44,350 bases of DNA, taken from contig JAGHCW010000066.1 of assembly GCA_021160245.1 (NCBI GenBank), positions 1 through 44,350 on the forward strand, written 5' to 3'. A program made the translations under genes and the position numbers. Under the pieces are notes generated by a model, which was not told the DNA's origin, did no database searches, and saw only the letters and a program-made list of their open reading frames with translations. Below are positions 1 to 44,350 of this stretch, piece after piece. Position 1 is the stretch's first letter, and the number at the start of each line of letters is the position of its first letter. The stretch comes from a bacterium (GTDB taxonomy: Bacteria > B130-G9).

Positions 1-108
1 CCTGGAAATACATAGTGGGCGGCGCGTGGCCACGGCGAATATAGGTTGATGAGCAGAAAGTCAATTAATAAGACGATGTTGATCTCGGCCGGAATGTCCC
101 GGTCAGAG

Positions 109-726
109 TTATTTTCGACGTTCGACGCTTGATCCGTGGCGGGAGGCCAGTTCCCTCAGCAGCAATGACGTCATGGCCTGCAAGACATCAAGCACTCCGC
201 GACTCTGGGTCGCGGAAGTCTCAATGTGTGGAGCTGTTCTTAAGTTTATCGCTCTGACTAGAACGTCTGTAGGCAGGGCGTCCTTGATATCCCGCTTATT
301 CAATTGACAGACCACAGGGAGCTTGTGGAGGGTTTTTCCCATTCTGCCCAGATGCTCCTTAAGCTCGACCATGCTGGCCAGATTCGCTCCCAGCCTCGAG
401 GTTGACGAATCAACTACGAGTATGAATCCATCTGTGTGAGGCATCATACCCAACCAATGCTCACCACGACTTAAAGATGCCGGAGGCGCAAACAATTCAA
501 GCGTTACGTCGATTCCCTTGACCAGACCAAGCCTTATCGGCAGATATTCAAGCAAATACTCTCTATCTTTGTCCGCGATCGACCGGTAGTTCAGCCAATT
601 GTCGGCCGTCGATTGCTGAGGCAGCGATGCGATGAGGCTCTTGAGCGTCTCGGTTTTTCCGCTCTGCTCAATCCCCCACAGTAGCGCCCTGAGAATGACA
701 GCGCCTTTATTCTTGGAGTAGAACAT
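109..726 (-). CDS. MglA-like Ras-superfamily small GTPase with altered G3 motif
   Basis: Cytoplasmic GTP-binding protein of the MglA family, which sets cell polarity or motility in bacteria that have been studied. Visible motifs: P-loop GIEQSGKT (residues 19-26, numbered from the upstream GTG), the G4 motif NKRD (about 144-147) and a C-terminal SAT segment resembling G5. The stretch PIRLGLVKG followed by DGFILVVDSS matches the MglA core. The G3 position that reads VPGQ in MglA reads FAPPAS here, so the glycine/glutamine pair is lost and hydrolysis may be weak or altered. The ATG at 726 is preferred because AGGAA lies 7 nt upstream; a GTG at 729 is also possible (206 aa). It is the last gene of a minus-strand run with two unrecognised proteins and a bactofilin upstream. 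Family placement is confident; cellular role is inference. Confidence 0.8.
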   Translation of the reverse strand: MFYSKNKGAVILRALLWGIEQSGKTETLKSLIASLPQQSTADNWLNYRSIADKDREYLLEYLPIRLGLVKGIDVTLELFAPPASLSRGEHWLGMMPHTDGFILVVDSSTSRLGANLASMVELKEHLGRMGKTLHKLPVVCQLNKRDIKDALPTDVLVRAINLRTAPHIETSATQSRGVLDVLQAMTSLLLRELASRHGSSVERRK

Positions 727-871
727 CACGTATTTCCTACCATTGTGCTATGGACATTACAAGCAGGTTGATTGGACCCCATAATCAGATTCGAATCTAT
801 GATCAGATTGAGTCGCAGGCGTGATTTTTTAAGTGCCAGACAAAGGTGAGGTCCGCTGGCCAAGTCTAGAA

Positions 872-1459
872 TCAAAGGTCGTCGGCTATGTTGGCTCTGT
901 GGTCTCTATAAAGCTGAACCACGGAGTTGTAGGCCATCAGGTAGCGCCGCATCTCGCCCTCACACATAAGTTCGTCATTGTCCATACATCCGATGAACTC
1001 ACTATGTTCGCGTTCTCTAAGCTGCTCATACTTGGGCTCCGCCAGTTTCATGTGCATCAGGAGATACTCAACTGAGTCTTTGGCCCGTTGGATATAACTC
1101 TCAAAATACTTCGAGATCTCCTCAGAGCTCTCCTCATAGAAACCGGTTATGAAGCTCTTCTCCTGCTCGATCATCCGGCCGTGCTTCAGCGCAAAATAGC
1201 CCGCTCGCGACTCGTCCAGAAGGATGTCGAGATGCTCTATGAAATCCAATTCATCTTGAGCGGTATCTGGGAAAAACATGAGCGAGCGCTCCGCGTTTGC
1301 AAGAGCTCGCTTCAGGTAATACAGGATGTTTACGGGGTTCTTCTCCATTGGAGCGAAGATGGCGTCCAGCTCCCCCGACTCCAATAGGTCTCGTGTCCTA
1401 TCGTAGTATGCGTCGCGCCGGCCAAATAGAGGCGCTTTGTTATTATCAAGTTCTACCAT
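872..1459 (-). CDS. Hypothetical protein, mostly helical, upstream of the GTPase
   Basis: A 195-residue soluble protein that I do not recognise. It is rich in charged residues and predicted mostly alpha-helical, with no signal peptide or membrane segment. The middle is dense in Glu and Tyr (around residues 100-130), consistent with a helical bundle. The ATG at 1459 has a GGAG site 7 nt upstream. It lies between the MglA-like GTPase gene (downstream) and another small unknown gene (upstream), all on the minus strand with 110-145 nt gaps. Context suggests a GTPase regulator or effector, but the sequence itself does not show this. Confidence 0.6.
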   Translation of the reverse strand: MVELDNNKAPLFGRRDAYYDRTRDLLESGELDAIFAPMEKNPVNILYYLKRALANAERSLMFFPDTAQDELDFIEHLDILLDESRAGYFALKHGRMIEQEKSFITGFYEESSEEISKYFESYIQRAKDSVEYLLMHMKLAEPKYEQLREREHSEFIGCMDNDELMCEGEMRRYLMAYNSVVQLYRDHRANIADDL

Positions 1460-1570
1460 TCAATCACTCCGAGGGCCATCGAATAGCCATCTAAACTCAC
1501 TTCGCCGACGGCAATCTTCCCGACACGCCCGACCTGTCCTATGCGAGCTCAAGACATTAAGCTCGGCTGG

Positions 1571-1915
1571 CTATATCCTGAGATCGACATTCTTTCCAGT
1601 CGTCAGTTCATCTAATAACTGGCCTGCACAATCATACAGCGCAGAGGCCGCTTTTGTCGGGTCGGAGTATGACATCCCGGAGAGTCTCAGAGGTTCCGTC
1701 CGCATCATGTCATCGACCGACTTTCCCGCTTTGAAGTTCGTCGAATCCGGTGTTGCAGGTTTTTCCCCTAATCCAACATAGAACGCAGCTTTGTGGCCCC
1801 CAAGCTGCGCCACAAGCCCCATTCCCATTGCGGGGAGTCTCTGCTCGTTGCGAATGTAGCCTACCGCCCCGTTAACCTGGTAACAGGGGGTGCTCTCAAT
1901 CACCCTAGTATCCAT
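1571..1915 (-). CDS. Small hypothetical protein, first of the GTPase gene run
   Basis: A 114-residue protein with no recognisable domain. It has a glycine-rich hydrophobic central strand region (about residues 16-50) and a C-terminal helix. Size and position next to an MglA-like GTPase would fit a roadblock/LC7 (MglB-like) partner, but I cannot see a convincing roadblock signature, so this remains a guess. The start is weakly supported: AGGGAA sits almost against the ATG, and an in-frame TAA lies six codons upstream. It reads in the same direction as the two genes after it. It could also be a spurious or eroded gene. Confidence 0.4.
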   Translation of the reverse strand: MDTRVIESTPCYQVNGAVGYIRNEQRLPAMGMGLVAQLGGHKAAFYVGLGEKPATPDSTNFKAGKSVDDMMRTEPLRLSGMSYSDPTKAASALYDCAGQLLDELTTGKNVDLRI

Positions 1916-2310
1916 TTCCCTATGCGCTCGTTACAGTCGCGTCTTGCCACAGATGGCAATCGCTGCAAAGGAAAAGCCCTCAATCAGAAGAGCCTTGCCA
2001 AGACCACGAAACTCAGAAAAGTCGCGTTTCCACCGTTGCGAAGCAACCAAAAACCGGCTGTAACTCCCTGCATCAATCACGCCGAGACCCGAGACCAACA
2101 GAAGACCTCATATCTCACGCCATGATAGGAAATAGGCAATCACAGTACGATGCTATAAACTAAACCTATTCTGAAATACAAATCCACCATACGACAAGCT
2201 TCGCCTAATTACAAGCCCAAATCGTCCCTACTGAGACGCGCTCGGCAACCAATGGTCGGAATCCGCCCGGCCAGGGCCCGCCGGCGAAGACGGTTATGGA
2301 GAATCTGCGC
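1916..2310. other. Non-coding stretch between the GTPase run and bactofilin
   Basis: No gene is supported here. It contains a small perfect hairpin (GTTGC, GAA, GCAAC) near 2035 and a GC-rich hairpin (CCGGC/GCCGG) at 2267-2284 downstream of the bactofilin stop on the minus strand. The latter could weaken transcription but has no T-tract. The segment 2130-2220 is AT-rich and could hold the promoter of the genes reading left, but no convincing -35/-10 pair was found. Confidence 0.5.
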
Positions 2311-2868
2311 CTAATTCTTTTGTTTATCCTCCTTGGAGCCGCTCCCCTGACCCGAGCCCAGGAACTTCTCCCTCTTCTCTTGAATTTCCCGCTTATCCTC
2401 TGACGGACGATCGCCGCCTGACCCTTGATACATGCCTATCTTGCCGATCATTCGGCCACCCTCGTCTATCTTCACGCTTTTTGCGGCTACCTCGCCCTCA
2501 AGCGTGCCGGTACTCTTCAGCTCAAAAAGACCCATCGCAATCGTCTTGCCAGATATCCGGCCACTAATTGTGACATTCTGCGCCTCAACATCGGCCTCAA
2601 CGTGCCCGGTCTCCGCAACGAATAGATCGCTTTTGATGCTTATCTTGCCCTTTATCTTCCCATGAACTTCCACTGTCTTATCGCTCGTGACCTCACCTAT
2701 TAGCTCCGTACCCTCCGCGATTATCGTCTCGCTCACCGCCCTGGCCTCCTTGACTGCTTTGTGTTTTGCCTTTGATGCGGGTCTGGGCGCCGGATGTTCT
2801 TTTGCTTTTGGCGGCCCCGGCCTCGGCTGAGGCTTCTTCTTGTCGATCCCCTTCGAGAAAAATCCCAT
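2311..2868 (-). CDS. Bactofilin family polymer-forming cytoskeletal protein
   Basis: A 185-residue bactofilin. These proteins form nucleotide-independent filaments from a right-handed beta-helix and act in polarity, cell shape or chromosome positioning. The central part (about residues 47-145) shows the short repeated pattern of the family: alternating hydrophobic residues with glycines, including EGTELIGEV, GKIKGKI and GRISGKTIAMG. It is flanked by a Pro/Lys/Ala-rich disordered N-terminus (first about 45 residues) and a charged Gly/Lys/Glu-rich tail. The ATG at 2868 has GGAG 6 nt upstream. It begins 43 bp after the mature 3' end of tRNA-Gly on the same strand, so read-through from the tRNA promoter is likely. 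The nearby MglA-like GTPase fits the bactofilin/GTPase polarity link known from Myxococcus. Confidence 0.88.
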   Translation of the reverse strand: MGFFSKGIDKKKPQPRPGPPKAKEHPAPRPASKAKHKAVKEARAVSETIIAEGTELIGEVTSDKTVEVHGKIKGKISIKSDLFVAETGHVEADVEAQNVTISGRISGKTIAMGLFELKSTGTLEGEVAAKSVKIDEGGRMIGKIGMYQGSGGDRPSEDKREIQEKREKFLGSGQGSGSKEDKQKN

Positions 2869-2911
2869 GTAGTGCTCCTGCGCCTCGCCTTCTGAAGAAA
2901 TGGAAAACTTA

Positions 2912-2983
2912 AGCGGGCAACGGGACTCGAACCCGCGACCTCAAGCTTGGGAAGCTTGCTCTCTACCACTGAGTTATGCCCGC
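2912..2983 (-). tRNA. tRNA-Gly (anticodon CCC)
   Basis: A full cloverleaf can be drawn on the minus strand: acceptor GCGGGCA paired with TGCCCGC, D-arm with AGTGGTA loop, anticodon stem CAAGC/GCTTG with loop TTCCCAA (anticodon CCC), five-base variable region, and T-arm GCGGG/CCCGT with loop TTCGAGT. The discriminator base is U, as usual for glycine. CCA is not encoded: TAA follows the discriminator. Confidence 0.95.
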
Positions 2984-3297
2984 TCTATACAACAACCATA
3001 ATACTCACAACAATATCTCGCTGCAAGACAAGTTTTTCAAAATGATCAAATCGGCACTCAGGTTGCCGAAGATACTCCAGAATCGTGTGCGGATATTCGC
3101 TTCTGTAAGCATAATGCGCGGCCAATCGCCGGTACTGCCAGACGGCATTGGGGATGAGGAACTTGAGACGGCTAGGAGCTTCCCTCACAACGGGTGTGAC
3201 CCTGTCAGCTCGACCACGTTTCGCATCTATCTAGCGTGGGCGCCCATGGCCGGACGCGGAGGGCGGAGGTGATGAGTTCGCGAAAAACAATTCGTAA
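2984..3297. other. Non-coding stretch between tRNA-Gly and the toroid gene
   Basis: Apart from the tRNA promoter (2998-3026) I see no gene. The part nearest 3298 may be eroded remains of the toroid gene's C-terminus, but no frame gives the expected continuation. Confidence 0.4.
2998..3026 (-). promoter_or_regulatory. Sigma-70-like promoter of tRNA-Gly
   Basis: On the minus strand TTGCAG (3026-3021), a 17 bp spacer and TATTAT (3003-2998) precede the mature tRNA 5' end by 14 nt. Spacing and position are what a housekeeping tRNA promoter should show. It probably also drives the bactofilin gene. Confidence 0.6.
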
Positions 3298-4125
3298 TCA
3301 CATCGAGCAACTCTTCACGCGGCGCCTTAGAAGGTCTAGCGCGTCACTTGAGCGCTCATCGTGGATGAAGTCCGCCTCAGCCATCACTTTCAGCCCACAC
3401 AGAATACCATAATGCCAGTATGGGGGATAGAAGAGCTGCGCGAAACTGGACTTGATGGCGCTCCCGTCGCTTTGTCGCTTAAAAAGCCTTCGTTTGAGAA
3501 ATATCTCCGCCGCTCTCTCGGCTGCAACCTGCGCCTCGTCACTCGCCTTCAGCCTGGCATATAGCGAAAGAGCGCGTAGTGGAACGATGCTCTCGTGGTA
3601 GGACGAGTTAACCGCCTCGGGCCGTTTGTCGCAGTTCCAGCCGCCATCGGGCCACTGCCACTCGATGAGGCGCCGTACCAGCTCGTCCGTTCGCTCGTCG
3701 GCAATGCCGAGAGTCAGTGTTGAATAGACGCAGTTGCTCTCTTGCGAGGCGCATCGGCGAACGCGACCACTGATCGTCTTGATGCCTTTCCAATGCCCTT
3801 CAGAGAGAAGCCAATCATAGACTTGGTTTCGCATGGGGATGAGCGATTCGTCGTTTGGGGGATAGCCGATGTCAGCGAGAGTCGCCAGTATCCAATGCGC
3901 TCCGAACCATTTCTTATAGGGGTGATGGGGCAAGGAGCCATCGGGTAATCTCTGGGACAGGAGTTTTGTCACTCGAGGTGATTTGCGGACCTTCTCACGA
4001 AGCTCTTGTATCGCCTCGGATTCAGGCTTTTCCCCGAGGACGTTTGCTCGTGTTTTGAAGCGGATTGACGGTTCATCGCTTTTGAGGAGTTGATCGATGA
4101 TTGTGCGTGTCATCCTCAAAGTCAT
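3298..4125 (-). CDS. Prenyltransferase/squalene-cyclase-like alpha-alpha toroid protein
   Basis: A 275-residue protein with the helical repeats of the terpenoid cyclase/prenyltransferase toroid fold. Seen: an N-terminal segment LLKSDEPSIRF and QW-type repeats such as WQWPDGGWNCD and FGAHWILATLADIGYP. No DxDD or DCTAE-type cyclase acid motif is visible, so a terpene-cyclase reaction is not supported. Members of this group are widespread and mostly uncharacterised. The ATG at 4125 is chosen because GAGGA lies about 5 nt upstream and the family N-terminus begins there; it overlaps the end of the endonuclease gene by 53 nt in another frame, implying co-translation with the restriction-modification unit. 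The C-terminus stops after a VKSCSM tail where related proteins usually continue with another repeat, so it may be truncated. Confidence 0.65.
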   Translation of the reverse strand: MTLRMTRTIIDQLLKSDEPSIRFKTRANVLGEKPESEAIQELREKVRKSPRVTKLLSQRLPDGSLPHHPYKKWFGAHWILATLADIGYPPNDESLIPMRNQVYDWLLSEGHWKGIKTISGRVRRCASQESNCVYSTLTLGIADERTDELVRRLIEWQWPDGGWNCDKRPEAVNSSYHESIVPLRALSLYARLKASDEAQVAAERAAEIFLKRRLFKRQSDGSAIKSSFAQLFYPPYWHYGILCGLKVMAEADFIHDERSSDALDLLRRRVKSCSM

Positions 4126-5245
4126 CGTCTTCCTCTGATTCAACATTGAATTCCACTCGACTCTGCAACACAATCTCTTTTATCACTTTGTTTCCATCCC
4201 CCTTCTTGAGGACTTCGTCAAAACGGTGCATTAGAGCAGGGATATTTATGACTTCTTCTACACAGTCCATATACCGCTGCACAAACGCCGTTATCCCGTA
4301 GCGTGCCGTCGCTTGATTTCTCACCGTTTCGAGAACTTCCTCCGCTGTCTGCTCCGTTTTCACAACAAACGTAATTGGGTATCTTTGCACCTTGTCTATA
4401 TCGAGGAAGTACTTCCCCGCGTCAATCGTCTCCGTTACCTGGAAAAATCGCCCAAGCGGCTTCATCACGAAGTCTATCCCACCATCGTTGGCATTGGTTC
4501 TGCCGGTCTTATATAAGACCAGGAATTCGGCGTTAAGCTCATCCGGCGACCAGCCCCAATAGATCTGCTGGTCCGAGTAGTATTGCCTCAAGATTGAGTA
4601 GCTAACGATCTCGAATATCCTGGCATCGATATTAGGTCTTAACAGCCCTTTTATGAAGTCAGCAGGTTTGCCTGGATCCTCCTTCTGTATCTTCATTATC
4701 TCCTGGCAATAGGACATGAACTCGGAAAAAGCCTTCTGTCTGGCTTCCACATACGCCTCAATTATAGCCTTTACGGATTGTGCGATGTTTATCTGAGTAC
4801 CCGAGAGATCGACTTTCAGTATATTCTCATTTATCCAATAGCGTTTGGTCTCCGGGTCTCTGATAATCGGAAGATGGCTTGAGGCAGGAAAGCATTTCTT
4901 AAATTCCTCATTTACCCGATGATTGAGCGCGTGGTTTTGGAGTTTGCCGCCAAATGGGAGTTCTCTTTGTCTTTGCAGTAGAGCCTTGTATTGAGCACCT
5001 TCATAGTCCTGATATCCGTCATTCTGGTCGTAGCCTTTATTGATGTAATCTTCTACTAAGACATACACGGCGTAGTGATTGGCAAACGCCGCTCTTGACT
5101 TTGAGCCACGATCGGCCGCCTTCGTTTTTATGTTTATGTATTGAAGCAATTCACTGCAATCAAGAATTAAATCTCCTTTGCCCGGATGGTGGGAATTCAA
5201 GATTCTCACGATTGTCTTTGTGAAGTTATGCCTAACTGCCGGCAT
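4073..5245 (-). CDS. Putative type II restriction endonuclease
   Basis: A 390-residue protein directly after, and overlapping by 14 nt, a DNA methyltransferase. This is the usual arrangement of a type II system. I recognise no named endonuclease, but the central part contains NDGGIDFVMKPLGRFFQVTE, which looks like a PD-(D/E)xK core: acidic residue, beta-hairpin, then a Q/E-x-T-E strand. The C-terminus ends in an acidic run (EEDDDFEDD). The ATG at 5245 has GGAGAG 7 nt upstream and is preferred over a TTG at 5272. The assignment rests on neighbourhood plus the weak nuclease core; a methylation-linked nuclease of another type is possible. Confidence 0.6.
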   Translation of the reverse strand: MPAVRHNFTKTIVRILNSHHPGKGDLILDCSELLQYINIKTKAADRGSKSRAAFANHYAVYVLVEDYINKGYDQNDGYQDYEGAQYKALLQRQRELPFGGKLQNHALNHRVNEEFKKCFPASSHLPIIRDPETKRYWINENILKVDLSGTQINIAQSVKAIIEAYVEARQKAFSEFMSYCQEIMKIQKEDPGKPADFIKGLLRPNIDARIFEIVSYSILRQYYSDQQIYWGWSPDELNAEFLVLYKTGRTNANDGGIDFVMKPLGRFFQVTETIDAGKYFLDIDKVQRYPITFVVKTEQTAEEVLETVRNQATARYGITAFVQRYMDCVEEVINIPALMHRFDEVLKKGDGNKVIKEIVLQSRVEFNVESEEDDDFEDDTHNHRSTPQKR

Positions 5246-6113
5246 CGAATAGCTCTCCTGGAGAATGCTCAAACTTCAAGCCGTTACGGTTTTTTATGGT
5301 TTGGGTCTTTCGCGGCGGCAGAAGCACTTCGTTATCATATTGCCTCATCCCTAGAACTCTCCTCAGACCAGTCTTTAGGTAGTCCTCCTGCGCTTCTATG
5401 CTAATGGATGCCCGCCCAAGTCGCTTTGCTACAGCCGCAGTTGTGAACGAGCCCGCAAAGGGGTCCAGAACAACATCCTTTTCATTACTGCTGGCAGAGA
5501 TGATTCTCTCAAGCAATGCTTCAGGCTTCTGAGATGGGTGATTCTCGTATTCGGCCATACGATATCTAACACGGGGGAAATACCACACGTTTCCTGGGAC
5601 CTTTCTGGTGCTATACATGGCAGGAACAGATTTCCTATAGTCAAAGAGCTTTCTCTGAGATCCTGTTCTTGCCTCAACCTCAATAGCATCCGCATTGAAC
5701 GTATATACTGCCGGGTCTTTTACGCAGAAAAGAATGGGTTCATACAAAGAACCAAAGTATTTCTTCGCCTGTACGCCAGAACTGTCGTAGCGCCACACAA
5801 TGCGACTCAAGATCGTCAATCTGTCTCTCAAATACAAATCAAAGCGAGGCATCGCCTGTGTGCTAGTCATTATATACATAGAACCAGTCGGCTTTAGGAC
5901 CCGAATACACTCATCCATCCAGTGATATGCCCATTCTGCATAAGCCTCATCAGAAGGCCATTTATCAGCAAAGTCGCCGAATTTCTTTCCAATATTATAC
6001 GGAGGGTCTGCGAAGATAAGGTCCACGGACATGGAGGGAACTCGGGTCTTCAGGATGTGTAGCGCGTCGCCAGCGTATATCACATGATCGCCGCTCTCAA
6101 ATCTGCCAGGCAT
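5232..6113 (-). CDS. YhdJ-like adenine-specific DNA methyltransferase (beta class)
   Basis: A 293-residue SAM-dependent amino-methyltransferase. The catalytic motif DPPY is at residues 36-39 in the context VDLIFADPPYNIGK, and the SAM-binding motif DPFAGS at 217-222. This order (IV before I) marks the beta class. Blocks such as YDSSGVQAKK, TGSQRKL and KVPGNVWYFPRVRY match E. coli YhdJ (M.EcoKII) closely as I recall it, and the length is almost the same (294 aa). YhdJ methylates adenine in ATGCAT, so the same target is a reasonable inference. The ATG at 6113 has AGAGG 7 nt upstream and matches the family start. Downstream it overlaps the putative endonuclease gene, whereas E. coli YhdJ is an orphan. 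Confidence 0.9.
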   Translation of the reverse strand: MPGRFESGDHVIYAGDALHILKTRVPSMSVDLIFADPPYNIGKKFGDFADKWPSDEAYAEWAYHWMDECIRVLKPTGSMYIMTSTQAMPRFDLYLRDRLTILSRIVWRYDSSGVQAKKYFGSLYEPILFCVKDPAVYTFNADAIEVEARTGSQRKLFDYRKSVPAMYSTRKVPGNVWYFPRVRYRMAEYENHPSQKPEALLERIISASSNEKDVVLDPFAGSFTTAAVAKRLGRASISIEAQEDYLKTGLRRVLGMRQYDNEVLLPPRKTQTIKNRNGLKFEHSPGELFDAGS

Positions 6114-6185
6114 AACAACCCCTCTTGTGTGATGTCGAACTGCATCTCGGACCAAACCGAGTGCGCGAGCGAGTCAAATCAAACC

Positions 6186-6191
6186 ATTATA
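6186..6191 (-). promoter_or_regulatory. Possible -10 element of the restriction-modification unit
   Basis: A perfect TATAAT on the minus strand lies 72 nt upstream of the methyltransferase ATG. The only TTGAAG-like -35 is 20 bp away, longer than usual, so the promoter may be weak or activator-dependent. Confidence 0.35.
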
Positions 6192-6371
6192 TTGGATCAT
6201 AAGTAATCTGACTTCAACAAATGCTCGCAATATTCCGAACCATGCGCTGAATATCAGCGGGTCTTCTGAATATATGTCTCAAAAAAAGCGAGATTTTCAT
6301 CACGAGATAGGATACTACATTCAAGAGCGGATATCCCTACGCTCGTAGAGCATTACCCAAGCCACATCGGT

Positions 6372-7547
6372 TCAGATGACGCCTTTTTTCATCAGGTCGT
6401 TCAGCATGAAGACCAGCTTGTCGCCCAGCCGCTCGAGGCAGTAGTCATCGAGTATCGTCTGCCTCGCCCTCTCGCCCATCTTCGCGCAGAGGCTTCTGTC
6501 GCCGGCGAGCTTCAACATCTTCTCGACGAAATCGTTCTGCGTGGGCGCCAGGAATCCGTTCTCGCCGTCCTTGACGAGGTGCTTCACGTCGCCAATCGGC
6601 GTTGCGACCGTGGCCATTTGCATTGCCATATACTCAAACTGTTTGGTTGGGCTTTTGCCCTTCAGCCACTCAAGGTTCATGTCGTCACCCTTCAGCGGCA
6701 GGAGGCCAACGTGCGCGCCGGCCATATAATTGGGGACCTGGTCCGGCGGGATGAAGCTATTGAACCTGATTGGCAGATGATCGTACGCGGTCGAGATGAG
6801 TTCCTTGACCACTTGACCATAAGTTCCCCAAGCCAGAAGTCGTAGCTCGACGTTTGGATTCGCCTCATAGACCTTTGAAAAGCAGTTGAGGAGGTATGTT
6901 ACGTTTCCGAGCAAGACGCCGCCCCAGACGTTTCCGCACCAAGTGAATATCGTCTTGTCCATACTCTTCCGCGCCTCGAGCTGCGACTCGGTTGGGCAGA
7001 ATAGGTCGGCGTTTGGCCCAGTGGGTATGTAATAGACCAGAGAGTGCCTCTTTTTAAGGAGCGTCTCAAGCCCCTTGGATGCCGCAACGCAGGCGAGCGA
7101 TTCGTCCACGAGCTTCCATGTGTTCACAACCTCGTCCCGACTGCCCATGAAGATGCGGTTGAGCGTTTCGTGATTAAAAAAGGGCGACCTGTCGAGGTCC
7201 CAATCATCGTAATCAAAGATCATCTTAACGCCTCGTCGCTTGTGTAATAGATGAGGGGCCACCGCATGCCAGTGGGCCTTCTGCAGGAATAGTATGCGGT
7301 CCTCGATGTCCCTATGATCTCTGTAGGCTTTGATTGTGATAGCGAGCTTGTGCCAGTCGCCGATGTGCAACATCTGTTCGTGGCCAAATTGCTTTCCGTA
7401 TTTGTCCCTCATTAACATGTAGTCGCACGAGTAATCTCTTTTGCGGAGCTGGTTTGCGAAATTGACGCAACGGACTCTTGTGGACGGTCTGTCGTATCCC
7501 ATCAGGCCCCAAAAAAGGAGTTTAGGTTTTTTCTTTTCATTCTTCAT
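6372..7547 (-). CDS. Glycosyltransferase family 4-like protein
   Basis: A 391-residue GT-B fold glycosyltransferase. N-terminal half: a Rossmann-like beta strand KLLFWGLMGYDRPSTRVR and the FDYDDWDLDRSP block. C-terminal half: the donor-binding region with FTWCGNVWGG, and KQFEYMAMQMATVATPIGD followed by GENGFL, typical of group 1 transferases. The classical E-x7-E motif is degenerate. It probably adds a sugar to an envelope glycan at the cytoplasmic face. Its ATG overlaps the stop of the upstream membrane protein gene (ATGA), so the two are translationally coupled. Donor and acceptor cannot be told from sequence. Confidence 0.8.
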   Translation of the reverse strand: MKNEKKKPKLLFWGLMGYDRPSTRVRCVNFANQLRKRDYSCDYMLMRDKYGKQFGHEQMLHIGDWHKLAITIKAYRDHRDIEDRILFLQKAHWHAVAPHLLHKRRGVKMIFDYDDWDLDRSPFFNHETLNRIFMGSRDEVVNTWKLVDESLACVAASKGLETLLKKRHSLVYYIPTGPNADLFCPTESQLEARKSMDKTIFTWCGNVWGGVLLGNVTYLLNCFSKVYEANPNVELRLLAWGTYGQVVKELISTAYDHLPIRFNSFIPPDQVPNYMAGAHVGLLPLKGDDMNLEWLKGKSPTKQFEYMAMQMATVATPIGDVKHLVKDGENGFLAPTQNDFVEKMLKLAGDRSLCAKMGERARQTILDDYCLERLGDKLVFMLNDLMKKGVI

Positions 7548-8398
7548 TTTTCGTCTAGTCTGCCTTCCTTTGGACGGAACTTCGCGGTTGAGAGCATGGA
7601 ATTGCCAGCAAGCCTCAGTTCGGTTATGGCTATCTTAAGGTCATTATGATTCCAGTTTTCAGGAGTTGATGAGAAGCGTGTCAAGTAGTGTATCCTTTTG
7701 AGCGCCGGAAGCTGCGCTCTGTCTGAAACAGGATAGAACTCCTCGCGTGCCAATGCTTCTCCATTCGGGGACAACAATATCGCGTCGATGGTCAATGTGC
7801 CAATGTCTTTCTGCCCTTCATTCTTGATCTCGCACTCGACGAATATTGAGCGACCATGGATAGTATCGTTGTAATAGTCTCCCTTAATGGCGGAGAGAGC
7901 AACATTTTTTAAGTAGGCGGCATTGTCCTGTTCCTGGCGCCTGATCTCAGCTTCGGACAGGGTCTTGGATGGGGCGGTGACGCCGGGCACAAGCACACCT
8001 TCATTCTCTTGAACCGAGATGAATGCGAATGAGATGAGCCCGATGAGAATAAGCGCAAAGAAGACCATAATACCGACTTTCTTGGACTTAAGCATTCTGA
8101 TCGCAGCGATATAGACGATTGCAGCGAGCCCGGCGGCGATGGCGCTCTTGGCGGCTAGTCCAGTTCGGTCGCCGAGCAGGGATAGATAGACCCTCAATGC
8201 AACAAGCCCGAGAGCGTTCACGATGAGCGCGTATTCTAGAAAGACGGCGGCTCGCCTGGCATTGAACACCAGACATAGAGCGTGCAGGAAGAGGAGCAAA
8301 CCGAGTAGTATTAGAAGCGGCGCATGAGTAGCCATTTCAATAAACACTAAGAGAATGCTCGGAAATGACACATAGCGGCATTCTATAGCCCATTTCAA
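7544..8398 (-). CDS. Membrane protein with four N-terminal TM segments and a C-terminal domain
   Basis: A 284-residue protein of unknown function. About four hydrophobic segments lie in the first 130 residues, followed by a linker and a soluble region (about 165-275) with the pattern IFVECEIKNEG...TLTIDAILLSPNGEA, like an immunoglobulin-type FxLYD/DUF3426-like domain. It is coupled by ATGA to the glycosyltransferase gene, suggesting an envelope role. The start is uncertain: the first codon is TTG at 8398 without a clear SD; an ATG at 8335 is possible but would remove part of the first hydrophobic segment. Confidence 0.6.
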   Translation of the reverse strand: MKWAIECRYVSFPSILLVFIEMATHAPLLILLGLLLFLHALCLVFNARRAAVFLEYALIVNALGLVALRVYLSLLGDRTGLAAKSAIAAGLAAIVYIAAIRMLKSKKVGIMVFFALILIGLISFAFISVQENEGVLVPGVTAPSKTLSEAEIRRQEQDNAAYLKNVALSAIKGDYYNDTIHGRSIFVECEIKNEGQKDIGTLTIDAILLSPNGEALAREEFYPVSDRAQLPALKRIHYLTRFSSTPENWNHNDLKIAITELRLAGNSMLSTAKFRPKEGRLDEK

Positions 8399-8399
8399 G

Positions 8400-8428
8400 T
8401 TGACAGTACGAGAGCCAGCGGTTACATT
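8400..8428 (+). promoter_or_regulatory. Promoter candidate for the nucleotidylyltransferase-glmS operon
   Basis: Perfect TTGACA (8400-8405), 17 bp spacer, TACATT (8423-8428, 4 of 6). It would give a leader of about 75 nt before the ATG at 8511. It faces a minus-strand promoter at 8447-8475. Confidence 0.5.
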
Positions 8429-8446
8429 TGATTCAGTACGCTTCAG

Positions 8447-8475
8447 AGTATCTATGTTTGCATTGTATGCGTCAA
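8447..8475 (-). promoter_or_regulatory. Promoter candidate for the membrane protein/glycosyltransferase pair
   Basis: On the minus strand TTGACG (8475-8470), 17 bp spacer, GATACT (8452-8447, 4 of 6). Transcription would start near 8440, about 40 nt before the gene. Confidence 0.45.
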
Positions 8476-8510
8476 CTGCGCACTGAGTAACGCGGGGGAT
8501 ATTATCTGAT

Positions 8511-9737
8511 ATGAAAGCGCTTATTCTCGCAGCTGGTCAAGGAGCTGGGCTTTCGCCGCTCTCCGATACTAGGCCTAAGCCAATGATTATTCTATCCGGG
8601 AAACCTCTGTTGGAGCATTCATTGGTTATGCTCAGGGAGACCGGAATTACAGATGTTGTGATAGTCGTTGGGCACCACTCCGAGCAGATTCAGGACTATT
8701 TTGGCCGAGGCGCGGCATGGGGTATGAGCATAGAATATGTTCATCAATCGACGCAGTCCGGCATTGGTGACGCACTACTTCTGGCCAGAGAGAGATTTCA
8801 TGGGCTTGATTACTTCGTTCTGTCTTATGGTGACACTGTCTTTTCGGAGAATATCTTCGCCCAATGCCTAGGATCATTCAGCGAATTCAAGAAATCGACG
8901 GCTGTTGTCGCGCTTGCTCAGAGCAGTGAGCTCTATGGCAATGTTTATATTGAGGACGAATCCCGTATATCACGGGTAGTTGAGAAGCCCAAGGGCAATC
9001 AGATGGGCAATTATGTTCTAGCAGGGACGTTCGTGCTTGGGGCGGAGTTCTTTGATCTCCTGAAGGAGAACGAGGCCAAAGCCGAGGCGGCGTTTAACGC
9101 GCTTGCGAAGAAGCAGGGGCTATACGCCACGATATGGGAGGAGGATTGGACGGACATGAACTTCCCATGGGACATCTTGCAGGCCAATAAGGTTCTTATG
9201 AGCGGATTTCGGGAGTCTCGAATCTCGAATCTCGCCAAGCTGGAGTCGAATGTCTCGTTCACCGGCCCTGTCCTTGTGGACGACTATGCCGAGATTCGGC
9301 ACGGCGCGGTTCTTAAAGGTCCTTGCTACATAGGCAAGCACTGCTTTGTGGGCCATAACAGCCTGATCCGGGAATACACATCTCTGGGTGACAGAACGAC
9401 AGTTGGATACGGCGTCGAGCTAAAAAATTGTGTGCTTTTTGGCAAAACCCGTATCGGACGGCTGTCCTTCATCGGTGATAGCGTGATAGGTGAGAACGCG
9501 ATCATCGGGTCCGGCACGATGACGGTAAACGAGAGCCTTAATGACGAACCTATATGGGTTGAGATTGGCGGCCGGAAAATGAGCTCAGACCTCTCTAAGG
9601 TCGGGGCGTTCTTGGGCGACAACGTCGTTATAGGCGCGAGCAATACGCTGTTGCCAGGGACACTGGTTCCGCCCGGCTCGAGGGTGCCCCACAGGGGAAC
9701 TCTCGATCGAGAGCGCCTCATAAAGGGGATGAAGTAA
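8511..9737 (+). CDS. Bifunctional sugar-1-phosphate nucleotidylyltransferase/acetyltransferase (GlmU-like)
   Basis: A 408-residue cytoplasmic enzyme with an N-terminal nucleotidyltransferase domain (about 1-240) and a C-terminal left-handed beta-helix of hexapeptide repeats (about 250-400). It resembles the archaeal-type bifunctional protein (Sulfolobus ST0452 class) that makes UDP-GlcNAc from GlcN-1-P. Seen: LILAAGQGAGLSPLSDTRPKP at the N-terminus, LSYGDTVF metal site, VEKPKGN, and hexapeptide blocks GPCYIGKHCFVGHNS and FIGDSVIGENAIIGSG. The signature G-x-G-T-R-L-x-P reads GQGAGLSP, so the usual Arg is Gly. The stop is one base before the glmS ATG, so both are co-translated and supply amino-sugar nucleotides. 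Exact substrate (UTP or dTTP, GlcN or Glc) is not fixed by sequence. Confidence 0.85.
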   Translation: MKALILAAGQGAGLSPLSDTRPKPMIILSGKPLLEHSLVMLRETGITDVVIVVGHHSEQIQDYFGRGAAWGMSIEYVHQSTQSGIGDALLLARERFHGLDYFVLSYGDTVFSENIFAQCLGSFSEFKKSTAVVALAQSSELYGNVYIEDESRISRVVEKPKGNQMGNYVLAGTFVLGAEFFDLLKENEAKAEAAFNALAKKQGLYATIWEEDWTDMNFPWDILQANKVLMSGFRESRISNLAKLESNVSFTGPVLVDDYAEIRHGAVLKGPCYIGKHCFVGHNSLIREYTSLGDRTTVGYGVELKNCVLFGKTRIGRLSFIGDSVIGENAIIGSGTMTVNESLNDEPIWVEIGGRKMSSDLSKVGAFLGDNVVIGASNTLLPGTLVPPGSRVPHRGTLDRERLIKGMK

Positions 9738-9738
9738 T

Positions 9739-11550
9739 ATGTGCGGCATAAGCGGAATAGCCGGGGGTTCAGATGTCACGAAGCGGCTTTATAGCTGCAT
9801 GTTGAACTTGGAGTATCGGGGCTACGACAGCTGTGGAATGGCCGTGGCCTCGGGCGGCGCCATCGAGGTCAGAAAGAACATTGGCCGGGTTGCTGAGGTC
9901 TTTGAGAAGGAGCGATTCGCAGAGCTGTCCGGGGAGACTGGCATCGCACATTCCAGATGGGCGACACACGGCGCGCCCAGCAAGGTTAACTCCCACCCGC
10001 ATACTAGTTCAGACGAGAGGATTGCCGTTGTCCACAATGGGATAATCGCCAACTATGTGAAGTTAAAGGAAATGCTCACAGAAAACGGCCACAATTTCAG
10101 GTCCGAGACCGATTCGGAGGTTATCGCACAGTTACTGGAGTTCCATCATAAGAAGCATGGCAATTTCGCGCGAGCCATCAGGGAGACCATGGAGGAGCTG
10201 GAGGGGACTTATGCTTTTGCCGCAGTGGTTGCAGAATCGCCAGACGTTATTTTCTGCGCCCGAAATAAGAACCCTCTCATCATCGGCGTTGGCAAGGATG
10301 CCAATTACGTGGCCTCAGATGTCGTCGCATTTATAGAATATACAAAGAATGTTGTCTATTTGAACGACAATGAGTATGCGGTCGTCTCCAAGGACAGTCA
10401 TCAGGTCTTTAGCGCTGCGACGGGCGCGCCCATGGAAAAAGAAATAGACGTCATCAATTGGGACGCTGAACAGGCCAAAAAGGGAGGCTATCCCCATTTC
10501 TTGCTCAAGGAGATATATGAGCAACCTACCGCAGTTCGGTCGGCGCTTCAGATACCGATAGAGGATATCGAGAGAATCGCCAAGATGGCCCAAGATGCGG
10601 AGCAAGTCTATCTGCTTGGCGTTGGCACTACATTCTATGTGACGATGCTCGCGCAGTATTACTTCAAGGAGATAGCGGGGGTATTTGCACCTTCGATCAG
10701 TTCCGATGAGTTCAGCTATCTCTGTAACGTAGATGAGAAGACGCTCGTTATTGCTATCTCACAGTCTGGCGAGACCTTCGATACGCTTGAGGCGCTGCGG
10801 TATGCCAAGGCGAATGGGGCAAAGACGGCGGCAATTGTGAACGCGCTCGGCTCAAGTATGACCCGAGAGGTGGACGAGGTTCTCATGCAAGGGGCGGGTC
10901 CTGAAAAAAGCGTTCTATCCACAAAGGCCGCCCTCTCACAGATTATCGTACTGACGCGGATTGCGATCTCTCTCGGGGAGATGCGAGGGTCGCTCTCCGC
11001 TGACGCTCGCGATGAGCTGAACACATCTCTCTGGGAGCTCGTGGATGTTCTCAGAAGATTGCTGGATGAGAAGCCGGGCTTCATAAGGCGCGTGGCAAAG
11101 CGAATTAGCTCATATACTAAGTGGCTTTTTATTGGGCGAGGTTACCACATGCCGGCTGCGCTTGAGGCTGCGCTCAAGCTCAAGGAGGTAACCTACATCC
11201 CGGCGGAGGGTATGCCCGGGGGCTTTATGAAGCATGGGCCCATTTCAATGATAGATGAGGACATGGTCGCGGTGGTCCTGATGCCGACGCCAGAGAACGA
11301 GCGGCTCTACAATTCAACTCTCATCAATGTATCTGAGATGAAGTCAAGGGGGGCCAAGCTCGTCGGATTTCACTTCAATCCTGACGAGAAGATATTTGAC
11401 GAGGACATTGTGCTGCCAAAGGCGCACTATCTGTTTGCGCCGATTCCGGAGCTTGTTGCAGGTCAGCTGCTTGCGTACTTCTGCGCAATTTTGCTGAAAC
11501 GTCATCCGGATAATCCGAGAGGTCTGGCGAAATCGGTTACGGTTGAATAG
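9739..11550 (+). CDS. glmS: Glutamine-fructose-6-phosphate aminotransferase (isomerizing)
   Basis: A 603-residue GlmS, which converts fructose-6-phosphate and glutamine to glucosamine-6-phosphate, the first step to UDP-GlcNAc. N-terminal class II glutaminase domain begins MCGISGIAGG with the nucleophile Cys2; GYDSCGMAV and HSRWATHG follow. Two SIS isomerase domains follow (SQSGETFDT near residue 340; AALEAALKLKEVTYIPAEG near 475), and the protein ends in the family signature LAKSVTVE. Length is standard. It starts one base after the upstream stop, with a purine-rich GGGGATGAAG just before it. No glmS ribozyme can exist upstream because that sequence is coding. All key motifs look intact. Confidence 0.96.
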   Translation: MCGISGIAGGSDVTKRLYSCMLNLEYRGYDSCGMAVASGGAIEVRKNIGRVAEVFEKERFAELSGETGIAHSRWATHGAPSKVNSHPHTSSDERIAVVHNGIIANYVKLKEMLTENGHNFRSETDSEVIAQLLEFHHKKHGNFARAIRETMEELEGTYAFAAVVAESPDVIFCARNKNPLIIGVGKDANYVASDVVAFIEYTKNVVYLNDNEYAVVSKDSHQVFSAATGAPMEKEIDVINWDAEQAKKGGYPHFLLKEIYEQPTAVRSALQIPIEDIERIAKMAQDAEQVYLLGVGTTFYVTMLAQYYFKEIAGVFAPSISSDEFSYLCNVDEKTLVIAISQSGETFDTLEALRYAKANGAKTAAIVNALGSSMTREVDEVLMQGAGPEKSVLSTKAALSQIIVLTRIAISLGEMRGSLSADARDELNTSLWELVDVLRRLLDEKPGFIRRVAKRISSYTKWLFIGRGYHMPAALEAALKLKEVTYIPAEGMPGGFMKHGPISMIDEDMVAVVLMPTPENERLYNSTLINVSEMKSRGAKLVGFHFNPDEKIFDEDIVLPKAHYLFAPIPELVAGQLLAYFCAILLKRHPDNPRGLAKSVTVE

Positions 11551-11638
11551 CAGGGGGTAGGGCTGGCTTTTTTGAAGGTCGTCTCATAGGCCGGTTTTCA
11601 GGAAGATGTCAGAGAATAATTCAAAGGTCATACAACAT

Positions 11639-11706
11639 GCAGGGGCAGGTCTTGTGTCTGCCCGAATACGAATATATAGATGGGCGGAGACATTCCCCGC
11701 CCTTAC
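11639..11706. repeat. Double-hairpin intergenic element (REP/MITE-like)
   Basis: Two consecutive GC hairpins: GGGCAG...CTGCCC (11643-11663) and GGGCGG...CCGCCC (11682-11702). They are joined by an AT-rich linker and bounded by GCAGGGGC on the left and GCCCTTACA on the right, which are roughly inverted. The form resembles palindromic repeats scattered between genes in many uncultured bacteria. No second copy was found in this window. It could also act as a weak terminator after glmS, but no T-tract follows. Confidence 0.5.
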
Positions 11707-11742
11707 AAAACAGCATAATTCGACTATGGGACAGGGGTTTTA

Positions 11743-12684
11743 ATGAGAATACTAGTAACGGGCGTATCGGGGTTTATAGGTTCACATCTGGCAAGTAGGC
11801 TTCTGGAGGAGGGCCACGAGGTCATCGGCATGGACTCTTTTACGAGCTATTACTCCATTGACCAGAAGAAGGCGAATCTTGCGGAGCTCACGGGCGAGTC
11901 GAATTTTCGGTTTCTCCGCGCAGACCTCTTGACTGTTGACCTGGATACCCTGCTCTCGGATATCGATGTTGTCTTTCACTTGGCCGCCCAGGCCGGTGTG
12001 CGGGCGAGTTGGGGTCATCATTTCAAGGAGTACACAAGGAATAACATCGACGCGACCCAGGAACTGCTTGAGGCGGCGCGGAATACGGGGTTGACCAAAT
12101 TTATCCACGCCTCGTCCTCATCGGTCTATGGTGAGGTCAAGACTCTTCCGGTGAAGGAGACTCATCCGCTCGTACCGGTTTCACCCTATGGCGTCACGAA
12201 GCTGGCTGCGGAACACCTGTGCTCAATATATGCGAAGAGCTTCGGTGTGCCCATCGTAATGCTGCGCTTCTTCACGGTTTACGGACCGCGTCAGAGGCCG
12301 GACATGGCATTCCACAAGTTCATCAAAGCAGGCCTTGACGGGCTGCCAATCGAGGTTTACGGGGATGGAACACAGACGAGGGACTTCACTTACGTTAAGG
12401 ATATCGTTGAGGCGTGCGTTCTCTCCATGAACGCAAAGGCCGGACTGGGGCCTTACAACATCGGGGGTGGAGCGCGCGTTCGTCTGAGCGACGTTGTGGA
12501 GATTATTCAGAAACTCCTCGACGTCGAGCTCGAGATAAAGAATGTCGGCAAGCAGCGAGGCGACGTCTTGCACACTCACTCCGACTGCAGCAGTGCCCGG
12601 GCAAACCTGGGCTATTCTCCTAAGTTCAGCCTTGAGGAGGGACTATTTGAGGAGATTGCCTGGCTGCGTAGTTTCAATTCATAG
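11743..12684 (+). CDS. NAD-dependent nucleotide-sugar epimerase (UDP-glucuronate 4-epimerase-like)
   Basis: A 313-residue extended short-chain dehydrogenase. Seen: NAD-binding TGVSGFIGSH at the N-terminus, HLAAQAGVR, SSSSVYG with catalytic Ser, the catalytic pair in YGVTK (Tyr/Lys), and RFFTVYGPRQRPDMA, typical of UDP-glucuronate/UDP-galacturonate 4-epimerases. DGTQTRDFTYVKDIV is the substrate-binding segment. It would supply uronic or galacto-configured sugars for envelope glycans, matching the neighbouring genes. The ATG at 11743 has AGGGG 5 nt upstream. Other 4-epimerases and 4,6-dehydratase relatives share many motifs, so substrate is moderately sure only. It is separated from glmS by 192 bp containing a double-hairpin element. 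Confidence 0.85.
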   Translation: MRILVTGVSGFIGSHLASRLLEEGHEVIGMDSFTSYYSIDQKKANLAELTGESNFRFLRADLLTVDLDTLLSDIDVVFHLAAQAGVRASWGHHFKEYTRNNIDATQELLEAARNTGLTKFIHASSSSVYGEVKTLPVKETHPLVPVSPYGVTKLAAEHLCSIYAKSFGVPIVMLRFFTVYGPRQRPDMAFHKFIKAGLDGLPIEVYGDGTQTRDFTYVKDIVEACVLSMNAKAGLGPYNIGGGARVRLSDVVEIIQKLLDVELEIKNVGKQRGDVLHTHSDCSSARANLGYSPKFSLEEGLFEEIAWLRSFNS

Positions 12685-12745
12685 CCGCATCAGGCGATAG
12701 ATTAAGACAAACAACCGTGTTGGGCCTGTCAGTTGTCGGCTCTTG

Positions 12746-13492
12746 TCAATCGCGCCTCACCATGAATCTTGCGATTAGGATTCCGATTTCAAATAGCGCG
12801 AGCAGAGGAACGGCCATTAGAATCTGCGTGAGGACGTCTGGTGGTGTTAGGATGGCCGCTGCGATGAAGATTAGGACGATTGCGAACTTCCTGGCCTTCT
12901 TTATCTGGTCAACGGATGCGATACCTGTTTTGACTAGAAACACGATTACAAGCGGCATTTGGAAGACCGCGCCAAATGCGAGCAGCATCCTCGAACAAAA
13001 GCTAACATAGAACATGAGTGAGATATTTGGCGAGGCTAGTCCCTCTGCGCTTCTCAGAAAGAAGACGAAGGCGTATGGAAGCACGCCGTAGTAAGCAAAT
13101 AGAATGCCCGCGGCAAAAAGCGTAGTGGCCAAAACGATGAGCGGCAAGCCCACCCTCGCCTCTTTCTTCTTGAGCGCGGGAAGAACGAATGACCAGGCCT
13201 GGTGCATGATCACGGGGAATGCGACGATGACCGCGGCAGCAAGCGCGACCTTTATGTGTGTAATGAATGCCTCTTGGACCTTGATCATGGATAGACTGGT
13301 ATCGGGCGGCAGCGCCTCAATCATCGGCGCTATGAGAACCTTAAGAACCGCCTCGGAGAATGCGTAGGCGACTACGAAAGCGGCAAAAACTGCGATGACG
13401 CAGACGATTAACCGTCGCCTGAGTTCGGTTAAGTGAGTTATGATCGACGTTTTTTTCTGAGAGTGGCTTTCAGTATCAGCGGGCGCTTTCAT
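12746..13492 (-). CDS. tatC: Sec-independent (Tat) protein translocase subunit TatC
   Basis: A 248-residue inner-membrane protein with six hydrophobic segments, the receptor for twin-arginine signal peptides. The cytoplasmic N-terminus carries the hallmark HLTELRRRLI, and the loop before the third helix the FVLPALKKKE block; FELGIL-like text near the C-terminus also fits. The ATG at 13492 is chosen; a TTG two codons upstream is less likely. No tatA or tatB is adjacent. It follows the flippase-like gene on the same strand after 127 bp and ends 61 bp from the convergent epimerase gene. No clear terminator was seen in that gap. Confidence 0.95.
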   Translation of the reverse strand: MKAPADTESHSQKKTSIITHLTELRRRLIVCVIAVFAAFVVAYAFSEAVLKVLIAPMIEALPPDTSLSMIKVQEAFITHIKVALAAAVIVAFPVIMHQAWSFVLPALKKKEARVGLPLIVLATTLFAAGILFAYYGVLPYAFVFFLRSAEGLASPNISLMFYVSFCSRMLLAFGAVFQMPLVIVFLVKTGIASVDQIKKARKFAIVLIFIAAAILTPPDVLTQILMAVPLLALFEIGILIARFMVRRD

Positions 13493-13619
13493 GGGCAATG
13501 ATCGCGGCGCTAATGGGCCGAATCGGTCTTTTTGCAGCTCAATCCGGTCGCATCACTTGCAGAGCGCGGGTCAGAAGACGCAAGCCGGGAGATATATAGC
13601 CGTGGCCCATCGAACATCC

Positions 13620-14705
13620 TCAAGGCTCTCCTTCGGACGCCAGTTTCTCCTGCTTTGTGGCCCTGATTATCTGGGCGAATGATGTCTTGCCCATCCAGCA
13701 GAAGATGAATCCGAGTATCGTCACCGGAATAATTGAAAGTGCCCAGAGCATGAGTGCATAAGTGGCGGCGATATGCTCCGAAACGCCCAGCATGACCATC
13801 GCGGCTGCGGTTGAGAGCTGGAATATACCTATGAAGCCGGGCGATGAGGGCAACATGACCCCAAATGCTAGAACTGCCGTCACGAAGAGTCCCATGGAGA
13901 TGGGCATCCTCAGACCGAAAGCGAGCGAGAGAAGCCAGGGCCCGATTGCGATTGCGCCCCAGGTAACAAGTGACCAGAGCACGACGTTAGCCGCCTGCCA
14001 GACGGTGTTGAGCGATGAAATGCCGTCGGAAAATGACCTGAATGTGTCCGTGACTTTGTGAACGAACTTTCTCGGCGCGAAGAATAGGAGTTTTGTTATG
14101 AGTCTCTCTGTCATCTCTGGCGCGAGTCGCAGCATTGTGAGAACTGCGATTATCCCGAGATACAACCCGAACGTTGAATAGCCAAACCAACAGAGTTTTT
14201 CGCGGGTTATGATCGTTACTATTTTCTGCATCGGCTCGCTCAGGCTCGTAATGTCGGCAAGAGGCGCAAGCGGCACAATCAGTAGAGCGGCAACCAGGAT
14301 AGCCAGGACGCAGAAGCCATCACATAACCTCTCAATCACAATTGTGGCGAAGACGGAAGTGGCTTTCACATTCTCGTTCTTGCCCAGGACATAAGCTCGG
14401 ACGAACTCACCGGCCCGCATCGGCAGGATGTTGGACGCCGTAAAGCCGATAATGGTCGCTGAAAATGACGGCCCAAGGCTTACCCGTTTCACCGGTTTCA
14501 ATAGAAAAGTCCATCTCACCGCGCGAGCAAAGTAACAAGTGAAAATAGATACGAGCGTGAGTAGGACAAACCAGTAATTGGTCCGGCCGAGCGCTTCCCA
14601 CATCTTTAGGAAATCGCACATCCCGATAAACCAATAGAGGCAACAGGCGCTGGTTGCAACGCCGAGAATGATCTTCCAGTTCGTTTTAAGGAATCGAGCT
14701 AGCAT
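13620..14705 (-). CDS. Lysylphosphatidylglycerol synthase TM-domain (flippase-like, UPF0104) protein
   Basis: A 361-residue polytopic membrane protein with about eight hydrophobic segments. Family signatures: NILPMRAGEFVRAYVLG (the Gly-Glu-x-x-Arg motif), ATIVIERLCDG (Glu-Arg-x-x-Asp) and LPSSPGFIGIFQLSTAAAM. The family is related to the membrane half of MprF and to AglD; members are linked to lipid or glycolipid flipping and often sit near glycosyltransferases, as here. No C-terminal aminoacyltransferase domain is present, so lysyl-lipid synthesis is unlikely. The ATG at 14705 is favoured over a TTG at 14711; neither has a good SD. It lies 13 bp after the stop of the small membrane protein gene and is probably co-transcribed with it. 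Confidence 0.87.
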   Translation of the reverse strand: MLARFLKTNWKIILGVATSACCLYWFIGMCDFLKMWEALGRTNYWFVLLTLVSIFTCYFARAVRWTFLLKPVKRVSLGPSFSATIIGFTASNILPMRAGEFVRAYVLGKNENVKATSVFATIVIERLCDGFCVLAILVAALLIVPLAPLADITSLSEPMQKIVTIITREKLCWFGYSTFGLYLGIIAVLTMLRLAPEMTERLITKLLFFAPRKFVHKVTDTFRSFSDGISSLNTVWQAANVVLWSLVTWGAIAIGPWLLSLAFGLRMPISMGLFVTAVLAFGVMLPSSPGFIGIFQLSTAAAMVMLGVSEHIAATYALMLWALSIIPVTILGFIFCWMGKTSFAQIIRATKQEKLASEGEP

Positions 14706-14718
14706 AGGCAACGCTTTC

Positions 14719-14937
14719 TTATGGTCTGGCCATGTTCATTCCGAGCACCCAGATAGCAAAGAAGACAACGGTTACAACTCCCCAGAGGAGGCCTCTTCGG
14801 GGCAGGAACTTATTGTCTTTCGTAAACGCTCGGAATATAAACGCTATTGTCGAACCGACCCATCCGGCGAAACCCGCCACGCATACAGCCGCCCAAAATT
14901 GAAACAAGATCCCCCTCCGGTAGGGTGACATTGGCAT
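14719..14937 (-). CDS. Small two-TM membrane protein
   Basis: A 72-residue protein with two hydrophobic helices (about residues 11-33 and 50-67) separated by a basic/polar loop (FTKDNKFLPRR). I do not recognise it. Support for a real gene: a good promoter directly upstream on the same strand, 13 bp spacing to the next gene, and a credible membrane-protein composition. The ATG at 14937 has no strong SD; an ATG two codons later (14931) is possible. It may help the flippase-like protein encoded next. Confidence 0.6.
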   Translation of the reverse strand: MPMSPYRRGILFQFWAAVCVAGFAGWVGSTIAFIFRAFTKDNKFLPRRGLLWGVVTVVFFAIWVLGMNMARP

Positions 14938-14961
14938 TCAAGCCCAACAACTGGGCTACTG

Positions 14962-14991
14962 ACTATAATTCTCGTCAGTCCGGACTGTCAA
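14962..14991 (-). promoter_or_regulatory. Promoter with an embedded 12-bp palindrome
   Basis: On the minus strand TTGACA (14991-14986), 18 bp spacer, TATAGT (14967-14962, 5 of 6). The perfect palindrome CAGTCCGGACTG (14976-14987) overlaps the -35 and spacer, the usual place for a repressor operator. A hairpin AGCCCA/TGGGCT (14941-14957) lies at or just after the expected transcript start. It drives the small membrane protein/flippase unit. Confidence 0.65.
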
Positions 14992-15136
14992 GAAACAAAT
15001 ACGACGTGTTCTTACAAGGGGATTGGGACATGCGATGCGAGATATGACTCGATAGAGAGAGATGACATTCTAAAGCCCCGTAGGGAGCCGTATAGAGGAT
15101 ATGTGAGCTCAGATTGCCTCAACTATCGCTCACCGT

Positions 15137-15165
15137 TTGACTCGGCGCGAGAGGTTACCTATCAT
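15137..15165 (+). promoter_or_regulatory. Sigma-70-like promoter of the giant surface-protein gene
   Basis: TTGACT (15137-15142), 17 bp spacer, TATCAT (15160-15165). The start point would be near 15172, giving a leader of about 48 nt with AGAGG 8 nt before the ATG at 15220. Confidence 0.65.
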
Positions 15166-15219
15166 AAAAGCTCTGCTAGATTTGGGAATGACCAGAAAAA
15201 ATGAGAAGAGGTGTTTGTT

Positions 15220-18200
15220 ATGCGCCAGGCCTTCCGTGACAGAAAATGGATGTTAGTTGCTCTCATTTCAATGCTTTTGGCAAGCGGGGCGGTGACCGGA
15301 TTGCTCTATTCGGATTCCGCTTCCGTTCTTGATGAATTCTCACACAATGGCGAGGTCGCAGCACTTTCCGACTTTGAATCATCTGACAATTCGCCGATCT
15401 GGCAGCAGTTCGGCAACGACACGCGCCACGCTGCGCGTTCAGGATTAAGGGGCAGTCAGAGTTCGAGGTTGCGATGGAATTACGATGTATCAGGTTGGCC
15501 AGCGGAGCCTTCGGTTGCGATCTCGGAGGATGAGCATGTCTATCTCACAACATCACTCTATGGCTACGAAGGCTATCTCTATTGCCTTGATATGGATGGC
15601 CAGGATATCTGGTCCTATTTTATCAATTCCGACCTGAGATACCCGGCAATATCTGAAGACAGCGACCTGATTTACGTGGTCTCTGGTGACTTTCTTAATG
15701 CGATTGACCCTGACCGGACGTATCAATGGGGCCATTATATTGGGACCAACGGTAGTTTCACAGGGCCCACTGTAAGCGACGCTGGCCGCATCTATCTTGG
15801 CTATCAAGGCAAGCTGCAGGCATTCACATCATCTGGTCTCGCATGGTCCTATGATGTGCCGGGAACTTCTTACATCGACGATACACCGGTTGTCGATTCT
15901 GACGGCACGGCGTATTTCTCAGCCACTGATAGGAAGGTCTATGCGGTTCAGTCCGGAGGTACTCTGCAATGGACCTACAATGTCGCTTGGCCGGTGAGCT
16001 CGGTTCTTTCGATGTATGATGATGACAATATCTACTTCGGGACGGACAATTACAAAGGCACGGGGGAGAATGACTACGCTGAGCGCCTATTCGCACTCTC
16101 AGCTGGAGGAGCGCTCCTTTGGACGTTCGACGCGAATGATGGAATTGAGGCCTCGCCGGCGATTGCCGCGGACGGCTCAATCGTCATCGCAACAAAGGGC
16201 GGAAAAGTCTATTGCCTGCGTTCGGATGGGTCGCTTCGGTGGCTCTATGACCAGCCAGACACACCCATTCTAAGTTCTCCCGCAATTGATGTGGATGGCT
16301 CTATATACTTCGGTTGCGACAATGACATGTTCTACGCCCTGAACTCGTTTGGGATGTTGCTATGGACATACGATGTGGGGTATTCGATCAAGTCATCTCC
16401 GGCGATCGGTCCCCACGAAACCGTCATCTTCTCGTCGGACGGCGAGATAGTCCACTGTCTCGAATCCCTGCCTCGGCTTTCGGATGGCAAGGTCACTCCG
16501 AACGTCGGGGACGATGGCGATAGCTATACGTTCTCTGTCCACTATTATAGCCCAGCTCAGAGAGCCCCCTTCATGATAGTGGTTGATTCCAGCATCGGCA
16601 CCTACTCGATGACGCACGATCCGGACTCGGGCGATGACTATGATGGCATCTACATCAAGACAATAAGAAAGCCGAGGCAGGGATACCATAATTTCAAGTT
16701 CCAAACGCGAGACAAGGCGAAAGCTCAAACTGTCTATTTACCACCGAGTGGCACATTTCCCGGGCCCGTTGTGGACAACAACGGTGACTCTTATGAGAAT
16801 GATGACACCTGTGCGCAAGCCCAAGCGGGGCATCGATATATCTCGACTAACGGCCAACCGCAGTACAGAACGCTGCTCCCCGGGGACCACGACTGGGTGA
16901 TGTTCGAGGCGCAAGAGAATGTCTCGTATTTGGTGCGGACGGCGCTTGCTTCAACGGATTGCGACACAGTTTTACATATTTACGATCCGACGTGCTCGGA
17001 GGAGTTGGCCTTTGACGACGATTCGGGCTTTGGCCCGGCATCGCGCATTGAGTGGACCTGTCCGGAGGATGAGACCTATTTCATCTGGATACACCACCAT
17101 GATGAGTCGAGCGGCGCCGGCGAATACTATATCAATGTTGAGCCTGCAAGCTGGGTTTCCTTCAAGTGTGGCGGGTCCCGGCAATCTCGTTCGGCAGCGC
17201 TGGGGTGTCCCGGGGACAGTGTTGCCTGGTCGGTTGAGGGGGTCGGTTCAAGCCATGCGCCCGTCGTCGGGCTGGACGGATGCATCCATTCAGCGAACTC
17301 GGCCGGATGGCTTTACTCTCTCCAACCTGGCGGCTCAGTATCCTGGAGTTACAACGCCAATATGGCTCCGTACTCTGGGGCCGCTTTAAGTCGCTCTGGG
17401 GATGTCTTTGTGAAGTCCCAATATGGCTATGTCATCGCGCTGGATTCTGATGGGACACTCCGATGGACATTCGGTGTCGGCGACGACATCGGTGGATCCC
17501 CCATCGTAGGCATTGATGACACCGTCTATTGCTGTTCTGAGAACGGCTATTTATATGCTATTGACAGCGGCGGCTCGGGCAAATGGTCATTCGATTCTAC
17601 GCGCTCGATAGAATCGTCCCCAGCGCTTGGCGTTGACGGCCGCGTCTATATTGTCAACTCTTTCGGCTTCTTATTCAGCCTGGCAAGCGATGGCGGCTAC
17701 TTATGGTACAATGACCTCGAGGAGTCCGCATCAACAACGCCACTCATCAATTCGGCCGGAGAGGTTGTTGTTCTTGGGGACGGAGGAACGCTCTTCTGCT
17801 ACGGCCCGGATGGTTCCTGGCGATGGACCTATAACTGCTCAGGTGGTGACGTGACGGCGTCTCCGGCGCTTGGGCTCGATGACACAATTCTCGTTTCTAA
17901 GGGCGGTGGGATAGTGACGGCTGTTGCCTCTGACGGCTCCCTCCTCTGGACCTATTCAGGCGGCTTTGACCTGCATAGCACTCCGGCGGTTGACCGGGAT
18001 GGCTACATATACATAGGCGACTCAGGCTTGAAGTCGCTCACACCGGATGGTTCCGTGCGATGGACCTATGACACCGGCTCAGCAGCTAACTCGTCCCCTG
18101 CCATCGGCCCGGACGGGACGGTGTACATCGAGTCCAACTACCGCCTCTGGGCCTTCACAGAGGACGATATTCATCTCGAAAACGGCCTTGTTACGCCCGA

Positions 18201-21200
18201 GGCGGGCCGCTCCGATGAGACGTTTGCTTTCGAGGTTGACTACCACTCGAGCGCTCCACCGGTGCTAATACAGGTCGTAATCGATGGGACAGAACACGAT
18301 ATGTTCCTTTCCGACGACGACGCCAACGACGGCCATTACCGATTTGAGACCGACCAATTAGACCCGGGTGTCCGCGATTTCTATTTCTACGCCGAAAGTC
18401 CCACTGGGAGAAGTGGTCGAGAGCCCGACAGTGGCGCCCACGATGGCCCGGTCGTGGATGACACCGCGCCATCATCATATGTTCAATCCCCGGATTATTG
18501 TCTGGCGGGCGATATCGAGGTTTCGTTTGATTCCGACGATAACCTGAGTGGTGTTCAGCGCGTTTTGCTCTATTACTCCTTCGCCGGCGGTGGATGGACG
18601 CAATTCGCGGATGAGGCGGCAGCTGCGGGCACAGCTTGGCTCGCCCCGGCGGACGGGGACGGGACCTATGGAATCGCATCGCGCGCCCAGGACTTCGCTG
18701 GAAATTGGGAGCAATTCCCTCAGGCAGCCGGGGATACGACGGTTTTCGACTCAACAGCGCCGACATCGAGCTGCTCCTCCGACGCTTTTGCCCCGGATTC
18801 GCCGTTCCCCGTGGAGTTCACCGCCGATGATAATCTTGGCGGCATGGGGGTTGTTGAGCTCTGGTTCAGCAAGGACGCCGCGACATGGGCCTACTACGCC
18901 GAGATTCATGCCCAGACCGCTGGGACGTTCGACTTCACCCCGACTGGGGAGGGAGAATACCGATTCTACACAATCGCAACGGATGACGCCGGGAACCGCG
19001 AGGACCCACCCGGGCAGGCCGACAGCACAACGGTTTGCGACGCCACGAAGCCAACCTCGAGCTGCACATCCGTCGCTTACACATCCGCCTCGCCCTTCGC
19101 GGTGGATTTTATTGCGGATGATCCCATTAGCGGCGTCAACACAGTTGAGCTCTGGCTTCGTAAGGACGCCGGTACATGGACCTATTACAGCGAGTTCCAC
19201 TCCCAGACCGCTGGGACGTTTGACTTCACCCCGACTGGGGATGGTGAATACGAATTCTACACAATTGCGACAGATATCGTCGGCAATCGGGAGGACACAC
19301 CCGGGCAGGCGGATACCGCAACGGCCTATGAAACTGGGAAGCCCATATCGTCGTGCGAGACAACACAATACACCAAGTCCTCGCCCATAGCGGTTGATTT
19401 CAGCGCAGAGGACACTGGATTCAACTCGTCAGATGGGGATTCCGGAATCGAAAAGGTGGAGCTCTACTACCGCTTTGGGACCGACGCGGCCTTCAATCTA
19501 TTTGGCGACAAGACGGTCGCAAACGGCACATTCCAGTTCGACCTAGTGGCAGACCCGGGCAGGTATTACTTCTACACGATAGCTTATGACACGGCGGGCA
19601 ATGTCGAGGACCCACCAACTAGCCCGGACTGCGATGCGCATTATGATAACGTTCTGCCGACCTCGCTGTGTGACTCCGACCTGTATGTGGCCGGAGGGGA
19701 TATTGATGTCCGCTTCAATGCGGAAGACACGCATTCCGGGCTCGCGAGCGTTGATCTCCTGTGGCGCACTGACCAATCTGGCTGGACCGTATTTGACACC
19801 GTGAGCGGTCTGAATACCGGCTCGGCTCCATTTACTCCCTCCGGGCAGAATAAGTACTATTTTGCGACTCAGGCGAAGGACCGTGCCGAAAATATCGAGG
19901 ACTGGGACCAATCAGCGAAATCCTGGACACTCTATGATACAGAGCGCCCCGTCTCCGTGTGTTCCTCCCCCACATATTGCACTCCCGCAACTATTAGCGT
20001 GGAATACACCGCCTCGGACACCCTGAGCGGGGTGGCAAACGTTGAACTATGGTTCAAGCGTGACGCCGGGCAGTGGACATACTCGGGCCTCCGCTCCACA
20101 GATAGCACCATTGGCACGTTTGACTTTCGGGTCCCAGATGGGCATGGGACGTCGGGATTCCTCGCCGCAACGGACGGCCAGTACGAATTTTACACGATTG
20201 CAATAGACCGAGCGGGGCTGGTTGAGGACCCACCCGAGTCATCTGACTGCAGCACGGTCTCGGACGCGGGAAGACCCACTTCATTCTGCACCTCGGTGAC
20301 CTTCACAAACTCCTCCGCCATAAGCGTCAGGTTCCTGGCGACGGACTCGACATCGGGTATAGAATCCGTTGACCTCTATTATTTTGCCCCGGGTGCATCA
20401 GCCGCCTTTTGGGGATCAAGCAATTCAGGCACGGCTGGGGTCTTCAATTTCATCGCCACCGCCGAGGGCGAGTATTCGTTCTATACGATCGCCCACGATC
20501 AGGCGGGTAATACCGAGCAATACAGCGGGACGGCAGATAGCACAACCGTTTACGATTCGGCGGCTCCTGCCTCGCAGTGTTTTTCACCAACCCACGACTC
20601 GGGCGTAGTCATTGATGTGACGTTTGAGGCGCAGGATACTGCAAGTGGCGTCGCAGAGGTCGTGTTGTGGTTTAGATTCGACGGCGGCGTGTGGTCTGAT
20701 AGCGGCTACAGTGAGGCGAATAGCACCGCCGGGACCATCGCCTTTGCGCCGGGGAGCGGAGATGGCGAGTATGAGTTCTATACGATTGCGACCGACAGGT
20801 CCGGAAATGTGGAGCAGGCGCCTGCCCAGTCGGATACCGGCACACACTATGACATCACTGGTCCAACGTCGATTGCGCAATGCCCCGAGTTCGCTAATGG
20901 GTCACCAATTGACGTGAGATTTGAGGCTTCCGATGCCTCGTCAGGCATCGAGCGCGTTGAGCTCTGGGCTACAGGCGCGGCCGCAGCCTGGACGCACATC
21001 GATACCGAGTATGGGCTAACCCAAGGAACGTTCATTGTCCCCCTAGCGACAGAGGGCGCCCATGGTTTCGCGACGGTTGCTTATGACATCGCCGGAAACG
21101 GGGAGAGTTTGCCAGGACAGGCCGATTGCAGCTGCCTCTTCGACATCAGCGACCCGACATCGACGTGTGAGTCCCCTCAATATGCCGGCGCGCTACCGTT

Positions 21201-24200
21201 TGACGTCAACTATAGTGCAGCGGACGGCGCCTCTGGCGTCGGGGAGGTTGCCCTCTTCTACAGATCGGATGTTGATGACACTTGGCGACTTCACTCTGAG
21301 AGCACGGAGGGCACGGTCGGGGTATTCAGTTTCAATCTGCCGGCGCCTCCCGAAGAGAGACATATACGTTTTTCGTTTTACACTCTTGCGACCGACATAG
21401 CTGGCAATGTCGAGGCGCGACCAGCTGCGCCAGATTCGGAGACAATTCACGATCGCGCGGCGCCCACGACGTCGTGTATTTCCCCTACATACGCAAGCTT
21501 AGGAACGATACGGGTCTCGTTTGAGATAGAGGAGGGGATGGCCGGCCTGGAGTCTGCATCGCTATTTTACCGCACATCTAGCACGACTTGGAATCAGTTT
21601 GGCGGCACGACCACTGCCACTGTGGGATTCGTTGATTTCGCGCCCCTAGATGGGGAGGCGACCTATGAGTTCCGCGTCCAGGCCAGAGACCGATGTGGCA
21701 ACGTATCGTCCCCGTCCGACCCACGCAGTTCCACTGTTTACGACACGACATCGCCAACCTCGAACTGCTGGTCCGGTAGCTTCATAACCGAGCCTACTCT
21801 GGGACTGCAATGTTCCGCCTCGGATAGCCTGTCCGGTGTAGATAAGGTCAGATTCTTCTACAGGTATGAAAACGAGCCGTGGAGATCGACCGGCCTTGAG
21901 TCGCAGGGCGCGTCTGGGATTGTCCAGTTCGAGCCGGTGGATGGCGACGGCACGTACCGTTTCTTCTCCGTTGCGATGGACCGGGCCGGCAACAGGGAGA
22001 GCGTTCCACCCCAAGCGGATTGGACGCTTATCGTCGATCGGAGTTTCCCGAATCTATCCGATGGCACGGTGACGCCGGCTGGTGGTCCGCCGGGCTCCGA
22101 CTATACATTCAGCGTTCTCTATAGCGACGCTGATGGCCTTCCACCGTCGGAGAGCACCGTGGTTATTGACGGTAAGCAATGGTCTGCAGCGCTTACGGAT
22201 GGCCCGCCTGCCTCGGGGACTTACAGCTATACAAAGACTCTCGGATCGGGTATCCACAGCTATCATTTTCATTTCGTCGATGCCTTTGGACTTGTTGCCC
22301 GGTTTCCGGAAGTGGGGAGCGCTACAGGACCATCCGTAAACACAATACCGGAGCTCAGGGACGGAGGCGTAACTCCCGAGGTGGGGGACACGATTAGCGA
22401 TTATGAGTTCTGGACGGCGTATTATGATGAAGATGGCGACGTCCCCACTACCATGAACTTGATACTGGACGGGACGGTTCACGCCATGACCCCATCGCGC
22501 CGCACCCCATTGGACAACATATACATCTATACGACGAAGCTCGCTCGGGGTCCTCATAGTTACTTCTTCCGCTGTGATGACGGGCGAGGCGGCCTTGTCA
22601 GATTGCCGGCGGCGGGTCAATTCGACGGGCCTGTGGTGATGCAGGCGGATAGCGCTTCGCCATATTGCACGGACTTGGACCCCGGCGCGGGTGAGACGGG
22701 CGTTGATGGAAGCACGAGCGTCTTCCTAAAAATCCTCGATGACACATCCTCCATAGAGCAGAGCTCGATTGTCCTGAGCGTGAATGGGGTCGCGGTTGCC
22801 CCGATTATCAACCAGATTCTGAGAGGCTATTCGCTTTCCTATACCCCACAGCTCCCATTCCCGTCTGGAATGGAGGTGACGATTGGCGTCGAGGCGTGCG
22901 ATGATTCCGTCAGGCACAATTGTCTGGATGACTTTGGGTACACCTTCCTGGTTGGGGACAATCTTCCACCAGAGATTATTGGGCGACCTAATGTCGTCGC
23001 TTGTGATGACGCTTCCGCAATAATCCAGTGGTTTACGGATGAGGACTCCGATAGTCTCGTGGAGTACAAGGTGGAGGGGGGCGCCGCTGCCTCGACCGCC
23101 TCGTCAGTTATGTGCACGCGCCATCTGATGCAGCTTGTGGGTCTTGAACATGGCACGGCTTACTATTACCGAGTCTGCTCTACTGACCAGGCGGGGAACG
23201 GGCCGACTTGTAGCGCCTGGAAGAACTTCATAACTTCCGCCGCGCCGGATACATACGCTCCGAATGTAGTAATCGGGCCCGCCGCTCAGGCGATGACATC
23301 CGATCGGGTCACCATTATTTGGGTGACGGATGAACCCACCCGAGGGCGCGTGGAATTCACAACGGGCCTCAGGGCCTCAGAGGGTGCTGTTAACGATGGT
23401 TTCAGCCGCCGGCATCTGGTGAATCTTGGCGACCTTCCGCCAGACACTGAATACGACTGCAAAGTGGTCAGTGCAGATATGGCGGGGAACGTAACGCGCT
23501 CCCCAACCTTCCAATTCAGGACTACGCTTATGGCTGATACGCTTGCGCCAGTTGTTCTGGAGGGCCCGGCGGTCGTATATTTGACGAACGACAAGGCGCT
23601 GATCAGATGGATGGCGAACGAATTGAGCGTTGGCGCTGTCCAGTTCGGCAAGACTCCGACTTATGGGAATGTCAACGGCAGCCTCGTCGCTTCTATGCTT
23701 CACGGGGTATTTCTAACTGGATTGCAGCCTGGGACCGAGTATCACTACCGCGTTCTCACAAGAGACGTGCTGGGAAATGGCCCAAGTATCACCAAGGACT
23801 ATTCCTTCACGACTCTCCTGCAGCCGGATGATAGAGGTCTTTTCTGTATCTCCGGCCCAACATCCAGCTATCTGACGAATGTTTCCGCAAAGATAATTTG
23901 GACGACTGATCAGGTTGGGGATACAGAGGTGGTTTACTGGGAGGCAGGACTGAAACTTCCTGGCGTCGAGACGTGGCGTAACGCAGTTTACACTCGAGTT
24001 CATCAGGCGTTTCTTGGTAATCTAAAACCGAATACCACATATAACTACATGATCTCCTCGGCTGACCCGTCAGGTTATCTAATGGCCCCCTCTGGGGTGC
24101 ATAGTTTCAAGACCCTTGTATCCCCCGACACTGCTCCCCCAGGATTACTCGACGTTCAATGCTCATACAATGCTGGCGGCAAGGTCCGTATTGATTGGGC

Positions 24201-26091
24201 AACTTCGGAGCCGGCCGACAGCAGAATCGATTACTGGCGGACCGATGGAAAGCAGACTGGTAAGGGTAGTTGGGCCGGTTCGGAGAACAAATCCGAGCAT
24301 TCGGGTTGGCTTGATGATCTTGCGCTGGGCGCAGATTATGGCTATAGGATAGGCTCTGCGGACGCATCAGGCAATCTTTCTTGGTCTGAAGTCGGTGGTT
24401 TCTCTGCCAGTGGTCAGAGCGATGCTTTGCCGCCATCTTTCACGTCGGGGCCGGACGTGGAAACCACACGGGCGCCAGGGTGGGTCGCCATAGTCTGGAC
24501 AACTAGTGAAATAGCTGATACACTCCTTACTTTTCGGATGCAATCTCCACTGGCGGCCGAGGAGCGCCGCTGGGAGGACCCAGAGCATTCGATCGCACAT
24601 AGGGTCGAACTTGTGGACCTTAAGCCCGGGACTTACCAGTTCACCGCCACCTCCACTGACCCAGCTGGGAATGTGAGTGGATCGAACGGGGGAACCTTCA
24701 CCATCCCCGGTTCTGAAACGGCGCCCAGACTCTCGAGCTCCTACGTCTCGCCAACCCTCGGCGCCTCAACGACGGATTTTGAGTATGGCGTCTATTACTC
24801 CCATGGAACCGGATATGCGCCTCTCCGGTCAAACGTCTTAATTGATGGCGAGGCGCACCAGCTATCTCTCTCATCTGGACTCGGTAACAATGGCTCCTAT
24901 ACACTATCCACGCGCCTATCCGAGGGGACTCACAGCTATGTGTTTGAGTTCGAGAGTTCTTCAGGTCAGACTGTCAGAAGTCCTGAAACAGGGAGCAATG
25001 ATGGTCCGCTGGTTACGGCCGTTCCGAAGTTTGCGCTGGCCATCAGAACCGACAACGACAGCTATGATCTCGGGGATACCCACACGGTTTTTGTGGATGC
25101 GTCGAACGCCGGTGATCCATACGACGTTGACTTCTATGCGTGGGTGCAGACGCCCGATGGCTCCTTGCTTTACTGGCCGGGCTTTTCTGAGAATGCTGAG
25201 CCTCTGTCATTCCTACCCTTCCCGGGTGGGTCGGCCTTTATTGATTATGAGATACTAACCTACCCCATACCTGCCGGACTCCCTTCGGGCGAATACAGTT
25301 GGTTTGCGGCGATTAGTGAGCACGGAACACTCGATCCCATGTGCGGTATTGCATCGGCCCAATTTACGCTTGGGGAGTCGCCTCCTCAATTCTCGATAGA
25401 ACTCAATGACAGGCTATTTGCTCCTCACGACGAGATGCTGCTGCAGGCGTCGCTTTCGAACCCGGGGGGCGCGATTGATGTTGATGTTTATGTTAAAGCT
25501 GTTTTGCCGGACGGGGGCTCTTTATATTTGCCGGGACTATCAGCAGAGGCGACGCCGATGCCTATTTCTCTCTCAGCGGATTTCGAGCTCTCCAACTACG
25601 AGCTATTACGGTTGGAGGTGCCTGAGGGCTTGCCGGCTGGCAATTACAGATGGGTTGGATACCTCTGCGTTCACGGAACGACCGAGCGACTCGGGAAGGA
25701 GAGTGAGTCGCCTTTTGAGCTCTTCAACGTAACGATTGCCATTGCTACAGATAAAACCGAATACGTCGGACAGGATGTCGTTAGGGCTCTTGTGGATATA
25801 CACAATTACGGTCTAGATATAGACATTGACCTTTACCTGGCGGCTCTTCTTCCTGACGGTTCGTTAATATATCTTCCGGACTTGACTTCTACTATGGCGC
25901 CGTTCTATGAGTTCAGACCGTTGTCTCAAGGGGCTGTGTTGGAGGGGGTTACCGTCTTTGAGAGCGCTTTCCCGCCTGGGTCTGGTGCGGGGGAGTATTG
26001 CTTCTTTGTAGCATTAGTTGACCCGAGCACTGGTGATATGTCTGGGAAGCACAGCGCCGCTGCATTCAGCTATTCTAACAGCTCCAATTAG
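15220..26091 (+). CDS. Giant secreted multidomain protein (PQQ propellers, Ig-like and FN3-like arrays)
   Basis: A 3,623-residue exported protein. The ATG at 15220 has AGAGG 8 nt upstream and gives a signal peptide (basic RDRK, then a hydrophobic stretch to about residue 28). Approximate order: PQQ-like beta-propeller 1 (60-415; repeats like SSPAIDVDGSIYFG); a domain around TPNVGDDGDSYTFSVHYY (417-525); pre-peptidase C-terminal domain (525-645); propeller 2 (645-985); another TPE-type domain; twelve Ig-like repeats of about 95 residues (1085-2280); two more TPE-type domains; a bacterial Ig (Big_5-like) domain (2475-2585); six FN3/purple-acid-phosphatase-N-like repeats (2585-3170); one TPE-type domain; three related C-terminal beta domains of about 115 residues. 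No sortase, autotransporter or type IX signal is obvious. The likely role is adhesion or an extracellular matrix; no catalytic site was recognised. Confidence 0.9.
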   Translation: MRQAFRDRKWMLVALISMLLASGAVTGLLYSDSASVLDEFSHNGEVAALSDFESSDNSPIWQQFGNDTRHAARSGLRGSQSSRLRWNYDVSGWPAEPSVAISEDEHVYLTTSLYGYEGYLYCLDMDGQDIWSYFINSDLRYPAISEDSDLIYVVSGDFLNAIDPDRTYQWGHYIGTNGSFTGPTVSDAGRIYLGYQGKLQAFTSSGLAWSYDVPGTSYIDDTPVVDSDGTAYFSATDRKVYAVQSGGTLQWTYNVAWPVSSVLSMYDDDNIYFGTDNYKGTGENDYAERLFALSAGGALLWTFDANDGIEASPAIAADGSIVIATKGGKVYCLRSDGSLRWLYDQPDTPILSSPAIDVDGSIYFGCDNDMFYALNSFGMLLWTYDVGYSIKSSPAIGPHETVIFSSDGEIVHCLESLPRLSDGKVTPNVGDDGDSYTFSVHYYSPAQRAPFMIVVDSSIGTYSMTHDPDSGDDYDGIYIKTIRKPRQGYHNFKFQTRDKAKAQTVYLPPSGTFPGPVVDNNGDSYENDDTCAQAQAGHRYISTNGQPQYRTLLPGDHDWVMFEAQENVSYLVRTALASTDCDTVLHIYDPTCSEELAFDDDSGFGPASRIEWTCPEDETYFIWIHHHDESSGAGEYYINVEPASWVSFKCGGSRQSRSAALGCPGDSVAWSVEGVGSSHAPVVGLDGCIHSANSAGWLYSLQPGGSVSWSYNANMAPYSGAALSRSGDVFVKSQYGYVIALDSDGTLRWTFGVGDDIGGSPIVGIDDTVYCCSENGYLYAIDSGGSGKWSFDSTRSIESSPALGVDGRVYIVNSFGFLFSLASDGGYLWYNDLEESASTTPLINSAGEVVVLGDGGTLFCYGPDGSWRWTYNCSGGDVTASPALGLDDTILVSKGGGIVTAVASDGSLLWTYSGGFDLHSTPAVDRDGYIYIGDSGLKSLTPDGSVRWTYDTGSAANSSPAIGPDGTVYIESNYRLWAFTEDDIHLENGLVTPEAGRSDETFAFEVDYHSSAPPVLIQVVIDGTEHDMFLSDDDANDGHYRFETDQLDPGVRDFYFYAESPTGRSGREPDSGAHDGPVVDDTAPSSYVQSPDYCLAGDIEVSFDSDDNLSGVQRVLLYYSFAGGGWTQFADEAAAAGTAWLAPADGDGTYGIASRAQDFAGNWEQFPQAAGDTTVFDSTAPTSSCSSDAFAPDSPFPVEFTADDNLGGMGVVELWFSKDAATWAYYAEIHAQTAGTFDFTPTGEGEYRFYTIATDDAGNREDPPGQADSTTVCDATKPTSSCTSVAYTSASPFAVDFIADDPISGVNTVELWLRKDAGTWTYYSEFHSQTAGTFDFTPTGDGEYEFYTIATDIVGNREDTPGQADTATAYETGKPISSCETTQYTKSSPIAVDFSAEDTGFNSSDGDSGIEKVELYYRFGTDAAFNLFGDKTVANGTFQFDLVADPGRYYFYTIAYDTAGNVEDPPTSPDCDAHYDNVLPTSLCDSDLYVAGGDIDVRFNAEDTHSGLASVDLLWRTDQSGWTVFDTVSGLNTGSAPFTPSGQNKYYFATQAKDRAENIEDWDQSAKSWTLYDTERPVSVCSSPTYCTPATISVEYTASDTLSGVANVELWFKRDAGQWTYSGLRSTDSTIGTFDFRVPDGHGTSGFLAATDGQYEFYTIAIDRAGLVEDPPESSDCSTVSDAGRPTSFCTSVTFTNSSAISVRFLATDSTSGIESVDLYYFAPGASAAFWGSSNSGTAGVFNFIATAEGEYSFYTIAHDQAGNTEQYSGTADSTTVYDSAAPASQCFSPTHDSGVVIDVTFEAQDTASGVAEVVLWFRFDGGVWSDSGYSEANSTAGTIAFAPGSGDGEYEFYTIATDRSGNVEQAPAQSDTGTHYDITGPTSIAQCPEFANGSPIDVRFEASDASSGIERVELWATGAAAAWTHIDTEYGLTQGTFIVPLATEGAHGFATVAYDIAGNGESLPGQADCSCLFDISDPTSTCESPQYAGALPFDVNYSAADGASGVGEVALFYRSDVDDTWRLHSESTEGTVGVFSFNLPAPPEERHIRFSFYTLATDIAGNVEARPAAPDSETIHDRAAPTTSCISPTYASLGTIRVSFEIEEGMAGLESASLFYRTSSTTWNQFGGTTTATVGFVDFAPLDGEATYEFRVQARDRCGNVSSPSDPRSSTVYDTTSPTSNCWSGSFITEPTLGLQCSASDSLSGVDKVRFFYRYENEPWRSTGLESQGASGIVQFEPVDGDGTYRFFSVAMDRAGNRESVPPQADWTLIVDRSFPNLSDGTVTPAGGPPGSDYTFSVLYSDADGLPPSESTVVIDGKQWSAALTDGPPASGTYSYTKTLGSGIHSYHFHFVDAFGLVARFPEVGSATGPSVNTIPELRDGGVTPEVGDTISDYEFWTAYYDEDGDVPTTMNLILDGTVHAMTPSRRTPLDNIYIYTTKLARGPHSYFFRCDDGRGGLVRLPAAGQFDGPVVMQADSASPYCTDLDPGAGETGVDGSTSVFLKILDDTSSIEQSSIVLSVNGVAVAPIINQILRGYSLSYTPQLPFPSGMEVTIGVEACDDSVRHNCLDDFGYTFLVGDNLPPEIIGRPNVVACDDASAIIQWFTDEDSDSLVEYKVEGGAAASTASSVMCTRHLMQLVGLEHGTAYYYRVCSTDQAGNGPTCSAWKNFITSAAPDTYAPNVVIGPAAQAMTSDRVTIIWVTDEPTRGRVEFTTGLRASEGAVNDGFSRRHLVNLGDLPPDTEYDCKVVSADMAGNVTRSPTFQFRTTLMADTLAPVVLEGPAVVYLTNDKALIRWMANELSVGAVQFGKTPTYGNVNGSLVASMLHGVFLTGLQPGTEYHYRVLTRDVLGNGPSITKDYSFTTLLQPDDRGLFCISGPTSSYLTNVSAKIIWTTDQVGDTEVVYWEAGLKLPGVETWRNAVYTRVHQAFLGNLKPNTTYNYMISSADPSGYLMAPSGVHSFKTLVSPDTAPPGLLDVQCSYNAGGKVRIDWATSEPADSRIDYWRTDGKQTGKGSWAGSENKSEHSGWLDDLALGADYGYRIGSADASGNLSWSEVGGFSASGQSDALPPSFTSGPDVETTRAPGWVAIVWTTSEIADTLLTFRMQSPLAAEERRWEDPEHSIAHRVELVDLKPGTYQFTATSTDPAGNVSGSNGGTFTIPGSETAPRLSSSYVSPTLGASTTDFEYGVYYSHGTGYAPLRSNVLIDGEAHQLSLSSGLGNNGSYTLSTRLSEGTHSYVFEFESSSGQTVRSPETGSNDGPLVTAVPKFALAIRTDNDSYDLGDTHTVFVDASNAGDPYDVDFYAWVQTPDGSLLYWPGFSENAEPLSFLPFPGGSAFIDYEILTYPIPAGLPSGEYSWFAAISEHGTLDPMCGIASAQFTLGESPPQFSIELNDRLFAPHDEMLLQASLSNPGGAIDVDVYVKAVLPDGGSLYLPGLSAEATPMPISLSADFELSNYELLRLEVPEGLPAGNYRWVGYLCVHGTTERLGKESESPFELFNVTIAIATDKTEYVGQDVVRALVDIHNYGLDIDIDLYLAALLPDGSLIYLPDLTSTMAPFYEFRPLSQGAVLEGVTVFESAFPPGSGAGEYCFFVALVDPSTGDMSGKHSAAAFSYSNSSN
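18460..22045 (+). repeat. Coding array of twelve Ig-like repeats
   Basis: Twelve tandem units of about 93-108 codons inside the giant gene. Each starts near a P-T-S-x-C motif, has a DxxSGV-x-x-V-x-L core, an aromatic-rich middle, and ends with FYTIATD-x-AGN-x-E and a D-A/T-Y-D linker. Unit boundaries can be drawn at the P-T-S step. Divergence between most units is high, so the array is old, except units two and three. Confidence 0.85.
18911..19241 (+). repeat. Near-identical DNA block repeated at 291 bp
   Basis: The 40 bases at 18911-18950 recur at 19202-19241 with a single mismatch, a spacing of exactly 97 codons. Similarity is also raised in the flanks. This marks a recent duplication or gene conversion of one Ig-like unit. 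Confidence 0.8.
22965..24720 (+). repeat. Coding array of six FN3-like repeats
   Basis: Six units of about 95-105 codons of the giant gene, each with a W-x-T/A-D/S/N-E core (for example IIWVTDEPTRGRVEF and IRWMANELSVGAVQFG), an L-x-P-G/N-T-x-Y-x-Y step and a D-x-x-GN ending. This is the pattern of fibronectin type III or purple-acid-phosphatase N-terminal domains. Confidence 0.75.
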
Positions 26092-26108
26092 CGGGAGGTA
26101 GATAGACG

Positions 26109-29100
26109 GTGCATTGCCACCAATGCGGTGGAGCTGTCCAGGACGGTAGTAAGTTTTGCAGTAACTGCGGCGCTCCGGTTTCTAGCATTTGCCCCTCCTG
26201 CAAGGAGGATAACCCCCCGGCCAGCAAGTTCTGCTCTAACTGCGGTGCGTCTCTTTCGGGACCCAGCAAGGTTGCTCAGCCACCCGCCCCACCCAAAGCA
26301 GCAGCGCCTAAGCTTGATGGTGAGAGGCGTGTTGTGGCAGTCATATTCGCGGACATTGTCGGCTCGACCCCAATGGCGGAAGCGCTTGACCCGGAAGAAT
26401 TCAGAGAGGTCATGAACCAATGCTTCCATGTTTTGACGGGACCGATCATGAAGTACGACGGCATGGTGGATAAGTTCATAGGCGATTGCATAATGGCTCT
26501 TTTTGGGGCCCCGACGGCGCATGAGAATGATCCTGAACGAGCGGTTATGGCCGCTCTGGAGATGCAGCTTGCAGCTTCCGCGCTCAGGGAGACAATCGGA
26601 ATTCCGACAACCGAGCCAATCCGGCTTCGGGTGGGGATAAACAGCGGCATGGTTATCGCCGGCGATGTTGGTTCGCAGCACAAGCGCGACTATACAGCGA
26701 TGGGGCGAGTGGTGAATGTTGCCGAGCGGATGCAGAAGCTCTGCGAGCCTGGAAATGTGACCGTCTCTGATACGGTCTATAGAGCGACGAGGCAGCTCTT
26801 CGATTATGAGGACATGGGCAGCCATCCTGTCAAGGGGGTGTCTAGAGATGTCCATGTCTATAGGGCGGTCGCCGCTCGGAAGTGTGGTGGATCGACCAGA
26901 GGACTCGATGAGATCGGGTTCTCGAAGTTCATCAATAGGAAGGATGAACTTGAGAGCCTCAAGCGAACTGTCGACCGGGCATCTTCGGGCAGAGCATCGG
27001 TTGTCGCGGTAACGGGCCCCGCGGGGGTAGGAAAGAGCCGCCTCGTGAAGGAGTGCCAGCGGATAACAGAGCGGACTGGCACTCGCTGGTTTTGGGCGAG
27101 GTGCCTCGAATATCAGAGAAATATACCTTACTCCCCGGTCGCGCTGTTGCTTGAGCAGCTATTCGATGTGGAGTCGAAAGGCGCCGAGATCGACTCGACG
27201 CGACTTCGTTGTTTTCTCGGGGATGTCAGCGAAGAGGAACTGGCGCGTATATTTGATGGTCTTAAGTTCATTCTTCAAACTGATGATACATCTTCGGGAC
27301 GGGACAATCTTGAGGGTGAACAGGTCCAGAGATGTATATACGAGGCGGTCAATGGTGTGATTTCGGCGGCGCTCGCACCGGGCCCGCTATCGATTGTCAT
27401 AGACGACTTGCAGTGGTGCGACCGGGCGTCTCTCGAGCTCTTCTCGGACATTCTTTTTCGATTTTCATCGGCGGAGCTGACCCTTTGTGTAACGTATCGA
27501 CAATACTCCCGCCCGGACTGGTCAGGTCTTAGCGATGCTCGCGAGATACCTGTAACCCTACTTTCTGAGAGGGATTCGAAGATGTTGGTTTATTCAATTC
27601 TGGATAAGGCCAACGACCAGGAGAAGCTCAAGCGGATTCGCAGGATAGTTCTTGAGCAATGCGAGGGTAGCCCGCTTTTGGTCGAGGAGACGATCAAGCT
27701 CTTGATGGACAAAGGGCTTCTTGTGCGCTCTGCCGGGTCCTGGGATGTGCACGGGATTCCGGACCGCAAGCAGCTTCCGGACAGTCTGCGCGGCCTGGCG
27801 ATGGCGAGAGTCGATCAGCTTGCCGATGTTGAGAAGCTGCTCTTGCAGACGCTCTCCGCTCTTGGCACGGATGAGCCTCTTTCGGTAGTATCGAAGCTTG
27901 CTGGAGAACTTGAGATTGAGCTGACGAAGAGTTCTCTCTCGAGATTGGTGGAGCTTCAGATACTCAGGGAGAGGGATTCTGGCGACGGCCCGACCTATTC
28001 CTTCGAGGGCGAGTTTTTCCGCGATGCTATCTATGAGAGCCTATTGAAGAGGAAAAGACGACAGCTGCATTTGGATGCTGCGTCCTTCCTTGAGGAATCA
28101 ATGAGCCCCGGAGATAGGCGCCGTGCAGCCCTGTTGTCGCATCACTTTGAGCTGGCGGGCGATTTCGAAAAGGCGTGTGGGTACACGAAGGAAGCAGCGG
28201 CCCAGGCGACCGCTATATACGCAAACAGTGACGCTATTCATCTCTATGAGCGGAGTATCGAGCTCTTAAGGAAGTGGCAAGATGAGCCGGACTCTCAGGA
28301 GATACTGGACCTGATGAACAATCTGGCCATGGTTTACTACTTCACGGGAAACACGAAGCGGACGATTGAGGTCTTAAAGGAACAGATTGAGCTAGCTCAT
28401 AACGCGAATAACAATCTCTATGTCGCAAGGACGCATAACAACATCGGCCTGCAGCAGGAGCATGAAGGCAATTGGGGCGAGGCGAGAGGGCACTTTCGGC
28501 AAGCCGCTGACCTTGCGTGGAGGATTGGGGACAAGGCACTTACCGGCACCTGTTTGACGAATCTTGGCACGCTCGAAATCCGTGTGGGCTCTCTTAAGGC
28601 GGCCAGGAAATCACTCGACGAGGCTCTTCAGATTGCTCATAATACGGCATCCCCGGGAATAAAGTTCGACTCGCTCACAAACCTCTCGCTTCTTCACCTT
28701 TATCAATGTGAACTTCCCCGCGCAGAGGCCCTTGGGTGCGAGATCGAGGAGATTGCCGTTAGTCAGGGGGACGACTACAAGCGCGCCTGGGCGTCGCGAG
28801 TTCTTGGCGAGATTAGACTGCACCAGGGCCTCTTATCCGAGGCGTATCAGATGTTTGAGCGCTACCTCGATTTGAGTCTGAAGCTGGAGACATCTGACCT
28901 TCAATCCGCCGCTCACAGATTTCTCGCGGAAGTTGGTGGTCTATTTCGACCGGCCGAGGCCATGGTAGAGATGCTCAGACCTGCCCTTGGAAAGGCTGCC
29001 AGCTGCAACCATACTGAGCAGAAGCTCGAGGCGCTCGGTTGTCTTTCAGGCGCATTTTTGCACGGCGCGCAATTCGAGCTCGCTGGCAAGGTCGCCATCC

Positions 29101-29891
29101 GCCTAGTGAAGCAGGCGGAGGATTATGGTCACAATCATCTCAATATCACCGGCCTTTTGAGTCTAAGCGAGTGGGCGCTCGCAACAGGAGACCTGAGCTG
29201 CGCGGAGGAACAGCTCTTGAAAGTCGATCATCTACTTAAGTCATCAGGAATTCTACTTCACAAGCCGACGTACCTCCGGTGTTGCGCCCGGACGGCTCGG
29301 CTCTCTGGCCGCGGAGATGACGCGCTGCTTCTTGCATCAGAGTCGGTCGCTTTTTGCGAGGAGATGGGTCTGCGAGTTCTGCTGGCGGAGTCGCTTGTAG
29401 AGAAGTCGCTTGTCCATTTTGATCGAGCGGAGCATGAGATTTGCCGGGAGTGCTGCTTGAAGGGGATTGAGGTCTGCAGGGGCTTCATTTTTGGCGGAGG
29501 CGCCGATGAGGGCCGCCGGAGCATGACTTGGCAGGAGGAGGAGCTGCTGATAATTCTCGGGCAATCGCTTTGCATCGCAAGGCAGGATGATCTGCTGACG
29601 GAAGTGATAGCTGGTCTGAGCAACGTGGCGAGTTGCCCCACGTCGGTTATCAGGAAAGTAAAAGCGCTCTGCTTGCTGGATATCCTTGAGGGCTCAGACC
29701 AGGATATCGAGCACATTCTCGAGTGCTTCGGGGCCATTATGGGGCGAAGTAGGCCCAAAGACCTTAGAGATGGCATTCAGCTCGGCCTCGGGCTAACTTG
29801 GTTCGCGCGTCACATTGCGGAGCATGTTCACGACCACGCCTCGGAGGATAGGGTCAAGCGATTCGAGGCGCTCTTTTCTCAGCTTGCCTAG
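26109..29891 (+). CDS. Zinc-ribbon/class III adenylate cyclase/AAA ATPase/TPR regulator
   Basis: A 1,260-residue cytoplasmic signalling protein. Residues 1-50 hold two zinc ribbons (CHQC/CSNC and CPSC/CSNC). A class III nucleotidyl cyclase follows (about 70-250): metal-binding Asp82 (FADIVGS) and Asp126 (FIGD), base-specifying Lys122 and Asp194, and catalytic Asn203/Arg207 (VVNVAERMQ). This set predicts ATP as substrate, so cAMP is the likely product. Next a STAND/AAA_16-type ATPase with Walker A GPAGVGKSR (near 300) and Walker B SIVIDDLQW (near 430), then a long TPR region (about 690-1240; NNLAMVYYFTGNTKRTIEVL and similar). The start is GTG at 26109 with GGAGG about 10 nt upstream. It begins 17 bp after the giant gene's stop, so the two are probably one operon. 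Confidence 0.9.
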   Translation: MHCHQCGGAVQDGSKFCSNCGAPVSSICPSCKEDNPPASKFCSNCGASLSGPSKVAQPPAPPKAAAPKLDGERRVVAVIFADIVGSTPMAEALDPEEFREVMNQCFHVLTGPIMKYDGMVDKFIGDCIMALFGAPTAHENDPERAVMAALEMQLAASALRETIGIPTTEPIRLRVGINSGMVIAGDVGSQHKRDYTAMGRVVNVAERMQKLCEPGNVTVSDTVYRATRQLFDYEDMGSHPVKGVSRDVHVYRAVAARKCGGSTRGLDEIGFSKFINRKDELESLKRTVDRASSGRASVVAVTGPAGVGKSRLVKECQRITERTGTRWFWARCLEYQRNIPYSPVALLLEQLFDVESKGAEIDSTRLRCFLGDVSEEELARIFDGLKFILQTDDTSSGRDNLEGEQVQRCIYEAVNGVISAALAPGPLSIVIDDLQWCDRASLELFSDILFRFSSAELTLCVTYRQYSRPDWSGLSDAREIPVTLLSERDSKMLVYSILDKANDQEKLKRIRRIVLEQCEGSPLLVEETIKLLMDKGLLVRSAGSWDVHGIPDRKQLPDSLRGLAMARVDQLADVEKLLLQTLSALGTDEPLSVVSKLAGELEIELTKSSLSRLVELQILRERDSGDGPTYSFEGEFFRDAIYESLLKRKRRQLHLDAASFLEESMSPGDRRRAALLSHHFELAGDFEKACGYTKEAAAQATAIYANSDAIHLYERSIELLRKWQDEPDSQEILDLMNNLAMVYYFTGNTKRTIEVLKEQIELAHNANNNLYVARTHNNIGLQQEHEGNWGEARGHFRQAADLAWRIGDKALTGTCLTNLGTLEIRVGSLKAARKSLDEALQIAHNTASPGIKFDSLTNLSLLHLYQCELPRAEALGCEIEEIAVSQGDDYKRAWASRVLGEIRLHQGLLSEAYQMFERYLDLSLKLETSDLQSAAHRFLAEVGGLFRPAEAMVEMLRPALGKAASCNHTEQKLEALGCLSGAFLHGAQFELAGKVAIRLVKQAEDYGHNHLNITGLLSLSEWALATGDLSCAEEQLLKVDHLLKSSGILLHKPTYLRCCARTARLSGRGDDALLLASESVAFCEEMGLRVLLAESLVEKSLVHFDRAEHEICRECCLKGIEVCRGFIFGGGADEGRRSMTWQEEELLIILGQSLCIARQDDLLTEVIAGLSNVASCPTSVIRKVKALCLLDILEGSDQDIEHILECFGAIMGRSRPKDLRDGIQLGLGLTWFARHIAEHVHDHASEDRVKRFEALFSQLA

Positions 29892-29925
29892 TGGACTGCT
29901 CGCGACCTGTTGGGCCACGCGGATT

Positions 29926-31053
29926 TCACGGATGGGTTGGCCATTTCAGCATCTCGGCATATACAAGGTCGGTGGCATCGCACATGCTCTCAACTGTGAA
30001 GAGAGACACTCTCTCTCGGGCTCCGGCGGCAATGCGTGAGCGGAGCCCGCTGTCTGCGAGGAGCGAGGTGACCCGGTCCGCCAGGATGTCCGGGCGACCG
30101 ACGGGGACTATAAACCCGGACCGCCCGGTTACAATCGCCTCGGCATTCCCACCCACATCGGTTGCCACGACCGGGGCGCCGGCAGCCATCGATTCGAGTA
30201 TAGCGTTGGAGAATCCCTCTCTGTCAGAGCAGGTAACGAAGACGTCCGTAAGGGCAAGCAGCTGGGGCACATCATTCCTGTGACCTGCGAAGACCACCCG
30301 GTCGGAGATACCCAGCTCGGTCGCTTTTTGCTCAATCTGCTCGCGGAGTCTCCCCTTTCCAGCGATAAGAAACTTCACGTTGGGTATGCGAGATTTCACC
30401 TGAGCGGCCATTTCCAGAAAGTCGAGGTGGCGTTTTTGACTAACGAGCCTTGCGAGCACGGAGACCACTCTTTCCCCGGGGGCAATCCCCAGTTCTCGCC
30501 GCACGCTCGGGTCGGGCTTGAGATCGACGAAGCCAGACATGTCCACCCCGTTGTGAAGTGTAACGACCCTGTCGGGTGCTATGCCGGTCTTCTCGAGGTA
30601 ATTCCGTCTGACCCCTTCGGAGACCGCGATGATAAGGTCCTTATATCGGGCGAGGCGCTTATCAACGAAGAGCTGCTTGGCGTCGTCCCAGTCATCAACG
30701 TTGTGGATGTTGGAGATGACAGCCTTTACGCGGGCCAGTCTCGCCGCGACGGTTCCTGATGTGTTGCAGCGGTACATGTGGGTATGGACGATGTCCACCT
30801 TTTCCTGCCTGAGGTGTCTTGCCAGACGGATTAGGGAAGGGGGCGACCAACGAGACGCAAATGGCAGCACCTCAACGTGTATGCCCTCGCGCCTGAAAAG
30901 ATGGGCCATCTCCCCCTCCACGCGGATGCAGATGACCGAGACGTCCCACCCAATCGCTCGGAGTCTGGGCAGCAGTGAGAGAAGGCGTCTCTCCACACCC
31001 CCATACGGGAGGTCGGAAACGATTCTGACGACACGCCCTTTTAATCTACTCAT
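29926..31053 (-). CDS. Glycosyltransferase family 4 protein
   Basis: A 375-residue GT-B glycosyltransferase. N-terminal SDLPYGGVERRLLSLLPRL and VHTHMYRCN; C-terminal donor site with VSVLARLVSQKRH, FLIAGKGRLREQIE and the E-x7-E motif EGFSNAILE followed by GAPVVATDVGGNAE. All key positions are intact. The ATG at 31053 has GGAGG 8 nt upstream and overlaps the preceding glycosyltransferase gene by 8 nt, so the pair is translationally coupled. It probably adds a hexose or similar sugar to a lipid-linked glycan. It ends 34 bp from the convergent cyclase/TPR gene. Confidence 0.92.
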   Translation of the reverse strand: MSRLKGRVVRIVSDLPYGGVERRLLSLLPRLRAIGWDVSVICIRVEGEMAHLFRREGIHVEVLPFASRWSPPSLIRLARHLRQEKVDIVHTHMYRCNTSGTVAARLARVKAVISNIHNVDDWDDAKQLFVDKRLARYKDLIIAVSEGVRRNYLEKTGIAPDRVVTLHNGVDMSGFVDLKPDPSVRRELGIAPGERVVSVLARLVSQKRHLDFLEMAAQVKSRIPNVKFLIAGKGRLREQIEQKATELGISDRVVFAGHRNDVPQLLALTDVFVTCSDREGFSNAILESMAAGAPVVATDVGGNAEAIVTGRSGFIVPVGRPDILADRVTSLLADSGLRSRIAAGARERVSLFTVESMCDATDLVYAEMLKWPTHP

Positions 31054-32194
31054 TGCCGCTTCCTCCACACTCCGCGATCATGCGTTCATACACGGCGAGG
31101 GTCTGCTCTGCGAGTCTCGCCTCGGTGTATCGCTCGACTACTTTCTTTCGAGCCGCAGCGCCCATGGCCTGTCGCAGTTCTGGGTCATTAAGCAGGTGTG
31201 ATAGAGCCTCGGCGAGCGCTTCGGAGTCCCCCGGCGGAACCACGAGACCGTCCGTGCCATCATCTAGAATCTCTGATGCGCCTCCGATGCGGGTTGCGAC
31301 GACGGGCCTCTCCATGGCCATCGCCTCCTTTATCGCCGCCGAGGAGGCGTCGCAGTCGATCGAGGGTAAGACGGAGACATCCGCTGCAGCTTGCACAAGG
31401 GGAACGTCGCCCGTGAATCCCAAGAACCGAACGTTGCTTTCAATGCCCAGTTCCCTCGAATATGCTTTCAAAGCCCGCTCCTGGTCCCCCTCCCCTGCCA
31501 GCAGGAGGAGTATATTCGGAAATTCGGCCCGAAGCGGAACAAGCGCCTCGAGTAGATACTTGTGGCCCTTCTCCCGGGCAAGCCGTGCGGCCACAGAGAT
31601 AACCGAGGCGTCCGGATGGATATTAAGCTGGGCCCGGGCGGCAGCCTGATCGACCCGTTTGGGGTCATAACGCTCGACTTGAATGCTGCTGTGAATGGTC
31701 GTCACCCTATCAAGCGAGATGATTCCGCTTTCTATGAATCTCGAATATCGCTCAATGACGCTATCGCTGACCACAACGAGCCAGTCTATGAGGCGCCGGT
31801 GGAGGATTCTGTTGTGAATCGAATAATGGACGGGAAATGTGTTGTGCCTCGTTCTGACGACTGAGGGCTTCCGCTTGCAGAGAGCCTTGGCGGTGCATCC
31901 CGACCATGTATCTTGGGAACCGTGAGTGTGGAGGATCTCGATGCGATTCGCGCTGATAAATCGCCTCAAGACCCGCACGTCATGCGCGAAGTCAATTGGG
32001 CGAAAGCCCTTAGAGAAGCGGACATTGTCAAGGACGGGAATCCCGGCCTGATTGCACCTCTTAACAAGTACGCTCGTGGAGGGCGCGGCTACCGTGACGT
32101 CAACCCCCATTTCAAGCAGTTTCCTACAGAGGAAAAACACCCGCGCCGCCTGACCGCCCCAGCCGAGATGAAAGTTGGTGTGAAGGACCCGCAT
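31046..32194 (-). CDS. Glycosyltransferase family 4 protein
   Basis: A 382-residue GT-B glycosyltransferase. It opens MRVLHTNFHLGWGGQAARV and carries ILHTHGSQD, VISVAARLAREKGHKYLLEA, LLLAGEGDQERALK and GGASEILDDGTDGLVVPPGD. In the E-x7-E motif the first acid is Asp (DASSAAIKE), a conservative change that could alter donor preference. The ATG at 32194 has AGGA 7 nt upstream and is preferred to a TTG at 32209. The next glycosyltransferase gene overlaps its end by 8 nt. It lies 99 bp downstream of tldE on the same strand. Confidence 0.92.
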   Translation of the reverse strand: MRVLHTNFHLGWGGQAARVFFLCRKLLEMGVDVTVAAPSTSVLVKRCNQAGIPVLDNVRFSKGFRPIDFAHDVRVLRRFISANRIEILHTHGSQDTWSGCTAKALCKRKPSVVRTRHNTFPVHYSIHNRILHRRLIDWLVVVSDSVIERYSRFIESGIISLDRVTTIHSSIQVERYDPKRVDQAAARAQLNIHPDASVISVAARLAREKGHKYLLEALVPLRAEFPNILLLLAGEGDQERALKAYSRELGIESNVRFLGFTGDVPLVQAAADVSVLPSIDCDASSAAIKEAMAMERPVVATRIGGASEILDDGTDGLVVPPGDSEALAEALSHLLNDPELRQAMGAAARKKVVERYTEARLAEQTLAVYERMIAECGGSGNE

Positions 32195-32293
32195 GTCATC
32201 TTCCTGCAAATCGTGTTCGCAAAGAGATCGGGATGCCCGGGCGTCTTTCAGATAGACCCGCCCGGGTCCCGGAATCTGGACAGGAACGGCTAG

Positions 32294-33634
32294 CTAGAAC
32301 TGCGTAGTTCCGGAGAAATTGAATCCTCGGATGAGCGCCCCCGGAGCTTTGACACCGAACCATCCGCCGACCAGCATGGTGTCCTTCGTTAGACCATCTA
32401 GCTGATTAAAAGCGTCGATCATGCTCATCGTGAAGCGGAGATTCTTGACGGCCTTCGTCTGCTTGCCGTTCTCGATCATAAATGTACCATCGCGGGTCAT
32501 CCCAGTGAAGACGGCCCTCTTCAGGTCCAGGAATGGGTTGATGTAATGGAATCGGGTAACGTAAAGGCCATTCTTAACCTTCGCCACAAGGCTCTCGAGG
32601 CTTTCGTCGCCGGCTCCCATGAATAGGTTGATCGGGATGGGTCCCCAAGTGTTACCCGGGGGCAGGGCGTGCCCTGTCGTTTCTTTGCCGACCTTGCGAG
32701 CTGTTGCTGTATCATAGACGACATTCTTGGCGACTCCGTTTTCGATCAACGTGAGTTTTCTCTTGGGCACACCCTCAAAGTCGAAGGGCATCGGGCTCCC
32801 GGAACGGTCAAGGCCGTCGTCCCAGACATTCAGGCTCTTGCTGAACATTTTCTCGCCCATCTTCTCACTCATGAAGCTACGACCCTCCTGCATCGAAAGG
32901 GCCCCGAACTCAAGCGCGACCATCATCGAGATAAGATCGCCCACGGCGTATGGGTGAAGTACAACGTCTATCTTCCCGGCCTCATGGTCCACCTGGTCAA
33001 CATTCCGACGGCAAATATCGGCCGCCTCCTCGGCAGTTCCCTTGACATCAATGTCGGCAACGTGGTTTGAGCTGTGCTCCGCAAAGCCGCTTGAACTACC
33101 CCTCATCACAACAGTGGATATCTCTGCTGATGTGCTTGGGAAATAAGCGGCAACGCCCTTTGAGTTGACGATCGCGACCTCATCGGCCTCGGTCTTGAAA
33201 GACCCAGACGCGATAATCGAGTCTTTGTCGCAAACATCAACGAGTGTCTTCACCGCGCTGGCGCGCTGGGCCGGAGAATAGGCCGCAGTCGCCTGACAAA
33301 AGGCATCGATATCTTGGTAAGGCGCTGGGTCCGGCATTCCCATGTAGTTTGGGTTCTCTTCCTGAAAGTCTGCTATCTCGGATGCGGTCTTGACCAGGTT
33401 CTTTAGGCTCTCATCGTCGTGTAGCCTGTCGGTTGACGCAACGCCAACGCGCTTTCCTTTGGCTATTCTCAGGTTGATCTGAGATGTGGATGTCGAGACA
33501 TTCTGGTGAATAATCGAGTTGGCGAATCTGGTCAGAGAGCTGTGCTTTGCTGTGAGCATGGCATCGGTCTCATCCCCATCCGACATGGCTACGATTTTGC
33601 TTAGAATCTCAAGTGCTCTCTCTTTCCCAATCAT
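32294..33634 (-). CDS. TldE/PmbA-family subunit of the TldD-TldE metalloprotease
   Basis: A 446-residue member of the TldD/PmbA family without the HExxxH zinc motif, so it is the non-catalytic TldE partner. In E. coli the TldD-TldE heterodimer cleaves unfolded peptides, processes microcin B17 and degrades CcdA. Seen: RFANSIIHQNVS, INLRIAKGKRVGVAST, and the C-terminal KAPGALIRGFNFSGTTQF. Its ATG overlaps the tldD stop (ATGA, 33631-33634), so synthesis is coupled 1:1. It is close in length to E. coli PmbA (450 aa). No peptide precursor gene was seen nearby. Confidence 0.9.
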   Translation of the reverse strand: MIGKERALEILSKIVAMSDGDETDAMLTAKHSSLTRFANSIIHQNVSTSTSQINLRIAKGKRVGVASTDRLHDDESLKNLVKTASEIADFQEENPNYMGMPDPAPYQDIDAFCQATAAYSPAQRASAVKTLVDVCDKDSIIASGSFKTEADEVAIVNSKGVAAYFPSTSAEISTVVMRGSSSGFAEHSSNHVADIDVKGTAEEAADICRRNVDQVDHEAGKIDVVLHPYAVGDLISMMVALEFGALSMQEGRSFMSEKMGEKMFSKSLNVWDDGLDRSGSPMPFDFEGVPKRKLTLIENGVAKNVVYDTATARKVGKETTGHALPPGNTWGPIPINLFMGAGDESLESLVAKVKNGLYVTRFHYINPFLDLKRAVFTGMTRDGTFMIENGKQTKAVKNLRFTMSMIDAFNQLDGLTKDTMLVGGWFGVKAPGALIRGFNFSGTTQF

Positions 33635-35073
33635 TTGCTCACACCTACCTTTACATTTCTGAATCTTGATGGCGCAGTTCCATGCGCTACGTGTGCGGTT
33701 TGACCCGGCTGACCCTTACCGCAGTTCGGAGTGCCCCATACGACCCAGTGATTCTTATTGCAGATGGCGTCGCAGGAGTTCCAGAACTCTGGCGTTATGC
33801 CTGTATAGGCGGGGTTCTTGACCATGTCGCCGATCTTGCCGTTCTTTATCTCCCACCCGATTTCACAGCCGAAGTGGAAGTTTAGCCGTTTGTCGTCAAT
33901 GCTCCAGCTCTTGTTTGTCTCGACGTAAATGCCATCCTGAGTGTCCTTGACTAGGTCGTCAAACTCCCAATCGCCGGGCTCAAGGTTCACGTTGACCATT
34001 CTGATAAGCGGTATGCTCCACCATCCATCACCTCTCATGGCCCCGTTGCTCTTCTGGCCGAGCTTAATCGCGGTCTCTCGTGAAGTCAGATAGCCAACGA
34101 AGAGGCCATCCTTTATTATGGGCGTCCGCTGAGCTTTTACACCCTCGTCGTCAAAACCAAAAGTGCCTAAACCACCCGGGGTAGTCGCGTCGGCGTAAAT
34201 GTTCACTATCTTGGACCCATACTGGAGCTTATTCAGCTTCTCCGGCGTCATGAAACTCGTGCCCGCATAGCTCGCCTCCATGCCGAATACCCGGTCCAGC
34301 TCAACTGGGTGCCCACAGGATTCATGCACCTGAAGCGCCAGCTGAGAGCCACCAATTATCAGGGACGTTGTGATAGACGGGCATTCTTTTGCGGTCAGCA
34401 AAGCCACCGCCTCGTCCGCTACGCGAGGCGCCTGGCCCACGAGGTTCAGATTCTCGATGTATTCGTAGCCAGCCGTTCCGTAATTGCCACGGAAGCTGTT
34501 GGGGAAGGAGCGCACCTGCATCTTGTCCCCATCAATGGCGGTCGCCGTTATACCCGCCCCGCTCTCATAAATCACCTGGTCGATGTCCGCCCCCTCGGAG
34601 CTAATGAAGGTCTTCTCGGTCCGGTAAAACTTCATGCCTGCCTCAGAGATCTTTACGCCCTTTTTCGCGCGGAGGACTTTATCCGCCTCAAGCAGAAGTG
34701 CAATCTTCGACTTGAGCGGAATGGCAAACGGATCTTTCTTAATGGGCGTCTCATAGCGGTCCTGGAATATCTCTGTATCCGCAAGAACCACATCTTCAGT
34801 CTTCAATGTGGCGCTCGCCTTTGCAATCTGAACAGCAAGCTCCGCAACTCGCCGCAGCTCCTTCTCATTGACGAGCGAACTGCTAGCGAAGCCCCAGGAG
34901 CCGTTGACTATGACTCGGATGCCAAAACCCATCATCTCCCGGGAGGTGATCACCTCAACAGTGCCGTTTTTTACGTCGATGTTCTCGGTGACCATATTGA
35001 GTAACCTAATATCCGCGTAGGACGCGTCGAGCTTCCCAGCGTGCTCAATAGCGCCGCGCAACCAATCTTTCAA
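33631..35073 (-). CDS. tldD: TldD zinc metalloprotease subunit
   Basis: A 480-residue TldD, the catalytic subunit of the TldD-TldE protease. The zinc motif HESCGH is at residues 250-255; MMGFGIRVIVNGSWGFASSS and LGTFGFDDEGV are family blocks, and a Cys-containing segment near the C-terminus (FWNSCDAI) fits the third-ligand region. The start is TTG at 35073 with GGGAGG 8 nt upstream; no better ATG exists near it. A strong promoter and a structured leader lie upstream (35183-35211; hairpins at 35113-35169). The tldE gene follows with an ATGA overlap. Confidence 0.92.
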   Translation of the reverse strand: MKDWLRGAIEHAGKLDASYADIRLLNMVTENIDVKNGTVEVITSREMMGFGIRVIVNGSWGFASSSLVNEKELRRVAELAVQIAKASATLKTEDVVLADTEIFQDRYETPIKKDPFAIPLKSKIALLLEADKVLRAKKGVKISEAGMKFYRTEKTFISSEGADIDQVIYESGAGITATAIDGDKMQVRSFPNSFRGNYGTAGYEYIENLNLVGQAPRVADEAVALLTAKECPSITTSLIIGGSQLALQVHESCGHPVELDRVFGMEASYAGTSFMTPEKLNKLQYGSKIVNIYADATTPGGLGTFGFDDEGVKAQRTPIIKDGLFVGYLTSRETAIKLGQKSNGAMRGDGWWSIPLIRMVNVNLEPGDWEFDDLVKDTQDGIYVETNKSWSIDDKRLNFHFGCEIGWEIKNGKIGDMVKNPAYTGITPEFWNSCDAICNKNHWVVWGTPNCGKGQPGQTAHVAHGTAPSRFRNVKVGVSK

Positions 35074-35112
35074 CTTGAAAACCTCCCTATTTTATCGACC
35101 TATCAATGTTTA

Positions 35113-35169
35113 GGGATATCCCCAATCTATCCCACACCTGATCAGGAGACGACTCTTCCCTAGCGGGAA
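35113..35169 (-). promoter_or_regulatory. Two hairpins in the tldD leader
   Basis: Between the predicted tldD transcript start (near 35176) and its SD there are two small perfect stems: GGGATA/TATCCC (35113-35133) and TTCCC/GGGAA (35156-35169, loop of four). They could affect leader stability; no known riboswitch is recognised. Confidence 0.35.
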
Positions 35170-35182
35170 AACACAGCAGGTA

Positions 35183-35211
35183 ATAATACACAGGTTATGC
35201 TTTGGTGTCAA
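35183..35211 (-). promoter_or_regulatory. Strong sigma-70-like promoter of tldD-tldE
   Basis: On the minus strand a perfect TTGACA (35211-35206), 17 bp spacer and TATTAT (35188-35183, 5 of 6). It lies in the 201 bp gap after asd, so tldD-tldE, and perhaps the two glycosyltransferases, form a separate transcript. Leader length is about 100 nt. Confidence 0.75.
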
Positions 35212-35274
35212 CTTTCTCCCAGATAATCACATTGATTGTGTGGCGGCCAAGCGGATAGGTTGATGGCCACCGGG

Positions 35275-36306
35275 CTAAGTGAGCAACTCCAGTATCTGAA
35301 CAGCATTCAGCGCCGCGCCCTTCCGCAGATTGTCCATGACAGACCAAAAGCAAACGCCGGAGCTCGCAGTGTCATCCAGCCTGATTCTACCGACAAAAAC
35401 CTCATCACGGTCCGTGCATTCTGACGGAACGGGATAGAGCTCGCTCTCTTCGTCATGCTCCTTGCGCTCGCCGTCCAGAGAGAGAGCGTCCCAAACTTCT
35501 ACGCCCGGGAACTCAGAGAGCGCATCATGAACCTGCTTGCGCGTCGCGGATGACTTGAGAGTGATATTTAGGGACTGGCTGTGGCAGTTGAAGACTGGAA
35601 CCCGCACACAAGTGGGAGAGATGCGGATATCATCCCGATTCATTATCTTCCGGGTTTCAAGCCTCAGCTTTCTCTCCTCCTCAGAGTACCCATTCTGGTC
35701 AAAATCGCCGATGTGAGGCAGAAGATTGAAGCCGATCCTCTTGGGATAGACTTCGCACTTGGGCTCCTTCATGGAAAGAAGCGAGATAGACTGCTCCGCC
35801 AGCTCTTGTAGCGCGTGCTTGCCTGTTCCGGAGACAGACTGGTAGGTTGAGACGACGACCTTTTCCACACCAAAGGCTCGATCGAGCGGATAGAGAGCCA
35901 TTAGAAGCTGAATCGTTGAGCAGTTAGGGTTGGCGATTATCCCCTTGTGCTCCCAGACTTGCTGTCCATTTATCTCAGGAATGACCAGCGGAACGTCACT
36001 TTTCATCCGGAAGTGGGCGCTGTTATCCACGACGATTGCGCCCGCCCTGACAGCTGCCGGCGCGAACTCTTCGCTCGCCTCAATTGTGGCCGCAAACACA
36101 GCGAAATCCACTGCCTCAAAGACATCCTCCTCGATGCGCTGAACGATGAGAGGTTCCTCGCCAAACTCGACGATTGTGCCGACGGACTCCTCGGTCGCGA
36201 GGGGGATCATCCGCTTGACGGGGAATTTTCTGTCCTGAAGGATGTTGAGAACTTCCTTGCCGACAAGTCCAGTCGCTCCCACTATCGCGACGGTGTATTC
36301 TTTCAA
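35275..36306 (-). CDS. asd: Aspartate-semialdehyde dehydrogenase
   Basis: A 343-residue Asd, which reduces aspartyl phosphate to aspartate semialdehyde for lysine/diaminopimelate, threonine and methionine. Seen: NADP-binding VAIVGATGLVGKEVL, catalytic Cys129 in ANPNCSTIQ, and the active-site block RVPVFNCHSQS with its His. The start is TTG at 36306: AGGAG lies 5 nt upstream, the protein then starts at the family position, and the codon overlaps the pssA stop as TTGA. Longer versions starting at 36354 would run into pssA coding sequence. Coupling of asd to phospholipid genes is a genomic convenience rather than a pathway link. Confidence 0.94.
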   Translation of the reverse strand: MKEYTVAIVGATGLVGKEVLNILQDRKFPVKRMIPLATEESVGTIVEFGEEPLIVQRIEEDVFEAVDFAVFAATIEASEEFAPAAVRAGAIVVDNSAHFRMKSDVPLVIPEINGQQVWEHKGIIANPNCSTIQLLMALYPLDRAFGVEKVVVSTYQSVSGTGKHALQELAEQSISLLSMKEPKCEVYPKRIGFNLLPHIGDFDQNGYSEEERKLRLETRKIMNRDDIRISPTCVRVPVFNCHSQSLNITLKSSATRKQVHDALSEFPGVEVWDALSLDGERKEHDEESELYPVPSECTDRDEVFVGRIRLDDTASSGVCFWSVMDNLRKGAALNAVQILELLT

Positions 36307-37112
36307 GAAAGCTCCTCTTCCTGCTCTTTCCGGGCATCCGAACGCCTCAACCACAACGTCTCAATCACGCCCCATACAATGTATCCGATCACAGTGAGAA
36401 AGGGCATTGTGCCTGGAAACGCCGCGATGACGATGACGATAGCCACCAGGATAATCATCGTCCCAAATGGGTGCATTTTCGCAAAATTCAGCTGCTTGAA
36501 GGAGCGATATTTGAAGTTGGAGACCATCAGATAGGATATGGCGGCGATCAAGATCAAAAAGAGCACTCTCAAGAATGTCCCGGGGGCCTCACCATCGGCA
36601 AGCGTAACTGACGTGGCAACCGCGAGACCGGCCGCCGGTATGGGCAGACCCAGGAAGTACTTCGGCTCAATCGTCTTGCAGCGAGTGTTGAATCTGGCAA
36701 GTCGAAGGACGCCGCATATAAGATACGAGAATGCCGCAATCCAGCCCAATCGCCCGAAGCCGGAAAGCGCGAACGAATACGAGAGCAACGCCGGCGCCAT
36801 GCCGAATGATACGACATCAGCCAAGCTGTCGAGTTGAACGCCGAACTCGCTTGTCGTCTTGGTTAGCCTCGCCACACGGCCGTCCAGAGCGTCGAGAAGC
36901 GCCGCGACTAAGATCGCGACCGATGCCGGAAAGAGTCGCCCCTTCAAAACCCACATTATGGCATAGAACCCACACAGCACGTTGGCCGTAGTCAGGATAC
37001 CGGGCAGCAGGCTGATACGTATCTTTATCTGAGGAACCCGTCGGCCCCTAAGCACCCGTCTGGGCCGTCGCACGCCCTTTGACGTCTCATCAGATTTACT
37101 GCGCCTCACCAT
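36303..37112 (-). CDS. pssA: CDP-diacylglycerol-serine O-phosphatidyltransferase
   Basis: A 269-residue inner-membrane enzyme that makes phosphatidylserine from CDP-diacylglycerol and serine. The CDP-alcohol phosphatidyltransferase signature is complete: DG-x2-AR-x8-G-x3-D-x3-D in DGRVARLTKTTSEFG followed by VQLDSLAD. There are about six to eight hydrophobic segments. The N-terminus is very basic (RRPRRVLRGRR). It lies 68 bp after psd on the same strand and overlaps the start of asd by 4 bp (TTGA). Confidence 0.93.
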   Translation of the reverse strand: MVRRSKSDETSKGVRRPRRVLRGRRVPQIKIRISLLPGILTTANVLCGFYAIMWVLKGRLFPASVAILVAALLDALDGRVARLTKTTSEFGVQLDSLADVVSFGMAPALLSYSFALSGFGRLGWIAAFSYLICGVLRLARFNTRCKTIEPKYFLGLPIPAAGLAVATSVTLADGEAPGTFLRVLFLILIAAISYLMVSNFKYRSFKQLNFAKMHPFGTMIILVAIVIVIAAFPGTMPFLTVIGYIVWGVIETLWLRRSDARKEQEEELS

Positions 37113-37180
37113 ATTCCTAAGCCACCTTTCAGATTCTCACGCCACGCAGTGGACGAAAAAGTCCATTAGCCAAAACGACA

Positions 37181-37852
37181 CTAGCTCTTATCATCTGCTA
37201 TCCGACGCCCCAAGACCGTCAATCCAGCGCGCGCCTTATCACCGACCTCAACTGAGGCGCGATACGAGGCCGGCATAACAACATCGAGGCGCGACCCGAA
37301 CTTGATCATGCCGATTCTCTGGCCCGCTTCGACCTTGTCCCCCGGCTTTATTCGGCAGACGATACGTCTGGCAATCAGGCCGGCCACCTGAGTAACGCCG
37401 ACCTCATCCGAATGGCGATTCACAACAATAAACCTATTACGCTCATTGACCTCACTCGCCATGTCTTTGAAGGCGGCAATGAACTTTCCGCTTGTATGCT
37501 TGACGCTTTTGATCTCGCCTTTGATCGGTGAGCGATTCACATGGCAATTGAGAAGCGACATGAATACGCAGATGAGCGTACCCTTACCGCCCTCTATGCT
37601 TTGGTCATCAATGCTTCGGACGACTATCACCTTACCGTCGGCCGGTGAGAGCAGCTCGTCATCACTAGCGCGGATTCTGCGTATTGGGTCGCGGAAGAAG
37701 CCGAGGAGAAGTACTGTCAATCCCAGGAGTACATAAACTGTGATATGGAGCGATAAAAACCAGCAGACTGCTGCAGCAACAAGAGCAACGATGACGAATG
37801 GGAGACCATCTAGTGCGAAAGGGATGCGCATTTTACTTGCTTTCTTTTTCAT
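37181..37852 (-). CDS. psd: Phosphatidylserine decarboxylase (short type)
   Basis: A 223-residue proenzyme of the short PSD-A-type family, which decarboxylates phosphatidylserine to phosphatidylethanolamine. Seen: two N-terminal hydrophobic segments, FRDPIRRI, LLSPADGKVIVV, HVNRSPIKGEI, and the self-cleavage site KFGSRLDVVMP (Gly-Ser, giving the pyruvoyl group on the new alpha chain). The ATG at 37852 is preferred because upstream codons hold no family sequence; an ATG at 37831 is possible. With pssA it forms the phosphatidylethanolamine module. Confidence 0.93.
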   Translation of the reverse strand: MKKKASKMRIPFALDGLPFVIVALVAAAVCWFLSLHITVYVLLGLTVLLLGFFRDPIRRIRASDDELLSPADGKVIVVRSIDDQSIEGGKGTLICVFMSLLNCHVNRSPIKGEIKSVKHTSGKFIAAFKDMASEVNERNRFIVVNRHSDEVGVTQVAGLIARRIVCRIKPGDKVEAGQRIGMIKFGSRLDVVMPASYRASVEVGDKARAGLTVLGRRIADDKS

Positions 37853-37889
37853 ATATAGTCTAGTGCGTAATCTCAAAAATCGGCGCGAT

Positions 37890-37936
37890 CCGTGGGTGGT
37901 AGCCACGGCTACTGTTGTTGTTCCCCTTCGGGGAAC
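37890..37936. terminator. Pair of hairpins after the YdcH-like gene
   Basis: CCGTGG/CCACGG (37890-37908) and GTTCCCC/GGGGAAC with a 3-nt loop (37920-37936) lie between the YdcH-like gene stop and psd. They are well placed to end the upstream transcript. Neither has an immediate T-tract on the minus strand, so they may instead stabilise mRNA ends. Confidence 0.35.
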
Positions 37937-37954
37937 CGAGGATATTCATGTGAG

Positions 37955-38203
37955 CTAAGACTTCGCCGATGCGTTATTCTGGCTCGCTGAATACTCTCGC
38001 ATCATCCCGTACATCTTATCCTTGAGTTTGAGCTTCATCTTCTTCAGCCGCTTCTCCTCTATTTCATCCTCCGGCTTAACTTCAGAACGCGAGGACAGCG
38101 CCATGAGCTTACTGTCGAGCTCCCCATGCATTTCCTCAAGTTTCCTGAAATCGTCAGATTCGTCTCGCAAGGCCTCGCGGATTGATGCATCGTCCATCGC
38201 CAT
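37955..38203 (-). CDS. YdcH/DUF465 family small coiled-coil protein
   Basis: An 82-residue, highly charged helical protein. The pattern F-x-x-L-x-x-x-H-x-x-L-D near residues 19-30 and LKKMKLKLKDKM near 53-64 matches the YdcH (DUF465) family, whose role is unknown. The ATG at 38203 has AGGAGG 8 nt upstream. It stands alone between psd and the S4-domain gene on the same strand; hairpins follow its stop. Confidence 0.75.
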   Translation of the reverse strand: MAMDDASIREALRDESDDFRKLEEMHGELDSKLMALSSRSEVKPEDEIEEKRLKKMKLKLKDKMYGMMREYSASQNNASAKS

Positions 38204-38328
38204 AAGATAAGCCTCCTGTTTTTAGTATTATCTAACGCCTTCACACACTCTCTACAGGTTACGCCAAGCCGGTCAGACCTTATCTGTCAACATATCATTC
38301 CAGTATCACAGAGCCGCGAGACGTTTGG

Positions 38329-38610
38329 TTAAGTCGTCTTCGCAGGATCATGGTTCTCGCCCGGGCCGGTAATGATCTCAAAGCACTCGTTAGCCCTCTG
38401 CTTGTTGTAAGATTTCTGAGGAAGTTCAACTACTCTGTAAACATCTCTCCTATCTCGCAGGTTCAGCTCTATCTCATCGCCAACCTGGACGATTCGCCCA
38501 GCCTTTGCAGGTCTGCCCTGGACCTTTATGCAGCCCTCATCACAAAGTCTCTTTGCAAAAGCCCGACGCTTGGCAATGCCGGTCATTTTCAAATAGAGGT
38601 CAAGGCGCAT
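38329..38610 (-). CDS. S4-domain RNA-binding protein (Hsp15/RqcP-like)
   Basis: A 93-residue protein made almost entirely of an S4 RNA-binding fold: MRLDLYLKMTGIAKRRAFAK, CIKVQGRPAKAGRIVQVGD. Size and layout fit the Hsp15/RqcP group, which binds 50S subunits carrying stalled nascent chains. The ATG overlaps the end of the upstream foldase gene by 11 nt, so it belongs to the prfB-PpiC-PpiC-S4 run. A ribosome-rescue role next to release factor 2 would make sense but is inference. Confidence 0.85.
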   Translation of the reverse strand: MRLDLYLKMTGIAKRRAFAKRLCDEGCIKVQGRPAKAGRIVQVGDEIELNLRDRRDVYRVVELPQKSYNKQRANECFEIITGPGENHDPAKTT

Positions 38611-39601
38611 CGAGCACCATCTTTATATAACTTCGTTGTTTAAGTTCTTGGACGAATGTGTCATAGCGCTTCATATACTCATCGAAGAAGAGCTTACTCT
38701 TGATCTCTTTCTTCAGCTCGGGGGTCAATATAGCCTCATCGTGTTGTTTATTCAGAAGCTTGATTACATGAAAGCCCATCGGACTCTCGATCACATCGCT
38801 CACCTGACCGATCTTAAGACCGAACACGATGTCCGACATCGCGGGGAACATCTCGTCACGCTTAAGAAAACCTAAACCGTCGCAGCTTTTGGCCGCGCCC
38901 TCAGCCTTCTCACACGCATCCTCGAACGACTGGCCACCTTCAATGCTAAGCAGGAACGCTTTGGCTTTTACGCGAGAGGCTTTAACCATTCTCTTGTCCA
39001 AAAAATCATCGACCCTAAAGAGAACTTGGGCGAAGTTCACACGCTCGGCAGGCGCTAGATTGGCGTTATTTTCCTCGAAATACGCGATGATTTGGGCCTC
39101 TGAGATATTCACCCTACTCCTGACCTCTCTATCAATAACCGCTTGTCTGATGTACTCCGCTGAATAGTCCTTCCGCACTAATTCCAGAGTCAGTCCCTGC
39201 CTCAAGAGAATCTCCTCGAACGCCGCCTTTGTGGTTACGTTCACGCTCTGCATGGCTGCCTCTACTTGCTGGTCAATGTAGTTCTTGTCCGGCTGAATAC
39301 CCATTTTCTTTCCCTCGGAAATCAAGAGCAATCTGTCAACGAGGTATTCTAACACCTCTCGCTTCTTCTTCCTCAGAGCCGCCTCATTATCTGGGGCACT
39401 CCCGTTCAGCAGGGCAATATACTCCTTGTTTGAGAGAAGCATCTGATTGAGATCGTATCCAGTAACAATTTCGCCATTGACGATCGCGACTATTTTCCCA
39501 ATTGGACGCGCTCTCTCGGGGCTGGTTTCAGATGCGGACAACGTGAACGCGAGGCAAGACACGATGCAAACCAAAATCGCGATAGAAGACCTGCTGTTCA
39601 A
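38600..39601 (-). CDS. SurA-like periplasmic peptidyl-prolyl isomerase
   Basis: A 333-residue exported foldase. Signal peptide: basic start, hydrophobic SIAILVCIVSCLAFTLSAS, cleavage probably near residue 24. A SurA-N-type helical region follows (VNGEIVTGYDLNQML to about 190), then a PpiC parvulin domain (about 190-300; FAQVLFRVDDF, LGFLKRDEMFPAMSD, SPMGFHVIKLL). The start is TTG at 39601: GGAGG lies 7 nt upstream and the codon overlaps the previous stop as TTGA. Longer versions lack a sensible signal peptide. It likely assists folding of outer-membrane proteins. Confidence 0.88.
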   Translation of the reverse strand: MNSRSSIAILVCIVSCLAFTLSASETSPERARPIGKIVAIVNGEIVTGYDLNQMLLSNKEYIALLNGSAPDNEAALRKKKREVLEYLVDRLLLISEGKKMGIQPDKNYIDQQVEAAMQSVNVTTKAAFEEILLRQGLTLELVRKDYSAEYIRQAVIDREVRSRVNISEAQIIAYFEENNANLAPAERVNFAQVLFRVDDFLDKRMVKASRVKAKAFLLSIEGGQSFEDACEKAEGAAKSCDGLGFLKRDEMFPAMSDIVFGLKIGQVSDVIESPMGFHVIKLLNKQHDEAILTPELKKEIKSKLFFDEYMKRYDTFVQELKQRSYIKMVLDAP

Positions 39602-40548
39602 AGTAACTCCTCCGGAAAAACCTGAAGATGCCATTTGGCCTTTAATTCCAACATCCATTCATCATATCGGTCATCTGCTTTCAGTTCGAGAACCTTGGAG
39701 CGAACCTTCTCAAGCGCTTCTTCAAACGGTAGCACCCTCGCCTTGCGTATGTCATCAGCTCTGAAGATATGAAAGCCATGAGAAGTCTCAATAACCTTGC
39801 TGTTCTTGCCCTTGCCGAGCTTGAAGATCGGCGTCTGCAACTCGGCCGGCAACTCGCCCATCTTCACCCAGCCTAGCTCCCCTCCTTTGATCGCTTCGGG
39901 AGCGATTGAATACTCCTTAGCCAGGCTCTCAAAGCCGCGGCGCCCCCGACTAAGAAGCCGCAGAAGCTGCTTTGCTGTCTCCTTGCTATCGACGAGTATT
40001 TGGAAAGCATGGACGCTCTTTTCCGCCCTAAACTCCGAGATGTGCTCCTCGTAATACGCGGATAGCTCCTTCTCTGTAACATTCGTCTTTGACGTAACGT
40101 TGATCTCTATCAACTTACCGCGAATCAAATCCGCCTGCGCCTCGGCAAGCCAGTCCGCGTATCGAAGGCCCGAACTCGAGAGAAAGGCGTCAAACTCGCC
40201 GGGACCGTAAGCCTTCTTGAGCTCCGCGACATATTTCGCGAGCTCTTGGGGCGCAACCGAAATCCCTGTTGCCTGCGCCTCGTTCATCATCACCCGTCGC
40301 AGAGTCATTTCCTCCAAGTAATGAGCGGCCTGCTTGTAGTTATGCCGGGCAAAATCCAAGAGGAAATCATCTCTGGTTATCTTTTCGTCTGTGAGCCGCG
40401 CAACGATCTTCGTCGGCCTCTGTTCTGGCGTCGCCGGGCTGGCGCCACATCCAATAAGCGTGATGTTTGGCAGGACTATCAAGACCAACCAGGCCGATAA
40501 TGTCCGAACTGCGAGGCTCGCGTTGGAAGTACTAATGCTTACCTCCAT
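39598..40548 (-). CDS. PpiC-type peptidyl-prolyl isomerase lipoprotein
   Basis: A 316-residue PrsA/SurA-like lipoprotein. The lipobox LIGC (Cys34) follows a hydrophobic segment; a helical chaperone region and a parvulin PpiC domain follow (about 175-275; VHAFQILVDSKETAK, GGELGWVKMGELPAELQ, SHGFHIFRADD). It is probably anchored to the inner or outer membrane on the periplasmic side. The ATG at 40548 overlaps prfB by 17 nt but has no SD before it; GGAGG lies just inside the reading frame (40547-40543), 5 nt before an ATT codon, so the true start may be downstream. It pairs with a second foldase by TTGA overlap. Confidence 0.85.
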   Translation of the reverse strand: MEVSISTSNASLAVRTLSAWLVLIVLPNITLIGCGASPATPEQRPTKIVARLTDEKITRDDFLLDFARHNYKQAAHYLEEMTLRRVMMNEAQATGISVAPQELAKYVAELKKAYGPGEFDAFLSSSGLRYADWLAEAQADLIRGKLIEINVTSKTNVTEKELSAYYEEHISEFRAEKSVHAFQILVDSKETAKQLLRLLSRGRRGFESLAKEYSIAPEAIKGGELGWVKMGELPAELQTPIFKLGKGKNSKVIETSHGFHIFRADDIRKARVLPFEEALEKVRSKVLELKADDRYDEWMLELKAKWHLQVFPEELL

Positions 40549-41636
40549 TGGTCAAATAGGCTTTTATGAAGGGATCAATATAACCGTCCAGCACAGATTC
40601 CACATTTCCCACCTCAACGTTGAACCTGTGGTCTTTGACCATTTGATACGGCTGCATCACATAAGAACGTATCTGACTTCCCCATGCTATCTCTTTTTTC
40701 GCGCTGTGCTCGGCCTGTTCCACTTGACGACGCTTGTCGAGCTCAATCTGATAGAGCTTCGATTTCAGCACCTTCATCGCGACCTCCCGATTCCTGTGTT
40801 GAGAGCGCTCGTTCTGGCACTGCACAGACACTTTAGTCGGGATATGGGTGATCCTGACCGCGGAATCTGTCGTATTGACGTGCTGCCCCCCTTTGCCACT
40901 TGAGCGATAGGTATCGATGCGAAGGTCCTTATCGTCTATTTCAATCTCTATCGAGTCGTCAACCTCCGGAGTTACCGATACTGCCGCGAACGACGTGTGA
41001 CGCCTCTTGTTCGCGTCAAAAGGCGAAATGCGAACGAGGCGATGAACCCCTGTCTCTCCCTTCAAGTACCCATAAGCATACTCGCCTGAAACCTGAATCA
41101 CTACGCTCTTTATGCCGGCCTCGTCCCCGGGCAGCCGGTCGAGAATCTCGCTCGAATAACCGTGAGTCTCTGACCACCTCGAATACATCCTGAAGAGCAT
41201 CTCAGCCCAATCCTGCGCCTCGGTTCCGCCGGCCCCGGGCTGTATCTGGAGAATCGCGCTGTTCTTGTCGCTCCGGCCGCCAAGAAGTGCCCTGGTCTCA
41301 TGGTCCGAAACCTCATCGTTCAGTTTTTGTAGCTCCCCGGCAACCTCCGCTAGGACCGAGCTGTCGTCCTCGGAAGCCGCGAGCTCTGCCAGCTCCTGAG
41401 CATCGTCATAGCGAGCCTTAATGCTCTCAAACTCCTCGACCTTTCGCGCCGCGTCCGCGCGCTGCTTCATTAAGCCCTGGGCGGCCGACTGGTCCTTCCA
41501 CAGGTCTTCAGCCTCAAGCTGCTCATCCAGATCCTTGACCTTGATCTTGGCGCGATCTACGTCAAAGATACCCCCTTAGTGTATCAATACGGGATGAGAG
41601 CTCTTTGAATTTCGGCAGAAGCTCATCTATCTCCAA
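40532..41636 (-). CDS. prfB: Peptide chain release factor 2, made by programmed +1 frameshift
   Basis: Full RF2 of 367 residues, terminating at UAA and UGA. It is encoded as two joined parts on the minus strand: 41636-41565 (24 codons) and 41563-40532 (343 codons plus stop); base 41564 is skipped. The start is TTG at 41636, 6 nt after AGGAGG. The short first frame ends at an in-frame TGA (41564-41562) and contains the IDTLRGYL segment typical of RF2. After the shift reading continues DVDRAKIKVKDLDEQ. Anticodon-like SPF is at 204-206 and catalytic GGQ at 249-251, close to the E. coli numbers. The ATG at 41470 must not be taken as the start, as it removes 55 residues. Confidence 0.96.
41561..41576 (-). 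promoter_or_regulatory. RF2 autoregulatory frameshift site
   Basis: AGGGGGTATCTTTGAC on the minus strand: internal SD-like AGGGGG, 3-nt spacer, slippery CTT, TGA stop, following C. It is base-for-base the E. coli prfB site as I know it. Low RF2 slows termination at TGA and favours the +1 shift, which restores RF2. Confidence 0.95.
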
Positions 41637-41686
41637 TTAGAACCTCCTAAGTCCAAATATCATGCTCCATTGCAGGTTACGATTCC

Positions 41687-42334
41687 TCAAAACAGACGAA
41701 ACCCTATCAATACCTCGACGAATCCTATGGCAACCGGGAACACGACCCGCTTAAAAACCCCAAAATACAAGAGAGCGATGAGAATGATAAAACCATACCG
41801 TTCCAGCCGAAGGTAGCTGATGGCCAACCGCCTCGGAAGAAGGCCGGTCAGTATCCGACTGCCATCAAGCGGCGGTATCGGTATTAGATTGAAAACACAA
41901 AGCACCATGTTGACTAGTATGAAAACCAGCAGGAACTGCATGATCGTTGAAATGCTGTCGAGTGCCGCCGCCGGCATAATTGCCATAAACCCTCTGAATA
42001 GAAGCGCTCCGCACGCAGCAAGCACGACATTGGCTATGGGGCCGGCCATCCCAACCCACATCATGCCCTTGAGCGGCTTGCGAAAATAATTCGGATCAAC
42101 CGGGACCGGCTTTGCCCAGCCGAAGATGATCGGGGAACTAAACAGCCAGAGCATGAGTGGGAAGATTATCGTCCCAAATGGATCGATGTGCATAAGGGGA
42201 TTCAACGTAAGCCTCCCGCGCTCATCGGCCGTCGGATCGCCAAGTCGTTTGGCAACGAACCCGTGGGCAACCTCGTGAAACGTCAGGGCCATAAGGAATG
42301 CCGGAATGCTGAGGAAGAAATGCTGCAATCTCAC
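41687..42334 (-). CDS. Site-2 protease family (M50) membrane metalloprotease
   Basis: A 215-residue integral membrane protein. Zinc motif HEVAH at residues 20-24 inside the first hydrophobic region, and the second ligand motif NLIPIPPLDG in a later helix. Five to six hydrophobic segments; no PDZ domain. This matches the short YwhC/Rip-like group, whose substrates are mostly unknown. The start is GTG at 42334 with no clear SD. It lies 50 bp upstream of prfB on the same strand. Function beyond intramembrane proteolysis cannot be inferred. Confidence 0.88.
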   Translation of the reverse strand: MRLQHFFLSIPAFLMALTFHEVAHGFVAKRLGDPTADERGRLTLNPLMHIDPFGTIIFPLMLWLFSSPIIFGWAKPVPVDPNYFRKPLKGMMWVGMAGPIANVVLAACGALLFRGFMAIMPAAALDSISTIMQFLLVFILVNMVLCVFNLIPIPPLDGSRILTGLLPRRLAISYLRLERYGFIILIALLYFGVFKRVVFPVAIGFVEVLIGFRLF

Positions 42335-42466
42335 ACCACTGCTATGTTAGTCCAGCTCATAAACTAGTTGTCCATGATTCATAACCTAAATAATGACGGA
42401 CGGGTTCCATGCGGTCAACCTAAGTAGCAGGAATAGTGACCTGGATCTGTTTGCACTACACAGTTC

Positions 42467-42500
42467 AGGGAGGGTGGCTTCCGAATCGGCCACCCGCCCT
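42467..42500 (-). terminator. Hairpin downstream of the flavoprotein gene
   Basis: A long stem AGGG-A-GGGTGGC (42467-42478) pairs with GCCACCC-G-CCCT (42489-42500), with one internal mismatch and a 10-nt loop, about 35 bp after the stop at 42535. The strength fits a transcription end, but there is no T-tract. Confidence 0.4.
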
Positions 42501-42534
42501 TGGTACTGTCGCTTGTTCAGTTACTTAAAGACCG

Positions 42535-43881
42535 TCAGGCTGACTTCATCGCCTTTATGGCCATCTCCGCCGCATTCGTCAGCTGATAGGCTATCGGTGA
42601 CGCAGTCAACGCTGGATGTGTCCCCACCGGGAACGCTGCGACGTCGTCAACGCTCATTCCCTGTTGGATGCAGGCGCTGATAGCGTTCAAGAGCTCTCCC
42701 CCGCTCTTGGCGCCCATAATCTGGCCGCCCAGAATGACTCCCGTCCCGATCTCGAAGACCAACTTGACCTTCAGAAGGGCCATGCCCCCCATTCCGCCGG
42801 GATGCCGATTCGGCGCCTCGGCCTCGCCAACAACGACGTTATAGCCCTTTTTGATTGCTTCCAGCGTGGAAAGTCCGGCCAGACCAAACGCTTTGTCGCC
42901 AACTACCGTCGAGAATACTGTGACCACGCCCTTGTTCATCCGCCGTGCCCCAAAGAGGTTGGCGCCGGCTATTCTAGCCTCCTGCGCGGCTATCGAGGCC
43001 AGCTTTATGTTCGAAGGTGAGCCGTCGAAGAACGACCACTTGTCGGCACAGTCGCCACACGCAAAGATGTTATCGTCCGAGGTCCGCATATAGCGATTCA
43101 CCTTGATACCCCTTGCCGGGCCCAACTCAAGGCCTATCTTCTTCGCCAAGGTGGTGCTCGCTACAGCGCCGATGCCAAGTATAGCCATGTCCGCCGGGAG
43201 CTCCTTGCCGCTTTCGAGCCTCGCAGAGCTGACCTTGCCGTCGCCCTCAAATGCAACGACCTTCTCCGGCGCAAAGATATTGATTCCTGCCGTCTTCACA
43301 ACTTCCTCGGCCGCAGTGCAGAGCTCATCGTCAAACGCCAGCATCAAGCAATGAGGCAGCATTTCTACGATGGAGACATTGATGTCCCGGTTTTTATTGC
43401 ACTCATCGGCAAATTCCACGCCAATGAAACCACCACCGACTATCACGAGGTTCGCGGATTGGTCCAGCGTGTCCAGCATCTTCTGAAGGTAAGTGACCTC
43501 CTTCTTGGCCGTAAACACGTTCTTCTTGTCAACGCCAGGGATCGGCAAAACCATCGGGTCCGAGCCCATCGCCATGATCAGCTTCTCATAGGTCACCTTC
43601 TCCCCGCCGGACGTGATGACAACTCGGCCCTGGGGGTCGATGTCCGAGACCTCGTCGATAAGCAGCCCTATGCTATTCTTCTCGAGCGCGGCATCGGACA
43701 TTATGTCCTTTTGCGGACCGGCAACGGTTCCGAATATGTACGGTATCCCGCAGGGAATTAGAACCTGCTCTTCCTTCCTTATCATAAGCACGCTCTTTTG
43801 AGGATAATGCCGCCTACATGTTATCGCCGCCGTCAGGCCCGCAGCACTGCCGCCAATGACAACCACATCCGCCTTTCTCAC
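42535..43881 (-). CDS. FAD/NAD(P)-dependent disulfide oxidoreductase (CoA-disulfide reductase/NADH oxidase-like)
   Basis: A 448-residue flavoprotein. FAD site VVIGGSAAGLTAA at the N-terminus; single redox Cys44 in IPCGIPYIFG, as in CoA-disulfide reductases and NADH oxidases; NAD site VIVGGGFIGVEFA (about 155); second FAD block NIFACGDCAD; and a dimerisation domain after about 330. It probably reduces CoA disulfide, persulfide or oxygen using NAD(P)H. No rhodanese domain is fused. The start is GTG at 43881 with AGGAG 7 nt upstream. It stands alone, with a hairpin after it and an inverted repeat upstream. Confidence 0.9.
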   Translation of the reverse strand: MRKADVVVIGGSAAGLTAAITCRRHYPQKSVLMIRKEEQVLIPCGIPYIFGTVAGPQKDIMSDAALEKNSIGLLIDEVSDIDPQGRVVITSGGEKVTYEKLIMAMGSDPMVLPIPGVDKKNVFTAKKEVTYLQKMLDTLDQSANLVIVGGGFIGVEFADECNKNRDINVSIVEMLPHCLMLAFDDELCTAAEEVVKTAGINIFAPEKVVAFEGDGKVSSARLESGKELPADMAILGIGAVASTTLAKKIGLELGPARGIKVNRYMRTSDDNIFACGDCADKWSFFDGSPSNIKLASIAAQEARIAGANLFGARRMNKGVVTVFSTVVGDKAFGLAGLSTLEAIKKGYNVVVGEAEAPNRHPGGMGGMALLKVKLVFEIGTGVILGGQIMGAKSGGELLNAISACIQQGMSVDDVAAFPVGTHPALTASPIAYQLTNAAEMAIKAMKSA

Positions 43882-44245
43882 TACCTGGCTCCTTTCTGGT
43901 CTCTAATAATATGAGAAAAACATGAACATTCTGTTGTGCTTTGCACAATACAACACGCTTCAAGTTCCCTCAACTCCAAGTCGGATACCGCGAAAAATCA
44001 GATTACCTGCGATCGATACTGCGGTCTGCGCCGTCTGAAAGGAGGTTGCCGCATACAGGCATTTACCTCCTGCACTCGTTGATGATTTTGAACTACTCGA
44101 CTGACGCCGCTTTGGTTCGCCGCGGCTTGACGCGGCATCGACCCCATATTGATTGGCGTCCAGGTAGAAATACAGCTGTCTGAAAGGTCAAGAAAGCAAT
44201 CTATAAGATGGTGGCGCCTGGCCACCACCAATGAAAGCGGTGTCG
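43882..44245. other. Non-coding stretch between the flavoprotein gene and intron end
   Basis: No gene is supported. It contains the dyad at 43934-43948, a stepped hairpin GGAGGT...ACCTCC (about 44041-44070), an arm of an inverted repeat (44081-44115) and a strong hairpin TGGTGGC/GCCACCA (44209-44227). The density of structure suggests remains of mobile elements. Confidence 0.5.
43934..43948. promoter_or_regulatory. Inverted repeat upstream of the flavoprotein gene
   Basis: TTGTGC-TTT-GCACAA, a perfect 6-bp dyad with a 3-nt centre, 53 bp upstream of the GTG at 43881. Its size and place suit an operator for a dimeric regulator; a TATTAT lies between it and the gene. Confidence 0.4.
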
Positions 44246-44266
44246 GTCGAGTAGTTCAATCATTAC
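44081..44266. repeat. Imperfect inverted repeat sharing the intron 3' terminus
   Basis: The plus strand at 44081-44115 and the minus strand at 44266-44233 share the 13-mer TGAACTACTCGAC and, around it, about 30 bases with two substitutions and one 2-nt indel. The similarity continues past the predicted intron end into CCGCTTT. Confidence 0.75.
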
Positions 44267-44350
44267 TGATTTTCACCCTCACAGAACCGGACGTGCGGCT
44301 TTCCCGCATCCGGCTCTTCCAAGCAGGTAACCCGGATTTTGTCGAAACCA
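44246..44350 (-). mobile_element. Group II intron 3' end (domains V and VI), partial
   Basis: On the minus strand a 33-nt domain V is present at 44318-44286: GAGCCGGA pairs with TCCGGTTC, with a TGCGG/CCGCA inner stem, a GAAA-containing loop, a two-base CG bulge and the catalytic AGC near its 5' end. A domain VI stem follows (GAGGGT...ACTACTC), with a bulged A seven nucleotides before a putative 3' splice site after CGAC at 44246. The rest of the intron, including any reverse transcriptase, would lie beyond 44350. The class cannot be fixed from this piece; confidence in domain V is high, in the exact splice point moderate. Confidence 0.75.

Follow-up and report, generated by a model that had tools for sequence, protein, structure and literature searches.

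A giant, putatively exported repeat protein and a cyclase/STAND ATPase/TPR protein encoded side by side in an uncultured candidate phylum

Introduction

What might a predicted cAMP-forming signalling protein be doing next to a giant, putatively exported protein, and is their adjacency more than an accident of gene order? The question is raised by a locus in a 44,350-bp stretch of DNA, hereafter the window, which is the entire contig C162 of a draft genome (G000, 3.43 Mb, approximately 95% complete). The host lineage is an uncultured candidate phylum with relatives in Candidatus Coatesbacteria, a MAG of which is the nearest named relative by the cyclase gene in a genome-contig search. To our knowledge, the inputs of bacterial STAND/TPR cyclases are largely unknown, and it is rare for a conserved genetic partner to hint at the role of one such cyclase; the pair described here would set cAMP signalling beside the production of a giant envelope protein in an uncultured candidate phylum. 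The phylum-level comparison covers four incomplete draft genomes, namely the window genome G000, G001 (95% complete), G003 (83% complete) and G002, which belongs to the same family as G000 and to another genus.

Results

Anatomy of the giant repeat protein

The two open frames and the 17-bp gap between them, first pointed out in an earlier note on this DNA, are borne out by the sequence (Table 1). For the first gene, an alternative in-frame GTG start at 15211, upstream of the ATG at 15220, is also possible. The single N-terminal hydrophobic segment of the encoded protein, preceded by approximately 10 residues, reaches a Kyte-Doolittle 19-residue maximum of 2.2 at residue 11 (2.4 in the G002 ortholog) and represents either a cleavable peptide or an anchor; no lipobox was seen at the N-terminus and no C-terminal anchor was recognized. 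The PQQ/BamB propellers and the Big/Ig and FN3-like domains all score above the Pfam cut-offs, which upholds the two propellers assigned earlier, whereas the PPC domain named along with them stays below threshold (14.2 bits vs a cut-off of 25.9), its sequence being nonetheless PPC-like in appearance. Iterated self-profiles yield 12 OmpL47/Big-type repeats, five of a second Ig type, six FN3-like and three C-terminal repeats, and together with one probable Big domain the total comes to approximately 27 Ig/FN3-like domains, in agreement with the initial count of more than 20. Further large proteins of this phylum contain relatives of the C-terminal repeats; a single-sequence fold of the three gave a pLDDT of 38 and was discarded as uninformative.

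Table 1 Features of the two-gene locus in the window.
Feature	Position	Strand	Basis
Shine-Dalgarno-like GAGGTG, 5′ of ATG 15220	15208..15213	+	Sequence
Giant repeat protein (putatively exported), 3,623 aa	15220..26091	+	Open frame, ATG start; colinear G002 ortholog
Positively charged N-terminus and hydrophobic segment, residues 1-33 (signal peptide or signal anchor)	15220..15318	+	Kyte-Doolittle
First PQQ-type beta-propeller, ~residues 60-416	15397..16467	+	Pfam Beta-prop_ACSF4/PQQ_2
PPC-like domain, residues 558-622 (weak)	16891..17085	+	Pfam PPC E=0.084, below cut-off
Second PQQ-type propeller, ~residues 707-981	17338..18162	+	PQQ_2, BamB models
12 tandem OmpL47/Big-type Ig repeats, ~97 aa each	18469..22044	+	Domain models, iterated self-profiles
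6 FN3/purple-acid-phosphatase-N-like domains	22993..24705	+	Pfam, iterated self-profiles
3 C-terminal repeats, ~90 aa each, without Pfam family	25096..26070	+	Iterated self-profiles
17-bp spacer with GGGAGGT (26093-26099)	26092..26108	+	Sequence; no terminator or promoter-like site inside
Double zinc ribbon - class III (IIIb-type) cyclase - AAA/STAND ATPase - TPR protein, 1,260 aa	26109..29891	+	Open frame, GTG start; Pfam; G002 ortholog
Double zinc ribbon, residues 2-46	26112..26246	+	Pfam Zn_Ribbon_1, DZR; 63% identical in G002
Class III cyclase domain, residues 75-246	26331..26846	+	PF00211 (Guanylate_cyc) E=6e-29; best solved relative CyaB 3r5g; 77% identical in G002
AAA_16/NB-ARC-like STAND ATPase, residues 273-449	26925..27455	+	Walker A GPAGVGKS, Walker B IVIDD
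TPR region, ~residues 734-997, boundary approximate	28308..29099	+	TPR_12, TPR_MalT

The cyclase/STAND ATPase/TPR protein

The second gene encodes a protein in which the zinc ribbon/DZR, Guanylate_cyc, AAA_16 and TPR_12 models all match above the Pfam cut-offs. The catalytic set of the cyclase, which had been proposed to be intact, is so: Asp82 and Asp126 would bind the metal, Lys122 and Thr196 the substrate, and Asn203 and Arg207 would act in the transition state, and all six residues are conserved in G002. By the threonine at the sixth, substrate-binding position, which was not among the five residues named earlier, the domain classifies as a class IIIb cyclase, and the Lys/Thr pair suggests ATP as the predicted substrate. 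The central region carries the marks of a STAND ATPase, i.e. Walker A and B motifs, similarity to AAA_16 (83.5 bits, above the cut-off) and to NB-ARC (22.9 bits, slightly under the cut-off of 23.5), and C-terminal superstructure-forming repeats (TPR_12, 66 bits). Hydrophobicity analysis revealed no convincing membrane segment, the two most hydrophobic stretches being the strands that lead to the Walker B motif and to the cyclase metal site, and a Pfam search found no DNA-binding domain of the MalT type. An antisense open frame at 26088-26855 was set aside, as it probably just mirrors the coding frame.

The solved structures that match the cyclase domain best are class IIIb adenylate cyclases (CyaB 3r5g, 1wc0 and 2w01), which share the metal-binding Asp pair, the Lys/Thr pair and the Asn/Arg pair; unlike them, the window cyclase shares its polypeptide with zinc ribbons, a STAND ATPase and a TPR region. 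A likeness in architecture is offered by the soluble adenylyl cyclase ADCY10, in which the cyclase is followed by a P-loop ATPase and a TPR-like region. The ADCY10 cyclase domain (4clf) matches that of the window at E ~1e-9, whereas the window protein has one cyclase domain instead of two and has zinc ribbons in addition. The TOMM system kinase/cyclase fusion model (TIGR03903) likewise aligns through the cyclase, AAA and TPR regions (residues 50-847); membership in this family was rejected, as the match scores 253 bits vs a cut-off of 705.75, begins at model position 262 and comes without a kinase domain. No TOMM genes were recognized among the scanned neighboring genes. Assignment to the Pycsar defence systems, in which a pyrimidine cyclase stands beside a TIR/TM effector, was also rejected, since the PycC models match the generic cyclase domain only (76.7 bits) and the giant protein has no PADLOC match.

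The junction of the two genes

The short spacing of 17-23 bp, which is conserved and includes Shine-Dalgarno sequences, argues for a single transcript, and the two genes form a two-gene unit, probably transcribed as one. Separate transcripts, with a terminator and a promoter in the spacer, had been named in the earlier note as a refuting finding; the gap of only 17 bp excludes the two together between the genes, and neither was found there. The terminator-like site at 26133-26147 lies within the cyclase coding region and was rejected, and such sites are not greatly in excess of chance (19 observed vs 13.3 expected, sd 4).

Conservation of the pair in a second genus

The adjacency of the two genes is retained in G002. 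Its contig C201 (11,835 bp) carries a complete and colinear ortholog of the giant protein, 3,814 residues long and 47% identical across 3,589 aligned positions; it has two additional stretches, each 97-98 residues long and of the size of one Ig repeat. The stop codon of this gene at position 11672 is followed by a 23-bp gap with a Shine-Dalgarno-like AGGGGAT sequence and then by a GTG that opens VHCSQCGTSVPDGSKFCCGCGAKLSAVCPSCQAECPPGSRFCGNCG, which shares 63% identity with the beginning of the window cyclase protein; the contig ends there, after the first 46 cyclase residues, which begin with VHCSQCGTSVPDGSKFCCGCG. The end of another G002 contig, C199, opens at approximately residue 60 of the cyclase protein, the remainder of which is 56% identical to that of the window. 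Between the two contig ends, which have no overlap, approximately 13 cyclase residues are unread, but we strongly infer that they join into one locus. A genome-contig search with the cyclase protein returned a G002-type contig as the sole match.

Comparison of G000 and G002 at the codon level gives 66% identity for the giant gene and 75% for the cyclase gene at second positions, vs 34% and 37%, respectively, at third positions, which indicates purifying selection on both proteins. At four-fold sites the two genomes agree at close to the random level (26% identity in the giant and 32% in the cyclase gene), and dN/dS was left uncomputed because of this near-saturation of synonymous sites. Being conserved in another genus, both genes are real far beyond chance.

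The flanks, as far as visible, have changed in the meantime. Downstream of the cyclase gene the window has a convergent glycosyltransferase gene, whereas G002 has a same-strand gene for an ECF-type sigma factor without a close counterpart in G000. Upstream of the giant gene the window has divergent LPG-synthase and TatC genes, a pair that G002 and G001 retain, though beside other genes; the G002 contig C201 begins 227 bp 5′ of the giant gene, which restricts the upstream comparison to the window. As the adjacency persists at near-saturation of synonymous sites while the visible flanks differ, the two genes have been maintained together as a unit. A conserved operon is recognized when gene order, strand and close spacing persist in a diverged relative whose flanking genes differ; G002 shows all of these, and the operon-like unit proposed in the earlier note, for which conserved adjacency had been set beforehand as the refuting test, has withstood it. 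At the end of the window contig, a group II intron match of 62 bits (Rfam) is located at 44246-44318 on the minus strand.

Distribution of the pair and of its components

The pair is present in two genomes, G000 and G002. Neither an ortholog of the giant protein nor a full-length ortholog of the cyclase protein was found in G001, and in G003 no full-length cyclase protein and only a truncated piece of the giant protein were found. This C-terminal piece (43% identical; L034:675-3440, G003:C327) is preceded by the end of an RND-transporter gene and followed by a convergent hydrolase gene, and no cyclase adjoins it; either it is a decayed copy, i.e. a pseudogene remnant, or the short contig is chimeric.

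Each component is commonplace, the giant PQQ/Ig proteins in these genomes and the cyclase/AAA/TPR proteins in bacteria at large. Large exported proteins with the same kinds of PQQ, Ig and FN3 domains as the giant protein and up to ~6,000 residues long are numerous in G000-G003, and among 17 other large PQQ/Ig open frames examined in G000 none of the 12 with a visible next gene is followed by a cyclase. Giant repeat proteins abound in the phylum genomes, and contig C84 of G001 has open frames of ~6,000 residues with the same PQQ/Ig repeats. Matches to the cyclase protein occur in 88 of the 116 sampled genomes, and many cover no more than the cyclase domain. Of 58 homologues checked outside the phylum, 53 have a visible upstream open frame, and in none of these (0/53) does it encode a giant PQQ/Ig protein. 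In one genome of another phylum (G033:C22), the gene of an SprA-like outer-membrane protein of 1,867 residues (L114:2283-7886) precedes a cyclase/AAA/TPR homologue (7893-11001) by 6 bp, and in G106 PQQ-repeat proteins whose C-terminus is T9SS-like (L106:1-390; L149:5141-6415) are encoded near two different cyclase/AAA/TPR genes. Both arrangements differ from the pair described here, the PQQ-repeat protein of G106 being small.

Within the genomes sampled, the pairing therefore looks restricted to this lineage, and its parts are of known kinds. The suggestion that the locus represents an undescribed system holds insofar as no comparable pair is seen among the 53 homologues of other phyla and no description of one was found in the literature, but what is new is confined to this lineage. 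Judged from sequence, the locus is a genuine and conserved unit of two genes, which combines known parts in a way that we have not found described; its predicted function is discussed below.

Discussion

We favor, at a probability of roughly 45%, a cytoplasmic cAMP switch that is expressed alongside an exported scaffold and is tuned to the making or export of this scaffold. The first gene would supply a very large exported, periplasmic or surface-located, scaffold or adhesin-like protein and the second the cytoplasmic switch. By analogy with other STAND proteins, binding of a ligand, protein or peptide by the TPR half might lead to nucleotide exchange and oligomerization of the ATPase, which would bring the N-terminal cyclase domains together in pairs and allow cAMP to be made. 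Cotranscription would ensure that production of the giant protein is always accompanied by the switch, and the cAMP would report on, or adjust, the state of the cell during production or export.

The main rival, in our judgment a less probable one, is that the zinc-ribbon/STAND/TPR protein works like the MalT-type STAND regulators and governs how the giant protein is produced, with cAMP or the ATPase as the regulator. The linked gene order, the AAA_16 and TPR_MalT-like similarities and the cyclic nucleotide-binding (cNMP-binding) proteins of the genome are all consistent with such feedback; however, no DNA-binding domain of the MalT kind was found, a downstream position is less usual for an operon regulator, and most zinc ribbons of this type serve as contact modules. 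More improbable still is signalling from surface contact as worded in the earlier note, whereby the giant protein would bind a surface or polymer outside and pass the signal to the cyclase inside. The pairing is conserved and propeller, Ig and FN3 domains are well suited to binding, yet the giant protein has just its one N-terminal hydrophobic segment with some ten residues before it, and no convincing membrane segment was seen in the cyclase protein. How either protein would cross the membrane is thus not evident, which makes direct transfer of a surface signal unlikely without another partner, and such a transmembrane protein would have to be encoded by an unlinked gene.

A shared operon inherited without any functional relation, to which we give similarly poor odds, would fit the restriction of the pair to two genomes, its lack of counterparts in other phyla and the different neighbors of the other big PQQ/Ig genes in G000, but an adjacency that outlasted the near-saturation of synonymous sites and the change of the visible flanks counts against it. 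The narrow distribution also speaks against the co-expressed switch that we favor, as do the non-overlapping contig ends on which the linkage in G002 rests and the C-terminus of the giant protein that G003 retains without a cyclase, albeit as a truncated copy or on a chimeric contig.

The output of a co-expressed switch would run through cNMP-binding proteins, and one candidate is an MscS channel with a C-terminal cNMP-binding domain, encoded in both G000 (L188:478-2010, G000:C225) and G002 (L189:3994-5508, G002:C240). The protein was not found in G001 or G003, so that it co-occurs with the pair across the four incomplete genomes, and we regard this co-occurrence as no more than a lead to a possible link with the pair. 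Bacterial cyclic nucleotide-gated (bCNG) channels of the MscS-cNMP type have been described previously (Caldwell 2010 and Malcolm 2012, as cited in PMC4560390). A lineage-specific signalling module, with a STAND protein akin to soluble adenylyl cyclase that senses how a giant surface scaffold is made or exported and addresses a cyclic nucleotide-binding mechanosensitive channel through cAMP, would link envelope construction to turgor or envelope tension, and is a long shot. A further class III cyclase is present in G000, and cAMP is consequently not specific to the two-gene unit. Elsewhere in the same genome (L190:941-5430, G000:C91), the gene of an exported-looking protein of 1,344 residues overlaps the start of a gene for a small stand-alone cNMP-binding protein of 152 residues.
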